NCBI RefSeq assembly: GCF_024128855.1
Contig: NZ_JAMYDV010000003.1
Span: forward strand, 62,001-126,000
Origin: Rhodovulum tesquicola
Lineage (GTDB): Bacteria > Pseudomonadota > Alphaproteobacteria > Rhodobacterales > Rhodobacteraceae
DNA: 64,000 bases
Direction: 5' to 3'
The position numbers were made by a program, and so were the translations under genes. Every line of letters starts with the position of its first letter. Position 1 is the stretch's first letter. The notes under the pieces were generated by a model that was given only the letters and a program-made list of their open reading frames with translations, was not told the DNA's origin and ran no database searches. Shown piece by piece: positions 1 to 64,000 of the stretch.

Positions 1-29
1 CCGCCATCGCGGCGGGCGTGGCCGAGTGA
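1..29 (+). CDS. 3' end of an upstream gene (partial)
   Basis: The frame ending at TGA 27-29 reads ...AIAAGVAE and overlaps the GTG start of the next gene by the GTGA arrangement used repeatedly in this window. Only eight or nine codons are visible, so no product can be named. The overlap suggests that it is translationally coupled to ruvX. Confidence 0.4.
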
Positions 30-505
30 GCGTCTTCGACAGCGCCGAGGGTTTCGCCGCCGCCCTGCCCGAACGCGGCGCGCTGGTGGGGCTGGATTTC
101 GGGGAAAAGACCATCGGCGTGGCGGTCTCGGACGGGCTGCGCTCGGTCGCGAGCCCGCTGGAAACGATCCGGCGCAGCAAGTTCACGCAGGATGCCGCCC
201 GCCTGCTGGAGATCGCGGCGGGGCGCTCTGCCGGGGGGCTTGTGCTGGGGCTGCCGCGCAACATGGATGGCAGCGAGGGGCCGCGCTGCCAGTCGACCCG
301 GGCCTTCGCGCGCAATCTCTCGCGGCTGACCGAGCTGCCCATCGGCTTCTGGGACGAGCGGCTCTCGACCGTGGCGGCCGAACGCGCGCTGCTCGAGGCC
401 GACACCTCGCGCAAGCGCCGCGCCGAAGTGATTGACCATGTCGCCGCGGGCTATATCCTGCAAGGGTTCCTTGACCGCCTGCGCCATCTGAAGGACGCGC
501 CATGA
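26..505 (+). CDS. ruvX: Putative pre-16S rRNA nuclease / Holliday junction resolvase-like RuvX (YqgF)
   Basis: A 159-residue RNase H-like nuclease of the YqgF/RuvX family, which matures the 5' end of 16S rRNA and was first proposed as a Holliday junction resolvase. GLDFGEKTIGVAVSD (22-36) carries the first catalytic Asp (D24). GLPRNMDG (75-82), WDERLST (109-115) and the late Asp D137 in IDHVAAG are the other family signatures. The length is typical. The start is GTG, overlapping the upstream stop. The 3' end overlaps the DUF1289 gene by ATGA, so the genes form one transcript. Confidence 0.93.
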   Translation: MSVFDSAEGFAAALPERGALVGLDFGEKTIGVAVSDGLRSVASPLETIRRSKFTQDAARLLEIAAGRSAGGLVLGLPRNMDGSEGPRCQSTRAFARNLSRLTELPIGFWDERLSTVAAERALLEADTSRKRRAEVIDHVAAGYILQGFLDRLRHLKDAP

Positions 506-729
506 GCGAAGACCGCCCCGCCCGCGTCGATGGCGCCATCGAAAGCCCCTGCACAAGGGTCTGCGTGGTCGACCGCGACAGCCGCCTGTGCACCGGCTGC
601 CTGCGCTCGATCGACGAGATCACCGCCTGGACCAGGATGCGCCCCGAGGACCGCCGCCGGGTCATGGCCGACCTGCCCGCGCGGCGCGGCCGCCTCGGCC
701 TGCCCCCTTCCCTGTCCGGTTCGGCCTGA
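502..729 (+). CDS. DUF1289 domain protein (small four-cysteine protein)
   Basis: A 75-residue protein with the DUF1289 signature SPCTRVCVVD...LCTGCLRS. Cysteines 17, 21, 30 and 33 probably bind one metal ion, followed by the conserved EITAW segment. The biochemical role of the family is unknown. The start ATG overlaps the stop of ruvX (ATGA), so translation is coupled. It converges on aroB, and the intergenic gap contains a copy of the window's interspersed repeat. Confidence 0.85.
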   Translation: MSEDRPARVDGAIESPCTRVCVVDRDSRLCTGCLRSIDEITAWTRMRPEDRRRVMADLPARRGRLGLPPSLSGSA

Positions 730-743
730 AACCCCCGCCCTGC

Positions 744-806
744 CCTTCTTCTTCTGGCCGGAAATATCCCGGGGGGAGTCCGCAAGGACGGGGGGCAGCG
801 CCCCCC
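744..806 (-). repeat. Interspersed intergenic repeat, copy A
   Basis: Read on the minus strand, this is a 7-bp G/C stem (790-806, loop AGC), a GTCC..GGAC mini-hairpin (778-789), then the core CCCGGGATATTTCCGGCCAG followed by AAGAAG. The same hairpins-then-core order recurs near 6.6, 33.3 and 53.2 kb. It lies just 3' of aroB in the sense orientation, between convergent genes. It may be a 3'-end RNA element or a miniature mobile repeat; its function is not known to me. Confidence 0.75.
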
Positions 807-834
807 TTGCGCCCTCTGCCCCCGCCAGACCCCG

Positions 835-1962
835 TCAGCCCCGGCGCGCGGCCAGCGCCTCGTCCAGCATCGCGCGCAACAGCCCCGCATCGACATCCGA
901 GGTGACGAAGGCCTGCCCGATCCCGCGGGCCAGGACGAAACGCAGCCGACCGTCCTGAACCTTCTTGTCCTGCGCCATCAACCCGATCAGCGCCTCGGCG
1001 CCGGGCAGGTCGCCGGGGATGTCGGCCAGATCCCTCTTCATCCCCATCGCCGCCAGATGCGCGCGCACCCGCGAGGGCTCTTCCTGGCTGCACAGCCCCA
1101 TCCGCGCCGACAGTTCGAAGGCCAGCGCGCAGCCAATCGCCACGCCCTCGCCATGCAGGAGCCGGTCGGAATAGCCGGTCGCGGCCTCCAGCGCGTGGCA
1201 GAAGGTGTGGCCGAGGTTCAGCAACGCGCGTTCGCCCTGTTCGGTCTCGTCGCGCTCGACGATGCCCGCCTTCATCTCGCAGGACCGCCGCACCGCATGG
1301 ATGCGCGCGGCCAGGTCGCCCGCGGCCAGCGCGGGGCCGTTCTCCTCCAGCCAGTCGAAGAAGGCCGCGTCGCCCAGAAGGCCGTATTTCACCACCTCGC
1401 CATAGCCGGCCAGGAAATCGCGGCGCGGCAGCGTGTCCAGCACGCCGGTATCGGCCAGCACCAGGCTCGGCTGGTGGAAGGCGCCGATCAGGTTCTTGCC
1501 CAGGGGGGAATTGATCCCGGTCTTGCCGCCCACCGAACTGTCGACCTGCGCCAGCAGCGTGGTCGGCACCTGGACGAAGCGCACGCCGCGGCGCAGGACG
1601 GCCGCGGCAAAGCCTGCCAGATCGCCGATCACGCCGCCGCCCAGCGCCACCACCATGCCGCCGCGCTCGACCTTCTGCTCGATCAGCCATTCCACCGCGC
1701 GCGAGAACTGCGCCCAGCCCTTGGTCGCCTCGCCGGGCGGCAGGGCAAGCGCCGGGGCCTCGATGCCCGCGGCGGCCAGCCCCGTGCGAAACGCCTCCAG
1801 ATGCAGGGCGGCGACGGTTTCGTCGGTCAGGATCGCGACGCGGGGACGGGTCAGCAGCGGGCCGATCTCGGCGCCCGCGCGCGCGATCAGGCCGGGGCCG
1901 ATGCGGATGTCGTAGGCGCGCCCCGGCAGGGCCACATGCACGGTTTCAACGGTCTCGCTCAC
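835..1962 (-). CDS. aroB: 3-dehydroquinate synthase
   Basis: A 375-residue AroB that converts DAHP to 3-dehydroquinate, the second step of the shikimate pathway. The NAD-binding motif GGGVIGDLAGF is at 108-118. VDSSVGGKTGIN, the metal-ligand segments YGEVVKYG and LNLGHTFCHALE, and LLHGEGVAIG are all present. It is cytoplasmic and Zn-dependent. Its ATG overlaps the aroK stop (1959-1962, ATGA), giving the common aroK-aroB operon order. Length and motifs show an intact enzyme. Confidence 0.97.
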   Translation of the reverse strand: MSETVETVHVALPGRAYDIRIGPGLIARAGAEIGPLLTRPRVAILTDETVAALHLEAFRTGLAAAGIEAPALALPPGEATKGWAQFSRAVEWLIEQKVERGGMVVALGGGVIGDLAGFAAAVLRRGVRFVQVPTTLLAQVDSSVGGKTGINSPLGKNLIGAFHQPSLVLADTGVLDTLPRRDFLAGYGEVVKYGLLGDAAFFDWLEENGPALAAGDLAARIHAVRRSCEMKAGIVERDETEQGERALLNLGHTFCHALEAATGYSDRLLHGEGVAIGCALAFELSARMGLCSQEEPSRVRAHLAAMGMKRDLADIPGDLPGAEALIGLMAQDKKVQDGRLRFVLARGIGQAFVTSDVDAGLLRAMLDEALAARRG

Positions 1963-2546
1963 ATCCCCTCCAGCACGTCGGGCCGGGTGCGGAGCGCGTC
2001 CAGCACCTTGTCGGCCATGTCCTCGATCGAATAGCGCGGGTCGGCCTTCACCGCCAGATCCGCCAGCGCGTAGAAGGGCTTGCGCTCGTCATAGAGCCGC
2101 GACAGCGTTCCGAGGGGGTCGGCGGTCTGCAACAGCGGCCGCGTCGCCTTGTGCCGCACCCGGTTCCACAACAGGTCCAGATCGGCATCGAGCCAGACCG
2201 ACACGCCGCGCGCCGTGATCGCGGCGCGGTTCGCCTCGGACAGGAAGGCGCCGCCGCCGGTGGACAGCACCCCGGGCGGGCCGTCCAGCAGGCGGGCGAT
2301 CACCTGCGACTCGCGGGCGCGGAAGAACGCCTCGCCGTCGCGGGCGAAGATCTCGGCGATGCTCATGTTGGCGGCCGCGACGATCTCGGCATCCGAATCG
2401 CGGAAGGGCACGTCCAGCTTTCTGGCCAGCGCCGTGCCGACCGCGGTCTTGCCCGCGCCCATCAGCCCGACAAGGGCGATGGTCTTCTTCAGCCTTGCGC
2501 CCAATTCAGGCGACCTCCCGCCAAGTTGTTCCCTGCGGCCCTTCAA
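1959..2546 (-). CDS. aroK: Shikimate kinase
   Basis: Phosphorylates shikimate with ATP. The P-loop GLMGAGKT is at 27-34, followed by the DSDAEI substrate/Mg segment and STGGGAFL. An arginine-rich lid (VRHKATRPLL) follows. At 195 residues it is slightly long. The first 19 residues (MKGRREQLGG...) are not typical of the core fold, so the true start may lie a few codons downstream. It is the first gene of aroK-aroB and is divergent from the small membrane ORF at 2627. Confidence 0.95.
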   Translation of the reverse strand: MKGRREQLGGRSPELGARLKKTIALVGLMGAGKTAVGTALARKLDVPFRDSDAEIVAAANMSIAEIFARDGEAFFRARESQVIARLLDGPPGVLSTGGGAFLSEANRAAITARGVSVWLDADLDLLWNRVRHKATRPLLQTADPLGTLSRLYDERKPFYALADLAVKADPRYSIEDMADKVLDALRTRPDVLEGM

Positions 2547-2550
2547 TGGC

Positions 2551-2579
2551 GTGAACTCCCCGGGAATGCCAGTTATAAT
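2551..2579 (+). promoter_or_regulatory. Predicted sigma-70 promoter for the 2627-5224 operon
   Basis: A perfect TATAAT at 2574-2579 is preceded, at 17-bp spacing, by GTGAAC at 2551-2556. In a GC-rich genome an exact -10 hexamer in an 80-bp divergent gap is unlikely to be chance. The start codon at 2627 would follow a leader of about 40 nt with a GGCAGGGCAGG-type ribosome site. Confidence 0.6.
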
Positions 2580-2626
2580 CGAGCCAAAGCGGGTAACGCG
2601 CGGACCAAAACGGAAGGCAGGGCAGG

Positions 2627-2761
2627 ATGTTGCGGCTTCTGAAGCTATTGATAATTCTGGTTGTCATCGGATTCGTCGGGCTGGTCGGCTTTGCCTATCT
2701 GGGCGATCTGACACCCGACCAGACGGTGGTGAGCGAAAGCCTGACGCTCGATGTGGACTAG
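2627..2761 (+). CDS. Small single-pass membrane protein (44 residues)
   Basis: ATG 2627 to TAG 2759-2761 encodes MLRLLKLLIILVVIGFVGLV followed by GFAYLGDLTPDQ and a short polar tail. The first 25 residues form one hydrophobic helix and the C terminus is acidic. I do not recognise a named family. It is supported by the purine-rich ribosome site, the TATAAT promoter just upstream, and its overlap or near-overlap with the next gene. It is probably an inner-membrane microprotein co-transcribed with xerD. Confidence 0.6.
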   Translation: MLRLLKLLIILVVIGFVGLVGFAYLGDLTPDQTVVSESLTLDVD

Positions 2762-2765
2762 GACG

Positions 2766-4292
2766 ATGCGCCCGCTGGCCGTTCTGGCGGTGGCCTGGGC
2801 CGCCGCGAGCGGGCCGGTGCGCGCCGAACCGCCGCTGTCGGCGATCGACTGGCTGTCGGACTCGGTGACCGATCCGACGGTGCGCACGGTGCCGCCCGCG
2901 CTGAGCCCCGGACCCGGCACCGAGCCGATCGAGGTGCAGCCGCTGGCCGGGATCAGCGTCGATGCGGTCGGGCTGTTGCCCGGGCAGGTCACCGGGCTGC
3001 CGCGCGATCTGTGGGGGCCGGGGCAGCCCGAGGAGATCGCCCGCGCGATCCGGGCCGAGCGGGTGGACACGCTGCCCGCGGTGCAGGCGCTGTTGCTGAC
3101 GCTGCTGCTGGCCGAGCTTGACCCGCCCGCGGGGATGCGCCCGGGCGAGGACGGTCTGGTGCTGCTGGCGCGGCTGGACAAGCTGCTGGACCTGGGGGCG
3201 CTGGACCAGGCGCAGGCGCTGGTGGAACGCGCGGGGCCGACCGATCCGGAACTGTTCCGCCGCTGGTTCGACATCTCGCTGCTGACGGGTCAGGAGGATC
3301 GCGCCTGCGCGGCGATGCGCCTGACGCCCGATGTCGCGCCGACCTTTCCGACGCGGGTGTTCTGCCTGGCGCGGCGCGGCGACTGGAATGCCGCGGCGCT
3401 GACGCTGGAGACGGCGCGCGCGCTGGGCTATGTCACCGACGAGGAGGACGCGCTGCTGGCGCGCTTTCTCGACCCCGAACTGGCCGAGATCGGCGAGCCC
3501 CTGCCCGCACCCAGCCGCCCCAGCCCGCTGATCTTCCGCATGCGCGAGGCGGTCGGCGAGCCGCTGGGCACGGTGACGCTGCCGCTGGCCTTTGCGCGGT
3601 CCGACCTGCGCACGACTGCCGGATGGAAGGCGCGGATCGAGGCGTCCGAGCGGCTGGCGCGGACCGGCGCGCTGGCGCCCAACCAGTTGCTGGGCATCTG
3701 GACCGAGCGCAAGCCCGCCGCCTCGGGCGGGATGTGGGGCCGTGTCGCGGCGTTGCAGGAGTTCGACGTGGCGATGATCGCAGGCCAGCCCGGCGCCATC
3801 GCCGCCGCGCTGGCGCCCGCCTGGGAGGCGATGCTGGGGGCCGAGCTGGAGGTGGCCTTTGCCCAGCTTTACGGCGCGCGGCTGGCGCGGCTGGGCCTGC
3901 CCGGCGAGGCCGGTGCGCTGGCCTTCCGGATCGGGCTGCTGACCGAGGAATACGAGGCCGTCGCGCTGGCGCGCGCGCCGGTCTCGGACGAGGAACGGCT
4001 GCTGATCGGGATCGCCACGGGCGCGACCGAGGGGCTGGAGCCGCCCGATGCGCTGGGCGCGGCGCTGATCGAGGGGTTCACGATGACCGAACCCGGCCCG
4101 GCCGAGGCGCGCCTGCTGGCCGAGGCGCGGCTGGGCGAGGCGATCCTGAGCGCGATCGACCTGATCACCGACGGGGCACGCGGCAATCTGGGCGAGGTCA
4201 CGCGGGCGCTGGTGCTGATGCGGCGGCTGGGGCTGGAATCGGTCGCAAGGCAAGGTGCGCTGCAACTGATGCTGCTGGAGCGGCGGGGATGA
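2766..4292 (+). CDS. Exported protein of unknown function
   Basis: About 508 residues from ATG 2766 (MRPLAVLAVAWAAASGPVRA, a clear Sec signal peptide). An earlier in-frame ATG at 2751 would add MWTRT and overlap the preceding ORF. The mature part is Ala/Leu/Glu-rich and helical, with repeat-like segments such as LLLTLLLAELDPPAG and LGALDQAQALVERAG, suggesting TPR-like solenoid packing. No catalytic motif is visible. The stop overlaps the xerD ATG (4289-4292), an arrangement I believe is shared with other Rhodobacteraceae (from memory). Confidence 0.8.
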   Translation: MRPLAVLAVAWAAASGPVRAEPPLSAIDWLSDSVTDPTVRTVPPALSPGPGTEPIEVQPLAGISVDAVGLLPGQVTGLPRDLWGPGQPEEIARAIRAERVDTLPAVQALLLTLLLAELDPPAGMRPGEDGLVLLARLDKLLDLGALDQAQALVERAGPTDPELFRRWFDISLLTGQEDRACAAMRLTPDVAPTFPTRVFCLARRGDWNAAALTLETARALGYVTDEEDALLARFLDPELAEIGEPLPAPSRPSPLIFRMREAVGEPLGTVTLPLAFARSDLRTTAGWKARIEASERLARTGALAPNQLLGIWTERKPAASGGMWGRVAALQEFDVAMIAGQPGAIAAALAPAWEAMLGAELEVAFAQLYGARLARLGLPGEAGALAFRIGLLTEEYEAVALARAPVSDEERLLIGIATGATEGLEPPDALGAALIEGFTMTEPGPAEARLLAEARLGEAILSAIDLITDGARGNLGEVTRALVLMRRLGLESVARQGALQLMLLERRG

Positions 4293-5224
4293 GCGGGGAC
4301 GCGCTGCGCTGGATCGCGACCTTCCTGGAGGCGCAGGCGGCCGAACGGGACGCCGCGACCAACACGCAACTGGCCTATGCCCGCGACCTGCGCGATTTCG
4401 CCGGGTGGCTGGAGCGGCGGGGGCTGGCCTTCGAGGGCGTGGGCGAACGCGACATCACCGCCTATCTGGTCGCCTGCGAGGCCGAGGGGCTGGCGCTGGC
4501 CACCCGCGCGCGGCGGCTGTCGGCGATCAGGCAGCTTTTCCGCTTTGCCTATGACGAGGGCTGGCGCGGCGACAACCCGGCCTTGCAGATCAAGGGGCCG
4601 GGCAAGGCGCGGCGGCTGCCGAAGACGCTGAGCCATGACGAGGTGGACCGTCTGCTGGCCGCGGCCGACGCCTCGCCGCGCGACGCAGGGCGCAATGCCT
4701 GCCTCGTGCAGCTGCTTTACGCGACGGGGATGCGGGTGAGCGAGCTGGTCTCGCTGCCGGTGTCCAGCGCGCGGGGGGATCCGCGGATGCTGCTGATCCG
4801 GGGCAAGGGCGGCAGGGAGCGGATGGTGCCGCTGTCGCGGCCCGCGCGCGCGGCGCTGGCCGACTGGCTGGTCGAACGCGACGCGGCCGAGACGGCGGCG
4901 CGCGCGGCGGGCGCGGCGGCCAGCCGGTTCCTGTTTCCCTCGCGCGGGCGGCTGGGGCATCTGACGCGGCACCGGTTCTACGGGCTGATCAAGGAGATCG
5001 CGGTGGCCGGGGGCATCGACCCGGGCAAGGTGACGCCGCACACGCTGCGCCATGCCTTTGCGACGCATCTGCTGGCGGGCGGGGCGGATCTGCGCTCGAT
5101 CCAGACGCTGCTGGGGCATGCGGATGTCTCGACCACCGAGATCTATACCCATGTTCTGGACGAGCGGCTGCGCGCGCTGGTGCTGGAGCATCACCCGCTG
5201 GCCCGCGGAACGGACGCGACTTGA
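4289..5224 (+). CDS. xerD: Site-specific tyrosine recombinase XerD
   Basis: A 311-residue XerC/XerD recombinase that resolves chromosome dimers at dif. The N-terminal SAM-like domain spans about 5-95. Catalytic residues of the C-terminal domain are R149 (TGMRVSEL), K173 (RGKGGRER), H251 and R254 (HTLRHAFATH), H277 (LLGHADVSTT) and Tyr286 (EIYTHV), so the set is complete. XerD is preferred over XerC from the usual alphaproteobacterial context and sequence feel, but this is not proven here. It overlaps the upstream gene by ATGA. Confidence 0.92.
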   Translation: MSGDALRWIATFLEAQAAERDAATNTQLAYARDLRDFAGWLERRGLAFEGVGERDITAYLVACEAEGLALATRARRLSAIRQLFRFAYDEGWRGDNPALQIKGPGKARRLPKTLSHDEVDRLLAAADASPRDAGRNACLVQLLYATGMRVSELVSLPVSSARGDPRMLLIRGKGGRERMVPLSRPARAALADWLVERDAAETAARAAGAAASRFLFPSRGRLGHLTRHRFYGLIKEIAVAGGIDPGKVTPHTLRHAFATHLLAGGADLRSIQTLLGHADVSTTEIYTHVLDERLRALVLEHHPLARGTDAT

Positions 5225-5249
5225 ACCGGGGGCCGTCGCGCCCCATAAC
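5221..5249 (+). promoter_or_regulatory. Predicted promoter for the CorC-family gene
   Basis: TTGAAC (5221-5226), a 17-bp spacer and CATAAC (5244-5249) overlap the xerD stop codon. The leader to ATG 5292 would be about 35-40 nt and contains the GACAGAGAGAG ribosome site. Confidence 0.45.
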
Positions 5250-5291
5250 TTGGATCGATGACCCTGGACGATCGGTCCGACAGAGAGAGCG

Positions 5292-6599
5292 ATGGAAAGC
5301 CCTGCCCCGCTGCTTGACGCAGCCTTCTTCGCGACGATTGCCGCCATCGTTCTGCTGCTGTTGCTGTCGGCCTTCTTCTCGGGGTCGGAAACCGCGCTGA
5401 CCGCGGCCTCGCGCGGGAAGCTGCGGGCGCGGGCGGATCGGGGCGACCGGGGCGCGGAACGGGCGCTGGAGATCACCGAGGACAACGAACGGCTGATCGG
5501 CTCGGTGCTGCTGGGCAACAACATGGTCAACATCCTCGCCGCCTCGCTGGCGACCGCGCTGTTCACGCGGGCCTTCGGGGAATCCGGCGTGGCGCTGGCG
5601 ACGCTGGTGATGACGCTGCTGGTGCTGATCTTCGCCGAGGTGCTGCCCAAGACCTACGCGATCACCAATGCCGAGACGGCCGCCGCGCGGGTCTCGCCGG
5701 TGATCCGGCTGGTGATCCTGGTCGTCTCGCCCGTCGTCTCGGCGGTGCGCGCGCTGGTGCGGCTGCTGCTGGCGGCCTTCGGGGTGCGCACCGATCCCGA
5801 CAGCCATATCCTGGCCGTGCGCGAGGAGATCGCGGGGGCACTGCAACTGGGCCATTCCGAGGGGCTGGTCGAGAAGGAGGATCGCGACCGCATCCTGGGC
5901 GCGCTGGATCTGGGCGAGCGGACGGTCGAGGAGATCATGCTGCACCGCTCGCAGATCGAGATGATCGATGCCGACCTGCCGCCCGAGGAGATCCTGTCGC
6001 GCGCGCTGGACAGCACGCATACGCGGCTGCCGCTGTTCCGCGGCGATCCCGAGAACATCGTCGGCGTGATCCATGCCAAGGACCTGTTGCGCGCGATGGA
6101 CCGGCTGTTGCGCGGGCCCGATGCCAGCGCCGAGAAGCTGAAGGAATTCCGGGCGCTCGATGTGGCGCGCAAGCCCTATTTCGTGCCCGAGACCACCACG
6201 CTGGACGACCAGATGCGCGAATTCCTGCGCCGCCACAGCCATTTCGCGCTGGTGGTGGACGAATATGGCGCGCTGAGGGGGCTGATCACGCTGGAGGATA
6301 TCCTGGAGGAGATCGTGGGCGAGATCACCGACGAGTTCGACCTGGATGCCGAGCATCCGCTGCGCCAGACCGAGGATGGCGCGGTGCTGGTCGACGGCGC
6401 GATGACGATCCGCGACCTGAACCGGGCGATGGACTGGGCGCTGCCCGACGAGGAGGCCAACACGATCGCCGGGCTGGTGATCCACGAGGCGCAGTCGATC
6501 CCGACCCAGGGGCAGGTGTTTTCCTTCCACGGCTTCCGTTTCGAGGTGTTGCAGCGCCAGGCCAACCGGATCACGCGGCTGAAGATCCGGCCGTTGTGA
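5292..6599 (+). CDS. HlyC/CorC (CNNM) family membrane protein with CBS pair
   Basis: A 435-residue protein built as an N-terminal CNNM membrane domain (about 10-190, with AALFFSGSETALTAASRGKL-like and LLGNNMVNI signatures), a CBS pair (about 205-345; VEEIMLHRSQIEMID, HTRLPLF, GVIHAKDLLRA, EYGALRGLITLEDILEEIVG), and the C-terminal CorC_HlyC FAD-fold-like domain (about 350-435). The family is implicated in Mg/Co efflux and in haemolysin-like annotations. Transport direction and ion cannot be read from sequence. It converges with the gene at 6751. Confidence 0.92.
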   Translation: MESPAPLLDAAFFATIAAIVLLLLLSAFFSGSETALTAASRGKLRARADRGDRGAERALEITEDNERLIGSVLLGNNMVNILAASLATALFTRAFGESGVALATLVMTLLVLIFAEVLPKTYAITNAETAAARVSPVIRLVILVVSPVVSAVRALVRLLLAAFGVRTDPDSHILAVREEIAGALQLGHSEGLVEKEDRDRILGALDLGERTVEEIMLHRSQIEMIDADLPPEEILSRALDSTHTRLPLFRGDPENIVGVIHAKDLLRAMDRLLRGPDASAEKLKEFRALDVARKPYFVPETTTLDDQMREFLRRHSHFALVVDEYGALRGLITLEDILEEIVGEITDEFDLDAEHPLRQTEDGAVLVDGAMTIRDLNRAMDWALPDEEANTIAGLVIHEAQSIPTQGQVFSFHGFRFEVLQRQANRITRLKIRPL

Positions 6600-6600
6600 G

Positions 6601-6729
6601 GGAGCCCGGGGGGCGGCTCCCGCCCCCGGCCGGCGCAGGGCGCAGGCGCCCCGCTTGTCCGGGGTTGGGCGTGGCGCCCGGCCGGGCCGGGCGTGCCTCC
6701 GGCGGGGATATTTGGGGCCAGAAGAAGGA
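6601..6729 (+). repeat. Interspersed intergenic repeat, copy B
   Basis: G/C hairpins (6604-6655) precede a 28-nt block at about 6650-6677 that recurs identically near 53.2 kb. The GCCCGGCCGGGCCGGGC stem and the core GGCGGGGATATTTGGGGCCA followed by GAAGAAGG (6701-6728) come next. It starts directly at the corC stop codon and reads in the same direction as corC, between convergent genes. Confidence 0.78.
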
Positions 6730-6750
6730 CCGGGGCGGCGGGCGGGCCGA

Positions 6751-8334
6751 TCAGCGGCCCTTGAAGAGGCCGCCGAGGATGCCGCGGACGAGGCGTTTGC
6801 CGGTGGTGCCCGAAAGTTCCTTGATGAGCGCGTCGCCCAGGGCGGCGCCGAGGCTGTCGGGCGGCGGGCGGCGGCGCGAGGCGGTCGTGCTGCGGGACGG
6901 CGCGGAGTAGCGGCGCGCGGCGCGGTGCTCGCGTTCGGCCGCGGCGGCCGCCTGGTCGCGGCGGGTGGCCTCTTCGGCGTCGCGGGCGGCCTGGGCGGCG
7001 CGGCGGGCCAGCATCTCGTGGGCGGAATCGCGGTCGATCGGCTGGTCATACCTGCCCGCAACGGGCGAGGCAGCGATCAGGGCGGCGCGCAAGGCGGGCT
7101 CGATCGGGCCGAGTTGCGAGGAGGGCGGGCGGATCAGGGTGCGCTGGGCCATGCCGGGCACGCCCTTGTCCTCGAGCAGCGAGGTCACCGCCTCGCCGAC
7201 GCCGACCTCGCGGATCGCCTGCGCCGTGTCGAAATCGGGATTGTCGCGATAGGTTTCGGCCGCACGCTTCAGCGCGGTGCGGTCGCGCGCGGTGAAGGCG
7301 CGCAGCGCGTGCTGCACCCGGTTGCCGAGTTGGCCAAGCACGGTCCGGGGCACGTCGTCGGGGTTCTGGGTGACGAAATAGACCCCGACCCCCTTGGAGC
7401 GGATCAGGCGCGCGACCTGTTCGACCTTGTCCACCAGCGCCCTGGGGGCGTCGTCGAAGAGCAGATGCGCCTCGTCGAAGAAGAAGACGAGGCGCGGCTT
7501 GTCCGGGTCGCCGATCTCGGGGAGCGTCTCGAAAAGCTCGGACAGCAGCCAGAGCAGGAAGGTCGCGTAGAGGCGCGGCGCGCTCATCAGCGCGTCGGCG
7601 GCGAGGATGTTGATCCGGCCGCGGCCGTCGGGATCGACGCGCATCAGGTCGGCGAGATCGAGTGCGGGTTCGCCGAAGAGCCGCGCGCCGCCCTGGTTTT
7701 CCAGCACCAGCAGCCGACGCTGGATCGCGCCGATCGAGGCGGGCGCGACGGTGCCGTAGCTGAGCGACAGCGCGCCGGACCTTTCGCCGACAAAGGCCAG
7801 CATCGCGCGCAGGTCGGCGAGGTCGAGCAGCGGCAGGCCCTCGTCATCGGCGAGGCGGAAGGCGACGTTCAGAACGCCCTCCTGCACCTCGTTGAGATCG
7901 AGCAGGCGCGACAGCAGCAGCGGCCCCATCTCGGCGATGGTGGTGCGGATCGGGTGGCCCTGGGCGCCGAAGAGATCCCAGAAGGTGACCGGGAAGGCCG
8001 AATAGGCGTAATCGGCAAGCCCGATGGTTTCGGCGCGGGCGCGGAAGGCGTCATGCAGCCTGGACTCGGGCCGGCCGGGCGCGGCGAGCCCGGCGAGATC
8101 GCCCTTGATGTCCGACAGGAAGACCGGAACGCCGGCCGCCGAGAAGCCTTCGGCGAGGATCTGGAGCGTCACGGTCTTGCCCGTGCCGGTGGCGCCCGCG
8201 ATCAGGCCGTGCCGGTTGGCATAGTCGAGGCGGAGATGTTGCGGCGCCGCGTGATCGGGACCGGCGCCGCCGATGAAAAGCCGCTGCGACAAGATGTGCG
8301 CTCCTTCGCCGAACCTGCGGTTTCGACAATACAA
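6751..8334 (-). CDS. HerA/YjgR-type ATPase (DUF853, helicase HerA-like)
   Basis: A 527-residue P-loop ATPase of the HerA/FtsK superfamily, DUF853 branch. Walker A GATGTGKT is at 47-54, Walker B with an acidic tail LVFFFDEAHLL is at about 270, and VYFVTQNPDDVP serves as sensor. The C-terminal 100 residues are Ala/Arg-rich and end in KRLVRGILGGLFKGR. The family is widespread, with DNA-translocase-like architecture and no firm role. No NurA partner is adjacent, which argues against a defence or repair pair. The start may be a few codons internal (LSQRLFIG). Confidence 0.88.
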   Translation of the reverse strand: MYCRNRRFGEGAHILSQRLFIGGAGPDHAAPQHLRLDYANRHGLIAGATGTGKTVTLQILAEGFSAAGVPVFLSDIKGDLAGLAAPGRPESRLHDAFRARAETIGLADYAYSAFPVTFWDLFGAQGHPIRTTIAEMGPLLLSRLLDLNEVQEGVLNVAFRLADDEGLPLLDLADLRAMLAFVGERSGALSLSYGTVAPASIGAIQRRLLVLENQGGARLFGEPALDLADLMRVDPDGRGRINILAADALMSAPRLYATFLLWLLSELFETLPEIGDPDKPRLVFFFDEAHLLFDDAPRALVDKVEQVARLIRSKGVGVYFVTQNPDDVPRTVLGQLGNRVQHALRAFTARDRTALKRAAETYRDNPDFDTAQAIREVGVGEAVTSLLEDKGVPGMAQRTLIRPPSSQLGPIEPALRAALIAASPVAGRYDQPIDRDSAHEMLARRAAQAARDAEEATRRDQAAAAAEREHRAARRYSAPSRSTTASRRRPPPDSLGAALGDALIKELSGTTGKRLVRGILGGLFKGR

Positions 8335-8371
8335 ATTTAACCGATCCGTGCGAGTCTGATTTCATCCCGCA

Positions 8372-8444
8372 GACCGGGCCATCGGTCCGGGCGGGTCTTC
8401 CTCCCTGATGGACTGGGCCGCATCCCCGCGATGCGGCCTTTTTT
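8372..8444 (+). ncRNA. Candidate small RNA 3' half with intrinsic terminator
   Basis: GACCG..CGGTC hairpin (8372-8387), a single-stranded CU-rich segment (TCTTCCTCCCTGATG) and a 9-bp GGCCGCATC/GATGCGGCC stem with 5-nt loop and six T (8416-8444). This is a textbook Rho-independent terminator on the plus strand, yet no plus-strand gene precedes it. The CUUCCUCCC stretch could pair with ribosome-binding sites. I found no convincing promoter, so the 5' end is undefined. Confidence 0.4.
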
Positions 8445-8521
8445 CAGCTGCGCCCCTTTTCCATGTGCGTCCCTCGTTCCTGTGCGTCCGTGCCGCGGCA
8501 GGACCGGCGGTTCTTTGCCTG

Positions 8522-8550
8522 TTGACGGCTGTGGGCAAAGCCCGTAGCCT
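8522..8550 (+). promoter_or_regulatory. Predicted sigma-70 promoter of candidate sRNA / ialB leader
   Basis: TTGACG (8522-8527), a 17-bp spacer and TAGCCT (8545-8550). The start point would be near 8557. Transcription would meet an intrinsic terminator only 70 nt later, then the IalB gene at 8739. Confidence 0.55.
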
Positions 8551-8556
8551 GCGACC

Positions 8557-8627
8557 TCATAAAAGGTCGGCCCGTCCGACAGGGAGAAAGACATCAAGGG
8601 AAAGGGCTGCATCGCGGCCCTTTTTTC
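8557..8627 (+). ncRNA. Candidate ~70-nt small RNA (or attenuated leader of the IalB gene)
   Basis: Bounded by the promoter at 8522-8550 and an intrinsic terminator with stem GGGCTGC/GCGGCCC (8604-8610, 8614-8620) and six T. A second hairpin, ACCT/AGGT with an A-rich loop, lies near the 5' end (8554-8567). The segment between carries AGGGAGAAAG. It has no plausible ORF. Either a free-standing sRNA or a premature-termination leader for the downstream gene fits; sequence alone cannot separate these. Confidence 0.45.
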
Positions 8628-8738
8628 TTGTCCCGGGCAAGCCTTCGCCGTCGTCCCGCGATTGCCCGCTGACAGCCTCGCGCGGTCATGCTAGAGGGCG
8701 GCTTGCGAGGCAGCAAATGCAGCAAAGGCAGGCAGAGC

Positions 8739-9374
8739 ATGCGTGAACTTCTCAGACCAATCGGCCTTGTGGCCCTCATGTCGCTGGCCGGCCCCGTGCT
8801 GGCGCAGGACGCGGGCGGCACCCCCGAGGCGGGCGCCGAGGCGGCCGAGCCGCCGGTTGCGACCACGGCCGAGATCGAGCGCCTTCCGATGGGCGAGGAC
8901 GACGCGGACGATGCGCCCCGGGCCTATGTCAAGGAGGTCTTCCAGGATTGGCAGGTGGTCTGCGTCCGGGTGAACGGGGACCGGGAATCCTGCAACATGC
9001 AGCAATTGCTGCGGGATTCCGAGGACAACCCGGTGAGCCAGGTCTCGATGGCGCCGCTGCCGCCCGCCGCCGCGCCGCGCGCCGCGGCGGTCGAGATCGC
9101 GACGCCGCTGGAGACGTTGCTGAGCGAGGATCTGCGGCTGGGCATAGATGCCGCTGCGCCCAAGCGCTATCGCTTCAGCTTCTGCACGCCGCAGGCCTGC
9201 TATGCGCGCTTTGCGCTGACCGCCGAGGAGGTCGCAGCCTTCAAGGCCGGGCGTGCCGCCAAGGTCACCATCGTTCCGCTGGTGGCGCCGGACCAGACCG
9301 CGGAAATCGCGATGTCGCTGTCGGGCTTCACCGCCGCCTATGACCTGGTGGCCGCGACCCTCGCCGGGCAGTGA
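8739..9374 (+). CDS. Invasion-associated locus B (IalB) family protein
   Basis: A 211-residue secreted protein. The signal peptide MRELLRPIGLVALMSLAGPVLAQ is followed by an acidic Ala/Pro linker, then the IalB domain (about 75-211; FQDWQVVCVR, ESCNMQQLL, YRFSFCTPQACYARFAL, FKAGRAAKVTI). Cys pairs in CNMQ and CTPQAC are typical. The family includes Bartonella IalB but is common in free-living Rhodobacterales, so it gives no evidence for pathogenicity. ATG 8739 is chosen over upstream in-frame starts because it sits exactly at the signal peptide. Confidence 0.88.
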   Translation: MRELLRPIGLVALMSLAGPVLAQDAGGTPEAGAEAAEPPVATTAEIERLPMGEDDADDAPRAYVKEVFQDWQVVCVRVNGDRESCNMQQLLRDSEDNPVSQVSMAPLPPAAAPRAAAVEIATPLETLLSEDLRLGIDAAAPKRYRFSFCTPQACYARFALTAEEVAAFKAGRAAKVTIVPLVAPDQTAEIAMSLSGFTAAYDLVAATLAGQ

Positions 9375-9425
9375 GCCGAGACCTGCCGCGGTCCGGGGGG
9401 CAGGCCCCGGCCGCGGCGCACGCCA

Positions 9426-10634
9426 TCAGGCCCGGCGAAGCGCCAGAACCGCGTTCAGCCCGCCGAAGGCGAAGGCGTTGGACAGAACCACATCGACCTG
9501 CGCCTCGCGCGCCTCGTTCGGCACCACGTCGAGCATGCATTCGGGGTCGGGTTCCTCGTAGCCGATGGTCGGCGCGATCACCCCGTCCTTCAGCGCCATG
9601 ATGCAGGCCAGCAGCTCGACCGCGCCGGTGCCGCCGATCAGATGGCCATGCATCGACTTGGTCGACGAGATCATCAGCCGGTCGGCATGGGCGCCGAACA
9701 CATCCGCCACGGCGGCGCATTCGGTCTTGTCATTGGCGGCCGTGCCGGTGCCATGGGCGTTGATATAGCCCACATCGGTCGGTGCAAGCTTGGCATCGCG
9801 CAGCGCACCCGCGATCGCGCGGGCCGCGCCCTGGCGCGACGGCATGACGATGTCGGAGGCATCCGCCGTCATGGCGAAGCCCACGACTTCGGCGAGGATC
9901 TCGGCGCCGCGGGCGCGGGCGTGGTCGTATTCCTCGAACACGAAGACCGCCGCGCCCTCGCCCTGGACCATGCCGTTGCGATTGGCGCTGAACGGGCGGC
10001 AGGCATCCCTGGACATCACGCGCAGCCCTTCCCAGGCCTTGATCCCGCCGAAGCAGAGCATCGATTCCGAGCCGCCGGTCACGATCACCCGGCTGATGCC
10101 CGAGCGGATCAGGTGGAAGGCCTGCCCCATCGCGTGGTTCGAGGAGGCGCAGGCGGTGGCCACGGTGAAGGACGGCCCGCGCAGGTTGTAGGTCATCGAG
10201 ACATGGCTGGCCGCGGCATTGTTCATCAGCTTCGGCACGACGAAGGGATGGACGCGGTTCTTGCCCTCTTCGTAGACCGAGCGGTAATTCTCGTCGAGCG
10301 TGGTCATGCCCCCGCCGGACGTGCCCAGCACGACGCCGGCCTCGTGCGAAAGCTCGCCGCAGAAATCCAGCCCCGATTGCGCGATCGCCTCGCGCGCGGC
10401 CATCAGGGTGAACTGGGTGAAGCGGTCATAGAGCGCGATCTGCTGGCGGTTGAAATGCTCTTCGGGCTCGTAGCCCCTGACCTGCCCGCCGATGCGGATC
10501 GACAGCCGTTCGACATCGCGGATGTCGATCTCGCCGATGCCGCAGCGCCCCTCGCGGAAGGCCGCCAGCGTGGCGGGGACGTTGTGGCCGAGCGCGTTGA
10601 TCGTGCCCTGGCCGGTGATGACGACGCGCCTCAT
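9426..10634 (-). CDS. Beta-ketoacyl-ACP synthase (KAS II/NodE-like)
   Basis: A 402-residue condensing enzyme. The Cys nucleophile is C162 (TACASSNHA). H294 (HGTGTAANDK), K326 and H331 (STKSMHGHLIGGTGA) complete the KAS triad, and FGGLN near the C terminus is conserved. It is coupled by ATGA overlap to a dedicated acyl carrier protein and lies downstream of lpxD on the minus strand. This suggests specialised acyl-chain elongation for lipid A or another envelope lipid rather than housekeeping fabF. The closest named relatives by architecture are FabF and NodE. Confidence 0.88.
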   Translation of the reverse strand: MRRVVITGQGTINALGHNVPATLAAFREGRCGIGEIDIRDVERLSIRIGGQVRGYEPEEHFNRQQIALYDRFTQFTLMAAREAIAQSGLDFCGELSHEAGVVLGTSGGGMTTLDENYRSVYEEGKNRVHPFVVPKLMNNAAASHVSMTYNLRGPSFTVATACASSNHAMGQAFHLIRSGISRVIVTGGSESMLCFGGIKAWEGLRVMSRDACRPFSANRNGMVQGEGAAVFVFEEYDHARARGAEILAEVVGFAMTADASDIVMPSRQGAARAIAGALRDAKLAPTDVGYINAHGTGTAANDKTECAAVADVFGAHADRLMISSTKSMHGHLIGGTGAVELLACIMALKDGVIAPTIGYEEPDPECMLDVVPNEAREAQVDVVLSNAFAFGGLNAVLALRRA

Positions 10635-10897
10635 GCGTTCTGGTCGGCTACCAGCCCCTCGACCGCGCGGACGATGGCGGCCACCGACGAGATGTCGAAC
10701 TCGCTTTCCGAGGGGTCGTTGGCGTTGAACGGCACCTGGATGTCGAACGCCTCTTCGATGGCGAAGATCGATTCCACCAGCCCGAGGCTGTCGATGCCCA
10801 GATCCTCGAGCGTCGAGTCCATCTTGACGTCCGAAGGTTCGAGCACGGCCTGCTCGGCGATGATCGCGATCACCCTGTCCTTCACGCTGTCCGACAT
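10631..10897 (-). CDS. Acyl carrier protein (specialised)
   Basis: An 88-residue ACP. The phosphopantetheine site is S37 in DLGIDSLGLVE, flanked by acidic helices (FAIEEAFDIQVPF). It overlaps the ketosynthase start by 4 nt. A second-site ACP beside LpxD and a KAS resembles the rhizobial AcpXL system for very-long-chain lipid A acylation, but the chain length cannot be inferred. There is no fabD/fabG next to it, so it is not the primary fatty-acid ACP. Confidence 0.92.
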   Translation of the reverse strand: MSDSVKDRVIAIIAEQAVLEPSDVKMDSTLEDLGIDSLGLVESIFAIEEAFDIQVPFNANDPSESEFDISSVAAIVRAVEGLVADQNA

Positions 10898-10933
10898 CCC
10901 TTGCCTCTCTGGCTTATTTGATCGTGGGAGGAT

Positions 10934-12025
10934 CTAGTCGCTTCGCGACAGCTTTGAAACCGCTTTCTGCAATGCAGCCACCTGCGCGAAAAGCCGCGGC
11001 AGACGGCGCAGGCCCTTGTAGGCCTCGACATGGGCGTCCATGCGCATCGCGGGATAGCCCAGCAGGACCCGGCCCGCGGGCGCGTTGGTGAAGATCTTGG
11101 TCGCGCCGCCCGCGATCACGTCGTCGCCGACAAAGATGTTGTCATTGACGCCGACCTGGCCCGCGAACACCACCCGGTCGCCGATCCGCACCGAGCCCGC
11201 GATGCCAACCTGCCCGCAAAGCAGGCAGTCGCGGCCGATCCGGACGTTGTGGCCGACATGGACGAGGTTGTCGAGCTTGGTGCCCGCGCCGATCACGGTG
11301 TCGCGGATCGTGCCGCGGTCGATGCAGCTATTGGCGCCGATCTCGACATCGTCGCCGATGGTCACGCTGCCCAGCGAATGGATGCGCGTCCAGCTTTGCG
11401 CGCCCGCCGCGCCCGCATCGCCCAGCGTGGCGCGCACGTTCTCGACGGCGGATTTCTCGGGCGTGACGAAGGAGAACCCGTCGGCGCCGATCACCGCGCC
11501 GGGTTGCACGATCACGCGGTCGCCCAGCGTGACGCGCGCGCCGATCCTGACGCCCGCCAGGATCAGCGCATCCGCGCCGATGCGGGCCTCTTCGGCGATC
11601 ACGGCATGGGCGGAGATGCGCGCGCGGGGGCCGATCTCGGCGCGGGGGCCGATGACGACGAGCGGGCCGATCGCGGCGCCGTCGCCGATCCGGGCGTCGG
11701 GGTCGATCACGGCGGAGGGATGGATGCCCGGCGCGATCTCGGGACCGGGATCCATCAGGCGGGTCAGGCCCGAGAGCGCATAGCGCGGGCGCGGCACGAA
11801 GAGCGCCGCGCGCAGCCCCAGCGCGCGCCGGTCGGCACCGTCCCACAGGATCGCGGCCTGTGCGCCGCCGCGGGCCAGCCCCTCGGCATAGTCGGGCTTC
11901 ATCGCGAGGGCCAGCGCGTCGGGCCCGGCCTCGGCCGGTTCCGCGGCGCGCGTGATCGTCAGCGATCCGTCGCCTTCGAGACGCGCGCCGAGCGCGGTCG
12001 CGATCTGGTCGAGTGTGAACGCCAT
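10934..12025 (-). CDS. lpxD: UDP-3-O-(3-hydroxyacyl)glucosamine N-acyltransferase
   Basis: 363 residues. An N-terminal uridine-binding LpxD domain (1-95; FTLDQIATALGARLEG) is followed by a left-handed beta-helix of hexapeptide repeats (IG-A/D-xx pattern, about 100-325). The catalytic His in LVHVGHN is most likely H259, equivalent to E. coli H239. It transfers a hydroxyacyl chain from ACP in lipid A synthesis. It heads the minus-strand group lpxD-acp-KAS and lies far from a typical bamA-lpxD-fabZ-lpxA cluster as far as this window shows. It may therefore be a second copy, or a relocated single copy. Confidence 0.9.
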   Translation of the reverse strand: MAFTLDQIATALGARLEGDGSLTITRAAEPAEAGPDALALAMKPDYAEGLARGGAQAAILWDGADRRALGLRAALFVPRPRYALSGLTRLMDPGPEIAPGIHPSAVIDPDARIGDGAAIGPLVVIGPRAEIGPRARISAHAVIAEEARIGADALILAGVRIGARVTLGDRVIVQPGAVIGADGFSFVTPEKSAVENVRATLGDAGAAGAQSWTRIHSLGSVTIGDDVEIGANSCIDRGTIRDTVIGAGTKLDNLVHVGHNVRIGRDCLLCGQVGIAGSVRIGDRVVFAGQVGVNDNIFVGDDVIAGGATKIFTNAPAGRVLLGYPAMRMDAHVEAYKGLRRLPRLFAQVAALQKAVSKLSRSD

Positions 12026-12084
12026 GCCGCCCCCCTGCCCGCGACCGGCGCGGCCTGCGCCGTCCGGTCCTGTCGGGTCGCGAT

Positions 12085-13695
12085 TTACCCCCGAACCGGG
12101 GCGAGCGCCACCCCGGCGGCCTGCAACGCGTCGAAAATCGCCGCGTCACGGCCATAGACATCGCGGCGATACTGCACCCGCCCGGCGGGATCGGTGACGG
12201 CGGTGCGATAGATGATGTGGATCGGCAGCGGCTGTTCCAGATCGACCCGCGTCTCGCGCCCGGTGGCAAGCCGCGCGGCGAAGAAGCCCTTGGGGTCGTC
12301 GGTCTGGGCGGCAAGCAGCGCATAGGCGAAGTCGAACGGATCGCCCAGACGGATGCAGCCATGGCTGAACGTGCGCACCTCGCGCGCGAACAGCGATTTC
12401 GACGGGGTGTCGTGCAGGTAGATGTTGTAGGGGTTGGGGAACATGAACTTCACCAGCCCCAGCGCGTTGGCCTGCGAGGGCGGCTGCTTGAGGGCGAAGG
12501 GGAAGGTGCGCGCGGTATAGCGCGAGAAATCCACCGCGCCGCGGCTGACCACCCGGCCGCGGGCATCCACCAGTTGCAGATAGCCATGCGCGTTCGGGTT
12601 GGCCTGCATCTTGGGCAGGTATTCCTTGACCGTGATCGAGCGCGGGACGTTCCAGGTGGGATTGATGACCATGTGATCCATGACGTCCGAGAACTCGGGC
12701 GTGCGCTGGTCGCCGACATTCTTGCCCACGACCGAGCGGGTCTGGAACACCACCTCGCCCGCGTCGACGATGCGGGCGTGGAAATCGGTGATGTTGACCA
12801 GAACATGCCGGTCGCCCCGCTCGTCGCCGAGCCAGCGCTCGCGCTCCATCGCGACGAGGATGGATTTCAGCCGCTCCTCGGGGGCGATGTTGATCTCGTC
12901 CACGGTGCCCGCACCGGCGACGCCGTCGGGTTCCAGCCCGTGATCGAGCTGGAACGCCTGCACCGCCTTTTGCAGCGCCGCGTCATAGCTGGCTGCGGCG
13001 GACCGGGCGAGATAGCCCATGGCGATCATGCGGTTGCGCAGTGCGACCACGGCTGTGCCGGTCTGGCCGGGGCGCAGCGTGCCGGACGGCACGCGTGGGC
13101 CCCAGCCCCCCTCGGCGATGAGTTGTTCGAGGCGCGTCTTCTCGCGCAGGAGGCGGGCATATTCGGGGCTGCGCGGGGCGAGGCTACGCAGGACGGCGCC
13201 GGGATTGTCGGCCGCGGCCAGCCGGGCCAGCAGGTCGGCCGGGTCGGGCCGGTCGATCTGGCGCTTGATATCGGTGACCACGCGGCGCGGGTCGATCACG
13301 CCCGAGCCGATGTCGCGGGCGTAGGACAGGAACATCCGCGTCGCCATCACCTCGGCCCGGCCGATATCGCGCAGCGTGCGCGCCTCGCGGAAGGCGGCGA
13401 TCAGCGCATGGGGATCGTGCCGCGTGGCGGGCAGACCGTGATCGGGCGCCTGCGCCAGCGCGGTCAGAAGCGCGGCGCGCCGCTCCGCGGCGTCGGCCTT
13501 TGTCCAGAAGGCGGCATAGTCGCGGTCGCGGTAGAAGGCGGCGACGGCCGCGTCGTCCGACGCCGCCTCGGCCACGGCCTGGCGAAAGGCGGCCTGGTCC
13601 ATGGCCGCATGGGACGGCAGCGGACCGGCCAGACCCAGAACGACGGCAACGGCGCCGGCCAGCAAGCCGCAACGCAGATCAACAAGACGCATCAA
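12085..13695 (-). CDS. L,D-transpeptidase with peptidoglycan-binding domain (YcbB/LdtD-like)
   Basis: A 536-residue exported enzyme. Signal peptide (1-31, ending SHA), a helical region, a PG_binding_1 domain (about 205-265; LRPGQTGTAVVALRNRMIAMGY), and a YkuD catalytic domain (about 285-465) with SHGCIRLGD, the nucleophile being C447. It forms 3-3 cross-links in periplasmic peptidoglycan. Length and the capping-loop insertion fit the YcbB class rather than the short ErfK type. It is divergent from the DUF882 gene, another envelope enzyme. Confidence 0.93.
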   Translation of the reverse strand: MMRLVDLRCGLLAGAVAVVLGLAGPLPSHAAMDQAAFRQAVAEAASDDAAVAAFYRDRDYAAFWTKADAAERRAALLTALAQAPDHGLPATRHDPHALIAAFREARTLRDIGRAEVMATRMFLSYARDIGSGVIDPRRVVTDIKRQIDRPDPADLLARLAAADNPGAVLRSLAPRSPEYARLLREKTRLEQLIAEGGWGPRVPSGTLRPGQTGTAVVALRNRMIAMGYLARSAAASYDAALQKAVQAFQLDHGLEPDGVAGAGTVDEINIAPEERLKSILVAMERERWLGDERGDRHVLVNITDFHARIVDAGEVVFQTRSVVGKNVGDQRTPEFSDVMDHMVINPTWNVPRSITVKEYLPKMQANPNAHGYLQLVDARGRVVSRGAVDFSRYTARTFPFALKQPPSQANALGLVKFMFPNPYNIYLHDTPSKSLFAREVRTFSHGCIRLGDPFDFAYALLAAQTDDPKGFFAARLATGRETRVDLEQPLPIHIIYRTAVTDPAGRVQYRRDVYGRDAAIFDALQAAGVALAPVRG

Positions 13696-14021
13696 CCCAT
13701 TCCCCTGTCAGGCTTTCCGGTCGCGCAATACCGCCCAACCATCGGCCAATCCATCCGACCTGTCCACATGGAAATCCACAGCCTTGCATCGGGAACGCGC
13801 CCCCTGTTGCAGGATTCCAGCGGTCGGCAAGAAACCAAACTAAACCCCAAGTATGAGCAAGTTCTTGCCGGTTTGCCACAGCGCGGCTGTCTGCGTCGAA
13901 TCGATGCTTGGCGCAAATGGGCAAATATGCGATAGACGCTTTGGGTCGGAACGACTGGTCCGAGGAAAAAAACGCCGTGAAATCGCGGCATTGGAACGAA
14001 ACTGGGGCGGGCGGAGAAAAC
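13696..14021. promoter_or_regulatory. Divergent control region of ldt and the DUF882 gene
   Basis: 326 bp without a supported gene. A candidate rightward promoter, TTGGCG (13908-13913), 17-bp spacer, GATAGA (13931-13936), would give an 80-nt leader ending in the GGAGAAAAC ribosome site before ATG 14022. The part next to ldt is less GC-rich (ACCAAACTAAACCCC near 13835) and may hold the leftward promoter. No strong inverted repeat was seen. Confidence 0.45.
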
Positions 14022-14588
14022 ATGAACATGACCCGGAACGGCATATCGCGCCGTGGCCTTCTGGCCGCGTTCGCAGCCACCACCGTCGTGGCGGCACCGA
14101 CTTTCGCAAATGCCTTTGGCGTCCTTCGGGGCGCGGGCGACATCCGGCGGATCCGGATGTATTCGGGGCGCACCGGCGAAAGCATCGACACGATCTACTG
14201 GATCGAAGGCGATTACATCAAGGAAGCGGTTAAGGAAATCAACCACTTCATGCGCGACTGGCGGAACGGCCAGACGATCTCGATGGATCTGCGCAATCTC
14301 GACATCATGACGGCGGCGCACAGGCTGCTGGATGTGGACGAGCCCTACATGCTGCTGTCGGGCTATCGCAGCCCGCAGACCAACGCGATGCTGCGCTCGC
14401 GGTCGGGCGGCGTGGCCAAGAACTCGCTGCACATGAAGGGTCAGGCCGCGGACCTGCGGCTGAAGAGCCGGTCGGTGGGCCAGATGGCGCGGGCGGCAAG
14501 CGCGTGCAGTGCGGGCGGCGTCGGGAGCTATTCCGGCTCGAATTTCGTGCATATGGATTGCGGCCCGGTGCGCAGCTGGGGCCGCTGA
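14022..14588 (+). CDS. Tat-exported DUF882/YcbK (peptidase M15-like) protein
   Basis: 188 residues. Twin-arginine signal (R10-R11 in ISRRGLLAAFAATTVVAAPTFANA) followed by a DUF882/M15-type domain with the metal-binding pattern SGYRSPQTNAML, SLHMKGQAADL (HxxGxAxD) and FVHMDCGPV. It is probably a periplasmic zinc D-Ala-D-Ala carboxypeptidase or endopeptidase acting on peptidoglycan, consistent with its divergent partner L,D-transpeptidase. ATG 14022 is chosen because an upstream in-frame ATG would bury the Tat motif and lacks a ribosome site. Confidence 0.9.
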   Translation: MNMTRNGISRRGLLAAFAATTVVAAPTFANAFGVLRGAGDIRRIRMYSGRTGESIDTIYWIEGDYIKEAVKEINHFMRDWRNGQTISMDLRNLDIMTAAHRLLDVDEPYMLLSGYRSPQTNAMLRSRSGGVAKNSLHMKGQAADLRLKSRSVGQMARAASACSAGGVGSYSGSNFVHMDCGPVRSWGR

Positions 14589-14612
14589 GGCCAGACCGCC
14601 GATACGGAACGA

Positions 14613-14638
14613 ACAAGGCGCCCCGCGGGGCGCCTTTT
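14613..14638 (+). terminator. Intrinsic terminator after the DUF882 gene
   Basis: AAGGCGCCCCGCGGGGCGCC followed by TTTT forms an 8-bp-plus G/C stem, 25 nt after the stop. The symmetry with AA on the left means it may also serve the convergent cytochrome b gene. Confidence 0.75.
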
Positions 14639-14660
14639 CGCGTTTCGGGGCGCGGGCCTT

Positions 14661-15380
14661 TCAGTCGACCAGCCGCCAGGTTTCGTGCCGTTCGAGATAG
14701 GCTTCCTGCTCGGGGGTCAGGGCGACCTTCTCGGTGCCGGTGATCATCGGGCGCACGCCGTCGCGGAAGGAATGGCCGATGGTCAGCAGATAGATGTGCA
14801 GGATCACGAAGCCCGACACGATATAGGCCACCGCCAGGTGGATATTGGCCACCACCTCCAGCAGGAAGGGCGCGTTGGGCAGGGTTTCCCAGAAATTGTA
14901 GGTCAGGTAGACCAGCCCCGTGCCCCAGACCAGCGGGAAGACCACGGTCTTCAGCGCGGAATAGGCCATCGCCTGAAGCGGGTTCAGCCGCTGCGCGAGG
15001 CTTTTCTGGTAGGGGTGATGTTCGCCCTTGAACACGCCATAGGCATAGTAGCGCGCCACCGCGAAAAGCCCCAGCACGCGCGGCAGGAACACCTTCCAGC
15101 TGCCCGTGGTGACCAGCCAGAAGGTGGCAAAGACCCACAAGAGCAACAGCGCCAGCGCGACGATCGTGTGCAGCCGCACCGCCAGTTCGAAGCTGATCAG
15201 CCCGTGAACGCCGTTCATGCCCAGCCCGGTGAACATCAGGACGACGATGGACCCCGCCTGCGACCAGTGCCAGAGCCGCTCGAAGCGGGGATAGATCAGC
15301 ACCTCGCGTTCGGCGCAGTCGGGGCATGGCGTGAGCCCGCGTTCGAACGGCGCGGGAGGTTTCACGGCGTCGTCAGTCAT
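14661..15380 (-). CDS. Membrane cytochrome b (b561/b6-like) partner of the octaheme cytochrome
   Basis: 239 residues with a CPDC motif (19-22) ahead of four or five membrane helices. Helix His residues (ERLWHWSQAG, VRLHTIVAL, VANIHLAVAY, FVILHIYLL) are suitable b-heme ligands. It overlaps the end of the octaheme cytochrome gene by 8 bp. It probably passes electrons between the quinone pool and the periplasmic octaheme protein. Similar b-type subunits serve Ni-Fe hydrogenase and formate dehydrogenase, but neither is nearby. Confidence 0.85.
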   Translation of the reverse strand: MTDDAVKPPAPFERGLTPCPDCAEREVLIYPRFERLWHWSQAGSIVVLMFTGLGMNGVHGLISFELAVRLHTIVALALLLLWVFATFWLVTTGSWKVFLPRVLGLFAVARYYAYGVFKGEHHPYQKSLAQRLNPLQAMAYSALKTVVFPLVWGTGLVYLTYNFWETLPNAPFLLEVVANIHLAVAYIVSGFVILHIYLLTIGHSFRDGVRPMITGTEKVALTPEQEAYLERHETWRLVD

Positions 15381-17013
15381 GGGTCTTCCCTCCCTTTCCG
15401 CCGCGGGTGATGATCCGCAGCACCGTGTGAAGCAGCACGCCCGAGGCCATCGCGAGGAAGAAGGCGATGCCGATCAGGGCGCCCGGGCTGGTCGGGTTCG
15501 AGCCGGGCAGGTAGACGCCGGTGATCCCCGCCATGCGGCCCTGCGGGGCGTGGCATTCGCGGCAATCGACCGCATCGCTTGCGGGCGCGACCATATGGGT
15601 GATGGGCCAGTACATATGGGTATCGACGAAACCGTATTGCCCGGAATAGTCCTTGCCCGCGGCCGCCATTCCCGCCTCGATCGCCTTGGCCCAGTCGAAA
15701 TTCGTCCAGTAGGCGGTATCCGTCGTGGGACCCCAGACATTGGCATAGGCCAGATGGTTCAGGCCCGCGTCATAAGCCTGCCGCCCCTCCATCCGCTTGA
15801 AGGGCCAGATCCGCGACCGGCCGTCATCCGGGCTGCCCTCGATGCGGTTGATCTCGACCACCTGGGTCGGGTCGATCACCTTGTCGGTGAGGGTGTATTC
15901 GACCTGGCCGTTGAACCAGGCGTAATGCGGCACGACATTCTCGCCCCATTCGAAATCGCCCTTGGTGGCGAGATAGGTGTGCAGCGCCTTGCCGTCGCCC
16001 TGGACATAGTTCTCCTCATGCGCGGGCTTGCCGTCCGCATCCATCCGGCCTGCGGTCGACCAGTCCCAGCCGGTCTTGGTCGCCACCCCGCCCCGGGCGA
16101 AGCTGGGAATGTGGCAGGTCTGGCAGGCGATGCGGTCGACATGGTCGTTCAGCTTCATGCCGGTGACCGACAGCGCCTTGTGCGGCGCGGTGCCGTGGCA
16201 GCTTTCGCAGGTGGCGACGTCCTGGCGGATCTGGCCGGGCTTGCCGGTGCCCTCGGGGTCCATCGCGTGGACGTCATAGCGCGAGCCCGCGAAGATGTGC
16301 CGGTCGGAATGGTGGCAGGTCGAACAGGTGAAATTCTCGCCCTCGGCCGACATGTGGACATCGACGTCAAGGCCGGGATGGAACAGGGCGGAACTGAGAT
16401 CGCCATGTTTCACGTTGTCCCCGCCGCCGCCGTAGAAATGGCAGGAGCCGCAATTCTCGCGCCCGGGCGCGCCCACGCTTTGCGCGGCCTTCTTCAGGTC
16501 CACCGCCCAGGCGTCCGCTCCGGTGATGGTCTTGCCCTTCGCCTCCAGCGGCGGGTGGCCCGCGGCCGAGTCGAGCTTGGTGTATTGGCCCGAGGTGTCA
16601 TGGCAGACCAGGCAATCGACCGCCGTGGCCTCGCTCGGCGGAGGGGCGCTCATGTCGGTCCAGCCATAGCCGGTGTGGCAGGAGGTGCAGCGCGCCTCGT
16701 TCGAGGCCACCGTGCCGCAGAACGAGTTCACCACATGGCTCTTGCCGAGGATCTGGCCGGTCGAGGGATTCTCGAACTCCCATTTCCAGTGGATCGAGTG
16801 CTTGACCTGCGTCGCGGCCTCGGTGTGGCAGGACAGGCAGGCCGCCGTCACCTCGGGGCCGGAAGCGAAATCCTTCTGCAATTCCTTGAGCTTGGAATGA
16901 TCCGTGGTGCTTTGCGACAGCTGCGGGGCCTGGCCCTGTGCGGCCGCCCCGAATGCCCAGACCAGCCCCAGACCCAACGCAAGCGCGACCGCGCGAAGGC
17001 CGTATCCACCCAT
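15373..17013 (-). CDS. Octaheme c-type cytochrome, tetrathionate-reductase (OTR) family
   Basis: 546 residues with a signal peptide (MGGYGLRAVALALGLGLVWA...AQG). Eight CXXCH sites are present in order: CLSCH, CTSCH, CLVCH, CGSCH, CSTCH, CESCH, CQTCH and CRECH. A C-terminal transmembrane anchor (GALIGIAFFLAMASGVLLHT) follows. This matches the octaheme tetrathionate reductase family, enzymes active in vitro on tetrathionate, nitrite and hydroxylamine; the true substrate is unknown. ATG 17013 is chosen for the signal peptide and its GGGAGGAG ribosome site. It is coupled to cytochrome b. Confidence 0.9.
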   Translation of the reverse strand: MGGYGLRAVALALGLGLVWAFGAAAQGQAPQLSQSTTDHSKLKELQKDFASGPEVTAACLSCHTEAATQVKHSIHWKWEFENPSTGQILGKSHVVNSFCGTVASNEARCTSCHTGYGWTDMSAPPPSEATAVDCLVCHDTSGQYTKLDSAAGHPPLEAKGKTITGADAWAVDLKKAAQSVGAPGRENCGSCHFYGGGGDNVKHGDLSSALFHPGLDVDVHMSAEGENFTCSTCHHSDRHIFAGSRYDVHAMDPEGTGKPGQIRQDVATCESCHGTAPHKALSVTGMKLNDHVDRIACQTCHIPSFARGGVATKTGWDWSTAGRMDADGKPAHEENYVQGDGKALHTYLATKGDFEWGENVVPHYAWFNGQVEYTLTDKVIDPTQVVEINRIEGSPDDGRSRIWPFKRMEGRQAYDAGLNHLAYANVWGPTTDTAYWTNFDWAKAIEAGMAAAGKDYSGQYGFVDTHMYWPITHMVAPASDAVDCRECHAPQGRMAGITGVYLPGSNPTSPGALIGIAFFLAMASGVLLHTVLRIITRGGKGGKTHD

Positions 17014-17291
17014 GTCCGCTCCTCCCGCCGCGCTGCGGGCGCGACTCGTGTATTCCAAGGTATACATACGCCCAAATATGATTCCGCGAAACATCTTATA
17101 ATCGTTACAACAAGGGACACTCGGTCGCAGGGGCGGCGGGGCTGGAAAACGCGCCGCGGTTGTGGCCAGATCACCGAAGTCGGGGGCCTGACACAAAAGC
17201 TTCAAATGAAAGTTGGAAAAGGCCCACATGAAAACACCTGAGCGGGAGCGTCATCCGCGCCCGCCCCCCTCGGTTCCGAAAGGAGGAGTCG
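17014..17291. promoter_or_regulatory. Divergent control region between the octaheme cytochrome and sqdB
   Basis: 278 bp, distinctly more AT-rich around 17050-17110 than its surroundings. TGTAT (17049-17053) and ATACA (17062-17066) form a short inverted repeat about 40 bp before the cytochrome start. TTATAAT occurs at 17096-17102 on the plus strand without a good -35. The sqdB start has a very strong AAAGGAGGAG ribosome site (17278-17288). No FNR-type TTGAT-N4-ATCAA site was found. Confidence 0.4.
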
Positions 17292-18505
<1,214 letters not shown>

Positions 18506-18509
<4 letters not shown>

Positions 18510-19342
18510 CCGAGGGGCTGCGGCCCGCGGCCCCGGCGCGCGGGCCATTCGCCTATGCCACGCTGGTCACCAACGCGGATTTCGCGTTGGGGGCCAAGGC
18601 GTTGATGCGATCCCTTCAGGCAACGGGGACGCCTGCCGAGATCTGCGTTCTGCATACCGGCGGGGTCGGCGCTGCGGCGCTGGCACCGCTGGCCGATCTG
18701 GGGGCGCGGCTGGTCGAGATCGACCTTTTGCCGACCTCGGACGCGTTCAACGCGGCCCATGCCAAGGACCGCATCCACGGGCTTGCCCCCTTCACCAAGG
18801 GGGAAAAGCCTGCCTTTCACACGCCGCTGGACAATTTCTGCAAGCTGCGGCTCTGGCAGCTCGACTATGAACGGGTGGTGTTCCTGGATGCCGACACGCT
18901 GGTGCTGCGCAATATCGACCGGCTGTTCCATTACCCCGAGTTCTGCGCGGCCCCGAATGTCTATGAAAGCCTGGGCGATTTCCACCGGATGAATTCGGGC
19001 GTCTTCACCGCGCGGCCGAACCCCGAGACCTTTTACCGGATGCTGGCCCGTCTGGATGCGCCCGGCGCGTTCTGGCGGCGCACGGACCAGAGCTTTCTTC
19101 AGGAGTTCTTTCCCGACTGGCACGGGCTGCCGGTCTTCGACAACATGCTGCAATATGTCTGGTTCAACCTGCCCGACCTGTGGTCCTGGGCGGATATCAG
19201 GGTGCTGCATTTCCAGTACGAAAAGCCCTGGCAGGACCATGCCAAGGCCGACCGCCTGCGCCCGCTGATCGAGCTGTGGCGCGCCCATGAGCGGGGCGAG
19301 GACATTCCCGATCCCGCCACCCTGCCCGGCCCTGGCGCATGA
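18506..19342 (+). CDS. sqdD: Sulfolipid glycosyltransferase SqdD (glycogenin-like GT8)
   Basis: 278 residues. The GT8 fold is shown by VTNADFALGAKALMRSL near the N terminus, the metal-binding DAD (D128, D130) in FLDADTLVLRNIDRLF, and FNSGVF-like MNSGVFTARP. In Rhodobacter sphaeroides sqdD lies with sqdB and sqdC and is needed for SQDG assembly. Start GTG at 18506 overlaps the sqdB stop, and the 3' end overlaps sqdC by ATGA. It acts at the cytoplasmic face of the inner membrane. Confidence 0.88.
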
Positions 19343-20208
19343 GCCTGGCCGTCACCGGCGCGACGGGGCTGGTCGGGCGCTTCTTCGTGGAGGAGGCGCT
19401 GGCGGCGGGCGAGGCGGTCACCGTGCTGACCCGCACCCCGCCTGCGCCCGGCTTCTTTTCCGGCCCGGTCGCGCATCTGGCCTATGAACTGGGCGACCGG
19501 CCCGATCTTGCGGGGATCGAGGCGGTGATCCATTGCGCCTTTGCCCATGTGCCGGGGCGCTATCGCGGCGGCGAGGGGGACGACCCCGAGGGGTTCGTCG
19601 CGGCCAACCTGGCGGGATCGGTCGCGCTGTTCCAGGCGGCGCGGGCCTCGGGCGTGCGGCATCTGCTGTTCCTGTCGAGCCGGGCGGTGCATGGCGGCTG
19701 GCCTGCGGGGGCGGACCTGACCGATGATCTGGGCGCCAAGCCCGACACGCTTTACGGCGTGGTCAAGGCGCGCGCCGAGGACGCGCTGTTCGCGATGGCC
19801 GGTCCCGGCTTCGTGCCGGTTTCGCTGCGCGCGACGGGGGTCTATGGGCCGCCGGGACCGGGACAGCGGCACAAATGGGCGGATCTCTTCGACGATTTCC
19901 GCGCGGGCCGCCCCATCGCGCCGCGCCGGGGCACCGAACTGCACGGCGCGGATCTGGCCGCCGCGGCGCGGCTGATCCGGACGGCCCCGGCGGGGATGGT
20001 GGCGGGGCGGGCGGTAAACCTGTCGGACATCCTGCTGGATCGGCGCGACCTGCTGGCGCTGCTGGCCGAGGCCGAGGGGATCGGCCATCCGCTGCCGCCG
20101 GAAAGCGAGGCGCCGCTTGCCGTGCTGCGCTGGGACCGGGCGCGGATGCTGGGCTGGCGGCCAGGCGGGATGGCGCGGTTGCGGGCCACATTGCCCGCCC
20201 TGCCGTGA
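19339..20208 (+). CDS. sqdC: NAD(P)-dependent epimerase/reductase, SqdC-like
   Basis: 289 residues of extended SDR type with GATGLVGRF (7-15), a conserved LSSRAVHGG and the YGVVK pair (catalytic Tyr-Lys). Position as third gene of the sqdB-sqdD cluster matches the R. sphaeroides order, where sqdC influences SQDG versus sulfoquinovosyl-dihydroxyacetone levels. The symbol rests on context plus fold, so it is less certain than sqdB. It converges with the broken Hint gene. Confidence 0.8.
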   Translation: MSLAVTGATGLVGRFFVEEALAAGEAVTVLTRTPPAPGFFSGPVAHLAYELGDRPDLAGIEAVIHCAFAHVPGRYRGGEGDDPEGFVAANLAGSVALFQAARASGVRHLLFLSSRAVHGGWPAGADLTDDLGAKPDTLYGVVKARAEDALFAMAGPGFVPVSLRATGVYGPPGPGQRHKWADLFDDFRAGRPIAPRRGTELHGADLAAAARLIRTAPAGMVAGRAVNLSDILLDRRDLLALLAEAEGIGHPLPPESEAPLAVLRWDRARMLGWRPGGMARLRATLPALP

Positions 20209-20224
20209 CGGCGCGGGGTCCGGC

Positions 20225-21284
20225 TCAGGCCCGCATGGTCCGGAGCGCGCCGGTCTCGTCGGTGAGCATGTCCATGTCCGGGCTGCCGGGGCGCAGCGGG
20301 GCAAGCCCCGCCTTGCGGCGCCAGGCATTCGGGCCGAGCACCGGGCGGGCCATGTCGAACGGTCCCGACGCAAGCCGCGGGCAGAGCGCCAGAAGCTGTG
20401 CGCGGGTGGCGGGGGCAAGGGTTTTCCACGCCTCGGGGCCAGGATTGAAGCTTTCGGCGCGAAGGCCTTCGGCGAACAGGATTTCGTGGCGGTCCATCAG
20501 CAGATGCTAATAGCGCACCGCCCCGCCGCTGCGCAGCCGCACGCCGGGCTGGCCGAGGAAGGCCTTGGCTGCCACCAGCACCTCCTGCCCCGCGCTGTCG
20601 ACGGCCATGCGGTGCTGTTGCGATACCGCCAGCGGCCTGCCGGACTGCCCCTCGGGGTCGAAGATCACCGGGGCGGCCGGACCCTGCGCCTGGACGCGCC
20701 GCCCGAGGATCCAGCGCAGCGGCTGAAGCCCGTGATCGGCGGTCACCAGACGGCAGCCGGGACGCAGGGTTTCCACCGGCACCTCGCCCGCCGCGGTCAG
20801 CAGATGCGTTCCTGCGGCGAAGCAGACGTAAAGGCCGGTATAGGCGATCGTGGGGGTGTTGCTGGAGATCGAGAGCACATTGTAGGTGACGCCCGACAGC
20901 AATTGCTTGTTCGAGGCGACGCCCTCGATATTGTTGCCGATCTTGACGCCGTAGACGATGATGTCGTCCGCCGCCGATCCGCCCTGGGGGCGCACGATGT
21001 AGGCATAGTCGGGCTTGATCGCCGTGCCGGCCGTGTGGCCTGCTGCCGGTTTCGTGGACAGCAGGTTAAGCTAGCATAGCGCTGGTCAGCACCTGGCTGG
21101 AGGCGTCGTTATCGTTGAAATTGCTGTCGTTGTCGGTGACCTCGATCGGTTTGGCCGTCGCGTCGGCGGCGATCCGGAACGAGGAGGAGCCGACGGCCCC
21201 GCCATTGGCGTCCATCGTGTTCGGAAAGACATCCGGGCCGAAGGAGGTGATATCGGCCCTCTGCCAAAGGTAGAGCGTCGCCAT
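20225..21284 (-). pseudogene. Hint-domain (hedgehog/intein-type) protein gene, broken by a frameshift and an amber codon
   Basis: Three pieces align end to end as one Rhodobacterales Hint protein. The N-terminal beta domain (21284-21066, MATLYLWQRADITSFGPDVF...) ends prematurely. The next piece continues one base out of frame (LNLLSTKPAAG...KPDYAYIVRPQGG) through the Hint core (CFAAGTHLLTAAGEVPVETL, IFDPEGQS, SQQHRM) to TAG at 20507-20509. Past this in-frame TAG the same frame resumes HLLMDRHEILFAEGLRAESF, the usual C-terminal end of these proteins, to 20225. Two independent lesions argue for decay, not annotation error. Confidence 0.82.
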
Positions 21285-21434
21285 CCGTGAGCCTTCCCGT
21301 TCCCCTGCCGACCGCCTGTCCGGACCAATATGGTCAAATATTGGGCGATCAGGGTTTCGGCGGGGTTAACCGCAGGCAGCAGCGCCCAAGCCCCGGCGGA
21401 ACCGGGGCGCAAACCGGGCCGGACTGCGTCGCGC

Positions 21435-21764
21435 CTAGTGCGAGATCATCCAGGGCCGCTTGGCCGGGAAGCTTTTCGATCCGTCCGGGCGGTGCAGCGT
21501 GCCGCTGTTCTTCTTGGCCCCGCCCGAACAGCAGCCGCAGCCCGGCCCGTGGCCCGAACGTTTGGGTTCGTGCCTTGCGCGCTCGTTGGTCTCATGCGCC
21601 TTGCGGGTGGCGGCGCCGACGATGGCCAGCTTGGGCGGTGTGAAGATCGCGCGCGCCGCGGTCCCGCCGCATTCGGGACAGGCGGTGGGCTTGTCGTAAT
21701 CGGCCATGGCGGCAAAGCCGGTGAAGGGGCCGCAATCGGCGCAGCAGTAATCGTAATAGGGCAT
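21435..21764 (-). CDS. FmdB-family zinc-ribbon protein
   Basis: 109 residues. An FmdB-type N-terminal ribbon MPYYDYCCADCGPF...ACPECGG with CxxC pairs (C8/C11, C29/C32) is followed by a basic linker and a Cys cluster (GCGCC, about 75) and a C-terminal SKSFPAKRPWMISH. FmdB was named for its place in the Methylophilus formamidase operon; a regulatory role was proposed but the mechanism is unproven. Here it is the last gene after fmdA, in the same order. The extra GCGCC cluster is unusual compared with short FmdB ribbons. Confidence 0.82.
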   Translation of the reverse strand: MPYYDYCCADCGPFTGFAAMADYDKPTACPECGGTAARAIFTPPKLAIVGAATRKAHETNERARHEPKRSGHGPGCGCCSGGAKKNSGTLHRPDGSKSFPAKRPWMISH

Positions 21765-21785
21765 CTCTCTCTCCCGCGGGGAACG

Positions 21786-21811
21786 GGGGCCGCGACGCGC
21801 GCCGCGGCCCC
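21786..21811 (-). promoter_or_regulatory. Intercistronic hairpin between fmdA and the FmdB-like gene
   Basis: GGGGCCGCG/CGCGGCCCC (9-bp stem, 8-nt loop) occupies most of the 55-bp gap. No T-tract follows on the minus strand, so it is more likely an mRNA-stability or attenuation hairpin than a full terminator. Confidence 0.45.
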
Positions 21812-21819
21812 GGGCCATG

Positions 21820-23049
21820 TCACAGATCGGGCGCCAGCGGCACGTCCACCGAGCCGTCGAGATATTTCGTCGGCCCCGCGCTGCCCGGCTTGATGTCGAA
21901 ATCGAAGATGTCGGTCGGCAGCCAGAGCGTGGCGCAGGCATTGGGAATGTCCACCACGCCCGAGATATGCCCCTGCACCGGCGCGGTGCCGAGGATCGCG
22001 TAGGCCTGCGCGCCGGTATAGCCGAATTTCTTGAGGTATTCGATGGCGTTGAGGCAGGCCTGGCGATAGGCGATGTGAACGTCGAGGTAATGCTGCTTGC
22101 CCTGCTCGTCGACCGAGATCCCCTCGAAGATCAGGTAGTCGTCATATTTCGGCGTGATGGGCGACGGCTTGAAGATCGGGTTCTTGATCCCGTATTTCGC
22201 CACGCCGTCCTTGATGAGATCGACCTTCAGATGCAGCCAGCCCGCCATCTCGATGGCGCCGCAGAAGGTGATCTCGCCATCGCCCTGGCTGAAATGCAAA
22301 TCGCCCATCGAAAGGCCCGCGCCGTCGACATAGACGGGGAAGTAGATCTTGCAGCCGCGGCTGAGATCCTTGATGTCGCAATTCCCGCCATGTTCGCGCG
22401 GGGGCACGGTGCGGGCGCCTTCGGCGGCGGCCTTGTCGCGGGCCTCGCCCTTCAGCTTGCCCATATGAGCCGACTGGGTGTTGGGCAGCGCGGCCAGGGG
22501 CGGCACGCGGTCCGGGTCGGTGTCGACCAGCGCCTTTTCGCGGGCATTCCACATGTCCAGCATCTTGCGGTCGGGCAGGCAGCCGATCAGGCCCGGATGG
22601 ATCAGCCCTGCATATTTCACCCCCGGCACATGGCGGGACGAGGTGAACATGCCGTGGAAATCCCAGATGGACTTCTGCGCCTCGGGGAAATGCTCGGTCA
22701 GGAAGCCGCCGCCGTTCTTCTTGGAGAAGAAGCCGTTGAAGCCCCAGAGCATCTCGTCCTTGGCGCCGATATCGAGGATCTCGACCACAAGCAGGTCGCC
22801 CGGTGCGGCGCCCTTCACGCCGATGGGGCCGGACAGGTAATGCACCTGTTCGAGTTCCACGTCGCGCACATCGGCCGCGTCATCGTTGTTGGCGATCTGG
22901 CCGCCGGTCCAGTCATAGGTCTCGATCTTGAAATCGTCGCCGGGTTCGACCCAGACGGCGATGGGGATGTCGGGATGCCAGCGGTTGTGCACGCACTCGT
23001 TCGTGTGCGGGCTTTCGCCGAGATTCACCGAGATGAGGGTGTCTGCCAT
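21820..23049 (-). CDS. fmdA: Formamidase (acetamidase/formamidase family)
   Basis: 409 residues, full-length FmdA/AmdA-type amidase, hydrolysing formamide or short aliphatic amides to ammonium and the acid in the cytoplasm. Hallmarks are SPHTNECVHNRWHPD near the N terminus, GDLLVVEILDIG, HPGLIGCLPD, EHGGNCDIKDLSRGCKI and YFPVYVDGAGLSMGDLHFSQGDGE (given here in parts). It sits directly downstream of a Urt-type ABC importer. Imported amide would thus be hydrolysed for nitrogen; no urease gene is present in the window. ATG 23049 follows a GAGAGGA ribosome site. Confidence 0.95.
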   Translation of the reverse strand: MADTLISVNLGESPHTNECVHNRWHPDIPIAVWVEPGDDFKIETYDWTGGQIANNDDAADVRDVELEQVHYLSGPIGVKGAAPGDLLVVEILDIGAKDEMLWGFNGFFSKKNGGGFLTEHFPEAQKSIWDFHGMFTSSRHVPGVKYAGLIHPGLIGCLPDRKMLDMWNAREKALVDTDPDRVPPLAALPNTQSAHMGKLKGEARDKAAAEGARTVPPREHGGNCDIKDLSRGCKIYFPVYVDGAGLSMGDLHFSQGDGEITFCGAIEMAGWLHLKVDLIKDGVAKYGIKNPIFKPSPITPKYDDYLIFEGISVDEQGKQHYLDVHIAYRQACLNAIEYLKKFGYTGAQAYAILGTAPVQGHISGVVDIPNACATLWLPTDIFDFDIKPGSAGPTKYLDGSVDVPLAPDL

Positions 23050-23083
23050 GGCGTTGTCCTCTCTTGCTGCCAGGGTTGAAGGT

Positions 23084-23773
23084 TCAGACGGACAGGAATT
23101 TCGAGACCTTGGCCTCGTCGATCCCGTCGCGCGGGCTGTCATGGACGAAGCGGCCGTTCTCGATCACCATCACGCGGTCGGCCACGTCGAGGGCGAAACT
23201 GAGCACCTGTTCCGAGACGACGATGGACAGGCCGCGCTGGTCGCGGATGCGGCGCAGGGTGCGGGCCATGTCGCGGATGATGTTGGGCTGGATGCCCTCG
23301 GTCGGCTCATCGAGCAGAAGCACCTTGGGGTCGGAGGCCAGTGCCCGGGCGATGGCAAGCTGCTGCTGCTGGCCGCCCGACAGGTTGCCGCCGCGGCGGG
23401 ACTTCATCTCCAGAAGCACCGGAAACAATTCGTAGATATCGCCCGGCACCTCCTTCTTGCCGGTGACGGTCAGGCCGGTTTCGACGTTTTCCTGCACCGT
23501 CATGGCGGAAAAGATCATCCGCCCCTGCGGCACATAGGCGATGCCGCTGGCCACCCGCTGGTGGGATTTCAGCCCGGTGACCTCGGCCTCGCCCACGCGG
23601 ACGGTGCCGCCCGTGGCGGGCACGATGCCCATCAGCGTCTTCATCAACGTGGTCTTGCCCATGCCGTTGCGGCCCATGATCGCGACGATCTCGCCCGGCG
23701 CGACGTTCAGGTGCAGCCCGTGCAGGATTTCCGATTGCCCGTAGGCGGCGTGCAGGTCGGTGACGTTCAGCAT
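23084..23773 (-). CDS. urtE: Urea/short-chain amide ABC transporter, ATP-binding protein UrtE-type
   Basis: 229 residues of LivF/UrtE class. Walker A GRNGMGKTT, signature LSGGQQQQLAIARAL, Walker B VLLLDEPTEG and IVVSEQ for the H-loop region are present. EGIQPNIIRDM is typical of UrtE. ATG 23773 is chosen for the GGAGG site at 23780-23784. It is the fifth transporter gene in order A-B-C-D-E and is followed by fmdA. The substrate could be urea or amides (the Methylophilus Fmd system), and the formamidase neighbour favours amides. Confidence 0.92.
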   Translation of the reverse strand: MLNVTDLHAAYGQSEILHGLHLNVAPGEIVAIMGRNGMGKTTLMKTLMGIVPATGGTVRVGEAEVTGLKSHQRVASGIAYVPQGRMIFSAMTVQENVETGLTVTGKKEVPGDIYELFPVLLEMKSRRGGNLSGGQQQQLAIARALASDPKVLLLDEPTEGIQPNIIRDMARTLRRIRDQRGLSIVVSEQVLSFALDVADRVMVIENGRFVHDSPRDGIDEAKVSKFLSV

Positions 23774-23784
23774 GTCGCGCCTCC

Positions 23785-24534
23785 TCAATGGCCCAGATAG
23801 ACTTCGATGACCTTGGGATCGTTCTTGACCTTGTCCATCTTGCCCTCGGACAGGGTCTTGCCCTGGTGCAGGACGGTGACGCGGGTCGCGATGTCCTCGA
23901 CAAAGCCCATGTCATGCTCGATCACGATCACCGAGCGGTGGTCGATGATGCGGTTCAGAAGCTCGGCGGTCTTCTTGCGCTCGGCCACCGACATGCCGGC
24001 CACGGGCTCGTCCAGCATCAGCAGTTCGGGGTCCTGGATCAGCAGCATCCCGATTTCCAGCCACTGCTTCTGGCCGTGGCTGAGGAAGGCGGCCTTTTCG
24101 TCCAGCAGATCGGCCAGGAAGATCGTCTCGGCAATCTCCTGGATGCGGTCCTTGACCTCGGCATCGCGGCGGAAGAACAGCGAGCCGAAGACGCCATGCC
24201 CGCGCGGGAAGCTGAGTTCGAGATTCTCGAAGACGCTGAGATCCTCGTAGACCGAGGGAGTCTGGAACTTGCGGCCCACGCCAGCCAGAACGATCTGGTC
24301 CTCGCGCATGCTCAGAAGCTCCTGGTCCTTGAACCGGACCGAGCCGGAGGTGGCGCGGGTCCGCCCGCAGATCAGGTCGAGCACGGTGGTCTTGCCCGCC
24401 CCGTTCGGCCCGATCATCACCCGGCATTCGTTGGGTTCGACATAGAAGGTCAGCCCGTCCACCGCCTTGAACCCGTCGAAGGAGACCGTCAGATCCTCGA
24501 CAGACAGGACGAAACTGGTCTGATGAATTGACAT
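23785..24534 (-). CDS. urtD: Urea/short-chain amide ABC transporter, ATP-binding protein UrtD-type
   Basis: 249 residues of LivG/UrtD class. Walker A GPNGAGKTT, the divergent signature LSHGQKQWLEIGM characteristic of UrtD, Walker B LLMLDEPVAGM and H-loop VIEHDMGFV are all present. It pairs with UrtE to energise import through UrtB/UrtC. There are 11 bp between this stop and the urtE ATG, so it is in one operon. Confidence 0.93.
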   Translation of the reverse strand: MSIHQTSFVLSVEDLTVSFDGFKAVDGLTFYVEPNECRVMIGPNGAGKTTVLDLICGRTRATSGSVRFKDQELLSMREDQIVLAGVGRKFQTPSVYEDLSVFENLELSFPRGHGVFGSLFFRRDAEVKDRIQEIAETIFLADLLDEKAAFLSHGQKQWLEIGMLLIQDPELLMLDEPVAGMSVAERKKTAELLNRIIDHRSVIVIEHDMGFVEDIATRVTVLHQGKTLSEGKMDKVKNDPKVIEVYLGH

Positions 24535-24543
24535 GGGATCACC

Positions 24544-25725
24544 TCACTCGGCTGCGGCCTTGGCCGCCGGGCTGTCCGGGGCCGATGCGGAATTGGCGGG
24601 GAAGGGCGCGGCGGGGGGCCTGGCCCCTGCCCCGCGACCGGCGAACAGCTTGCGCAGGCGCGGCATGACCTGTTCGGACCAGAGCCCGGCAAGGCCGTTC
24701 GGAAAGAACATCACGACCGCGATGAACAGCGCGCCGAGGCCCAGGAGCCAGAGCTCGGGGAAGCTTTCCGAAAGCGTGGTCTTGGCCCAGTTGACCAGAA
24801 GCGTACCATAGACCGCGCCCAGGATCGACAGGCGCCCCCCCACGGCGGCGAAGATCACCATCTCGATCGAGGGCACGATGCCGACCAGCGTGGGCGACAT
24901 GAAGCCGACCTGAAGGGTGAACATCGCGCCGCCGATGCCCGCGAAGGCCGCGCCCAGGCAGAAGACGAAGATCTTGAAGCTGGCCACGTCATAGCCCGAG
25001 AAGCGCACCCGGTCCTCCTGGTCGCGCATGGCGATCAGCAGGCGGCCCAGTTTCGAGCGGCGGACATATTGCGCGGCAAAGAGGCAGGCGAACAGCAGCA
25101 CCGCGTTGACGAAGTAGAGGATTTCCTTGGCCTCGTCGGTGCGGATGTCCCAGCCCTTGAGCGTGCGCAGGTCGGTGATGCCGTTGACCCCGCCGGTAAA
25201 GCCCTGCTGGCCGATGATGAGGATCGTCAGGATCGCGGCGATGGCCTGGGTGATGATCGCGAAATAGACCCCCCCCACCCGGCGGCGGAACATCGCGACC
25301 CCGATGATGAAGGCGAAGGCCACCGGCACGATCACCACCGCGATCAGGCTGAAGGCGAGCGAGTTGAACGGCTCCCACCACCAGGGCAGCGCGGTGATCT
25401 GGTTCCAGTCCATGAAGTCGGGGATGCCCGGCGTGGACTGGATCGCGGTCGCCTCGGGGGTCGAGGCCTCGAGTTTCAGGAACATCGCCATGGCATAGCC
25501 GCCCAGCCCGAAGAACACCCCCTGCCCGAGGCTGAGGATGCCCCCCGCCCCCCAGCAGAGGACGAGGCCTATGGCGACGAAGGCATAGGTGAGATACTTG
25601 CCGAAGAGGTTGAGCCGGAAGCTGTCCAGCGCCAGCGGCAGGATGAGGAAGATCACCGCGGCAAGGAGGCCGAAATAGATCGCCTCTTCGCGGGTCAGGA
25701 AGCGGGTCTTGCGGTCGATTTGCAT
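24544..25725 (-). CDS. urtC: Urea/short-chain amide ABC transporter, permease UrtC-type
   Basis: 393 residues, LivM-like permease with about ten hydrophobic helices (first at FGLLAAVIFLILPLAL, about 18-33). The EAA-like cytoplasmic segment IAMRDQEDRVRFSGYDV contacts the ATPases. A proline/alanine-rich C-terminal tail of about 40 residues (GARPPAAPFPANSASAPDSP) extends past the last helix. FMDWNQITALPWWWEPF is typical of the UrtC extracytoplasmic loop. It sits 10 bp from urtB. Confidence 0.93.
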   Translation of the reverse strand: MQIDRKTRFLTREEAIYFGLLAAVIFLILPLALDSFRLNLFGKYLTYAFVAIGLVLCWGAGGILSLGQGVFFGLGGYAMAMFLKLEASTPEATAIQSTPGIPDFMDWNQITALPWWWEPFNSLAFSLIAVVIVPVAFAFIIGVAMFRRRVGGVYFAIITQAIAAILTILIIGQQGFTGGVNGITDLRTLKGWDIRTDEAKEILYFVNAVLLFACLFAAQYVRRSKLGRLLIAMRDQEDRVRFSGYDVASFKIFVFCLGAAFAGIGGAMFTLQVGFMSPTLVGIVPSIEMVIFAAVGGRLSILGAVYGTLLVNWAKTTLSESFPELWLLGLGALFIAVVMFFPNGLAGLWSEQVMPRLRKLFAGRGAGARPPAAPFPANSASAPDSPAAKAAAE

Positions 25726-25735
25726 GGGTCTTCCC

Positions 25736-26662
25736 TCACTTGCGGAGTTTCAGGGCGAACAGGCCCTGCGGGCGCAGCATCAGGATGCCGACGACCACCA
25801 GAAGCGTGATGACCTTGGCCATCGAGCCCGAGAGGAAGAATTCGAGGACGGATTGCGCCTGGCTGATCGTGAAGGCCGAGGCGATCGTGCCCAGAATGCT
25901 GCCCGCGCCGCCGAAGACGACCACGAGGAAGGTATCGACGATGTAAAGCTGTCCCGAGGTCGGCCCGGTCGAACCGATCATCGTGAAGGCCGAGCCCGCC
26001 ACGCCCGCGATGCCGCAGCCGATGCCGAAGGTCAGCCGGTCGGTGCGTTCGGTGTTGATGCCGACCGCACCCGCCATCACCCGGTTCTGGTTGATCGCAC
26101 GCACCTGCTGGCCCCAGCGCGAGCGGAACATCAGCAGATAGATCGCCACCGAGATCCCCAACGCCAGCGCCATCACGAACAGCCCGTTGATCGGCACCTC
26201 GATCATGTCGGTCAGCGGCAGCGAGCCCATCATCCAGTCCGGGATCGTGACGCCAACCTCGCGCGCGCCAAAGACCGAGCGGTAGATCTGCTGAAGGATC
26301 AGGCTCAGCCCCCAGGTCGCCAGGAGCGTGTCGAGCGGGCGGCGGTATAGATGGCGTATCAGCCCCCATTCCACCAGCATGCCCAGCGCCCCCGAGGCGA
26401 GGAAGGCCAGCGCCATCGCGACGAAGAAATAGAACGAGAACAGCGCCGGCATGTAGTCGGCGAAGGCATGCGAGACCAGGTATGTCACATAGGCGCCGAG
26501 GATCATGAATTCCCCATGCGCCATGTTGATCACGCCCATCTGGCCGAAGATGATCGCCAGACCCAGCGCCATCAGCACGAAGACCGAAAAGAGTATCAGA
26601 CCGGCGAAGCCCTGCATCGCGAAGATCGCGGTAAGCTCGCCCGCGGAATATCCGGCAAACAT
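25736..26662 (-). CDS. urtB: Urea/short-chain amide ABC transporter, permease UrtB-type
   Basis: 308 residues, LivH-like permease with about eight helices. MGVINMAHGEFMILGAYVTY and INQNRVMAGAVGINTERTDR (EAA-like loop) are strongly conserved in UrtB. It lacks the long periplasmic N-terminal domain of some UrtB proteins, as do amide-type transporters. ATG 26662 (MFAGYSAGELTAIF) is chosen; further upstream the frame runs through the intergenic hairpin and into urtA. Confidence 0.93.
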   Translation of the reverse strand: MFAGYSAGELTAIFAMQGFAGLILFSVFVLMALGLAIIFGQMGVINMAHGEFMILGAYVTYLVSHAFADYMPALFSFYFFVAMALAFLASGALGMLVEWGLIRHLYRRPLDTLLATWGLSLILQQIYRSVFGAREVGVTIPDWMMGSLPLTDMIEVPINGLFVMALALGISVAIYLLMFRSRWGQQVRAINQNRVMAGAVGINTERTDRLTFGIGCGIAGVAGSAFTMIGSTGPTSGQLYIVDTFLVVVFGGAGSILGTIASAFTISQAQSVLEFFLSGSMAKVITLLVVVGILMLRPQGLFALKLRK

Positions 26663-26696
26663 CGGAAGTCCTCCAGACAGGGGAAGGTAAGGGAAA

Positions 26697-26731
26697 CGCG
26701 GCCCGGCCGGAGGGAACCTGGCCGGGCCGCG
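26697..26731 (-). promoter_or_regulatory. Perfect 12-bp hairpin downstream of urtA
   Basis: CGCGGCCCGGCC (26697-26708) and GGCCGGGCCGCG (26720-26731) form a perfect stem with an 11-nt loop in the 79-bp urtA-urtB gap. On the minus strand it is followed by TTTCCCTTACC. Such hairpins after binding-protein genes often partially terminate transcription or protect the 3' end, giving more binding protein than permease. Confidence 0.65.
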
Positions 26732-26741
26732 CGGCTGCCGC

Positions 26742-28010
26742 TTACTGGTAGCCTTCCGGGAACGGGTTGGGCTCGACCAGGTCGGCGGTCTCGAAGACCA
26801 CGTCATACTGGCCGTCCATGCGGGCGCGCCCGACGCGCGTCTTGGACCACAGGTGATGGTTCTCGTGGATCTTGACATAGCCCTCGGGCGCGGTCGGAAG
26901 CTCGATGCCGGGGCTGGCCTCGCGCACCTTGTCGATGTCGAAACTGCCCGCCGCCTCGACCGCCGCCTTCCACAGCCACGGCCCCAGATAGGCGGCTTGC
27001 GTCACATCGCCGATCACCATATCGGCGCCCCACATCTCCTTGAACGCCTTGACGAATTCGATGTTGTTGGGGTTATCCAGCGACTGGAAGTACTTCATGC
27101 AGGCATAGGAGCCCTCGATATTCTCGCCGCCGATGCCGCGGATCTCGTCCTCGGTGACGGAAATCGTCAGGACGATGGGCGATTCCTTGGTCGGGTCGAT
27201 GCCCGCAGCCTTGAGCTGCTTGTAGAAGGCCACGTTCGAGCCGCCGACGACGATGGCATAGATCACGTCGGGCTTGCGCAGCTTGATCTTGTTGATGACC
27301 GAGTTGAACTGCGTGTGGCCGAGCGGGTAGTATTCCTCGCCCACGACCTCGCAGCCCTCCATGAAGTTCTCGATATGCTTGCGGGCGATCTTGTTCGAGG
27401 TGCGCGGCCAGATATAGTCCGAGCCCAGCAGGTAGAAGCTTTTCGCGCCCTTGGTCTGGTTGACCCAGTCCAGCCCCGCGATGATCTGCTGCGTCGCTTC
27501 CTGGCCCGTGTAGATCACGTTGGGCGACTGTTCGAGACCCTCGTAGAAGGTCGGGTAGTAGAGCATGCCGTTATGCTGTTCGAAGACCGGCAGCACCGCC
27601 TTGCGGCTGGCCGAGGTCCAGCAGCCCATGACGGACGCCACCTTGTCGTTGACCAGCAACTTGCGCGCCTTTTCGGCGAAGGTCGGCCAGTCCGAGGCGC
27701 CGTCTTCCTGGATGAACTGGATCTTGCGGCCCAGCACGCCGCCCATCGCGTTGATCTGCTCGATGGCCAGTTTCTCGGCCTGGACCGAGCCGGTTTCCGA
27801 GATCGCCATGGTGCCGGTCACCGAATGCAGGATGCCGATGGTCACCGTGCTGTCGGTGACGGCCAGACCGGTGGTGTTGACCGCGGCGGTCGGGAAGTCC
27901 TGGGCGCGCAGCCCCCTGGGTGCGAACAGCGACGCGGTCAGCGCGGCACCGCCGGCCAGAACGGCGCGCCGGCTCATGCCCGGCGTCTTGGGTTTGGAAA
28001 AATCGGTCAT
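26742..28010 (-). CDS. urtA: Urea/short-chain amide ABC transporter, substrate-binding protein UrtA-type
   Basis: 422 residues. The N terminus has a twin-arginine signal (GMSRRAVLAGGAALTASLFAPRGLRA). The mature protein is of the LivJ/UrtA/FmdD class (VTIGILHSVTGTMAISETGS, GRKIQFIQEDGASDWPTFAEKA). C-terminal HHLWSKTRVGRARMDGQYDVV is the usual ending of this group. It binds urea or short amides in the periplasm. It is the first gene of a minus-strand operon (urtABCDE-fmdA-FmdB-like), with AAGGAGGCGAG before the ATG, facing the sensor-kinase gene across a palindrome. Confidence 0.94.
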   Translation of the reverse strand: MTDFSKPKTPGMSRRAVLAGGAALTASLFAPRGLRAQDFPTAAVNTTGLAVTDSTVTIGILHSVTGTMAISETGSVQAEKLAIEQINAMGGVLGRKIQFIQEDGASDWPTFAEKARKLLVNDKVASVMGCWTSASRKAVLPVFEQHNGMLYYPTFYEGLEQSPNVIYTGQEATQQIIAGLDWVNQTKGAKSFYLLGSDYIWPRTSNKIARKHIENFMEGCEVVGEEYYPLGHTQFNSVINKIKLRKPDVIYAIVVGGSNVAFYKQLKAAGIDPTKESPIVLTISVTEDEIRGIGGENIEGSYACMKYFQSLDNPNNIEFVKAFKEMWGADMVIGDVTQAAYLGPWLWKAAVEAAGSFDIDKVREASPGIELPTAPEGYVKIHENHHLWSKTRVGRARMDGQYDVVFETADLVEPNPFPEGYQ

Positions 28011-28103
28011 CTCGCCTCCTTGTCAGGTCAGACTGGTCCGTGTGTGGGAGAGCGGCGGGTGTGATCCCCGCCCGTGACCTGAAGGCTCGCAGAGAATGCC
28101 GCG

Positions 28104-28138
28104 GCGCAGTATACGTCGAATGACGTATGGGACTGCGC
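28104..28138. promoter_or_regulatory. Composite palindrome in the divergent urtA / sensor-kinase promoter region
   Basis: The inner arms ATACGTC (28111-28117) and GACGTAT (28122-28128) form a perfect inverted repeat around GAAT. The outer arms GCGCAGT (28104-28110) and ACTGCGC (28132-28138) are also exact reverse complements, offset by three bases. This is the only strong dyad in the 198-bp gap. A dimeric regulator is the natural reader; the LuxR-type regulator at 31585 is the obvious candidate, but this is inference. Confidence 0.6.
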
Positions 28139-28208
28139 GTTTTTCCACCTATCATCCCTTGCTGTGGGTGACCGCCGGGCGATGCCCGGGCGGTCGGGGA
28201 ACGATGAA

Positions 28209-31200
28209 ATGACAGGGAACATGCAGGTTCCGTTCAGCGCGACCGGCGGGCGGCGCAGCTATAACCGCTGGGTCGCCAACGAGACGATGGAGGATTTCGC
28301 GCTGCGCTTCACCGCGCGACGCGCGCGGCGCTGGAGCCATGCGCGGGTGGCCAACACGGCGCTGGGCTCGATCTCGTTCCTGGCGCTGGAGGCGATCGGC
28401 GGGGCGATCACGCTGACCTATGGCTTCGACGCGGCGATCATCGCGATCATGCTGGTGGGCGCGGTGCTGTTCCTGACCGGCCTGCCGATCAGCTATTACG
28501 CCGCGCGCTACGGGGTCGATATCGACCTTCTGACCCGCGGCGCGGGGTTCGGCTATATCGGCTCGACGGTGACCTCGCTGATCTATGCCAGCTTCACCTT
28601 CATCTTCTTCGCGCTTGAGGCCGCGATCCTGGCGCTGGCGCTGGAGCTGTGTTTCGGGATTCCCGTCACGCTGGGCTACATCCTGTCGGCGCTGATCGTG
28701 ATCCCGCTGGTGGTGAACGGGTTTTCCAAGATCTCGGTCTTCCAGACCTGGACCCAGCCGTTCTGGATCGTGCTGCACCTGATGCCCTTTGCCTTTCTGG
28801 CCTGGGCGGGGACGGATCTGGGCGTCTGGACCGGGTTCGACGGCGTCCATGGCAAGGACGGCGCCACCATCCTGATGATCGGCGCGGCCTCGGGCGTGGC
28901 GCTGTCGCTGATCGCGCAGATCGGCGAGCAGGTGGATTTCCTGCGCTTCCTGCCCGAGCCGAAGACCCGGGCCGAGCGGCGCAAATGGTGGGCGGCGCTG
29001 CTGGCCGCGGGGCCGGGCTGGTCGATCCTCGGGGTGGCCAAGATGCTGGCGGGCTCGTTCCTGGTGACGCTGGTGGTCGCGGCGGGCGTGCCCGCGAAGG
29101 ACGCGACCGATCCGACGCGGATGTATCTGACCGCCTTCGAACAGGTGCTGGCCTCGCCCGCGCTGGCGCTGGCGCTGACCGGGGCCTTCGTGATCCTGAG
29201 CCAGCTCAAGATCAACGTGACCAATGCCTATGCGGGGTCGATCGCCTGGTCGAACTTCTTTTCGCGGCTGACCCATTCCCATCCGGGCCGCGTGGTCTGG
29301 CTGGTGTTCAACGTCGCCATCGCGCTGATGCTGATGGAACTGGGCGTGTTCGGGGCGCTGGAGCATATCCTTGGCCTCTATTCCCATGTCGCGCTGGCCT
29401 GGATCGGGGCGCTGACCGCGGATCTGGTGGTCAACAAGCCGCTGGGCCTGAGCCCGCGGGGGATCGAGTTCCGCCGCGCGCATCTTTACGACATCAACCC
29501 GGTCGGCATGGGGGCGATGGGCGGCGCGGTGGTGATCGCCTTTGTCGCCCATGGCGGGCTGATGGGCGAGACGGCCGAGGCGCTGTCGGCCTTCATCGCG
29601 CTGTTCACCGCCTTTGCCATGGCGCCGGTGATCGCCTGGGCCACGGGAGGGCGGTTCTACATCGCCCGCCCCCTGCCCGAGACGGCGGATCGGCAGCACG
29701 AGGCCGGGGCGACCTGTGCGTGCTCGATCTGCGAATACCGCTTCGATGCCGAGGACATGACCCATTGCCCGTTCTATGCCGGGCCGATCTGTTCGCTGTG
29801 CTGCACGCTGGACAGTTCCTGCCGCGACGGCTGCAAGCCGCATGGCCGGGTCGACGCGATGGTGGTGCGGATGCTGCATGCCGCCCTGCCCGACCCGGTG
29901 GCACGGGCGCTGATGTCGCGGCTGTCGGTCTTCGTGATCGGCACGGCGATTCCGGCGGCGATCATCGGGGGGCTTCTGCTGCTGGTCCGGGCCCATGCGG
30001 GCAGCCCCGACCTGGACGCGGTGCTGACGGTGATCTTCTGCACCGCGCTGGTGGTGATCGGGGTGATCGCCTGGACGCTGATCCTCGCCATCGAAAGCCA
30101 GAACAAGGCCCGCGACGAGGCCGACCTGCAGACCCAGCGGCTGTTGCGCGAGATCCGCGCGCATGAGCGCACGGACGCGCAATTGCAGAAGGAAAAGGAC
30201 AAGGCCGAGGCCGCGAACCTGGCCAAGACGCGCTACATGGCCGGGATCAGCCATGAATTGCGCACGCCGCTGAACGCGATCTACGGCTTTGCCCAGGTGC
30301 TGGAGAACTCTGCCGACATCCCCGCGGCACGGCGCGACGCGGTGCGCACGATCCGGCGCGGGTCGGAACATCTTGCGGGGCTGATCGAGAACCTGCTGGA
30401 CATCTCGAAGATCGAGGCCGGGCGGCTGGAGATCCATCGCGACCGGATCAACCTGCCGATGCTGTTGCGCCATGTCGCCGCGATCTTCGAGGGGCCGGCA
30501 CGCGAGAAGGGGCTGGATTTCGGCATCCGCACGACCGGCAACCTGCCCGAATGGATCGATTTCGACGAGAAGCGGCTGCGCCAGATCCTGATCAACCTGC
30601 TGTCCAACGCCATCGCCTATACCGAGCGCGGCTCGGTCGCGCTGAGCGTGCGCTATCGCAACGAGGTTGCGGTGATCGAGGTCAGCGATACCGGCATCGG
30701 CATCGCGCCCGACCAGTTCGAGCGGGTCTGGAAGCCGTTCGAGCGGCTCTCGTCCAAGGGCGGCAGCCCGGGCTCGGGGCTGGGGCTGACGATCACGCGG
30801 CTGCTGGTCGAGATCCTGGGCGGCGAGATCACCGTGGACAGCGCGCCGGGCGAGGGCACGACCTTTCGGGTCCGGCTGATGCTGCCCTCGGTCCTGCCCG
30901 AGGCCGACCAGCCCCGCGCCGCCTCGCCCGCGCCCGAGCGACTGAAGGCGCGCGGCTATCTGGGGCCGCGCCGGACGATCATGGCGGTCGATGACGATCT
31001 GGACCATCTGCGGCTGCTCGATACCGTGCTGCGACCGATGGGGTTCCTGGTGCAGACCGTGCCCGATGCAGAAACCGCGCTGGGCATCCTGGACGATTGC
31101 GCACCGGACCTGTTCCTGCTGGACATCGACATGCCGGGGATGGATGGCTGGCAACTGGCGCAGCGCCTGCGCGCGCGGCCCGACCACCGCGCCACGCCCA

Positions 31201-31595
31201 TCGTGATGGTGACCGGCCACGCGCTGGAGGCGCGGATGCCGGTCGACCGCGAGGGGCTTTACGATGCCTTCGTGGTCAAGCCCTATTCGCTGCGCGACGT
31301 GCTGGTGCGGCTGGCGGACCTGATGAAGATCGACCTGGTCTTCGAGGACCGCCACGCGGCCGAGACCGCGCCCGAGGCCGCCGCGCCGCCCGCCATCGCG
31401 CCCGAGACGCTGACGCGGTTGCAGGGGCTGGCCGGGATCGGCCATGCCGCGGGCGTGCGCCGCGAGCTTGACGCGCTGGAAGCAGCGGGCCTGCTCGATG
31501 CCGCGACGCTGGCGCGGCTGCGCGACCGGCTGGCCGAGTTCGACATGGCCGGGATCGTGCGCCTGCTCAAGGAGATGACCCGCGATGCTGCCTGA
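28209..31595 (+). CDS. NCS1-type permease / hybrid histidine kinase fusion (transporter-like sensor)
   Basis: About 1128 residues from ATG 28209; a GTG at 28164 would add 15. Domains: NCS1/cytosine-permease-like membrane domain with about 12 helices (30-490; RTARRARRWSHARVAN..., NVTNAYAGSIAWSNFFSRL); nine-cysteine linker (about 503-545; CACSIC, HCPFY, ICSLCCTLDSSC); two more helices; coiled coil; HisKA with H682 in ISHELRTPLNAI; HATPase_c (NLLSNAIAY, DTGIGI, GSGLGL); receiver with D972 (LLDIDMPGMDG) and Lys in VVKPYS. It probably senses an amide, urea or nucleobase-like ligand, and phosphorylates the downstream regulator. Confidence 0.9.
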   Translation: MTGNMQVPFSATGGRRSYNRWVANETMEDFALRFTARRARRWSHARVANTALGSISFLALEAIGGAITLTYGFDAAIIAIMLVGAVLFLTGLPISYYAARYGVDIDLLTRGAGFGYIGSTVTSLIYASFTFIFFALEAAILALALELCFGIPVTLGYILSALIVIPLVVNGFSKISVFQTWTQPFWIVLHLMPFAFLAWAGTDLGVWTGFDGVHGKDGATILMIGAASGVALSLIAQIGEQVDFLRFLPEPKTRAERRKWWAALLAAGPGWSILGVAKMLAGSFLVTLVVAAGVPAKDATDPTRMYLTAFEQVLASPALALALTGAFVILSQLKINVTNAYAGSIAWSNFFSRLTHSHPGRVVWLVFNVAIALMLMELGVFGALEHILGLYSHVALAWIGALTADLVVNKPLGLSPRGIEFRRAHLYDINPVGMGAMGGAVVIAFVAHGGLMGETAEALSAFIALFTAFAMAPVIAWATGGRFYIARPLPETADRQHEAGATCACSICEYRFDAEDMTHCPFYAGPICSLCCTLDSSCRDGCKPHGRVDAMVVRMLHAALPDPVARALMSRLSVFVIGTAIPAAIIGGLLLLVRAHAGSPDLDAVLTVIFCTALVVIGVIAWTLILAIESQNKARDEADLQTQRLLREIRAHERTDAQLQKEKDKAEAANLAKTRYMAGISHELRTPLNAIYGFAQVLENSADIPAARRDAVRTIRRGSEHLAGLIENLLDISKIEAGRLEIHRDRINLPMLLRHVAAIFEGPAREKGLDFGIRTTGNLPEWIDFDEKRLRQILINLLSNAIAYTERGSVALSVRYRNEVAVIEVSDTGIGIAPDQFERVWKPFERLSSKGGSPGSGLGLTITRLLVEILGGEITVDSAPGEGTTFRVRLMLPSVLPEADQPRAASPAPERLKARGYLGPRRTIMAVDDDLDHLRLLDTVLRPMGFLVQTVPDAETALGILDDCAPDLFLLDIDMPGMDGWQLAQRLRARPDHRATPIVMVTGHALEARMPVDREGLYDAFVVKPYSLRDVLVRLADLMKIDLVFEDRHAAETAPEAAAPPAIAPETLTRLQGLAGIGHAAGVRRELDALEAAGLLDAATLARLRDRLAEFDMAGIVRLLKEMTRDAA

Positions 31596-32505
31596 GACCT
31601 ATCCCCCGGTCCTGCCCGCCCGCTCGATCGCGCTGGTGATCGACGACGCGCCCGAGACGCTGGGGCTGATCTCGGCGGCGCTGGAGGATAACGGCATGAC
31701 GGTGCTGGTCGCGCGCTCGGGGCCCGAGGGGATCGAGCTGGCGCGCCGGGTGCGGCCCGACGTGATCCTGATGGATGCGATGATGCCCGGCATGGACGGG
31801 TTCGAGACCTGCCGCATCCTGAAATCCGGGCCGCGGCCCGAACCTGCGCCGGTGATCTTCATGACCGGGCTGACGGAGTCCGAACATATCCTGAACGGGC
31901 TGCGCGCGGGCGGGGTGGATTACATCACCAAGCCCGTGGTGGTGGACGAGCTGATCGCGCGGATCATCACCCATGTCCTGAACGCCCGCGCCGTCGCCTC
32001 GGCCCGGTCCGCGCTGGAACAGGCCGGCCAGAGCGTGCTGGCCTTTGCGCCGGACGGGCGGCTGGCCTGGGGCTCGCCCGGGGCGCTGGCGCTGCTGGAA
32101 AGCCCCGAGGGCCGCGCGCTGGTGGCCGAGGGCCGCGCCCTGCCCGCGCTGGCGCGCTGGCTGGCGGGGCTGGCCGAACAGCCGATCTCCAGCGCGCCGC
32201 CCTTTGCGGGCGCGGGGCTCGCGCTGCGCTATCTGGGCCAGAATCCCGGCGAGGTGATGGTGCGCATCCGCCGCCATGGCGAGGGCGAGAACGAGGCGCA
32301 ACTGGCGCAGGCCTTCGGCCTGACCGACCGCGAGGCCGAGGTGCTGTTCTGGCTGACCCGCGGCAAGACCAATCGCGACATCGCCGAGATCCTGGATCTC
32401 AGCGCGCGCACGGTGAACAAGCACCTGGAACAGGTGTTCCACAAGATGGGCGTGGACAACCGAACCTCGGCCGCGGTGATCGCCGACCGGCTGCTGAACG
32501 CCTGA
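31585..32505 (+). CDS. LuxR-family response regulator with central PAS-like segment
   Basis: 306 residues. Receiver domain (about 15-135) with phospho-acceptor D64 (ILMDAMMPGMDG), acidic pair at D20/D21 and K116 (VDYITKPV). A PAS-like linker (about 150-240; VLAFAPDGRLAWGSPGALALL) precedes the GerE helix-turn-helix (about 243-300; LTDREAEVLFWLTRGKTNRD, TVNKHLEQVF). It overlaps the kinase gene by 11 bp, so the two form a phosphorelay pair. The likely target is the divergent urt-fmd operon. Confidence 0.92.
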   Translation: MLPETYPPVLPARSIALVIDDAPETLGLISAALEDNGMTVLVARSGPEGIELARRVRPDVILMDAMMPGMDGFETCRILKSGPRPEPAPVIFMTGLTESEHILNGLRAGGVDYITKPVVVDELIARIITHVLNARAVASARSALEQAGQSVLAFAPDGRLAWGSPGALALLESPEGRALVAEGRALPALARWLAGLAEQPISSAPPFAGAGLALRYLGQNPGEVMVRIRRHGEGENEAQLAQAFGLTDREAEVLFWLTRGKTNRDIAEILDLSARTVNKHLEQVFHKMGVDNRTSAAVIADRLLNA

Positions 32506-32521
32506 CGCCGCGCGCCCGGCC

Positions 32522-33193
32522 TCAGGTCGGGTCGATCATCAGCCGGTCGCGCATGAAGGCCAGCGCCACGCTCAGCCCGTCAGGGGCGATGCCGTGGCCG
32601 GTGCCCTTCATCACATGGGCATAGACATCGAACCCCGCCGCGCTGAGCGCATTGCCCGCCTCGGGCAGCGCCTCGATCGGAACCACGTCATCGGCATCGC
32701 CATGCACCAGCAGCACCGGCGGGCGGGCCACCATCTCGTCCTCCAGCAGGTCCGGCGCCAGCAGTCGGCCCGAGAAGCCCACGATCCCCGCGCAGGGCGG
32801 CGCACGGCGCGCGCCCACATGCAGCGCCATCATCGTGCCCTGGGAAAAGCCGAGCAGCACCGTCTGGCGCGGCCCGATCCCCTCCTCCGCGGCGACCGCG
32901 TCGAGCCAGGCGTTCAGGTCATCCGCCGCGCGCAGCATGCCCTCGCGGCTCTGTTCCTCGGTCGAGCCGTCGATCCAGGGGATCGGGAACCATTGATGGC
33001 CGAAGGGCACGCCCGCGCAGCTTTCCGGCGCATCGGGGGCGAGGAAGGCGGTGCGCGGCATGTGCGGGGCGAGCGGCTCGGCAAGTCCCAGAAGATCGGC
33101 CCCGTTGGCGCCATAGCCGTGCAGGAAGATCACCAGCCGATCCGCCTCGCCCTTCGCCGCGCCGGCGCGGCCCGCCTCGAGTACCCGTGTCAC
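32522..33193 (-). CDS. Phospholipase/carboxylesterase family alpha/beta hydrolase
   Basis: 223 residues, small soluble esterase of the LysoPLip_cholinesterase type. VIFLHGYGANGADLLGL supplies the oxyanion region, the nucleophile is S117 (LLGFSQGTMM), the acid is D168 (HGDADDVVP) and the base H200 (KGTGHGI). The substrate is unknown. Start GTG 33193 is supported by a GGAGG at about 33202-33206. It is convergent with the regulator gene and divergent from the MFS gene across a repeat-rich gap. Confidence 0.88.
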   Translation of the reverse strand: MTRVLEAGRAGAAKGEADRLVIFLHGYGANGADLLGLAEPLAPHMPRTAFLAPDAPESCAGVPFGHQWFPIPWIDGSTEEQSREGMLRAADDLNAWLDAVAAEEGIGPRQTVLLGFSQGTMMALHVGARRAPPCAGIVGFSGRLLAPDLLEDEMVARPPVLLVHGDADDVVPIEALPEAGNALSAAGFDVYAHVMKGTGHGIAPDGLSVALAFMRDRLMIDPT

Positions 33194-33280
33194 GTCAAAC
33201 CCTCCGCTGTCTGGCGGTCCGGGTCTAGACCCAAAGCGGCGCGGCCGCAACGGCCGACCCGCGCGGGACCCTTGCGGTGA

Positions 33281-33371
33281 CGGGTTTCGCCTTGCTGCGC
33301 AAGGCGACCCGCGGGGGGCGCTGCCCCCCGTCCTTCGGACTCCACCCGGGATATTTGTGGCCAGAAGAAGA
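33281..33371 (+). repeat. Interspersed intergenic repeat, copy C1
   Basis: CGCCTTGC TGC GCAAGGCG hairpin (33288-33306), a GGGGGGCGCTGCCCCCC stem, a GTCCTTCGGAC mini-hairpin (33330-33340) and the core CCCGGGATATTTGTGGCCAG followed by AAGAAG (33345-33370). The last three parts match copy A (reverse strand) nearly base for base. The rest of the 331-bp gap 33194-33524 holds copy C2 and no recognisable promoter for either flanking gene. Confidence 0.75.
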
Positions 33372-33432
33372 CGGCAAGGCCGCGCGCCAGGTCGGGGCCC
33401 CCGACCTTGCCCGTCAGGCGCGCGCCTCTGCA

Positions 33433-33466
33433 CCTTCTTCTGGCCCCAAATATCCCCGCCGGAGGC
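33433..33466 (-). repeat. Interspersed intergenic repeat, copy C2 (inverted relative to C1)
   Basis: CTTCTTCTGGCCCCAAATAT followed by CCCCGCCGGAGG is the reverse complement of the core of copy B, including its GCCTCCGGCGGGG lead-in. Together with C1 it forms a large inverted pair about 62 bp apart, so C1 belongs to the A-type and C2 to the B-type of the family. Confidence 0.72.
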
Positions 33467-33524
33467 AGCCTGCGCCAGCAGGCTTTCCCTTTCGCAGCCG
33501 CGCGCCGCGGGCTAGGACTTGGAC

Positions 33525-34751
33525 ATGACAAAGACCGTCCCTGCCCCGCCCCTGTCCCCGTCGCGCGCAAGGCGCAATGTCGGCCTTCTGGTCGCCGCGC
33601 AGGCGCTGATCGGCGCGCAGATGCCGATGATCTTCACCATCGGCGGGCTTGCGGGCCAGACGCTGGCGCCCGACCCGTGCTGGGCGACGCTGCCGATCTC
33701 GCTGATCGTGCTGGGCTCGATGCTGAGTGCGACGCCGCTGGCAAGCCTGATGCAGCGCGCGGGGCGGCGCGCGGGGTTCATGGTCGGCACGCTGGGCGGG
33801 GCGGCGGGCGGCGCGGTGGGTGCCGTGGGGCTGGTGCAGGGATCCTTCGGGTTGTTTCTTGCGGGCTCGTTCCTGACCGGCATCTATCTTGCGGCGCAGG
33901 GCTTCTACCGCTTTGCCGCCGCCGACAGCGCGACCGGCGATTTCCAGCCCAAGGCGATTTCCTATGTGCTGGCGGGCGGTCTGGTGGCCGCGGTCGTCGG
34001 CCCGCAGCTGGTGAAGGTGACGGCCGAGGCGATGGTGGTTCCCTTTCTCGGCACCTATCTGGCGGTGATCGCGATCAACCTGGTCGGTCCGGTGCTGTTC
34101 GCCTTTCTCGACATCCCCGCGCCGCCGCGCCGCGTGGCGGGCCAGACGGGCGGGCGCGGTCGGGTGGCGCTGTTGCGCGATCCGGCGATCGCGGTGGCGA
34201 TCATCTGCGGGATGGTGTCCTATGCGCTGATGAACCTGGTGATGACCTCGTCGCCGCTGGCGGTTGTCGGCTGCGGCTTCGATACCGGGGTCGCGGCGGA
34301 TATCGTGACGGCGCATGTGCTGGCGATGTATGTGCCGAGTTTCTTCACCGGGCATCTGATCGCGCGGTTCGGCGCGCGGCCCGTGGTGGCGGCGGGGCTG
34401 ACGATCCTGGCGCTGTCGGGCGGGGTGGCATTGAGCGGGGTTGCGCTGGAGCAGTTCTATGCCGCGCTGATCCTGCTGGGCATCGGCTGGAATTTCGGCT
34501 TCATCGGGGCGACGGCGATGCTGGCGCAGGCGCATGGCCCGGAGGAACGCGGCGCGGCGCAGGGGATGAACGACACGCTGGTCTTTGCCGGGGTGACGCT
34601 CGCCTCGCTGGCCTCGGGGGGGTTGATGAACTGTTCGGGCGGGTCGGCCGCCGCGGGCTGGGCGGCGGTCAACCTGGCCATGGTGCCGTTCCTGGCGCTG
34701 GCCGGGGGTGCGCTGATCTGGCTGGCGCTGCGCCCCGTGGCAGAGCGCTGA
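33525..34751 (+). CDS. Major facilitator superfamily transporter
   Basis: About 408 residues with 12 predicted helices (NVGLLVAAQALIGAQMPMIF first). The MFS loop 2-3 motif appears as MQRAGRRAGFMVGTLGGAAG, and GWNFGFIGATAMLAQA and GAAQGMNDTLVFAG are in the second half. No substrate-defining motif is seen. ATG 33525 is preferred over 33519 (ATGGACATGACA), but both are possible. The repeat pair lies immediately upstream, so transcription may start within or near it. Confidence 0.85.
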   Translation: MTKTVPAPPLSPSRARRNVGLLVAAQALIGAQMPMIFTIGGLAGQTLAPDPCWATLPISLIVLGSMLSATPLASLMQRAGRRAGFMVGTLGGAAGGAVGAVGLVQGSFGLFLAGSFLTGIYLAAQGFYRFAAADSATGDFQPKAISYVLAGGLVAAVVGPQLVKVTAEAMVVPFLGTYLAVIAINLVGPVLFAFLDIPAPPRRVAGQTGGRGRVALLRDPAIAVAIICGMVSYALMNLVMTSSPLAVVGCGFDTGVAADIVTAHVLAMYVPSFFTGHLIARFGARPVVAAGLTILALSGGVALSGVALEQFYAALILLGIGWNFGFIGATAMLAQAHGPEERGAAQGMNDTLVFAGVTLASLASGGLMNCSGGSAAAGWAAVNLAMVPFLALAGGALIWLALRPVAER

Positions 34752-34814
34752 GGCCGGGTTCGGGACGGCCTTGCGCCGCGGCGGCTGCGCATCCCGGCGC
34801 GTCCAGAAAAACAC

Positions 34815-34842
34815 TTGCGCCCGGTCAGAATCGCAGTATGTT
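34815..34842 (+). promoter_or_regulatory. Predicted promoter of rpmF-plsX-fabH
   Basis: TTGCGC (34815-34820), a 16-bp spacer and TATGTT (34837-34842), preceded by an A-rich GAAAAACAC. The leader to ATG 34951 is about 100 nt and has room for control, but I saw no strong hairpin in it beyond a short CCGGGCCAGAGGCCCC fold. Confidence 0.55.
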
Positions 34843-34950
34843 CCCGGCCTCGCTTGCACGATGGGTTACGCCGCGCGGCCACGCGCTGAGAGACGGGCTT
34901 TCCCAAGACAGAACACCGGGCCAGAGGCCCCGAAGGATCGAGGTTGAGAC

Positions 34951-35160
34951 ATGGCTGTCCCTCAGAACAAAGTCACGCGGTCGCGCCGCAACATGCGCCG
35001 CTCGCACGATGCGCTGGTGCCGGGCAATCCGGCCGAATGTTCGAATTGCGGCGAGCTGAAGCGTCCGCATCACGTCTGTGCCGCCTGCGGCCATTACGAC
35101 GACCGCGAAGTGGTTGCGCAGGCCCAGGAATTCGACCTGGACGAAGACGACGCGGCCTGA
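34951..35160 (+). CDS. rpmF: 50S ribosomal protein L32
   Basis: 69 residues beginning [20 protein letters not shown], with the zinc-type pattern [20 protein letters not shown] (CxxC...CxxC) and an acidic DLDEDDAA tail common in alphaproteobacteria. As in most bacteria it precedes plsX, linking ribosome and membrane lipid synthesis. The ribosome site is GATCGAGGTTGAGAC. Confidence 0.98.
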
Positions 35161-35191
35161 GGCCCAGGGCCGCACGTCCCCCGCGTCGAAC

Positions 35192-36295
35192 ATGAGCACG
35201 CAGCACTGTCAGGAGCCGCGGGCCGAGGCGCCGCGCAACGTCATATCGGTCGACGCCATGGGCGGGGATCGTGGTCCCGCGGCCGTGGTCGCGGGACTGG
35301 TCAAGGCCGCCACCAAGAATTCCGAGATCCGGTTCATCCTGCATGGACGGCGGAACGAGCTGGAGCAACTGGTCTCGCGCCGCAAGGTGCTGGCCGGGCG
35401 GGTGGAGATCCGCGATGCCGCCGACATCGTCACGATGGAGGCGAAACCCAGCCAGGTGATGCGCCACGGCCAGGCGACCTCGATGTGGTCCGCGATCGAC
35501 AGCGTGCGCAATGGCGAGGCGCCGGTCTGCGTGTCCTGCGGCAATACCGGGGCGCTGATGCTGTTGTCGATCGTGCGGCTGCGCAAGCTGCCGGGCGTCA
35601 ACCGGCCCGCCATCGCCTGTCTGTGGCCCTCGCGCAATCCGCACGGGTTCAACGTGATGCTGGATGTCGGCGCCGATGTGCGCGCGGACGAGCATGACCT
35701 TCTGCAATATGCGCTGATGGGCTCGTCCTATGCGCGCAACGGGCTGGGGCTGAACCGGCCGCGGGTCGGCATCCTGAATGTCGGCACCGAAGAGAACAAG
35801 GGGCGGGCCGAGCTGAAGGCCGCCCATGACCTGATCGAGGCGAGTTGCGCGGCCGGGCAGTTCGATTTCGTCGGCTTCGTCGAAGGTGGCGACATTCCCT
35901 CGGACAAGGTCGACGTGATCGTGACCGACGGCTTTACCGGAAATGTGGCGCTGAAGACCGGCGAAGGCACCGCCCGGCTGGTCGGCGATTTCCTGCGCGA
36001 GGCGTTCAGCGCGACGCCGCTGTCGCGGGTGGCGGCATTGCTGGCGCTGACCTCGTTGCGACGACTCAAGAAGCGGATCGACCCGCGCCGGGTGAATGGC
36101 GGGGTGTTCCTCGGGCTGAACGGCACGGTGGTCAAGTCGCATGGCTCGTCGGATGCCACCGGCGTCGCCGCGGCGGTCAAGCTGGCCTGGGAACTGGCGC
36201 AATCGGGCTTTACCGAGCGGCTGGCGGCGCGCGTTGCCACGGCCTCCGGGCCGGTCCCCGAAATGGTCAAGGACGTGGCCGGAGGCGAGCGGTAG
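35192..36295 (+). CDS. plsX: Phosphate acyltransferase PlsX
   Basis: 367 residues. Converts acyl-ACP to acyl-phosphate, the donor for glycerol-3-phosphate acylation. NVISVDAMGGDRGPAAVV, VSCGNTGALM, NVGTEENKG and DVIVTDGFTGNVALKTGEG are the defining segments. It is a peripheral membrane protein. About 20 residues precede the conserved start of the fold, so the true start could be slightly internal. Two bases separate its stop from the fabH ATG. Confidence 0.96.
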   Translation: MSTQHCQEPRAEAPRNVISVDAMGGDRGPAAVVAGLVKAATKNSEIRFILHGRRNELEQLVSRRKVLAGRVEIRDAADIVTMEAKPSQVMRHGQATSMWSAIDSVRNGEAPVCVSCGNTGALMLLSIVRLRKLPGVNRPAIACLWPSRNPHGFNVMLDVGADVRADEHDLLQYALMGSSYARNGLGLNRPRVGILNVGTEENKGRAELKAAHDLIEASCAAGQFDFVGFVEGGDIPSDKVDVIVTDGFTGNVALKTGEGTARLVGDFLREAFSATPLSRVAALLALTSLRRLKKRIDPRRVNGGVFLGLNGTVVKSHGSSDATGVAAAVKLAWELAQSGFTERLAARVATASGPVPEMVKDVAGGER

Positions 36296-36297
36296 AC

Positions 36298-37269
36298 ATG
36301 GTGACACGGGCCATTGTCAGGGGTGTCGGGCATTACCTGCCCGCGCGCGTGGTCGAGAATGCCGAGTTCGAGGCGACGCTCGAGACGTCCGACGAGTGGA
36401 TCCGCTCGCGCTCGGGGATCGAACGGCGCCATCTGGCGGGCGAGGGCGAGACCACGGCCGACATGGCGATCAGCGCGGCACGGGCGGCGCTGGACGATGC
36501 GGGGCTGGCACCCGACGAGGTGGATGCGATCATCCTGGCGACCTCGACCGCCGACCTGACCTTTCCCTCGGCCGCGACCATGGTTCAGGCGGGGCTGGGC
36601 ATGACGCGCGGCTTTGCCTTCGACGTGCAGGCGGTCTGTGCCGGCTTCGTCTTCGCGCTGGCCAATGCGAACGCGATGATCGCGACCGGGATGGCGCGGC
36701 GCGTGCTGGTGATCGGGGCCGAAAGCTTCAGCCGGATCATGGACTGGACCGACCGCGGCACCTGCGTGCTGTTCGGCGATGGCGCGGGCGCGCTGCTGCT
36801 GGAGGCGGGCGCGGGCGCGGGCGGATCGGACGATCGCGGCGTGCTGGCGATCGACCTGCATTCGGACGGGCGGCACAAGGACATCCTTTACGTCGATGGC
36901 GGCACCTCGACGGGCATGACCGGGCATCTGAGGATGCAGGGCAAGGAAGTGTTCCGCCATGCCGTCGAGAAGCTGGCCGACACCGCCCATGCGGCGCTGG
37001 ACAAGGCGGGGCTGAGCGGGGCGGATGTCGACTGGCTGGTTCCGCATCAGGCTAATCTGCGGATCATCAAGGCCACCGCGCAGCGCATGCAATTGCCGAT
37101 GGAGCGGGTGATCGTCACCGTGCAGGACCATGGCAACACCTCGGCCGCGTCGATTCCGCTGGCGCTGTCGGTGGGCAAGGCCGAGGGGCGGATCCGGACC
37201 GGCGACCTGGTCGTGACCGAGGCGATCGGCGGCGGGCTGGCTTGGGGTGCGGTGGTTCTGCGCTGGTAA
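36298..37269 (+). CDS. fabH: 3-oxoacyl-ACP synthase III
   Basis: 323 residues. Condenses acetyl-CoA with malonyl-ACP to start fatty-acid synthesis. The triad is intact: C114 (AVCAGFVFAL), H250 (VPHQANLRII) and N280 (DHGNTSAASIP). WIRSRSGIERRH and GDGAGALLLE are typical. It immediately follows plsX with a GGAGGCGAGCGG ribosome site inside the plsX end. Confidence 0.97.
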   Translation: MVTRAIVRGVGHYLPARVVENAEFEATLETSDEWIRSRSGIERRHLAGEGETTADMAISAARAALDDAGLAPDEVDAIILATSTADLTFPSAATMVQAGLGMTRGFAFDVQAVCAGFVFALANANAMIATGMARRVLVIGAESFSRIMDWTDRGTCVLFGDGAGALLLEAGAGAGGSDDRGVLAIDLHSDGRHKDILYVDGGTSTGMTGHLRMQGKEVFRHAVEKLADTAHAALDKAGLSGADVDWLVPHQANLRIIKATAQRMQLPMERVIVTVQDHGNTSAASIPLALSVGKAEGRIRTGDLVVTEAIGGGLAWGAVVLRW

Positions 37270-37305
37270 GGTTACGCGCAAACGCCATCCTGCAAGTCGT
37301 TGTCA

Positions 37306-37335
37306 TTGACTCGGAAATCCGTTTCTCCCTAAGCT
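37306..37335 (+). promoter_or_regulatory. Predicted promoter of ihfA
   Basis: TTGACT (37306-37311), an 18-bp spacer and TAAGCT (37330-37335). The surrounding region is AT-richer than neighbours and holds AAGCTTTTAGG. The leader to ATG 37381 is about 40 nt, with AGAGGGGAC as ribosome site. Confidence 0.55.
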
Positions 37336-37380
37336 TTTAGGCAGTCGGGGAATTTCGGGTTTTTGATCAGAGGGGACGCC

Positions 37381-37692
37381 ATGTCCGGCAAAACGCTGAC
37401 ACGAATGGATTTGACCGAAGCGGTGTTCCGCGAGGTGGGCCTGTCACGCAACGAATCCGCCGACCTGGTGGAGAGCGTCCTGCAGCACATGTCGGATTCG
37501 CTGGTGCGCGGCGAGACCGTCAAGATCTCGTCCTTCGGCACCTTCTCGGTGCGGGAAAAGGCGGCGCGGGTCGGCCGCAACCCGAAGACCGGCGAAGAGG
37601 TGCCGATCCTGCCGCGACGGGTCCTGACCTTCCGTCCCTCGCATCTGATGAAGGACCGCGTCGCCGCCGGAAATTCCGAGCGGACGGACTAA
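37381..37692 (+). CDS. ihfA: Integration host factor subunit alpha
   Basis: 103 residues of HU/IHF fold. [39 protein letters not shown] and the DNA-intercalating [12 protein letters not shown] arm are present. It bends DNA as an IhfA/IhfB heterodimer. An upstream in-frame start at 37363 would add six residues but the ribosome site favours 37381. The MerR-like gene follows 13 bp later. Confidence 0.95.
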
Positions 37693-37705
37693 GGTTCCGT
37701 TCCAG

Positions 37706-38806
37706 ATGGAAAAATCCCCCGAAGCCTTCCGCACGATCAGCGAGGTGGCGGCGTGGCTGGACACGCCCGCGCATGTGCTGCGGTTCTGGGAAAGCCGGTT
37801 TTCCCAGGTCAAGCCGGTCAAGCGCGCGGGCGGGCGGCGCTATTACCGGCCGGCCGACATGATGCTGCTGGGCGGGATCAAGAGGCTCCTGCACGAGGAC
37901 GGCCTGACCATCCGCGGGGTGCAGAAGATCCTGCGCGAGGAAGGGGTGAAATTCGTCTCGGCCCTGTCGCCGCCGCTGGAGGAGGGGACACCCGGGCTGC
38001 TGATCGAGGGCCATGCCGAGCCGGTCGAGGCGGTTGCCGAAGCGCCGCTGCCCGGTGACGACTCGCCCGTCGAGATGGTCGAGGCCGACGAGGCCCCGAT
38101 GCAGGAGGATGCCGAATCCGAGGCCGCCGAGATCCTGCCGCTGGCGTTCCGCCCCCGGCCCGAACCGGACGAGGCGATCCTGCCCGGGCTCGATCTTGCG
38201 GCCGGGGCGCGCCCCGCACCGGAGGCCGAGGCGGCGGTCCCCAGCTTCCGCCGCCATCCCCGCCCGCCGGTCGAGGAAGAACCCGCCGCCGCCCTGCCCT
38301 TCGAGACCGCGCCGGAGACATCCGCGGAGGAGCCGGTCGCGGCCCTTGCGGAGGCCGATGCTCTGGTCGGCCCGGAGCCCGAGGTCGCGCAGGACTTGGT
38401 CGAGGCGGAGCCGGAACCGGAGGCGGAGCCTGAACCCGAAGCCCATGCCCCGGCGGCCGAACCGGAGCCCGAGGCGGAGGCGCCGGAGCAGGCCGGACCC
38501 GACATCCTGTCCGAGGCCGCCCCGGAGTTGGAAGCGCAACCGGAGGCCGAACCGGAGCCGGAACCGCAGGCCGAACCGGTGGCCGAGCCCCCTGCCCCGG
38601 CGATTGCGCGGCCCCTCGGCACGGGAATCGTCCGCAGCGATCCGGCCGATGACGACCCGGCCTTTGCCCCGGTCGCGCCGCCGCTGCGCACGCTGATCCG
38701 CACCCCCGCGCTGCGTGAGGCGCTGGCTGCCGACCGGGACCGGGCCGGGCAATCGCTGGCGCGGCTTCAGGCGCTTGGCGAGCGGATGGCGTCCGGCGGG
38801 CAATAG
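37706..38806 (+). CDS. MerR-family DNA-binding protein with long Pro/Glu repeat tail
   Basis: 366 residues. N-terminal winged helix of MerR type (about 8-80; [39 protein letters not shown]). A long low-complexity acidic region (about 100-310) is rich in [11 protein letters not shown]-like units, and the C terminus (about 310-366) is conserved-looking ([20 protein letters not shown]). It has no effector cysteines. This gene follows ihfA in many Rhodobacterales; its target is unknown. The tail resembles flexible spacers rather than an effector-binding domain. Confidence 0.85.
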
Positions 38807-38839
38807 GCCGATCCCGGTGCTGAGCGGGGTTTTTGCGGC

Positions 38840-38867
38840 TTGCCCCCGCCGTCAGACATGCTAAGAA
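38840..38867 (+). promoter_or_regulatory. Predicted promoter of tRNA-Pro
   Basis: TTGCCC (38840-38845), a 16-bp spacer and TAAGAA (38862-38867), placing the start point a few bases before the tRNA. The following GCCCCC run gives no clear discriminator signal. Confidence 0.5.
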
Positions 38868-38878
38868 CGCCCCCGTGT

Positions 38879-38955
38879 CGGGCTATGGCGCAGTCTGGTA
38901 GCGCGTCCGTCTGGGGGGCGGAAGGTCGCAGGTTCAAGTCCTGCTAGCCCGACCA
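38879..38955 (+). tRNA. tRNA-Pro (anticodon GGG)
   Basis: 77 nt with acceptor stem CGGGCTA/TAGCCCG, D-arm GCGC..GCGC, anticodon stem TCCGT/GCGGA around loop CTGGGGG (anticodon GGG), T-arm GCAGG TTCAAGT CCTGC, discriminator A and encoded CCA. It reads CCC and CCU proline codons. It stands alone with its own promoter and terminator. Confidence 0.96.
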
Positions 38956-38959
38956 AAAT

Positions 38960-39004
38960 CACACCCGCCCGCGCGCCCTTCCGGGCCGCGGGCGGTGGTG
39001 TTTT
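38960..39004 (+). terminator. Intrinsic terminator of tRNA-Pro
   Basis: CACACCCGCCCGCG (38960-38973) pairs with CGCGGGCGGTGGTG (38987-39000), followed by TTTT. The stem has one mismatch region near the base. Confidence 0.7.
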
Positions 39005-39039
39005 CGGCACCTGGCCTTGCAACAGTCGGAGGCGATGCG

Positions 39040-40125
39040 ATGACCGGACCCGGCGTGCTGCCCGCGCAGCAGATCCGCGCGCTGATCGAGGCGGGCGCGA
39101 TCGGCCTGAGCGCGCCCCTGGATGACGGGCAGGTGCAGCCCGCCTCGCTGGATCTGCGGCTGGGGGATGTCGCCTACCGGATGCGCGCCTCGTTCCTGGC
39201 GGGTGCGGGGGCGACGGTGGCCGAGCGTCTGGCCGATTTCGAGATGCACCGGATCGACCTCACGGGCGGGGCGGTGCTGGAAAAGGGCTGCGTCTATGTC
39301 GTGCCGCTGATGGAGCGGCTGGCCCTGCCCGAGGGCGTCGCCGCGGTCGCCAATGCCAAGAGTTCGACCGGGCGGCTGGACCTTCTGACCCGTGCGATCA
39401 CCGATGGCGGGGTGGAGTTCGACCGCATCCGGCCGGGGTATCACGGCCCGCTTTACGCCGAGATCTGCCCGCGCTCGTTCTCGGTGCTGGTGCGGCCCGG
39501 CCAGCGGCTGAACCAGATCCGGTTCCGTCGCGGGCAAGCGGTTCTCGACGATGCCGAACTGACGGCGCTGCATCGGGCGGTGGGGCTGGTCGCGGGCGGT
39601 CCGGCGGTGATTTCCGAGGGGCTGGGCTTTTCCGTCGATCTGAAGCCCGAAACCGGCGATCTGGTGGGCTATCGCGCCAAGCCGCATTCGGGGGTGATCG
39701 ACCTTGACCGGATCGGCGGGCATGACCCGGCCGAGTTCTGGGAGGAAATCCGGACCGACAGGGGCCGGATCATCCTCGACCCCGGCGCCTTCTATATCCT
39801 GGTCAGCCGCGAATCGGTGCATATCCCGCCCGATTACGCCGCCGAAATGGCCCCCTATCTGGCCATGGTGGGCGAGTTCCGGGTGCATTACGCGGGCTTC
39901 TTCGATCCCGGTTTCGGCCATGACGCGGCGGGCGGCACGGGGTCGCGCGGGGTGCTGGAAGTGCGCTGCCACGAGGCACCCTTCGTGCTGGAACATGGGC
40001 AGGTCGTGGGACGGCTGGTCTACGAGCGCATGGCCGCAAGGCCCGAGACGCTGTATGGCGCGGGGATCGCGTCGAACTACCAGGGCCAGGGGCTGAAGCT
40101 GTCCAAGCATTTCCGCGCGCCCTGA
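39040..40125 (+). CDS. dcd: 2'-deoxycytidine 5'-triphosphate deaminase
   Basis: 361 residues, the long (duplicated) alphaproteobacterial form of Dcd. It deaminates dCTP to dUTP for thymidylate supply. The first half has QPASLDLRLGDVAYRM and ANAKSSTGRLDLLTR, and FDRIRPGYHGPLYAEICPRS is the nucleotide pocket. The second half (about 205-361) repeats the fold (SGVIDLDRIGGHDPAEFW, VRCHEAPFVLEHGQVVG). ATG 39040 is preferred to 38995 for its GGAGGCG ribosome site. Confidence 0.93.
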   Translation: MTGPGVLPAQQIRALIEAGAIGLSAPLDDGQVQPASLDLRLGDVAYRMRASFLAGAGATVAERLADFEMHRIDLTGGAVLEKGCVYVVPLMERLALPEGVAAVANAKSSTGRLDLLTRAITDGGVEFDRIRPGYHGPLYAEICPRSFSVLVRPGQRLNQIRFRRGQAVLDDAELTALHRAVGLVAGGPAVISEGLGFSVDLKPETGDLVGYRAKPHSGVIDLDRIGGHDPAEFWEEIRTDRGRIILDPGAFYILVSRESVHIPPDYAAEMAPYLAMVGEFRVHYAGFFDPGFGHDAAGGTGSRGVLEVRCHEAPFVLEHGQVVGRLVYERMAARPETLYGAGIASNYQGQGLKLSKHFRAP

Positions 40126-40205
40126 GCGGTTCGCTCCCCCCCCCGCGCGCAGGAGCGGCTGCCGCCGGTTCGCCCCGGCACGTGGGCCGCGGTGGCAACG
40201 TGCGA

Positions 40206-40234
40206 TTGCACCCGGCCGGGCGCGGGGATAGCGT
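40206..40234 (+). promoter_or_regulatory. Predicted promoter of the aminotransferase gene
   Basis: TTGCAC (40206-40211), a 17-bp spacer and TAGCGT (40229-40234); a 16-bp reading gives ATAGCG. The start codon at 40265 has the GAAGGAGCCCC ribosome site. Confidence 0.4.
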
Positions 40235-40264
40235 CGGGGCGAGAGTGCCGAAGGAGCCCCGAAC

Positions 40265-41638
40265 ATGCCCGACACCGCCCCGAACGACTGGGATGCCCGC
40301 GCCGAGATGCACAGCTTCTACGGCTTCACCGACCTGCCCTCGGTGCAGGCGCGCGGCACGGTGGTCGTGACCCATGGAGAGGGTCCCTATATCTTCGACA
40401 CGGCCGGGAGGCGCTATCTGGACGCCAATTCGGGGCTGTGGAACATGGTGGCGGGGTTCGATCATCCCGGCCTCGCCCAGGCCGCCAAGGCGCAATATGA
40501 CCGGCTTCCGGGCTATCACGCGTTCTTCGGGCGGATGTCGGACCAGACCGTGATGCTGAGCGAGAAACTGATCGAGGTCTCGCCCTTCGCCCGCGGCAAG
40601 GTCTTCTATACCAATTCGGGATCCGAGGCGAACGACACGGCGCTCAAGATGCTGTGGTTCCTGGCGCGCGCCGAGGGACAGCCCGAGCGGCGCAAGATCC
40701 TGACGCGCTGGAACGGCTATCACGGGGTCACGGTCGCCGCGGCCTCGATGACGGGCAAGGCCTATAACGCGCTGTTCGGCCTGCCTCTGCCCGGGTTCAT
40801 CCACCTGACCTGCCCGCATTACTGGCGCGAGGGGCGGGAGGGCGAGAGCGAGGCAGAGTTCACCACCCGGCTGGCCGCCGAACTGGAAGAGGTCATCGCG
40901 CGCGAGGGGGCCGAGACCATCGCGGGCTTCTTCGCCGAGCCGGTGATCGGCGCGGGCGGCGTGATCCCGCCGTCAGAGGGCTATTTCCAGGCGATCCAGG
41001 CGGTCCTGAAACGCCACAACATCCCGCTGATCGCGGATGAGGTGATCTGCGGCTTCGGCCGGACGGGCGAGGTCTGGGGCTGCCAGACCTACGGCTTCAC
41101 CCCCGATGCGATCATCAGTTCCAAGGCGCTGACCGCGGGCTATTTCCCGATGGGGGCCGTGATCCTCGGCCCCGACCTGTCGGACCGGTTGCAGGCGGCG
41201 GCCGAGGCGGTCGAGGAATTTCCCCATGGCTTCACCGCCTCGGGCCATCCGGTCGGCTGCGCCATCGCGCTGAAAGCGATCGACGTGATCCTGAACGAGG
41301 GGCTTCTGGACAATGTCCGCGCCCTGACCCCGCGTTTCGAGGCGGGGCTGAAGCGGCTGGCCGAGCATCCCCATATCGGGGAATGGCGCGGCAAGGGGCT
41401 GATGGGCGCGCTGGAGGCAGTGGCCGACAAGCCGACGAAGACGCCGTTTCCATCGACCCTGTCGGTCAGCGAGCGGATCGCCAATACCTGCACCGATCAC
41501 GGGCTGATCTGCCGTCCGCTGGGCCAGTCCATCGTGCTGTGCCCGCCCTTCATCGTGACCGAGGCGCAGATGGACGAGATGTTCGACAAGCTGGAGGCCG
41601 CGCTGAACCGCGTCTTCGCCGAGATCGGCGCGGGCTGA
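40265..41638 (+). CDS. Class III PLP-dependent aminotransferase (omega-transaminase type)
   Basis: 457 residues, full-length fold-type I aminotransferase. GSEANDTALKM and WNGYHGVT bind the cofactor phosphate and ring, IADEVICGFGRTG carries the conserved Asp, and the Schiff-base lysine is K287 (SSKALTAGYFPMGA). The sequence resembles the pyruvate-dependent amine:pyruvate transaminases of Ruegeria and Rhodobacter. The amino donor (taurine, putrescine, beta-alanine or an amine) cannot be fixed from neighbours, as none is metabolically linked. Confidence 0.92.
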   Translation: MPDTAPNDWDARAEMHSFYGFTDLPSVQARGTVVVTHGEGPYIFDTAGRRYLDANSGLWNMVAGFDHPGLAQAAKAQYDRLPGYHAFFGRMSDQTVMLSEKLIEVSPFARGKVFYTNSGSEANDTALKMLWFLARAEGQPERRKILTRWNGYHGVTVAAASMTGKAYNALFGLPLPGFIHLTCPHYWREGREGESEAEFTTRLAAELEEVIAREGAETIAGFFAEPVIGAGGVIPPSEGYFQAIQAVLKRHNIPLIADEVICGFGRTGEVWGCQTYGFTPDAIISSKALTAGYFPMGAVILGPDLSDRLQAAAEAVEEFPHGFTASGHPVGCAIALKAIDVILNEGLLDNVRALTPRFEAGLKRLAEHPHIGEWRGKGLMGALEAVADKPTKTPFPSTLSVSERIANTCTDHGLICRPLGQSIVLCPPFIVTEAQMDEMFDKLEAALNRVFAEIGAG

Positions 41639-41648
41639 TCCGGGCGCC

Positions 41649-42290
41649 TCAGCTTTCGTCCTCGAACATGTCGGTCTGGCCGTCCTCGGCTTCGGCATCG
41701 TCCGGGCCGCCGGGCATGGGGCGGCTGTCCAGCAGGCCCGCGGCGCGCAATTCCTTGAGCCCGGGCAGGTCGCGCGCGCTTTCCAGTCCGAAATGGTCGA
41801 GGAATTCCTCGGTCACGACATAGGTGACGGGGCGGCCCGGTGTCATCCGGCGCCGTCCGAAGCGGATCCAGTCAAGCTCCAGCAACTGATCGACCGTGCC
41901 CCGGCTGACCGAGACGCCGCGAATCTCCTCGATCTCGGCGCGCGTCACCGGCTGGTGATAGGCGATGATCGCCAGCGTCTCGATCGCGGCACGCGACAGC
42001 TTGCGCAGCTCGACCGTCTCCTTCTGCATCAGGAAGCCCAGATCGGGCGCTGTTCGAAACGCCCAGCCCTCGCCCACGCGCACCAGCCGCACGCCGCGCC
42101 CCTCGTAGCGGCGGGCAAGATGGGCGAGCGCGGCGGCGGCATCGCAGCCATGCGGCATGCGCGCGTTCAGTTCGGCCACGCGCAGCGGCTCGGCCGAGGC
42201 GAACAGGATCGCCTCGACCATGCGCTCCTGCTCGCCGATGGGCGGCGCCTCGAAAAGGCTTTCCTCCTGCTCGGGCGGGTTCCGGGTCAT
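41649..42290 (-). CDS. scpB: Segregation and condensation protein B
   Basis: 213 residues, two winged helices of ScpB that bridge the SMC kleisin. EAILFASAEPLRVAEL, LSRAAIETLAIIAYHQPVTR, IEEIRGVSVSRGTVDQLLE and GRPVTYVVTEEFLDHFGL are the signatures. The acidic C-terminal tail (EAEDGQTDMFEDES) is common in this order. The ATG overlaps the scpA stop (42287-42290). Confidence 0.96.
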   Translation of the reverse strand: MTRNPPEQEESLFEAPPIGEQERMVEAILFASAEPLRVAELNARMPHGCDAAAALAHLARRYEGRGVRLVRVGEGWAFRTAPDLGFLMQKETVELRKLSRAAIETLAIIAYHQPVTRAEIEEIRGVSVSRGTVDQLLELDWIRFGRRRMTPGRPVTYVVTEEFLDHFGLESARDLPGLKELRAAGLLDSRPMPGGPDDAEAEDGQTDMFEDES

Positions 42291-43090
42291 GCGCGGGGCT
42301 TCCGCCGGATATGGATGGGGGCGAAGGTGTCGGATTGGCGGATCTCGATCTGGCCCTGCTTGGCAAGTTCCAGGCTGGCGGCAAAATGCGCCGCGGTGGC
42401 GGTGCGCCGACGCACGGGATCGGTCTGCCATCCCTCGGGCAGCCAACTGGACAGGTCGATCCATTCGCCCGCATAGCCCAGCAGGCCGCGCATCCGTTCC
42501 AGCGCCTCTTCCATCGTGTAAAGCGCATCGCGATCAAGGACGTAGGGGCGGAACTCGTCCTTGGTGCGGATCCGTGCATAGGCCTGCATCAGGTCCAGGA
42601 GGGTCGCGGTATATTGCACCCGGCGCACCCGTTGCACATCCTCGGGGATACCGCGCACGAAGAAGTCGCGCCCCTTCTGGTCGCGGCCCAGAAGCCGGGC
42701 GGCCACCGCCCGCATCGCTTCGAGCCGTTCAAGCTGGAACGCCAGATGCGCGGCCAGATCCTCGCCCGAGGGTCCCTCGTCGGTGGGATCGGGCGGCAGC
42801 AGAAGGCGCGACTTGAGATAGGCAAGCCAGGCCGCCATCACCAGGTAATCGGCCGCCAGTTCGATGCGCAGGGTCCGCGCCTGTTCGACAAAGGCCAGAT
42901 ATTGCTCGGCCAGGTGCAGCACCGAGATGCGGCGCAGGTCGACCTTCTGGCTGCGGGCCAGCGTCAGCAGCATGTCGAGCGGCCCCTCGAAACCCTCGAC
43001 ATCGACGATCAGGGCCTCGGCGGCCAGCCGCGCGGCGACGGGGTCCCGCGCGGGTCCCTCGGTGAAACTGTCGGGGCCCTGTTCAGGCAT
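42287..43090 (-). CDS. scpA: Segregation and condensation protein A (kleisin)
   Basis: 267 residues. FEGPLDMLLTLARSQKVDLR is the N-terminal kleisin helix that binds SMC, followed by ADYLVMAAWLAYLKSRLLLP. The C-terminal winged helix (about 190-267) is Arg-rich. With ScpB it completes the SMC-ScpAB condensin. ATG 43090 (MPEQG) is chosen over the longer start, since it overlaps the nagZ stop by 8 bp, as expected in this compact operon. Confidence 0.95.
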   Translation of the reverse strand: MPEQGPDSFTEGPARDPVAARLAAEALIVDVEGFEGPLDMLLTLARSQKVDLRRISVLHLAEQYLAFVEQARTLRIELAADYLVMAAWLAYLKSRLLLPPDPTDEGPSGEDLAAHLAFQLERLEAMRAVAARLLGRDQKGRDFFVRGIPEDVQRVRRVQYTATLLDLMQAYARIRTKDEFRPYVLDRDALYTMEEALERMRGLLGYAGEWIDLSSWLPEGWQTDPVRRRTATAAHFAASLELAKQGQIEIRQSDTFAPIHIRRKPRA

Positions 43091-44096
43091 CGCGCCTCTT
43101 TCCCAGCAGCGCATCGAGTTCGGTCACCAGCGCGGAAACCTCGCCGGGCACCGGCGGGCGGCGGCGGGCCAGCGCGCGCGAGGCCCTTGCCGCGGCTTTC
43201 TCGGTCAGCGTGCCGCTGGCCTCGGCGACCTCTTCCATTTCGGCCAGTTTGCCGTTGCAATGCAAGACCGCATCGCAGCCCGCCCGGATGCTGGCCACGC
43301 AGCGCGCGGCGATGCTGCCCGACAGCGCCTGCATCGAGATGTCGTCGGTCATCAGGAAACCCTGAAAGCCCAACGCCCTGCGGATATAGATGATCGCCTC
43401 GCCCGAGGTGGTGACCGGGGCGCCGCCATCCAGCGCCTCGTAGACGACATGGGCCGTCATTCCCAGCGGCAGGTCCGAAAGCGCGCGGAAGGCGGCGAAA
43501 TCGGTGGCCTCGAGCTGCGAGAGCGGGGTCTTGACGCGCGGCAGGTCAAGATGGCTGTCGACCGTGGCGCGGCCATGGCCGGGGATGTGTTTCAGCACGG
43601 GCAGCACGCCGCCATGCAACAGCCCGTCGGCCACGGCGCGGGCGATCCTGGCCACGCTGGCGGGGTCCGAGCCGTAGCAGCGGTTCTTGAGCACCTTGTG
43701 GGTTTCCGGCCGCGCCAGATCGCCCAGCGGCGCGCAATTGACGTCGATGCCCGCCCAGTTCAGTTCGCGCGCGATCAGCCGCGAGCGCAGATACATCGAG
43801 CGCGCCGCGTTCTCGGGACCGACCGCGGCGATCTGGTCGGCGGCCGCCGCCCATTGCCGCCAATGCGGCGCGGTCAGGCGCTGGACGCGCCCGCCCTCCT
43901 GGTCGATCAGGATCGGCGCGGCACGGCCCACCGCCGCGCGCAGGCTTTCGGTCAGCGCGCGCAACTGACTGGGATCGCGGACATTGCGCGCGAACAGGAT
44001 GAAGCCGAGCGGGTTGGCCTGGGCGAAGAACTGCCGCTCGGCCGCCGTCAGCGCCGGGCCGGAGCAGCCGAGGATATATGCCCCGGCCCGCCGCAT
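43083..44096 (-). CDS. nagZ: Beta-N-acetylhexosaminidase (GH3)
   Basis: 337 residues, single-domain cytoplasmic NagZ that removes GlcNAc from 1,6-anhydro-muropeptides in peptidoglycan recycling. LIDQEGGRVQRL, the KHIPGHGRATVDSHLDLP catalytic loop (with the His/Asp dyad) and LMTDDISMQALSGS (the nucleophile Asp within) are present. No signal peptide is seen. It lies within SPOR-nagZ-scpA-scpB, overlapping both neighbours. Confidence 0.95.
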   Translation of the reverse strand: MRRAGAYILGCSGPALTAAERQFFAQANPLGFILFARNVRDPSQLRALTESLRAAVGRAAPILIDQEGGRVQRLTAPHWRQWAAAADQIAAVGPENAARSMYLRSRLIARELNWAGIDVNCAPLGDLARPETHKVLKNRCYGSDPASVARIARAVADGLLHGGVLPVLKHIPGHGRATVDSHLDLPRVKTPLSQLEATDFAAFRALSDLPLGMTAHVVYEALDGGAPVTTSGEAIIYIRRALGFQGFLMTDDISMQALSGSIAARCVASIRAGCDAVLHCNGKLAEMEEVAEASGTLTEKAAARASRALARRRPPVPGEVSALVTELDALLGKRRDA

Positions 44097-45022
44097 CAGC
44101 GGGCCACCACCGGGATGCAGTCCGCGCCCTCGGCCATCAGCGCGGCACAGAACCGGCGCGCGTCGGCGATGTCGTCGAAGCCCGCGGCGCGCAGCCGGTA
44201 GAAGATGCGCCCGCCGCCCTCGGTGGCCTGGATGACGCGGGACTTGCGGTCGAAGAACCCGGCGAAGCGCCCCTCGCCTGCCAGGCCCTCCCAGGCCAGG
44301 CGGGCCTCTTCGGCGTCGTCGAAGGCGCCAAGCTGGACCAGCGCGGTACCCGCGACCACCTCGGTCACGGGAAGCTCGGCCGCACTGCGCGGCATCAGCG
44401 CGGCGGTGGCGGCCGCGATCGCGGCGCGGGCGGCGAGATCCTCGGTATCGGGCCGTGCCGCCGGACGGGGCGAATGGCTGAGCGCGCCCGCGGGCAGTTG
44501 CATCAGTGGCGTGATCTCGTCCGCGGCGGCCTCTTCGAGGGCGGCCATCATCGCGGCATCGGCCGCCTCATCGGCCTCGGGCGCCAGCGTGAACGCCTCT
44601 TCGACTTGCTGATCGGCCGCCTCGTCCCACGGCGTCGGGGCAGGCGCGGCCACGTCCAGCGGGGCCAGTTCGGCGCGCGGACGGTCCTCTTCGGTCAGCG
44701 CCAGCGGGTTCGGGGCAAGGCGCAGCGTGTCGGCGGGCGGCGCGGCCTCGCCATCGGCGGCGACGCGGTTCACCGCCAGCCCCTGGTGATCGGCCTGACG
44801 GCCGCCCGGATCCTCGGGGGCGATCCGCATCGGCCCTTCGAGCGCGCGCACCACGGGCACGCCGCTGACATCGCGCACGAGGATCTGGTAGCCCCAGACA
44901 CAAAGCCCTGCCACCAGCGAAAGCGACAGCGCGCCCCCGGCCCAGTGCAGCGCGGTCTTCATGCCCGGCCGGGCATCGCCCGGACCCGGCGCACGGAATG
45001 CGTCGTATTCGATATCTGCCAT
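44096..45022 (-). CDS. SPOR-domain membrane protein
   Basis: 308 residues. A cytoplasmic N terminus (MADIEYDAFRAPGPGDARPG) precedes one membrane helix (about 27-50; WAGGALSLSLVAGLCVWGYQ) and a long acidic, Ala/Pro-rich periplasmic linker. The C-terminal SPOR domain (about 225-308; TALVQLGAFDDAEEARLAW, RIFYRLRAAGFDDIADARRF) binds denuded glycan strands at the septum. A FtsN-like role in division is plausible. It shares one base with the nagZ start region. Confidence 0.9.
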   Translation of the reverse strand: MADIEYDAFRAPGPGDARPGMKTALHWAGGALSLSLVAGLCVWGYQILVRDVSGVPVVRALEGPMRIAPEDPGGRQADHQGLAVNRVAADGEAAPPADTLRLAPNPLALTEEDRPRAELAPLDVAAPAPTPWDEAADQQVEEAFTLAPEADEAADAAMMAALEEAAADEITPLMQLPAGALSHSPRPAARPDTEDLAARAAIAAATAALMPRSAAELPVTEVVAGTALVQLGAFDDAEEARLAWEGLAGEGRFAGFFDRKSRVIQATEGGGRIFYRLRAAGFDDIADARRFCAALMAEGADCIPVVAR

Positions 45023-45100
45023 TGCCGCCTCATGTTCCGGGGCTCTTTGTCCCCGGTTGGTTCTTGCCTGTCTCGGCCCGGGCGGGTTGCGCCTTGTTTT

Positions 45101-46846
45101 TCAGCGCATTTCCTCGACCGGAGTGACGCCGAGAATACCAAGACCGGCGGAAATCACAACGGAAACGGCGCGCGCGAGCGCGATTTTGGCCTGGCTTGTG
45201 GCTGCATCGCCCTCTTGCAGGAAGCGCAGCGCGGGCAGATCGTTGCCCCGGTTCCAGAGCGCGTGGAACTCGGAGGCAAGTTCGTACAGGTAGAACGCGA
45301 CGCGGTGGGGTTCATGCGTGCGGGCCGCGATCTCGACCAGACGCGGCCATTCGGCCAGCTTCTTCGCCACCGCGATCTCGGCCTCGTGCCCGAGTTTCGT
45401 CAGATCCGCCGCCGCCAGCGTGGCGTCATCGGACGCGATCCCCGCCTCGGCCGCCTTGCGCAGCACGGAGCAGACCCGGGCATTGGCATACTGGACATAG
45501 AAGACCGGGTTGTCCTTGGATTGCTCCAGAACCTTGGCAAAGTCGAAATCCAGCGGCGCGTCGTTCTTGCGCGTCAGCATGTGGAACCGGGTCACATCCG
45601 GCCCCACCTGATCGACCACATCGCGCAGCGTGACGAAGGTGCCCGCGCGCTTGGACATCTTGAAGGGTTCGCCGTTCTGGTAGAGCTTGACCAGCTGCGT
45701 GAGCTTGATGTCGAGCGGCACGCGGCCATCCGACAGCGCGGACACGGCCGCCTTCATCCGCTTGACATAGCCGCCGTGATCCGCGCCAAACACATCAATA
45801 AGCGCGTCGAAGCCTCTGGAAATCTTGTCGAAATGATAGGCGATGTCCGGAGCGAAATAGGTCCATGCGCCGTCCGATTTCATGATCGGCCGGTCCACGT
45901 CGTCGCCATGTTCGGTGGACCGGAACAGCGTCTGCTCGCGCGGCTCCCAGTCCTCGGGAGTCTTGCCCTTGGGCGGCTCCAGCACGCCGACATAGATCAG
46001 GCCCCTGGCCTTCAGCGCCTCGATCGCGGCCTCGATCCGGCCGGTGCCGTAAAGCGACTTCTCGGAGAAGAAGACATCCATCGCGACGCCAAGCGCGGCC
46101 AGATCGGCGCGGATCAGGTCCATCATGCGGTCGGTGGCGAAGTCGCGCACCTCGGTCAGCCAGACGTCCTCGGGCTGGCCGAGATAGGCGTCGCCCACCT
46201 TGTCCTTCAGCGCCTGCCCGACCTCGATCAGGTAGTCGCCGGGATAGGTGCCGTCCTCGAACGCCACCTCCTGGCCATGCGCTTCGAGGTAGCGCAGATA
46301 GACCGAGCGGGCCAGAACGTCGACCTGCGCGCCGCCATCGTTGATGTAGTATTCCCGCGTCACCTGATGGCCGGAATAGGCCAGCAGGTTCGCCAGCGCA
46401 TCGCCGAAGACCGCCCCGCGGGTGTGGCCCACATGCAACGGCCCCGTCGGGTTGGCCGAGACATATTCGACATTGACCCGCGCGCCCTGCCCCATGCCGG
46501 AGCGCCCGAACCCGGCTCCCTCGGCCAGCACCCGGCCGACCAGCCCCTGCCAGACGGCGGGCGCGAGGCGCAGGTTCAGAAAGCCCGGGCCTGCCACCTC
46601 GGCGAGCGCCACGCGCGGGTCGGCGGTCAGGCGGGCGGCCAGCGCCTCGGCGATGTCGCGGGGTTTCAGACCGGCGGGCTTGGCCAGCACCATCGCGGCA
46701 TTGGTGGCCATGTCGCCATGCGCCGGATCGCGCGGCGGCTCGACCGTGACGGCCGCGTGGTCGAGCCCGGCAGGCAACGTGCCCTCGGCGGCCATGGCGG
46801 TCAGGCTGTCGATCACGAGCGCGCGGAGATCGGTGAAGAGGTTCAT
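45101..46846 (-). CDS. argS: Arginyl-tRNA synthetase
   Basis: About 581 residues, class I synthetase. HIGH-type [21 protein letters not shown]-type [13 protein letters not shown], and a C-terminal anticodon-binding DALR domain (about 455-581; [20 protein letters not shown]) are intact. ATG 46846 is preferred over 46852 because GAAAGGG then has normal spacing. A 78-bp gap separates it from the SPOR gene and contains a short CCGGGG..CCCCGG hairpin. Confidence 0.97.
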
Positions 46847-46910
46847 GTCCATCCCTTTCGGTGCCTCGGGCGGTTTACCACCGGGCGCGGGCGCGTCAAC
46901 CGGCCCCGGG

Positions 46911-48089
46911 TCAGCCCGTTGCGTGATGAAACGCGGCGGGCAGCGCGGCGGTCTTGCCGGTCAGGCGGGCATGTTCCTGCAAGGCGAAACGGTCGGTCAT
47001 GCCCGCGATGTAATCGGCCACGATCCGCGCCAGCGCGGTGACGTCCGGCACGGCGGCCACATCCTCGCGCCATTTCGTCGGCAGATGCGCGGGATCGGCC
47101 AGATAGATCGGAAACAGTTCCTCGACCACGCGCGTCACCTCGGCGCGCACCGCCATGACGCTGGGCGCACGATACATCCGGCGGAACAGGAACTCGCGGA
47201 TCTGGCGCAGATCGGCCCAGAGCGGGTCGCTGAAGCGGATCACCGGGCGGCCCAGCCCGCGCACCTCGGCGGCGCTGGCGGGTGCGGCCTCGGCCAGTAG
47301 GCGGCGGGCCTCGGCGATCACGTTCTCGACCATCACGCCGAAGAAGCGGCGCGTCGCCTCGTGGCGGCGGCGTTTGGGGTCGATCCGCGGCCAGATGCGA
47401 TCAACCTCGGCATAGCAATCCGAGAGGATCGGCAGCGCGGCCAGATCTTCGTCGGTGAAAAGCCCCGCACGCAGCCCGTCATGCAGGTCGTGGTTGTTGT
47501 AGGCGATGTCGTCGGCAAGGGCGGCGACCTGCGCCTCGGCGCTGGCATGGGTGTGCAGTTCCAGGTCGTGGCGCGCATTGTATTCGGCCAGCGCATAGGG
47601 CGGCGGGCCGGTGACGGGGCCGTTATGCTTGGCGATGCCCTCCAGCGCCTCCCATGTCAGGTTCAGCCCGTCGAACCCGGCATAATGGCGTTCCAGCCTT
47701 GTCACGATGCGGATGGCTTGCGCGTTGTGGTCGAACCCGCCGAAAGGCGCCATCAGGGCCGCCAGCGCATCCTCGCCGGTATGCCCGAAGGGCGTGTGGC
47801 CCAGATCATGCGCCAGCGCCACCGCCTCGGCCAGTTCGCCGTTCAGGCCCAGGACGCCCGCGATGGTGCGCGCGACCTGCGCCACCTCGATCGAGTGGGT
47901 CAGGCGCGTGCGGAAGCTGTCGCCCTCATGCACCACGAAGACCTGCGTCTTGTGCATCAGGCGGCGGAAGGCCGAGGAATGGATGATCCTGTCCCGGTCG
48001 CGCTGAAAACACGAGCGGAACGCGCTTTCCTGCTCGGGATTAAGCCGCCCGCGGCTTTGGGTGGGGTCGCAGGCGAAGGGGGCCAGCAT
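46911..48089 (-). CDS. dgt: Deoxyguanosinetriphosphate triphosphohydrolase-like protein
   Basis: About 392 residues of the HD-domain dNTPase family. The metal-binding set is [27 protein letters not shown] (HD pair) and [31 protein letters not shown] is the allosteric-type segment. Start ATG 48089 ([15 protein letters not shown]) matches the usual beginning; an upstream in-frame ATG at 48152 is less likely. It is divergent from the Fe-S carrier gene. Confidence 0.92.
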
Positions 48090-48167
48090 CCGGGGTCTCG
48101 TCGCTTGTTCATAATCCTGAGCCCCATATATTGGAGGAAAGACCGTTTGCACACAGGGGATTCCGCG

Positions 48168-48497
48168 ATGGACCTGACGCTGCCTCCGAAAGTTACCGAG
48201 CGCGCCTTTTCCCGGCTGGCCGAGATCGGGGCCGCGGCGCAGGGCAAGGCGCTGCGCATCGCCGTCGAGGGCGGCGGCTGTTCGGGGTTCCAGTATGCGA
48301 TCACGCTGGACGCCCCCGCCGAGGACGACCTGTTGCTCGAAGGCGGGGGCGAGCGGGTGGTGGTCGATCCGGTCTCGCTGCCGTTCCTGTCGAACGCGGT
48401 CATCGACTTCACCGAGGAACTGATCGGGGCGCGTTTCGTGATCGACAACCCGAACGCGGCCAGTTCCTGCGGTTGCGGCACCTCTTTCGCGATGTGA
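48168..48497 (+). CDS. erpA: A-type iron-sulfur cluster insertion protein (ErpA/IscA family)
   Basis: 109 residues of HesB/IscA fold with the three ligand cysteines C38 (GGGCSGFQY), C101 and C103 (SSCGCGTSF). LTLPPKVTERAFSRLAEIG and FVIDNPNAASSCGCGTSFAM are diagnostic. ErpA is preferred over IscA or SufA because no isc/suf genes adjoin, but this is not certain. It heads a plus-strand run that continues into the amidoligase gene 26 bp later. Confidence 0.9.
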   Translation: MDLTLPPKVTERAFSRLAEIGAAAQGKALRIAVEGGGCSGFQYAITLDAPAEDDLLLEGGGERVVVDPVSLPFLSNAVIDFTEELIGARFVIDNPNAASSCGCGTSFAM

Positions 48498-48523
48498 GGC
48501 GCGCCCGGAAAGGACCGGCCGAC

Positions 48524-49513
48524 ATGGACAACATCACCAGTCTGATCCCGCGCGACCGATTCCTGCCGCTCTGCCCGGAAAACACCGCCGAGGGCGCACC
48601 GCGCCTGACCGGAATCGAGATCGAGTTCGGCGGGCTGACCGAGGCAAGGGCGGCGCGGCTGGTGGCCGATGCGATCGGCGGGCGGGTGATCGAGAAGACC
48701 GCGCATGATCTTGTCGTCGAGGACAGCGAATGGGGCGCGGTCGAGATCTGTCTCGACACGCAATGGCGCGACAAGGCGGGCGGCAAGCTGGCCGATCTGG
48801 GGCTGGATCTCAGCCGCGCGGTGGTGCCGGTCGAGATCGTGACGCCGCCGCTGGAGCCCGGGCAGTTGCCCGCGCTTGACCGGCTGCGGGGCGCGTTGCG
48901 CGCGGCCGGGGCGCAGGGCAGCCGGAACGGCCTCCTGCTGGGCTTCGGCGTGCATCTGAACCCCGCGGTGGCGGACGAGACGACCGAGGCGATCCTGCCC
49001 GTGGCCCGCGCCTTCGCGCTGGTCGAGGACTGGCTGCGCAAGGCCGACCCGATCGACCCCGCAAGGCGGCTGTTGCCCTTCGTCGATCCCTGGCCGCGCC
49101 GCCTGGTCGACCGGCTGGCGGGCGAGTCCGTGGACTGGAGCCTGGCCGATTTCATCGACGCCTATCTGGCGGAGACGCCGACGCGCAATCGCGGGCTGGA
49201 CCTGTTGCCGCTGTTCCGCCATCTGGACGAGGGCCGGGTGAGCGGCGCGCTGGGCGACGGCGGGCTGGTCTCGGCGCGGCCGACCTTTCACTATCGCCTG
49301 CCCGATTGCCGGATCGACGAAGCCGGATGGCGCATCGCCTATGAGTGGAACCGCTGGGTGATGGTCGAGCGGCTGGCCGCCGACGGCGCGGCGCTGGACC
49401 GGCTGGCCGGCGAATGGCTGGACTATCGCGCCGCGCTGACCACGACGCGGGGCGACTGGTTCGCCCATCTGGAGGACCGGCTGGGCGATCTGGAACTCTG
49501 GACGGCGGCATGA
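48524..49513 (+). CDS. Amidoligase family protein (glutamine-synthetase/GCS-like fold)
   Basis: 329 residues. TGIEIEFGGLTEARAARL contains the Glu-x-Glu metal pair. VVEDSEWGAVEI, VPVEIVTPPLEPGQL and LGFGVHLNPAV fit the 'putative amidoligase' family (PF12224). These proteins are predicted to form amide bonds between amino acids or to modify peptides; no substrate is known here. It overlaps the next gene by ATGA. That gene is a class I amidotransferase/peptidase, a pairing known in comparative genomics of amidoligases. Confidence 0.82.
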   Translation: MDNITSLIPRDRFLPLCPENTAEGAPRLTGIEIEFGGLTEARAARLVADAIGGRVIEKTAHDLVVEDSEWGAVEICLDTQWRDKAGGKLADLGLDLSRAVVPVEIVTPPLEPGQLPALDRLRGALRAAGAQGSRNGLLLGFGVHLNPAVADETTEAILPVARAFALVEDWLRKADPIDPARRLLPFVDPWPRRLVDRLAGESVDWSLADFIDAYLAETPTRNRGLDLLPLFRHLDEGRVSGALGDGGLVSARPTFHYRLPDCRIDEAGWRIAYEWNRWVMVERLAADGAALDRLAGEWLDYRAALTTTRGDWFAHLEDRLGDLELWTAA

Positions 49514-50229
49514 GCGGACGCCCACACATCGCGGTTACGGTTTCGGCGCGCTCGGGCTGGCGCATCTTTCCGCTGGTGGCGCTGAACCTCTGGCTTGCGG
49601 GCGGTCGCGCGCGGCGCTGGGGGGCGGGACGGCCCGCCGATCTGGAGGAGGTGGACGGGCTGATCATCGGCGGCGGCGACGACATCTCGCCCGATCTCTA
49701 CGATGGGCAGATCGTGACCTCGGCCCGGCTGGACCCGGCGCGCGACGCGCTGGAACGGGCGCTGGTCGAGGCCGCCATCGCCCGCGGGATCCCGGTGCTG
49801 GGCATCTGCCGGGGGGCGCAGATGATCAACGTGGCACTGGGCGGCAACCTTCACCAGGATGCCTATGGCACTTATACCGCCTCCGACCGGCGCTGGACGA
49901 TCCTGCCGAAGAAGCGGATCGCGGTCGAACCCGGCACAAGGCTGGCCGAGATCGCTGGGACCGCGCCGATGAAGGTCAACGCGCTGCATTCCCAGGCCGT
50001 GGACCGGCTGGGCGCGGATCTGGTGGTCGCCGCGCGCGACCGCGGCGGCATGATCCAGGCGGTGGAGCGAATCCGCGATCCCTTTGCGCTTGGGGTGCAG
50101 TGGCATCCCGAACACCTGCCTTACGCCCGCCGCCAGCGCGCGCTCTTTGCCGCGCTGGTCGCGGCCGCCCGCGCGCGCCGCGCCGATGCCGCGCAGCTGT
50201 CTGCGGTCGACGTCATGGCCGGACCGTGA
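49510..50229 (+). CDS. Class I glutamine amidotransferase-like gamma-glutamyl hydrolase (peptidase C26 type)
   Basis: 239 residues. The nucleophile is C100 in LGICRGAQMINVALGG, and H199/E201 (VQWHPEHLP) complete the triad. DGLIIGGGDDISPDLY (50-64) is the PuuD/gamma-glutamyl-GABA hydrolase signature. The likely activity is cleavage of a gamma-glutamyl or similar amide. Translational coupling to the amidoligase suggests that the pair makes and breaks, or matures, the same compound. Confidence 0.88.
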   Translation: MSGRPHIAVTVSARSGWRIFPLVALNLWLAGGRARRWGAGRPADLEEVDGLIIGGGDDISPDLYDGQIVTSARLDPARDALERALVEAAIARGIPVLGICRGAQMINVALGGNLHQDAYGTYTASDRRWTILPKKRIAVEPGTRLAEIAGTAPMKVNALHSQAVDRLGADLVVAARDRGGMIQAVERIRDPFALGVQWHPEHLPYARRQRALFAALVAAARARRADAAQLSAVDVMAGP

Positions 50230-50337
50230 CCGGGCTGCACTGTCTGTGCATATGCGCAGGGCGCCTGCGCAGGGGCCGGATCCGCACGGAAACCGGGCCG
50301 AATGAACGCAAACGCGGCAGATCGCCCCATGGCACCG

Positions 50338-50356
50338 TGTTGTGAACCACACAACA
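50338..50356. promoter_or_regulatory. Inverted repeat upstream of the cytochrome c' gene
   Basis: TGTTGTG (50338-50344) and CACAACA (50350-50356) are perfect arms around AACCA, 80 bp before the cytochrome start. GTGAC (50364-50368) and GTCAC further downstream form a second, loose dyad. Candidate operator for a dimeric, perhaps redox- or NO-responsive, regulator. It does not match the FNR/NnrR TTGAT-N4-ATCAA consensus. Confidence 0.5.
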
Positions 50357-50436
50357 TACAACTGTGACGTGACGCAAGGACGGTCACATGCTAGCCCAGC
50401 AGACGGAATAGTCCCGATCACCAGAAGGAGAGTTTC

Positions 50437-50895
50437 ATGCGCAAGGTTCTTTTGATCACCGCCGCCCTGGCGACCGTCCCGGCCGCAGGCATCGCCGCCG
50501 ACCTGCAGGAGGTCGTGGATGCCCGCCGTGGCTTCTATTCGATGCTGGGGGCCAACATGAGCGTCCTGGCCTCGATGGCCAAGGGCGATATCGAGTATGA
50601 CGGCGCGGTCGCCCAGACCCATGCCGACAACCTGAAGCTGCTGACCGCCTACAATATGGGCCATCTCTATGCGGCCGGCACCTCGAATGCCGACATGCCC
50701 GGCAAGACCCGCGCCCTGCCCAAGATCTGGGAGGATTTCGCCGGGGTGCAGGAAAAGGGCATGGCCTATGTCCAGGCAGTCGAGGCGCTGACCGAGGTCG
50801 CCGGGCTTGACCGCGCCGAGCTGGGCGGTGCCGTTCAGCGGCTGGGCGGCGCCTGCAAGGATTGCCACGACAATTACCGCGCCCGGGATTTCTGA
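50437..50895 (+). CDS. Cytochrome c' / c-556 family protein
   Basis: 152 residues with a signal peptide (MRKVLLITAALATVPAAGIA) and a four-helix bundle ending in the C-terminal heme site CKDCH (140-144). RRGFYSMLGANMSVLASMAKGD in the first helix includes Met candidates for a sixth ligand, favouring the c-556 subtype over pentacoordinate c'. Periplasmic. Only three bases separate it from the cytochrome b561 gene, so the two are an electron-transfer pair. In the pentacoordinate subtype NO binding is known. Confidence 0.92.
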   Translation: MRKVLLITAALATVPAAGIAADLQEVVDARRGFYSMLGANMSVLASMAKGDIEYDGAVAQTHADNLKLLTAYNMGHLYAAGTSNADMPGKTRALPKIWEDFAGVQEKGMAYVQAVEALTEVAGLDRAELGGAVQRLGGACKDCHDNYRARDF

Positions 50896-50898
50896 GCG

Positions 50899-51543
50899 AT
50901 GAAGGATACGGGCACCCATGGTGCCGGTCCGGGCGGCGAGACCGCCCGGGCCGACAACGCAACCGTCGAGATCGAGACCATCCGGGTCTGGGATCCGCTC
51001 TTGCGGCTGTTCCACTGGCTGCTGGCGATCGCGGTGGTCGGCGCCTGGGGGTTGGGCAAGTTCGGACCCAACGTGATGACGCTGCATTTCTGGTTCGGCT
51101 ATGCCGTGCTGGGCCTGCTGGCGTTCCGCCTGATCTGGGGTTTTGTCGGCCCGGAACATGCGCGCTTCGGCAATTTTCTCTACGGTCCCGTCTCGATCGG
51201 GAACTATGTCATCCACATGGTCCGGCGCGAACCCAGCTATTGGCGCGGGCACAACCCGCTGGGCGGGTTCTTCGTGTTCGTCCTGCTGGGCGTTCTGGCG
51301 GTCCATGCGGGGCTGGGGCTGATCGCGGATCCCGAGGACTACGTCAATGCGGGCCCCCTTGCCCGCGAGGTCAGCACCGCGACCTCGCGCACGGCGCTGG
51401 CCTGGCATGCCACGCTGGGCTGGGTGGTTCTGGGGCTGGTTGTGCTGCATGTCGCCGCCATCGGGTTCTATCGCAAATGGAAGGGCGAGGATCTGATCCG
51501 CCCGATGATCACCGGCCGGAAGACCGTCCGCAAGGATCGCTGA
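50899..51543 (+). CDS. Cytochrome b561-type membrane protein
   Basis: 214 residues with a short polar N terminus and four membrane helices carrying paired His (RLFHWLLAIAVVGAWG, TLHFWFGYAVLGLLAF, VHAGLGLIAD, WHATLGWVVLGLVVLHVAAI). The WDPLLRLFHW start is standard for bacterial cytochrome b561 / Ni-hydrogenase b-type subunits. It probably links quinol oxidation to the adjacent cytochrome c'. Confidence 0.9.
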   Translation: MKDTGTHGAGPGGETARADNATVEIETIRVWDPLLRLFHWLLAIAVVGAWGLGKFGPNVMTLHFWFGYAVLGLLAFRLIWGFVGPEHARFGNFLYGPVSIGNYVIHMVRREPSYWRGHNPLGGFFVFVLLGVLAVHAGLGLIADPEDYVNAGPLAREVSTATSRTALAWHATLGWVVLGLVVLHVAAIGFYRKWKGEDLIRPMITGRKTVRKDR

Positions 51544-51614
51544 ACATCCGCCATGGTCGCGGCCCGCACCGGCCCTAGCTTGTCGAAAAACGGCAAAAGG
51601 GACGGTGGGGGCCG

Positions 51615-52379
51615 ATGACGAACCTGCTCTTGCTGGGCTCCGGCCCCGGCGTCCTGCGGTGCCGGTCATGGCCTCGGGCACCGTTCACGCGGATCGTGGC
51701 GATCAACAATGCCTGGCGTGTGCGGCCTGATTGGGACGCGGTGGTCTTTCCCCACGACCTGCCACCCGACCGCCAGCCCCCCACGCCCGGCCCGTGCCAG
51801 ATACTGGTCGACGAGACCGCATTCGTGCCGGCGATGAATGCCCATGGCGGGGTGGTCTATTGCGGCGCCACGATGGCCTTCACCGCGGCCTACTGGGCGC
51901 TCTGGACCTATCGGCCGCGGGTGATCGCGATGCTTGGTTGCGACATGGTCTACCCGCAGAACGGCCCCACCCATTTCTACGGCACCGGCCGGGCCGATCC
52001 CTTGCGCGACGACATCACCCTGCAATCTCTGGAGGCGAAATCCGCGCGGCTGATGGTGCTGGCCGCAGCGGCGGGCTGTGCCATGGTCAACCTCTCGACC
52101 GGCAAGAGCCGACTGGTCTTTCCGCGTGCGATCCCGGCCAGCCTGCCCCGCGCGCCCGTCCGGTTCGACGCCCGCGCCGCGCTGGACCGCGAGGCGGCGC
52201 TTGGCTACCGGGCGCCGGAGGGGCTCGGCTGGAACGATCCCGCGCGCTTCGATCCGGCCGAGCTTCGCGCGCTTGACGCGCTGTGGCTGGCCGCGGCCGG
52301 GCAGGACGCCGATTGCATGGACATTCCCCCCGCAGCCGCCGATAGTCCGGCCGGGACCGGACGGCGGGCGGAGGGCTGA
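51615..52379 (+). CDS. Protein of unknown function (Rossmann-like, GSGPG start)
   Basis: 254 residues. The start LLLLGSGPGVLRCRSW, IVAINNAWRVRPDWDAVVFP, GATMAFTAAYWALW and VIAMLGCDMVYPQNGPTHFY pattern recalls the nucleotide-sugar-binding fold of sialyltransferase-like or DUF115/MptE-like proteins, which share G-x-GPS and LxG-DM segments. I cannot assign a family. The second half is Ala/Arg-rich. It is coupled by one base (TGATG) to xthA. No glycan-biosynthesis genes lie next to it. Confidence 0.72.
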   Translation: MTNLLLLGSGPGVLRCRSWPRAPFTRIVAINNAWRVRPDWDAVVFPHDLPPDRQPPTPGPCQILVDETAFVPAMNAHGGVVYCGATMAFTAAYWALWTYRPRVIAMLGCDMVYPQNGPTHFYGTGRADPLRDDITLQSLEAKSARLMVLAAAAGCAMVNLSTGKSRLVFPRAIPASLPRAPVRFDARAALDREAALGYRAPEGLGWNDPARFDPAELRALDALWLAAAGQDADCMDIPPAAADSPAGTGRRAEG

Positions 52380-53158
52380 TGCGGATTGCGACCTACAACA
52401 TCAACGGGGTCAAGGCGCGGATCGAGACGGTGCTGGCCTGGCTCGACGACTCCGCGCCCGATGTGGCGCTGTTGCAGGAGATCAAGTCGGTTGACGAGGC
52501 GTTTCCGCGCGCGCCCTTCGAGGAGCGCGGCTACAATGTGGAAACCCATGGCCAGAAGGGGTTCAATGGCGTCGCGATCCTGTCGAAACGGCCGCTGGAG
52601 GACGTGACGCGGGGCCTGCCGGGCGATGCGGGGGATGAACAGGCGCGCTGGATCGAGGCCACCGTGATGGGGGCGCGGGCGGTTCGGATCTGCGGCCTCT
52701 ACCTGCCGAATGGCAACCCGGCGCCGGGGCCGAAATATGATTACAAGCTGGCCTGGATGGCGCGGCTGGAGGCCCGCGCCAAGGCCCTGCTGGAAAGCGA
52801 GGAGCCGGTGGTGATGGCGGGCGATTACAACGTGATCCCGCAGGACGAGGACGCGGCGCGGCCCGAGGCCTGGGCAAGCGATGCGCTGGCCCTGCCCCGG
52901 ACGCGGGCGGCGTTCCGGCGGATCGTCAACCTGGGCTATACCGAGGCGTTCCGGGCGCGGGTGCAGGGGCCCGGGCATTATTCTTTCTGGGACTATCAGG
53001 CGGGCGCGTGGAGCCGCAATGACGGCATCCGCATCGATCACCTGCTGCTGAGCCCGCAGGCGGCCGACCTGATGACGGAATGCCGGATCGAGGCCGAGCA
53101 GCGCGGCCGCGAGAAGCCGTCGGACCATGTGCCGGTCTGGGTGACGCTGGACGCCTGA
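52379..53158 (+). CDS. xthA: Exodeoxyribonuclease III
   Basis: 259 residues of the exonuclease III/AP endonuclease family. RIATYNINGVKAR, LLQEIKSVDEAFP (Mg-binding Glu), FNGVAILSKRP, AGDYNVIPQDED and KPSDHVPVWVTLD hold the catalytic Asn, Asp and His residues. It acts in base-excision repair. Its ATG overlaps the stop of the preceding unknown gene. Confidence 0.95.
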   Translation: MRIATYNINGVKARIETVLAWLDDSAPDVALLQEIKSVDEAFPRAPFEERGYNVETHGQKGFNGVAILSKRPLEDVTRGLPGDAGDEQARWIEATVMGARAVRICGLYLPNGNPAPGPKYDYKLAWMARLEARAKALLESEEPVVMAGDYNVIPQDEDAARPEAWASDALALPRTRAAFRRIVNLGYTEAFRARVQGPGHYSFWDYQAGAWSRNDGIRIDHLLLSPQAADLMTECRIEAEQRGREKPSDHVPVWVTLDA

Positions 53159-53164
53159 GCCGAA

Positions 53165-53284
53165 GCGGCGGGGTGCTCCCGCCCCCGGCCCGCGCGGGGC
53201 TTGCGCCCCGCTTGTCCGGGGTTGGGCGTGGCGCGGCCTTGTGGCCGCGTGCCTCCGGCGGGGGTATTTCGGCCAAGAAGAAGC
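53165..53284 (+). repeat. Interspersed intergenic repeat, copy D
   Basis: GGCGGGGTGCTCCCGCCCCC and GCGGGGCTTGCGCCCCGC hairpins come first. The block at about 53206-53233 matches copy B, then a GCGGCC..GGCCGC stem, GCGTGCCTCCGGCGGGG and a diverged core GGTATTTCGGCCAAGAAGAA (53263-53282). It begins at the xthA stop and reads in the xthA direction, between convergent genes. Confidence 0.75.
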
Positions 53285-53299
53285 CGCAGGGGCAGGATT

Positions 53300-54496
53300 T
53301 CAGGGCATCGGGGCGGCTGTCAGGGGGTAGCGGGCGGCGACGTCATGGGCATAGACCCAGTCGAAGCGCTTGAGCGCGCCGCCCGGGGCGAGTGCTCCGC
53401 CGAGCCGCAGCGCGGTATGGGCAAGTGCGCGCAGGGGTGGCGAGCTGAGATGGTAGTTGCGCGCGTTCTTCGAGGCCATGTCGACGATCCTGATCGTGCG
53501 CGGGCGTCGTTCGGCCTGGTAGGCGGCGAAGGCGGTTTCGGTGTCGGAATGGCGTTCGAGGCAGGCCGCCAGCACCCAGGCATCCTCGAGCGCCATGTTC
53601 GCGCCCTGGGCGAGGAAGGGCAGCGTCGGATGCGCCGCATCGCCGAGGATCGCCGCGGGGCCCGAATGCCAGCGCGCCGCCACGGGGTGGCGGAACAGTC
53701 CCCAGAGGTTCACATGATCGACCCGGGCGAGAAGCTCGGGCACCCCGGCGCCGAAATCGGCGAAGGCGCGGCGCAGGTTCTCGGGGGCGTCATCGTGATT
53801 CCAGCCCTCGTCGGCCCAGATTTCGCGTTCCTCGACGGCGACGATGTTGATCAGTTCGCCGCCGCGCAGCGGGTAATGCACCAGATGCCGCCCCGGTCCC
53901 ATGAAGACCTGGGCGACCGGCGCGACCGGCCCGGTGGCGGGCACCAGCGCGCGCCAGGCCACCTGTCCGGTGAAGTCGGGCGCGGCCATGCCGTTCAGGG
54001 CGCCGCGCACGACCGAGTGCAGACCGTCCGCGCCGATCAGCAGATCGGCCATGGCCTGCGCCCCCTGGGCGGTGGTCAGCTGGGCGCGGCCATCCGCGAT
54101 CGTGACGCCGGTGATGTCGTGCAGCAGCCGGATCTGCACCCCGGCCGCGCGGGCCGCGCCGGCCAGCATCTCGATCAGGTCCGCGCGGTGGATGAAATGA
54201 TAGGCTCCCCTGCCGGTCGACAGGTCGAGCCGCAGAACCTCGCGCCCCGCGCGGAAATCGCGCAGATGGACCGCGCGCGCCCGCACGCCATGGGCGGCAA
54301 GCGCCGGGCCGAGGCCCAGCGCCTCGAGCACGGCGACGCCATTGGGGCTGATCTGAAGGCCCGCGCCGACCTCCCGGATCGCATCGGAGCGTTCCAGGAC
54401 CACGGCCTCGGCACCGCGGCGGGCCAAGGCGGTCGCAACCGCGAGGCCCGCGATGCCGGCCCCGAGGATCGTCACCTTCCGCCCAGTCAGGGGCAT
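53300..54496 (-). CDS. FAD-dependent monooxygenase (salicylate hydroxylase-like)
   Basis: 398 residues, single-component group A flavoprotein monooxygenase. FAD motifs are GAGIAGLAVATAL (11-23), the DG motif GADGLHSVVRGAL (about 157-169) and GDAAHPTLPFLAQGANMALED (about 287-307). The substrate is probably an aromatic or heteroaromatic acid; salicylate, 3-hydroxybenzoate and uric-acid-type enzymes cannot be told apart here. It stands alone, 21 bp from the DksA gene. Confidence 0.88.
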   Translation of the reverse strand: MPLTGRKVTILGAGIAGLAVATALARRGAEAVVLERSDAIREVGAGLQISPNGVAVLEALGLGPALAAHGVRARAVHLRDFRAGREVLRLDLSTGRGAYHFIHRADLIEMLAGAARAAGVQIRLLHDITGVTIADGRAQLTTAQGAQAMADLLIGADGLHSVVRGALNGMAAPDFTGQVAWRALVPATGPVAPVAQVFMGPGRHLVHYPLRGGELINIVAVEEREIWADEGWNHDDAPENLRRAFADFGAGVPELLARVDHVNLWGLFRHPVAARWHSGPAAILGDAAHPTLPFLAQGANMALEDAWVLAACLERHSDTETAFAAYQAERRPRTIRIVDMASKNARNYHLSSPPLRALAHTALRLGGALAPGGALKRFDWVYAHDVAARYPLTAAPMP

Positions 54497-54517
54497 GCGC
54501 CCTCCCCCGTCGTCGCC

Positions 54518-54940
54518 TCAGTCGTCGCGATGCACCCGTTCGCGGCGTTCATGCCGTTCCTGCGCCTCGAGGCTCAGGGTGGCGATGGGGCGGGCATCCA
54601 GCCGTTTCAGCGAGATCGGCTCGCCCGTTTCCTCGCAATAGCCGTATTCGCCATTCTCGATCCGGCGCAGCGCCGCGTCGATCTTGGCGACCAACTTGCG
54701 CTGGCGATCCCGCGTCCGCAGTTCCAGCGCGCGGTCGGTTTCCTCGCTGGCGCGATCGGCGACATCGGGAATGTTGCGGCTGGAATCCTGAAGCCCCTCA
54801 AGGGTTTCGCGGCTTTCGTTCAGAAGATCGTTCTTCCAGGCAATCAATTTGCGGCGGAAATATTCGAGCTGGCGCTCGTTCATGAAGGGTTCGTCTTCCG
54901 CAGGGCGGTAATCGTCGGGCAAGAACACTTCGGCTTTCAT
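54518..54940 (-). CDS. dksA: DksA-type RNA polymerase-binding transcription factor lacking most zinc cysteines
   Basis: 140 residues. The coiled-coil region (about 25-100) and the C-terminal globular domain (GEYGYCEETGEPISLKRLDA) are DksA/TraR-like. The canonical four-Cys zinc site is reduced to one Cys (YGYCEET); the other positions are Thr, Leu and Ala, as in reported zinc-independent DksA forms. It would modulate transcription with ppGpp. ATG 54940 is chosen, though an ATG at 54979 with a GGAGAG site is a credible alternative. Confidence 0.88.
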   Translation of the reverse strand: MKAEVFLPDDYRPAEDEPFMNERQLEYFRRKLIAWKNDLLNESRETLEGLQDSSRNIPDVADRASEETDRALELRTRDRQRKLVAKIDAALRRIENGEYGYCEETGEPISLKRLDARPIATLSLEAQERHERRERVHRDD

Positions 54941-55010
54941 CCCTGCTCCCTTGTCTGGACCGGGCGAAAACTCATTCATCACGATCTCTCCCCGGCGCGT
55001 CACGGGGCTG

Positions 55011-55039
55011 GCTATAGCCCGATCGCCGCACCGTGTCAC
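55011..55039 (-). promoter_or_regulatory. Predicted promoter of the dksA gene
   Basis: On the minus strand GTGACA (55034-55039), a 17-bp spacer and TATAGC (55011-55016), giving a leader of about 65 nt to ATG 54940. It lies in the divergent gap with the MoxR gene; no comparably good rightward promoter was found. Confidence 0.58.
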
Positions 55040-55128
55040 TAGCGTTGTGGCCTCATACATGGTGCTTGCCTGTTTTGGAAGGGGCGCTAAGGTCCGCGCA
55101 GCGCGGTCGGATCTGGCGGGGGAGTATC

Positions 55129-55965
55129 ATGGCGTTCAACTCGACGGAGAGCTACGTCGCCTCGGAGGATCTGCGTGTCGCGGTCAATGCCGCGGTCGCG
55201 CTGGAACGGCCGCTGCTGGTCAAGGGCGAGCCCGGCACCGGGAAGACCGAACTGGCCCGGCAGGTTGCCCAATCCCTGGGCATGTCTCTCATCGAATGGC
55301 ACATAAAATCGACGACCCGCGCCCAGCAGGGGCTGTACGAATACGACGCGGTCAGCCGGTTGCGCGACAGCCAGCTTGGTGACGAACGGGTTCACGACAT
55401 CGCCAATTACATCAAGCGCGGCAAGCTGTGGCAGGCCTTCGAGGCGCCGGAAAAGGTTGTTCTGCTGATCGACGAGGTCGACAAGGCGGATATAGAGTTT
55501 CCCAATGACCTGTTGCAGGAACTCGACCGGATGGAATTCCACGTCTACGAGACCGGCGAGACGGTAAGCGCGCGCCATCGCCCGGTGGTGATCATCACCT
55601 CGAACAACGAGAAGGAACTGCCGGACGCCTTTCTGCGGCGCTGTTTCTTCCATTACATCCGCTTTCCGGATCCCGAGACGATGAAGAGAATCGTCGAGGT
55701 GCATCACCCCGGCATCAGGCAGGACCTGCTGCATGCCGCGCTGACCCAGTTCTACGAGATCCGCGAGATGGACGGGCTGAAGAAACGGCCCTCGACCTCG
55801 GAGGTGCTGGACTGGCTGAAGCTGTTGCTGGCCGAGGATCTGACCCCCGAGGACCTGCGCCGCGACGGGCGCAACGCCTTGCCCCGGCTGCACGGGGCGC
55901 TTCTGAAGAACGAACAGGACGTGCAACTGTTCGAACGGCTGGCCTTCATGGCACGGCGGGGCTGA
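55129..55965 (+). CDS. MoxR-type AAA+ ATPase
   Basis: 278 residues. Walker A GEPGTGKT (33-40), Walker B VVLLIDEVDKAD, sensor-1 VIITSNNEKELPDAFLRRCF and the arginine finger region are intact. The MoxR/RavA group acts as a chaperone that assembles or activates partner complexes, usually with a VWA-domain partner. Such a partner lies 2 kb downstream at 57944, but two other genes intervene. It is divergent from dksA. Confidence 0.92.
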   Translation: MAFNSTESYVASEDLRVAVNAAVALERPLLVKGEPGTGKTELARQVAQSLGMSLIEWHIKSTTRAQQGLYEYDAVSRLRDSQLGDERVHDIANYIKRGKLWQAFEAPEKVVLLIDEVDKADIEFPNDLLQELDRMEFHVYETGETVSARHRPVVIITSNNEKELPDAFLRRCFFHYIRFPDPETMKRIVEVHHPGIRQDLLHAALTQFYEIREMDGLKKRPSTSEVLDWLKLLLAEDLTPEDLRRDGRNALPRLHGALLKNEQDVQLFERLAFMARRG

Positions 55966-56084
55966 GGCGGACCGCCACGGCGCAGGCACCGGCAACCCGC
56001 CGGCTGCGCGCCCTTGTGCCGGGCCGCGCGCTCGCCCAAGATGGGAGCGGGCGGCTGTCCGCCCCGCTTGCGAAAGGCCCCCCC

Positions 56085-56537
56085 TTGTCCGACGTCACCA
56101 TCCGCCCGCTGCGCCCCGAGGACATGCCCGAATGGCGGCGCCTGTGGTCCGGCTATCTCGACTTCTACGAGTCGGCGGTGGCGCCCGAGGTCTTCGAGAC
56201 GACCTTTGCGCGGCTCCTGCATGGGGGCGATCCCGACATGGGCTGCCGCCTGGCGCTGATCGGCGGGCGGCCTGCAGGGCTGGCGCATTTCATCTTTCAC
56301 CGCCATTGCTGGAAGCCCGAGGGGGTCTGCTATCTGCAGGATCTGTTCGTCGAGCCGCAATTGCGCGGCCGGGGCATCGGGCAGGCGCTGATCCGGGCGG
56401 TCTATGCGGTGGCGGATGCGCGCGACGTGCCGACCGTCTACTGGACGACGGCGGCCGACAACGCGGCCGCGCGCGCGCTGTATGACCGGATCGGACGCCT
56501 GACCCCCTTCATCAAATACGAGCGAGGCCCGCGGTGA
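56085..56537 (+). CDS. GNAT-family N-acetyltransferase
   Basis: 150 residues from the TTG at 56085 (LSDVTIRPLRPEDMPEW). A longer in-frame ATG at 56016 would add 23 residues of non-domain sequence. The GNAT core has VYLQDLFVE-like CYLQDLFVEPQLRGRGIGQA (acetyl-CoA motif QLRGRGIG) and TTAADNAAARALYDRIG. The substrate is unknown. It is coupled (GTGA) to the DUF2927 lipoprotein gene. Confidence 0.82.
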   Translation: MSDVTIRPLRPEDMPEWRRLWSGYLDFYESAVAPEVFETTFARLLHGGDPDMGCRLALIGGRPAGLAHFIFHRHCWKPEGVCYLQDLFVEPQLRGRGIGQALIRAVYAVADARDVPTVYWTTAADNAAARALYDRIGRLTPFIKYERGPR

Positions 56538-57901
56538 CGCGTCGCGCGGCGCTTCTGCTGGCCGCCTGCCTTGCGCTGGCGGCCTGTGCAACGCCGGTTG
56601 CGGAACTGCCCGACCGGGTGCCGCCGCTATCGGCCGCGCTGCCGCCGATGAAGAGCTTTCCGGTCCGACCGGCCGAGCCGCCGACGCGCTCGAACGCCCA
56701 GATCGCGCAGGATTTCCTGGACCTGTCCTTCCGCATGGAAAGCGGCCGGCCGCTGGCGGTGATGTCGCGTTTCGAGGGGCCGGTGCGGGTGCGGGTGACG
56801 GGGGCGCCGCCGCCCAGCCTGGGCCCCGATCTGGCGGCGCTGATCGGGCGGCTCAGGCGCGAGGCGGGGATCGACATCGCGCGCGTTGCTGCGGACCAGC
56901 CTGCCGAGATCACCATCGAGGTGCTGCCGCGCGCCCGGTTGCAGCGCGCCGTGCCGCAAGCGGCCTGTTTCGTCGCGCCAAGGGTGTCGGATTGGGAGGA
57001 ATACCGCCGCGCCCGCCGCAGCGCGACCGTGGACTGGACCACGCTGGTCACGCGTGAGCGGGTGGCGATCTTCCTGCCCGGCGATGTCAGCCCGCAGGAG
57101 GTGCGCGACTGCCTGCACGAGGAACTGGCCCAGGCGCTGGGGCCGCTGAACGACCTTTACCGGCTGCCCGATTCGGTCTTCAACGACGACAATTTCCACA
57201 CGGCCCTGACCGGCTTCGACATGCTGATCCTGCGGCTTTACTACGCGCCGGAGTTGCGCGCGGGCATGACCCAGGCGCAGGTGGCGCAGATCCTGCCGGG
57301 GCTGCTGGCGCGGATGAACCCGCGCGGCGAGGGGCGGGCGGGCGCGCCCGTCGCGCAGACCTCGCGCGACTGGATCGAGGCGATCGAGACCGCGCTGGGG
57401 GCGGGCACCTCGGCCCCGCGCCGACGCGCGGCCGCCGAACGCGCCGTGGCCATCGCCCGCGCGCGCGGATGGCAGGACGGGCGGCTTGCGTTCAGCCTGT
57501 TCGCGCTGGGGCGGCTGTCGATCGGCGAGCGGCCCGAACTGGCGCTGGCGGCCTTCCTGCAGGCGGGCGAGATCTATGTCGCGCGCCCCGAGACGCGGAT
57601 TCACCTGGCCCATGTCGGCATGCATCTGGCCGCCTTCGCGCTGTCGGCGGGCCAGCCGCGCGCCGCACTGGACATGGTGAACGCCAATCTCGCCGCGGCG
57701 ACGCGCGGGCAGAACGCGGCCCTTCTGGCAACGCTTCTGCTGATCAAGGCCGAGGCGCTGGAGGCGCTGGGCCGGTCGGGCGAGGCGCGCACGGTGCGCC
57801 AGGAGGCGCTGGGCTGGGGCCGCTACGGGTTCGGCAGCGACAGCGAGGTGCGCAGCCGGACCGAGGAGATCGCCGCGCTGAACCGTGCAAGGCGAAGCTG
57901 A
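56534..57901 (+). CDS. DUF2927 lipoprotein
   Basis: 455 residues from GTG 56534. A lipoprotein signal (RRAALLLAACLALAAC, lipobox LAAC) precedes the DUF2927 region (about 140-240; CLHEELAQALGPLNDLYRLP, FNDDNFHTALTGFD). The C-terminal third (about 275-445) is a helical TPR-like repeat (AERAVAIARARGW, LSIGERPELALAAFLQAG). Metal- or protease-like motifs were looked for but only a lone HEE is present. It probably sits in the outer membrane. Confidence 0.82.
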   Translation: MTRRAALLLAACLALAACATPVAELPDRVPPLSAALPPMKSFPVRPAEPPTRSNAQIAQDFLDLSFRMESGRPLAVMSRFEGPVRVRVTGAPPPSLGPDLAALIGRLRREAGIDIARVAADQPAEITIEVLPRARLQRAVPQAACFVAPRVSDWEEYRRARRSATVDWTTLVTRERVAIFLPGDVSPQEVRDCLHEELAQALGPLNDLYRLPDSVFNDDNFHTALTGFDMLILRLYYAPELRAGMTQAQVAQILPGLLARMNPRGEGRAGAPVAQTSRDWIEAIETALGAGTSAPRRRAAAERAVAIARARGWQDGRLAFSLFALGRLSIGERPELALAAFLQAGEIYVARPETRIHLAHVGMHLAAFALSAGQPRAALDMVNANLAAATRGQNAALLATLLLIKAEALEALGRSGEARTVRQEALGWGRYGFGSDSEVRSRTEEIAALNRARRS

Positions 57902-57943
57902 GCCCCCTTCCCTGCGCGCCGCCGCCGCCCTATCCTGTGGCCC

Positions 57944-59128
57944 ATGTTCCTGCCGTTCTTCCAGTCGCTGCGCGCCGCCGGGATCCCCGTTTCGCTGAGG
58001 GAATATCTGGGCTTTCTCGAAGGGGTGAAGGCGGGACTGGTGACCTATGACGTCGAGGGGTTCTATTACCTCGCCCGCACCGTGATGGTGAAGGACGAGC
58101 GCCTTCTAGACCGCTTCGACCGCGCATTCGCCGAGAGCTTTGCTGGGCTGGAAGAGATCGGCCCCGACGATGTGCTGGAGGCGCTGGACCTGCCCGAGGA
58201 CTGGCTGCGCAAGCTCGCCGAAAGGCACCTGTCCGAGGAGGAACGCGCCGAGATCGAGGCGCTGGGCGGGTTCGACAAGCTGATGGAGGCGCTCAAGGAG
58301 CGGCTGAAGGAACAGCAGGGCCGCCACCAGGGCGGCAACAAGTGGATCGGCACCGCGGGCACCTCGCCCTTCGGCGCCTGGGGCTACAATCCCGAGGGCG
58401 TGCGGATCGGCCAGGACGTCTCGCGACACCGCCGCGCGGTCAAGGTCTGGGACCGGCGCGAGTTCCGCAATCTGGACGATTCGGTGGAACTGGGCACGCG
58501 CAACATCAAGGTCGCGCTGAAACGGCTGCGCCGCTGGGCGCGGGCGGGCGCCCATCACGAGCTGGACCTTGACGAGACGATCCGCGCCACCGCCGATCAC
58601 GGCTATCTCGACGTGCGCACCCGGCCCGAGCGGCACAATGCGGTCAAGGTGATCCTGTTTCTCGATGTCGGCGGGTCGATGGACGACCATGTGGGCGTTG
58701 TCGCGGAACTGTTCTCGGCCGCGCGCTCCGAGTTCAAGCACCTGGAGCATTACTATTTCCACAACTGCCTTTACGAAGGCGTCTGGCGCGACAACCGCCG
58801 CCGCTGGTCCGAGGTGATCCCCACCGCCGAGCTGCTGCGCACCTACGGGCCGGACTACAAGTGCATCTTTGTCGGCGATGCCAGCATGAGCCCCTACGAG
58901 ATCGCCTTTGCGGGCGGCGCGAACGAGCACTGGAACGCAGAACCCGGCCGCGTCTGGCTGGAACGGGCCCGTGCGCAATGGCCGGGCAACCTGTGGATCA
59001 ACCCGGTGCCGGAACGCCACTGGCCCTATACCCAGTCGATCGAGATGATCCGCGGGATCTTCGAAGGGGCGATGGTGCCGATGACGCTGGACGGGATCGA
59101 ACGCGGGATGAAGGCGCTGGGCCGCTAG
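57944..59128 (+). CDS. VWA domain-containing protein (CoxE-like)
   Basis: 394 residues. N-terminal helical region (FFQSLRAAGIPVSLREYLGF), basic middle with GNKWIGTAGTSPFGAWGYN, and C-terminal VWA domain (about 235-394). The MIDAS sequence is FLDVGGSMDDH; Gly replaces the first Ser of DxSxS, a variant that I believe is common in this subfamily. It would be the substrate-adaptor partner of the MoxR ATPase at 55129, a typical MoxR-VWA couple. Confidence 0.87.
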   Translation: MFLPFFQSLRAAGIPVSLREYLGFLEGVKAGLVTYDVEGFYYLARTVMVKDERLLDRFDRAFAESFAGLEEIGPDDVLEALDLPEDWLRKLAERHLSEEERAEIEALGGFDKLMEALKERLKEQQGRHQGGNKWIGTAGTSPFGAWGYNPEGVRIGQDVSRHRRAVKVWDRREFRNLDDSVELGTRNIKVALKRLRRWARAGAHHELDLDETIRATADHGYLDVRTRPERHNAVKVILFLDVGGSMDDHVGVVAELFSAARSEFKHLEHYYFHNCLYEGVWRDNRRRWSEVIPTAELLRTYGPDYKCIFVGDASMSPYEIAFAGGANEHWNAEPGRVWLERARAQWPGNLWINPVPERHWPYTQSIEMIRGIFEGAMVPMTLDGIERGMKALGR

Positions 59129-59136
59129 GCGCGTCC

Positions 59137-59943
59137 TCAGCCCGGGAAGATGCTGTCGATCTTGGCCGAGAACTGCGCCCAGGTCATGGTGGCCCGGTTG
59201 CCGGCATAGCCGTGGTAATGCGACTTGCCGCTGGAATTGGGAAAGCCCGCCCAGATCCTGGCGAGGTTGTTCATGAAGCTGCGTCGGTCGATGCTGCCCG
59301 CCAGGAACGCGCCCATCCCCGCCTCTTCGAGCAGCAGGTCGGCCAGGCGGTCCTGCACCTCGGGCGAAAACCGCGTGCGTTCGTCGATGCCGAGTTCATT
59401 GACCAGGCGGCGCAGGGTCGAGGGGATGAACTGATAGCGGCCGATGGCATGGGGCTGGCGCGGGGTTGCCTTGATCCAGGCATTGATCTCGGCGATGGAC
59501 ATCTCGGTCGGGCGACGGGGCGGCGGGATGCGCGCGCCGTGCTGGACGGCATCATAGCCCTTGGACCCGGCCTCGGCCCGGGCGATCAGGTCGCGCACGC
59601 TGGCGGCGAAGAAGGCGCTGGTCCCCGATAGCCGCAGCCCGGCCGGTCCTTGGCCAAGCCCGTTCCGCCCCTCGCGCAGGCGCACCCGCTCGGCCCGCGG
59701 GGTGCCGGGGGCGAACAGGCTTGCACCCTCGCGCCCGGCGAACAGGCTGGGACCAGCCCCCTCGTCCGTATCGGGCGCGTCCTGCATCACGGGAGGGGCA
59801 TGTCGCACCGGCACGAGTGCGCTGCCCGCGCCGAAGATCCCCCCCTCGCCCAGAAGCGACACGGCCTGCGCGCGCGCCGCCCCGGGCAAGCCGGTGCAGA
59901 CCGCCAGCAGGGCGAGTGCGAGTATCTGTCTGCGCAAGGGCAT
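59137..59943 (-). CDS. Exported lambda-lysozyme-like (GH104-type) muramidase
   Basis: 268 residues with a signal peptide (MPLRRQILALALLAVCTGLPGAARA), a 100-residue low-complexity Gly/Ala/Pro linker, and a C-terminal domain. IARAEAGSKGYDAV holds the catalytic Glu. AIGRYQFIPSTLRRLVNELG and MNNLARIWAGFPNSSGKSHY resemble phage lambda R endolysin (SEG...GAGRYQLL...IWASLPG). It probably cleaves glycan strands in the periplasm. The TAG of the VWA gene ends 9 bp away, so the genes converge. Confidence 0.75.
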   Translation of the reverse strand: MPLRRQILALALLAVCTGLPGAARAQAVSLLGEGGIFGAGSALVPVRHAPPVMQDAPDTDEGAGPSLFAGREGASLFAPGTPRAERVRLREGRNGLGQGPAGLRLSGTSAFFAASVRDLIARAEAGSKGYDAVQHGARIPPPRRPTEMSIAEINAWIKATPRQPHAIGRYQFIPSTLRRLVNELGIDERTRFSPEVQDRLADLLLEEAGMGAFLAGSIDRRSFMNNLARIWAGFPNSSGKSHYHGYAGNRATMTWAQFSAKIDSIFPG

Positions 59944-60074
59944 GCGCCTCTCGTTCTGAGCGGGTGACATCGCGGCAAGGATCGGGGCAAGAGGTTCACA
60001 TTTCGTTGCCGGTCGCGCGAAAGTCGTTGGCGCCCCGGATTGCCAGCGCCCCCCGACTGCCCCATATCTGGCCC

Positions 60075-60770
60075 ATGCTGAAGTTCACACCGATCCTTCT
60101 GGCGGTTCTCTACGCGCTCGCGATGTATCATTTTTCGGCCTGGCGCACCGCGCGCGAGCTGGATGCGCGGTCGTCCGAACTGGCCGATGCGCGGCTCAAG
60201 CGGCTGACCGACCGGATGGCCGAGGCGCTCGATCTGCCGCGGGTCCGGGTGCATATCTACGAGATCGCGCCGGTGAACGGGCTGGCCGCCCCCGACGGGC
60301 GGATCTTCCTGACGCGGGGATTCTACGACCGCTACCGCGCAGGCGAGGTCAGTGCCGAGGAACTGGCCAGCGTCATCGCGCACGAACTGGGCCATGTGGC
60401 GCTGGGGCATACGCGGCGTCGGATGATCGACTTCTCGGGGCAGAACGCGCTGCGCACGGCGCTGGCGATGGTGCTGGGCCGGTTCCTGCCCGGCATCGGG
60501 GTGATGATCGCGAACGCGCTGGCCTCGCTGCTGGCGGCACGGCTGAGCCGTCAGGACGAATACGAGGCCGATGCCTATGCCGCGGCGCTGCTGACCAAGG
60601 CGGGGATCGGGACCGGGCCGCAGAAATCGCTGTTTCACAAGCTCGACGAACTGACCGCGGGACGCGGCGGGGTCATGCCCGCCTGGCTGATGAGCCATCC
60701 GAAGACCGAGGAGCGCGTCAAGGCCATCGAGGCCCTTGAGGCGCGCTGGACAGCCGTCACCGGCCAGTGA
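60075..60770 (+). CDS. M48-family zinc metallopeptidase
   Basis: 231 residues. A single N-terminal helix (KFTPILLAVLYALAMYHFSA) anchors the domain. The zinc site is HELGH (103-107) with the third ligand E164 (RQDEYEADAYAA). It lacks HtpX's four helices, so it is a small membrane-tethered member of the Oma1/BepA/LoiP group. Role: protein quality control at the envelope, inferred from family. It is divergent from the GH104-like gene. Confidence 0.9.
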   Translation: MLKFTPILLAVLYALAMYHFSAWRTARELDARSSELADARLKRLTDRMAEALDLPRVRVHIYEIAPVNGLAAPDGRIFLTRGFYDRYRAGEVSAEELASVIAHELGHVALGHTRRRMIDFSGQNALRTALAMVLGRFLPGIGVMIANALASLLAARLSRQDEYEADAYAAALLTKAGIGTGPQKSLFHKLDELTAGRGGVMPAWLMSHPKTEERVKAIEALEARWTAVTGQ

Positions 60771-60785
60771 CGCCCGGCGCCCGCC

Positions 60786-61325
60786 CTAGGCCAGCGCCTT
60801 GCCCAGCCGCGGCAGGCGCGCGCGCTTCATCAGGGCGCGCAGGGGCAGCACCTCGCCCGACAGCCGTTCGGCCTCTGCATGCACCCGCGCCACGACCGCT
60901 TCGACCGCGGCGGGCTGCGCCTGCCACAGCTCGCGCAGCATCTGGTCGGGGTCCACGCGCCGCAACCCTTCGTCGGCGAGGGTCTGGCGCGGGAAGTCCT
61001 GCGCGTTGAAGGTCACGATCAGGTCGGCCCCGCCGGCAATGGCGGCGGCCAGAACGTGAATATCATCCGGATCGGGTAGCCAGAGCCGAGCTTCGAGCCC
61101 CGGTTTCGGCGCCACCTCTGCCCCCGGCCAGGCGGCGCGCACCAGCGCGATCTCGGCGCGGGCCTGAATCTCGCCCGCCGGTCCCAGCTTGCGCGCGGCG
61201 CGTGCCCATTCCTCCAGGATGCGCGCCGACCAGAGCGGGGTGAACAGCCCCTCGGCCGCGACACCCAGCAGGATTTCCCGCAGCACCGTGGGATAGAGCA
61301 CGCAGGCGTCCAGCAGCGCCTTCAT
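60786..61325 (-). CDS. PIN-domain protein
   Basis: 179 residues. The acidic residues of a PIN nuclease are visible: ALLDACVLYPTVLREIL (first Asp), the WARAARK turn, LPDPDDIHVLAAAI and LIVTFNAQDFP. It could be a VapC-like toxin, but no small antitoxin ORF precedes it. Its ATG overlaps the stop of the rRNA methyltransferase gene, so it is the second gene of an operon. The C-terminal 50 residues are an Arg/Ala-rich extension. Confidence 0.82.
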   Translation of the reverse strand: MKALLDACVLYPTVLREILLGVAAEGLFTPLWSARILEEWARAARKLGPAGEIQARAEIALVRAAWPGAEVAPKPGLEARLWLPDPDDIHVLAAAIAGGADLIVTFNAQDFPRQTLADEGLRRVDPDQMLRELWQAQPAAVEAVVARVHAEAERLSGEVLPLRALMKRARLPRLGKALA

Positions 61326-62518
61326 GGGGCCAGCCGGAACACCAGCGCCTTGAGATAGCCCGACTCGGCCAGTTGCGGCAGCACCGGATGGTCCGGCCCG
61401 GCAAAGCCCGTGAAGACGATCTGCGAGTGCCGCCCCGCCTTGCCGATGCCGCGGGCAGACGCCGTGCGGAACCGCGTCAGGTCCGCCGCATGGGAACAGG
61501 AACACAGGCAAAGGAACCCGCCCGGCGCCACCAGCCCCGCCGCCAGACGCGCCACCCGTTCATAGGCGCGCAACCCGGCCTCGAGCGCCTGTTTCGAGGG
61601 CGCGAATGCGGGCGGGTCGCAGATCACCATATCGAACCGGGCACCTTCGGCCGCCAGCGCGGCCATCGCGTCAAAGGCATCGCCCCGGCGGGTCTGGAAC
61701 CGCTCGGCCGCACCCATCGCCGCCGCGCCCTGTTCGGCCAGGGCCAGCGCCGGGGCAGAGCCATCCACCGCCAGCGCATGCGCCGCGCCACCGGCCAGCG
61801 CCGCCAGCGCAAAGCCGCCGACATGGGAAAACACGTCCAGCACGCGCGCGCCCCGCGCCAGCCCCTGCACGAAGGCATGGTTGGGCCGCTGGTCGTAGAA
61901 CAGCCCCGTCTTCTGCCCGCCCAGCAGATCGGCCATGTAGACCGCCCCGTTCATCGGCACCGGAACCGGCCCCTCCAGCGCGCCGCGCAGCACCAAGTTT
62001 TCCTCGGCCAGCCCTTCCAGCCCGCGGGCGCGGCCGGTGCCGTTCTTGACCACGGTCGCGACACCCGTGACCGAAACCAGCGCCTCGGCCAGCGCGTCCA
62101 GATGGGTTTCGGCCCAGGCGGCGTTGGGCTGGATCACCGCCGTCGCGCCGAAGCGGTCGATCACCACGCCGGGCAGCCCGTCGGCCTCGGCATGGACCAG
62201 CCGGTAGAAGGGCGCGTCATACAGCCGTTCGCGCAGCGCCAGCGCGCGCGACAACCGCGCCGCCAGCCAGTCCGGCCCGATCACCGCCTCGGGGTCGGGG
62301 TCCATCATGCGCGCGATGATCTTCGAGACAGGGTTCACCGTGACCAGGCCCAGCGGCTGGCGTTCGGCATCCTCCAGCAGGGCGAGCGCTCCGGGCGCCA
62401 GCGCCTTGGTGCGCCGGTCGGTGACCAGTTCATCGGCATAGACCCAGGGGAATCCATGGCGAAGCGCGCGGGCCTCGACCTTGGGGCGCAAGCGGACGGT
62501 GGGGCGGGGATCGGTCAT
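61322..62518 (-). CDS. rlmI: Class I SAM-dependent 23S rRNA cytosine methyltransferase (RlmI-type)
   Basis: 398 residues. An N-terminal PUA domain (about 5-70) is followed by a linker ([20 protein letters not shown]) and the methyltransferase domain with [16 protein letters not shown] (SAM motif I), [10 protein letters not shown] (motif IV) and a CSCSH segment. It matches the YccW/RlmI family that methylates C1962 in 23S rRNA. The symbol is by family. It is divergent from edd. Confidence 0.88.
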
Positions 62519-62594
62519 GCGCTTTCCTTACGCCTGCCATGAGGCCGCGAAAAGAGGGGATTGTCGCCCGCTTGGCCTCTGGCGGGCTTTCCTT

Positions 62595-62606
62595 GTTAGC
62601 GCTAAC
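62595..62606. promoter_or_regulatory. Perfect LacI-type palindrome in the edd promoter
   Basis: GTTAGCGCTAAC (12 bp, perfect) with TATACC at 62611-62616 as a -10 candidate close downstream and TTTCCT at 62588-62593 as a weak -35. The site therefore lies between the promoter hexamers, where a repressor would block transcription. LacI/GntR-family regulators of sugar-acid genes use such CG-centred palindromes. It lies 47 bp before the edd ATG. Confidence 0.65.
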
Positions 62607-62652
62607 CGCCTATACCCGGTCTCAGCCCCCGACCCGGACGAGGAGACGGCCC

Positions 62653-64000
62653 ATGGCGCTGAACCCCGTGCTTGCCGCGGTGACCGAGGCGATCGCCGCG
62701 CGGTCGCGCCCGACCCGCGCCGCCTATCTGGAGCGGATTGCCCGCGCCGCCGAGCAGGGCCCGGCGCGCGCGCATCTGACCTGCGGCAACCAGGCCCATG
62801 CCTATGCCGCGATGGGCGCGGCCAAGGACCGGCTGGCCGAGGGACGCGCGCCAAATCTGGGCATCGTCACGGCCTATAACGACATGCTGTCCGCGCATCA
62901 GCCGCTTGAACGCTTCCCCGACCTGATCCGCGCCGCCGCAGCCGAGGCGGGCGCGACGGCACAGGTCGCGGGCGGCGTGCCTGCCATGTGCGACGGGATC
63001 ACGCAGGGCCAGGCGGGAATGGAACTGTCGCTGTTCTCGCGCGACGTGATCGCTATGGCCGCGGCGGTGGCGCTGTCGCATGACTGCTATGACGCGGCGG
63101 TGTTCCTTGGCGTCTGCGACAAGATCGTGCCGGGGCTGGTGATCGCCGCCGCCAGTTTCGGCCATATCCCGGCGGTGTTCCTGCCCGCGGGGCCGATGAC
63201 CTCCGGCCTGCCCAACGACGAAAAGGCCCGCGTACGCCAGCGCTTTGCCACGGGAGAGATCGGGCGCGAGGAATTGATGGCGGCCGAGATGGCGTCCTAT
63301 CACGGGCCGGGCACCTGCACCTTCTACGGCACCGCGAATTCCAACCAGATGCTGATGGAGGTGATGGGCCTGCACCTGCCCGGCGCCAGTTTCGTCAACC
63401 CCAACACGCCCTTGCGCGATGCACTGACGGTGGCGGGGGCGAAACGTGCGCTGGAGATCACCGCGCTGGGCAACGCCTATACGCCTGCGGGCCATGTGCT
63501 GGACGAACGTGCCTTTGCCAACGGGATCGTGGGGCTGATGGCAACGGGCGGCTCGACCAACCTGGTGCTGCACCTGCCCGCGATGGCGCGGGCGGCGGGG
63601 ATCGTGCTGGATCTTGACGATTTCGCCCGGCTGTCCGAGGTGACGCCGCTGATGGCGCGGGTCTATCCCAACGGGCTGGCGGATGTGAACCATTTCCACG
63701 CGGCCGGCGGGCTTGGCTACCTGATCGGCGAATTGCTGGGCGCCGGGCTTCTGCACCCCGATACCCTGACCGTCGCGGGACCGGGGCTTGACCGCTATAC
63801 GCAGGAACCGCGGCTGATCGACGGCGCGCTTCATTGGGTTGCGGGCGCGGGCGCCAGCCTGAACGACGCGATCCTGCGCCCCGCCGCCGATCCCTTCCAG
63901 CCCAGCGGCGGGCTCAAGGCGCTGTCGGGCAACCTTGGCCGCGGCATCGTCAAGACCTCGGCCGTCGCGCCCGAGCGCCACATCGTCGAGGCCCCCGCGC
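62653..64000 (+). CDS. edd: Phosphogluconate dehydratase (3' end outside the window)
   Basis: 449 complete codons are visible of about 600 expected. Dehydrates 6-phosphogluconate to KDPG, the first committed Entner-Doudoroff step. [46 protein letters not shown] and [16 protein letters not shown] are the Edd/IlvD cluster-binding and active-site segments (Cys in AMCDG, VCDK and TCTF bind the 4Fe-4S cluster). It is intact up to the window end. Expect eda nearby beyond the edge. Confidence 0.95.

Follow-up and report, generated by a model that had tools for sequence, protein, structure and literature searches.

What does a histidine kinase with a transporter-like membrane domain sense, and which genes does it control, when it faces an operon for the import and hydrolysis of amides or urea? 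The locus that raises this question lies in the window, the whole 64,000-nucleotide stretch of Rhodovulum tesquicola DNA that was analysed. The operon is encoded on the minus strand and comprises an UrtA-type amide/urea binding protein (26742..28010; TIGR03407, 547 bits, cut-off 492.75), the permeases UrtB (25736..26662; TIGR03409; the reading frame opens at 26878, with a probable start at 26662) and UrtC (24544..25725; TIGR03408), the ATPases UrtD (23785..24534; TIGR03411) and UrtE (23084..23788; TIGR03410), the formamidase FmdA (21820..23049; NF045496, 769.8 bits, cut-off 500; frame opening at 23142, start probably at 23049) and an FmdB-family zinc-ribbon protein with an RPWMISH domain (21435..21764; TIGR02605, NF053663; frame opening at 21941, start probably at 21764). 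All seven reading frames scored above the NCBIfam model cut-offs, which bears out the sequence-only reading that the kinase and its regulator are divergent from a urtABCDE-fmdA-FmdB-like operon. The host genome carries, besides this locus, a separate canonical urt-urease cluster.

The kinase is a hybrid sensor histidine kinase of 1128 residues, encoded on the plus strand at 28209..31595. Its open reading frame covers 28164..31595, and the ATG at 28209 is the probable start rather than the GTG at 28164. We located in it a predicted NCS1-like membrane domain (about residues 13-490), an 8-Cys module (about 500-560), two more helices and a coil (about 570-669), HisKA (673-738, with H682), HATPase (786-892) and a receiver (924-1033, with D972). 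H682 and D972, the HisKA histidine and receiver aspartate of hybrid kinases, did not vary among 132 full-length homologues, and GTDB species genomes, when scanned, yielded at least 587 relatives; the architecture, including the proposed fusion of HisKA-HATPase-receiver to the membrane domain, is therefore far beyond chance. L021, which has a stop upstream of its start, was excluded from the protein counts. An HPt domain was considered for the tail that follows the receiver and was dropped because the tail histidine is not conserved. The second gene of the pair, at 31585..32505 on the same strand, encodes a REC-LuxR/GerE response regulator and shares 11 bases with the kinase gene; a LuxR-type regulator in an overlapping gene had been described. 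A homologue of it follows the kinase in most loci, L164 and L165 being exceptions.

The membrane domain was not recognised by sequence models. Residues 1-664 gave a single Pfam match (Ribonucleas_3_3, E 0.17), neither Pfam nor NCBIfam returned an NCS1 (PF02133) match for the domain, and a PDB sequence search with it gave no credible match. In a set of 44 homologues, Pfam most often reported Vpu and DUF6526, each in 12 of them and with E no better than 5e-4; we took these matches as chance. When the AlphaFold model (pLDDT 84) was compared using Foldseek, the first five ranks went to CodB and Mhp1 (E 1.8e-8 to 8.9e-7), the other folds began at 1.3e-5, and SLC5 structures ranked below NCS1 (NIS from rank 7). 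The predicted structure is thus nearer to the NCS1 fold than to other LeuT-type folds, and we do not class the domain as SLC5. A sequence bridge was provided by the L168 permease, which matches PF02133 at 36.4 bits (cut-off 23.5) and shares 29% identity over 479 residues with the window's membrane domain (5e-34; 1.6e-32 by profile); CodB itself matched weakly by profile (probability 10.6). Because of the Foldseek match and this bridge, the domain appears to be NCS1-like. What had been called a complete NCS1-type permease domain hence stands as a predicted fold, although no NCS1 sequence model matches it. CodB and Mhp1, the best matches in predicted fold, differ from it in having only 17-19% identity. 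In the low-identity alignment with CodB, N275 (Na+ site) pairs with K334, F204 (a stacking aromatic) with L234 and W108 with F133.

Between the permease domain and the kinase, eight cysteines (C505, C508, C520, C528, C531, C532, C538 and C542) were invariant in 44 aligned members of the kinase family, confirming the cysteine-rich linker noted earlier. This module probably binds a metal. It was not found as a domain common to other sensors: its 57 matches, spread over 52 of 398 genomes, lay without exception within kinase loci, with at most 15 candidates scored per genome.

If the kinase serves the operon that it faces, its relatives should keep similar company. Kinase-family matches were observed in 54 of the 398 genomes sampled, among them 39 of the 40 that bear FmdA. 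From this sample we fetched 59 neighbourhoods, to which our own locus does not belong, and found fmdA, urtA or urease in 54 of 54 informative ones; the remaining five were two contig ends (L119 and L166), a permease without kinase (L168), a kinase without NCS1 domain (L169) and a fragment (L170). In the closest 80 among the matches listed, fmd-type urtA was present in 79 and an aliphatic amidase in the 80th. L038 was considered as an exception and rejected, as it faces an aliphatic amidase. The outcome set beforehand as contrary, full-length homologues beside unrelated genes only, was seen in none of those with enough flank. The linkage of the kinase to amide and urea genes is near total, and most kinases adjoin an ABC importer. 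Trees were built on chosen rows (87 plus outgroup, 87, and 32 plus outgroup), with L119 labelled as fmd group by default. On the tree of 87 rows, the operon context changed between formamidase and urea/urease 2 to 4 times, always within amides and urea. Four genomes carry two kinases, one per operon, and 129 of 560 positions reached 97% agreement or more in each of the two context groups, a single change being specific to a group.

A candidate operator lies between urtA and the kinase gene at 28112..28127, where TACGTC-GAAT-GACGTA forms perfect inverted arms; exact TACGTC-N4-GACGTA occurs only here in the host genome. Of 114 fmd-urt loci, the same that served to define the motif, 101 have a relaxed form upstream of the kinase, against 0.58 expected from shuffles. 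It was also present in 32 of 35 loci of a wider sample and in 3/3 further kinase loci, and in 0/6 permease loci without kinase. Upstream of the kinase it was missing from 13/114 fmd-urt, 6/10 canonical-urt, 5/7 urease-only and 2/2 fmdA-only loci, and at loci where the kinase sits elsewhere it was observed upstream of urtA or fmdA. Within the host genome the relaxed palindrome occurs at 12 places, near-matches to the exact one are no commoner than in the control, and the canonical urt-urease cluster yielded none. A one-mismatch copy at C4:20692 looks like chance; the surrounding genes, as read from their translations, are presumably rnc/era/recO-like. A promoter scan found nothing.

Relatives of the membrane domain also exist as stand-alone permeases (Acinetobacter, Moraxella, Klebsiella 176, Methylovirgula and Actinomycetota). 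Databases name them allantoin/cytosine permease or, for example, 'allantoin permease', and no recognised paper on them was found in open-access full text. The eight that were measured share 41-56% identity with the window's domain and the same polar TM6/TM8 positions; 87 positions are conserved across these eight and 24 kinases. They differ in having no kinase part and, in most cases, no second cysteine set (C520, C532, C538 and C542), and E61 (TM1, our numbering) is present in 24/24 kinases and 0/8 permeases, a difference hinting at a changed cycle. Urease, formamidase or amidase genes were near 6 of 11 such loci opened. In the other five, our queries detected no gene for an enzyme acting on amides or urea in the vicinity; four are from Actinomycetota and the fifth, L201, carries the kinase pair instead. 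Sensor and permease twins stand side by side in A. baumannii (L201) and Methylovirgula (L216), and, on which of the two is ancestral, the tree of 32 chosen rows plus outgroup gave 86/48 support to the two sides of a single branch. Since separate permeases of the same family are partly linked to urease, formamidase and amidase genes, a transporter origin of the sensor is supported, and with the neighbourhoods this upholds the idea of a transporter-turned-sensor facing an amide/urea import operon.

Based on these observations, we think it likely that the kinase is a transceptor that senses urea or short-chain amides and controls their import and hydrolysis. A hybrid histidine kinase would have been joined, via the 8-Cys module, to an NCS1-fold permease for such compounds (formamide, acetamide, urea). 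Kinase activity would change when the compound binds in the permease's pocket, or perhaps as it passes through, and the phosphoryl group would reach the overlapping LuxR-type regulator directly or via the fused receiver. The regulator may then bind TACGTC-N4-GACGTA between the divergent genes and switch on urtABCDE-fmdAB, perhaps together with its own operon. Elsewhere, related pairs would control urease and urea-transport operons.

The ligand had been given as amide, urea, cytosine or allantoin-like; urea and short-chain amides fit the gene contexts, whereas cytosine and allantoin, suggested by the NCS1 fold, do not and were put aside. Sensing of a nucleobase, of allantoin or of hydantoin, as in other NCS1 proteins, would agree with the fold and with the database names of the kinase's permease relatives, yet it is highly improbable: in loci queried for urea and amide genes, the constant neighbours are urease, formamidase or amidase genes, and the position of F204, a stacking aromatic of CodB, is a leucine in 23/24 kinases and 8/8 permeases. 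We give almost no credence to a linkage by common descent only, with the pair regulating something else, since context switches stay within urea and amides and, at loci whose kinase lies apart, the palindrome precedes urtA or fmdA; the scattered near-matches to the palindrome, the one thing found in its favour, look like chance. 'Urea only' was not adopted because of the separate canonical urt-urease cluster and because formamidase-linked Urt has been argued, in a passage by the SIMBAL authors, to carry an amide (PMC3098086); 'formamide only' was dropped because urease contexts exist.

Homology alone does not prove that the NCS1 domain senses, because the transporter domain of CbrA is described as non-essential for signal perception (PMC9100948). 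This precedent, and the invariance in kinases of eight cysteines of which C532, C538 and C542 occur in 1/8 permeases and C520 in 2/8, would suit a signal that enters elsewhere, with metal or redox state sensed by the 8-Cys module, or nitrogen status by the cytosolic part, while the NCS1 domain would just move substrate or anchor the kinase. We consider this doubtful, as the NCS1 domain equals HisKA in conservation and exceeds both HATPase and the receiver (mean majority-residue frequencies 0.75, 0.749, 0.685 and 0.575), and the genomic linkage is to substrate genes. The domain might instead still be an active importer whose flux the kinase reports. The 87 positions conserved with stand-alone permeases speak for this, as does CbrA, argued to be both transporter and sensor, in which histidine transport and kinase are stated to be combined (PMC13022988). 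E61 and the ABC importer beside most kinases argue against it, as does Ks-Amt5, said to have lost transport when it became a sensor (PMC5764959), and we hold it to be unlikely, if worth keeping in mind.

Beyond the transceptor itself, we lean towards an unrecognised NCS1-like subfamily that carries urea or short-chain amides. It would comprise plain permeases in urease, formamidase or amidase neighbourhoods and dedicated urea/amide receptors, which have the TM1 E61 and the second cysteine set and are joined to histidine kinases; in some genomes the two stand side by side as twins. Receptor and operator would travel with the 'UTS' urea system on Klebsiella plasmids. Among hospital bacteria, the membrane domain is matched by 342 Klebsiella plasmid records, and in both kinase-bearing records opened, one of them a described ST307 plasmid, the kinase adjoins 'UTS'. 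Plasmid records label the pair 'ATP-binding protein', 'response regulator' or 'ArcB'. Papers on Klebsiella ST307/CG307 suggest that this urea/formamidase system may aid urinary tract colonisation, and term searches of their text gave no mention of a histidine kinase, two-component system or LuxR protein. The kinase pair would supply a candidate regulator for it. If our reading is true, bacteria would have a membrane receptor that responds to urea or small amides, with a testable operator, and one more transporter superfamily would have given rise to kinases, its permease relatives being at hand to be compared with them directly.

We found no description of this kinase in open-access full-text literature, in line with the initial statement that no characterised NCS1-kinase for an amide/urea operon was known. 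Its closest parallels are CbrA/CbrB, CrbS/CrbR and RpuS/RpuR, in which a histidine kinase is likewise fused with a transporter-fold membrane domain; of these, CrbS and RpuS are described as hybrids with LuxR-type partners, and CrbR as needing an inverted repeat (PMC5715377, PMC9100948). These systems have an SLC5 domain in place of the NCS1-like one, and STAC where the 8-Cys module sits here (residues 1-664 gave no Pfam match to STAC, whose Pfam coverage is uncertain); the linkage to urea and amide genes belongs to the present kinase. The ammonium sensor kinase Ks-Amt5 similarly has a nutrient transporter domain repurposed to sense a nitrogen compound. It differs in its Amt fold and in its DHp and CA domains, with no fused receiver described and the partner regulator not yet identified in what PMC5764959 reports. 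AmiC/AmiR shares the amide-responsive control of amidase genes (as outlined in PMC13209695) and achieves it with a soluble binding protein and an RNA-binding antiterminator, unlike the membrane-bound kinase and LuxR-type regulator found here.

The kinase reading frame runs on the forward strand of the window from 28164 to 31595, with its ATG at 28209, and overlaps the regulator gene (31585-32505) by 11 bases. Pfam places HisKA at residues 673-738, HATPase_c at 786-892 and a receiver at 924-1033 of the kinase, and finds a receiver and a GerE domain in the regulator, whose LuxR-type helix-turn-helix is kept across 129 homologues. In the divergent operon, UrtA, UrtB, UrtC, UrtD, UrtE, FmdA and the FmdB zinc ribbon all pass NCBIfam models; the FmdB-like protein (21435-21764) carries an RPWMISH domain (NF053663) besides its zinc ribbon. 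These coordinates and models establish gene order and domain order, and the kinase-regulator pair facing a urt-fmd operon is present as the sequence-only reading described it. The ligand, phosphotransfer, the direction of the signal and DNA binding by the regulator are putative.

The membrane domain occurs once in the host genome. No Pfam NCS1 model fits residues 1-664 of the kinase at up to E 10, the sole match being Ribonucleas_3_3 (0.17). When 44 homologues were scanned singly, Vpu and DUF6526 were the commonest Pfam matches (12 each), both implausible as the family of the domain. PDB searches with the membrane-domain sequence and with a profile yielded no credible chain. An AlphaFold model from a 44-row alignment (mean pLDDT 84.2, pTM 0.84) has about 12 membrane helices before the cysteine module, counted on the model itself and not by a topology predictor. 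In Foldseek, CodB and Mhp1 take places 1-5 (E 1.8e-8 to 8.9e-7, identity 17-19%); non-NCS1 folds start at 1.3e-5 and include the sodium/iodide symporter (rank 7) and the urea transporter DUR3 (rank 26). A 497-residue permease (L168, 9249-10739) links the window domain to the NCS1 family at sequence level. It scores 36.4 bits against PF02133 (cut-off 23.5), aligns with the window domain over 479 residues at 29% identity (E 5e-34), and is found by the kinase profile at 1.6e-32, CodB being a weak match. The Foldseek ranking and this bridge therefore make 'NCS1-like' correct for the fold; the earlier label of an NCS1-type permease domain holds in that sense and fails as formal Pfam membership. In the L168 neighbourhood (9249-14281), the genes after the permease encode an AmiC/UrtA-like binding protein (Peripla_BP_5) and a regulator of the AmiR/ANTAR type. 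K334 of the kinase aligns with CodB N275, which we take to be a sodium-site residue, and this replacement suggests, on an alignment that is thin there, that sodium coupling may be absent.

Eight cysteines (505, 508, 520, 528, 531, 532, 538 and 542) show no substitution in any of the 44 aligned rows, and we infer a role for them. A profile of the cysteine module by itself gave 57 matches in 52 of the 398 sampled genomes at E 1e-4 or better, all within kinase places of the sample. Between the module and HisKA, the AlphaFold model has a helix at 571-597 and a long helix at 601-669.

Neighbourhoods of homologues, a comparison that the sequence-only reading had proposed, were taken from a scan of GTDB species genomes, in which the best 80 of at least 587 relatives were retained, and from a wider sample of 398 Pseudomonadota genomes. 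Among the best 80, both fmdA and formamidase-linked (fmd-type) urtA accompany the kinase in 75. Four have fmd-type urtA alone (L017, L033, L042 and L069), every stretch ending at a contig end, and one (L038), with neither gene, faces a gene for an aliphatic amidase (718 bits against a cut-off of 427). In the wider sample 54 genomes had a match; those in G236 and G288 are a fragment and a kinase that lacks the membrane domain. Of 59 places fetched outside the host genome, 35 have fmdA with fmd-type urtA, 2 fmdA only, 10 the canonical urea-transport urtA (with urease within range in 5) and 7 urease only. Five were uninformative or had another protein: L119 (at a contig end, where 50 residues of UrtA remain), L166 (a contig of 4.8 kb), L170 (a fragment), L168 (the permease, with no kinase) and L169 (a kinase lacking the NCS1 domain). 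Urea or amide genes thus adjoin the kinase in 54/54 informative places. FmdA is present in 40 of the 398 genomes, 39 of which (the exception is G114) belong to the 54 with a kinase-family match, and urease was found in 49 of 53 kinase-family genomes searched (not in G054, G193, G224 and G288). The distribution of the kinase is patchy: it is absent from all 20 other listed host-family genomes of the 398-genome sample, and named Rhodobacterales relatives have it.

Family kinases in L164 (6434-10956) and L165 (8263-10947) lack the fused receiver and lie near fmdA and fmdB with no urt genes; that of L164 is adjoined by an OmpR-type regulator and a receiver-kinase protein. In L169 (9657-11510) the family match starts at profile position 516, and a convergent REC-LuxR gene lies alongside.

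In a tree of 87 membrane domains, the formamidase or urea context changes at least twice by starred branches and four times in the best tree. Four genomes (L131/L156, L153/L157, L137/L158 and L138/L162) have two kinases, 59-61% identical, one beside each kind of operon. Within the first 560 positions, 129 show 97% or higher agreement in each context group (116 and 17 rows), and one group-specific change, I345L, separates them. These results point either to a single pocket that would take urea as well as short-chain amides, or to ligands too similar to require many distinguishing residues.

Stand-alone relatives of the membrane domain were also found. One of them, reached by tblastn of plasmid records, is an Acinetobacter johnsonii protein that carries the annotation 'allantoin permease' and whose gene lies upstream of ureE, UreF, ureG, UreD, ureA and ureC; it is 44% identical to the window protein over 524 residues, the start of the cysteine module included. 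Local alignment of eight such permeases with the window domain gives 41-56% identity. Urease, FmdA or aliphatic amidase lies in range of 6 of the 11 relatives opened (L200, L213, L215, L216, L217 and L218), and by the queries used none lies in range of four Actinomycetota permeases (L214, L219, L220 and L221). The plasmid-listed records L201 and L215 are 4.1 and 5.4 Mb long. Permeases at L200 5663-7270, L213 6926-8569, L215 6956-8563, L217 6953-8641 and L218 7013-8689 are candidate urea/amide permeases; their database labels read allantoin permease, cytosine permease or hypothetical. A kinase and a same-family permease adjoin, as transporter/receptor twins, in A. baumannii (L201, 9156-15388), where the permease is divergent from the kinase-regulator pair, and in Methylovirgula (L216, 5320-15391), where fmdB and fmdA are followed by divergent kinase, regulator and permease, with an aliphatic amidase farther along.

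Eighty-seven positions are identical in 8/8 permeases and at least 23/24 kinases, among them Q237, E240, Q241, D243, R246, K334, N336 and N339; E61 is found in 24/24 kinases and 0/8 permeases. Of the cysteines, C505 is kept in 8/8 permeases, C508, C528 and C531 in 6/8 and C520 in 2/8, with C532, C538 and C542 solely in that of Methylovirgula. One branch (support 86/48) separates the kinases from the permeases, a topology compatible with a single origin in either direction.

Between urtA and the kinase lies a candidate operator, TACGTC-GAAT-GACGTA (28112-28127). The 3.5-Mb host genome has one exact copy of the palindrome, one match with one mismatch and 12 with two, near-matches being rarer than those of the reversed control pattern. 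Since two or fewer mismatches are reached in 31/100 window shuffles, it is exactness and conservation that matter. In its relaxed form, TACGY-N6-RCGYA, the palindrome has 12 occurrences in the host genome, again fewer than its control. It lies within 420 bases upstream of the kinase in 101/114 fmd-urt loci (69/79 among the best 80 of at least 587 relatives, 32/35 in the wider sample) against 0.58 in letter shuffles, a count that is a non-independent test because the form was defined after inspection of these loci and many rows are Bradyrhizobium. It precedes the kinase in 4/10 canonical-urt loci, and in five more (L142, L147, L154, L158 and L160) lies, by coordinates, within about 200 bases upstream of urtA. 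In L057 and L127 it is upstream of fmdA; urease-only loci have it in 2/7 and fmdA-only loci in 0/2. The second, canonical urtA of the host, with urease on contig C6 at about 75-80 kb, is distant from the kinase and without the palindrome. In a later test on new loci, the palindrome preceded the kinase in 3/3 (Klebsiella, A. baumannii and Methylovirgula) and was found at 0/6 permease loci without a kinase. L199 (Klebsiella) and L216 have one extra match each elsewhere; in L216 it lies at 15533, in front of the aliphatic amidase gene.

The membrane domain matched 524 plasmid records, 342 of them Klebsiella, kinases and permeases counted together; identity in Klebsiella is about 50% among the matches listed, and at least two of its records hold a permease relative. 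Both kinase records opened, NZ_LR890572 and NZ_KY271406 (pKPN3-307 type C, 212,319 bp), carry WP_004181991.1, labelled 'ATP-binding protein'. In both, urtABCDE and a formamidase gene lie divergently from it, and the regulator, encoded downstream of the kinase, is missing from the gene table. Other Klebsiella records annotate the kinase as 'ArcB'. In the K. pneumoniae plasmid loci L199 (4909-15231) and L222 (same coordinates) the urea transport/formamidase cluster known as 'UTS' adjoins kinase and regulator. The formamidase, named AmiF in the papers, passes the nitrilase-related model NF009803 and not FmdA, so the same sensor has formamidases of different families as neighbours. The paper describing pKPN-307 names the urea system, and by term search 'histidine kinase', 'two-component' and 'LuxR' are absent from it (PMC5506382), as from a second paper (PMC13060141).

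In Pseudomonas veronii, an amiE-fmdA-fmdB-urtABCDE cluster is described in a strain that grows on formamide, and 'histidine kinase' is absent from that paper by term search (PMC13209695). Among the top-ranked matches in open-access full-text literature, we found no NCS1-kinase and no comparable urea/amide histidine kinase, nor any published description of the same system, which the sequence-only reading had held would refute it. Reported transceptors are called rare in a paper that offers a different fold as the first prokaryotic case under its own strict definition (PMC11109136). The nearest systems are the SLC5/STAC kinases CbrA, CrbS and RpuS, and Ks-Amt5 (PMC13022988, PMC9100948, PMC5715377, PMC5764959).
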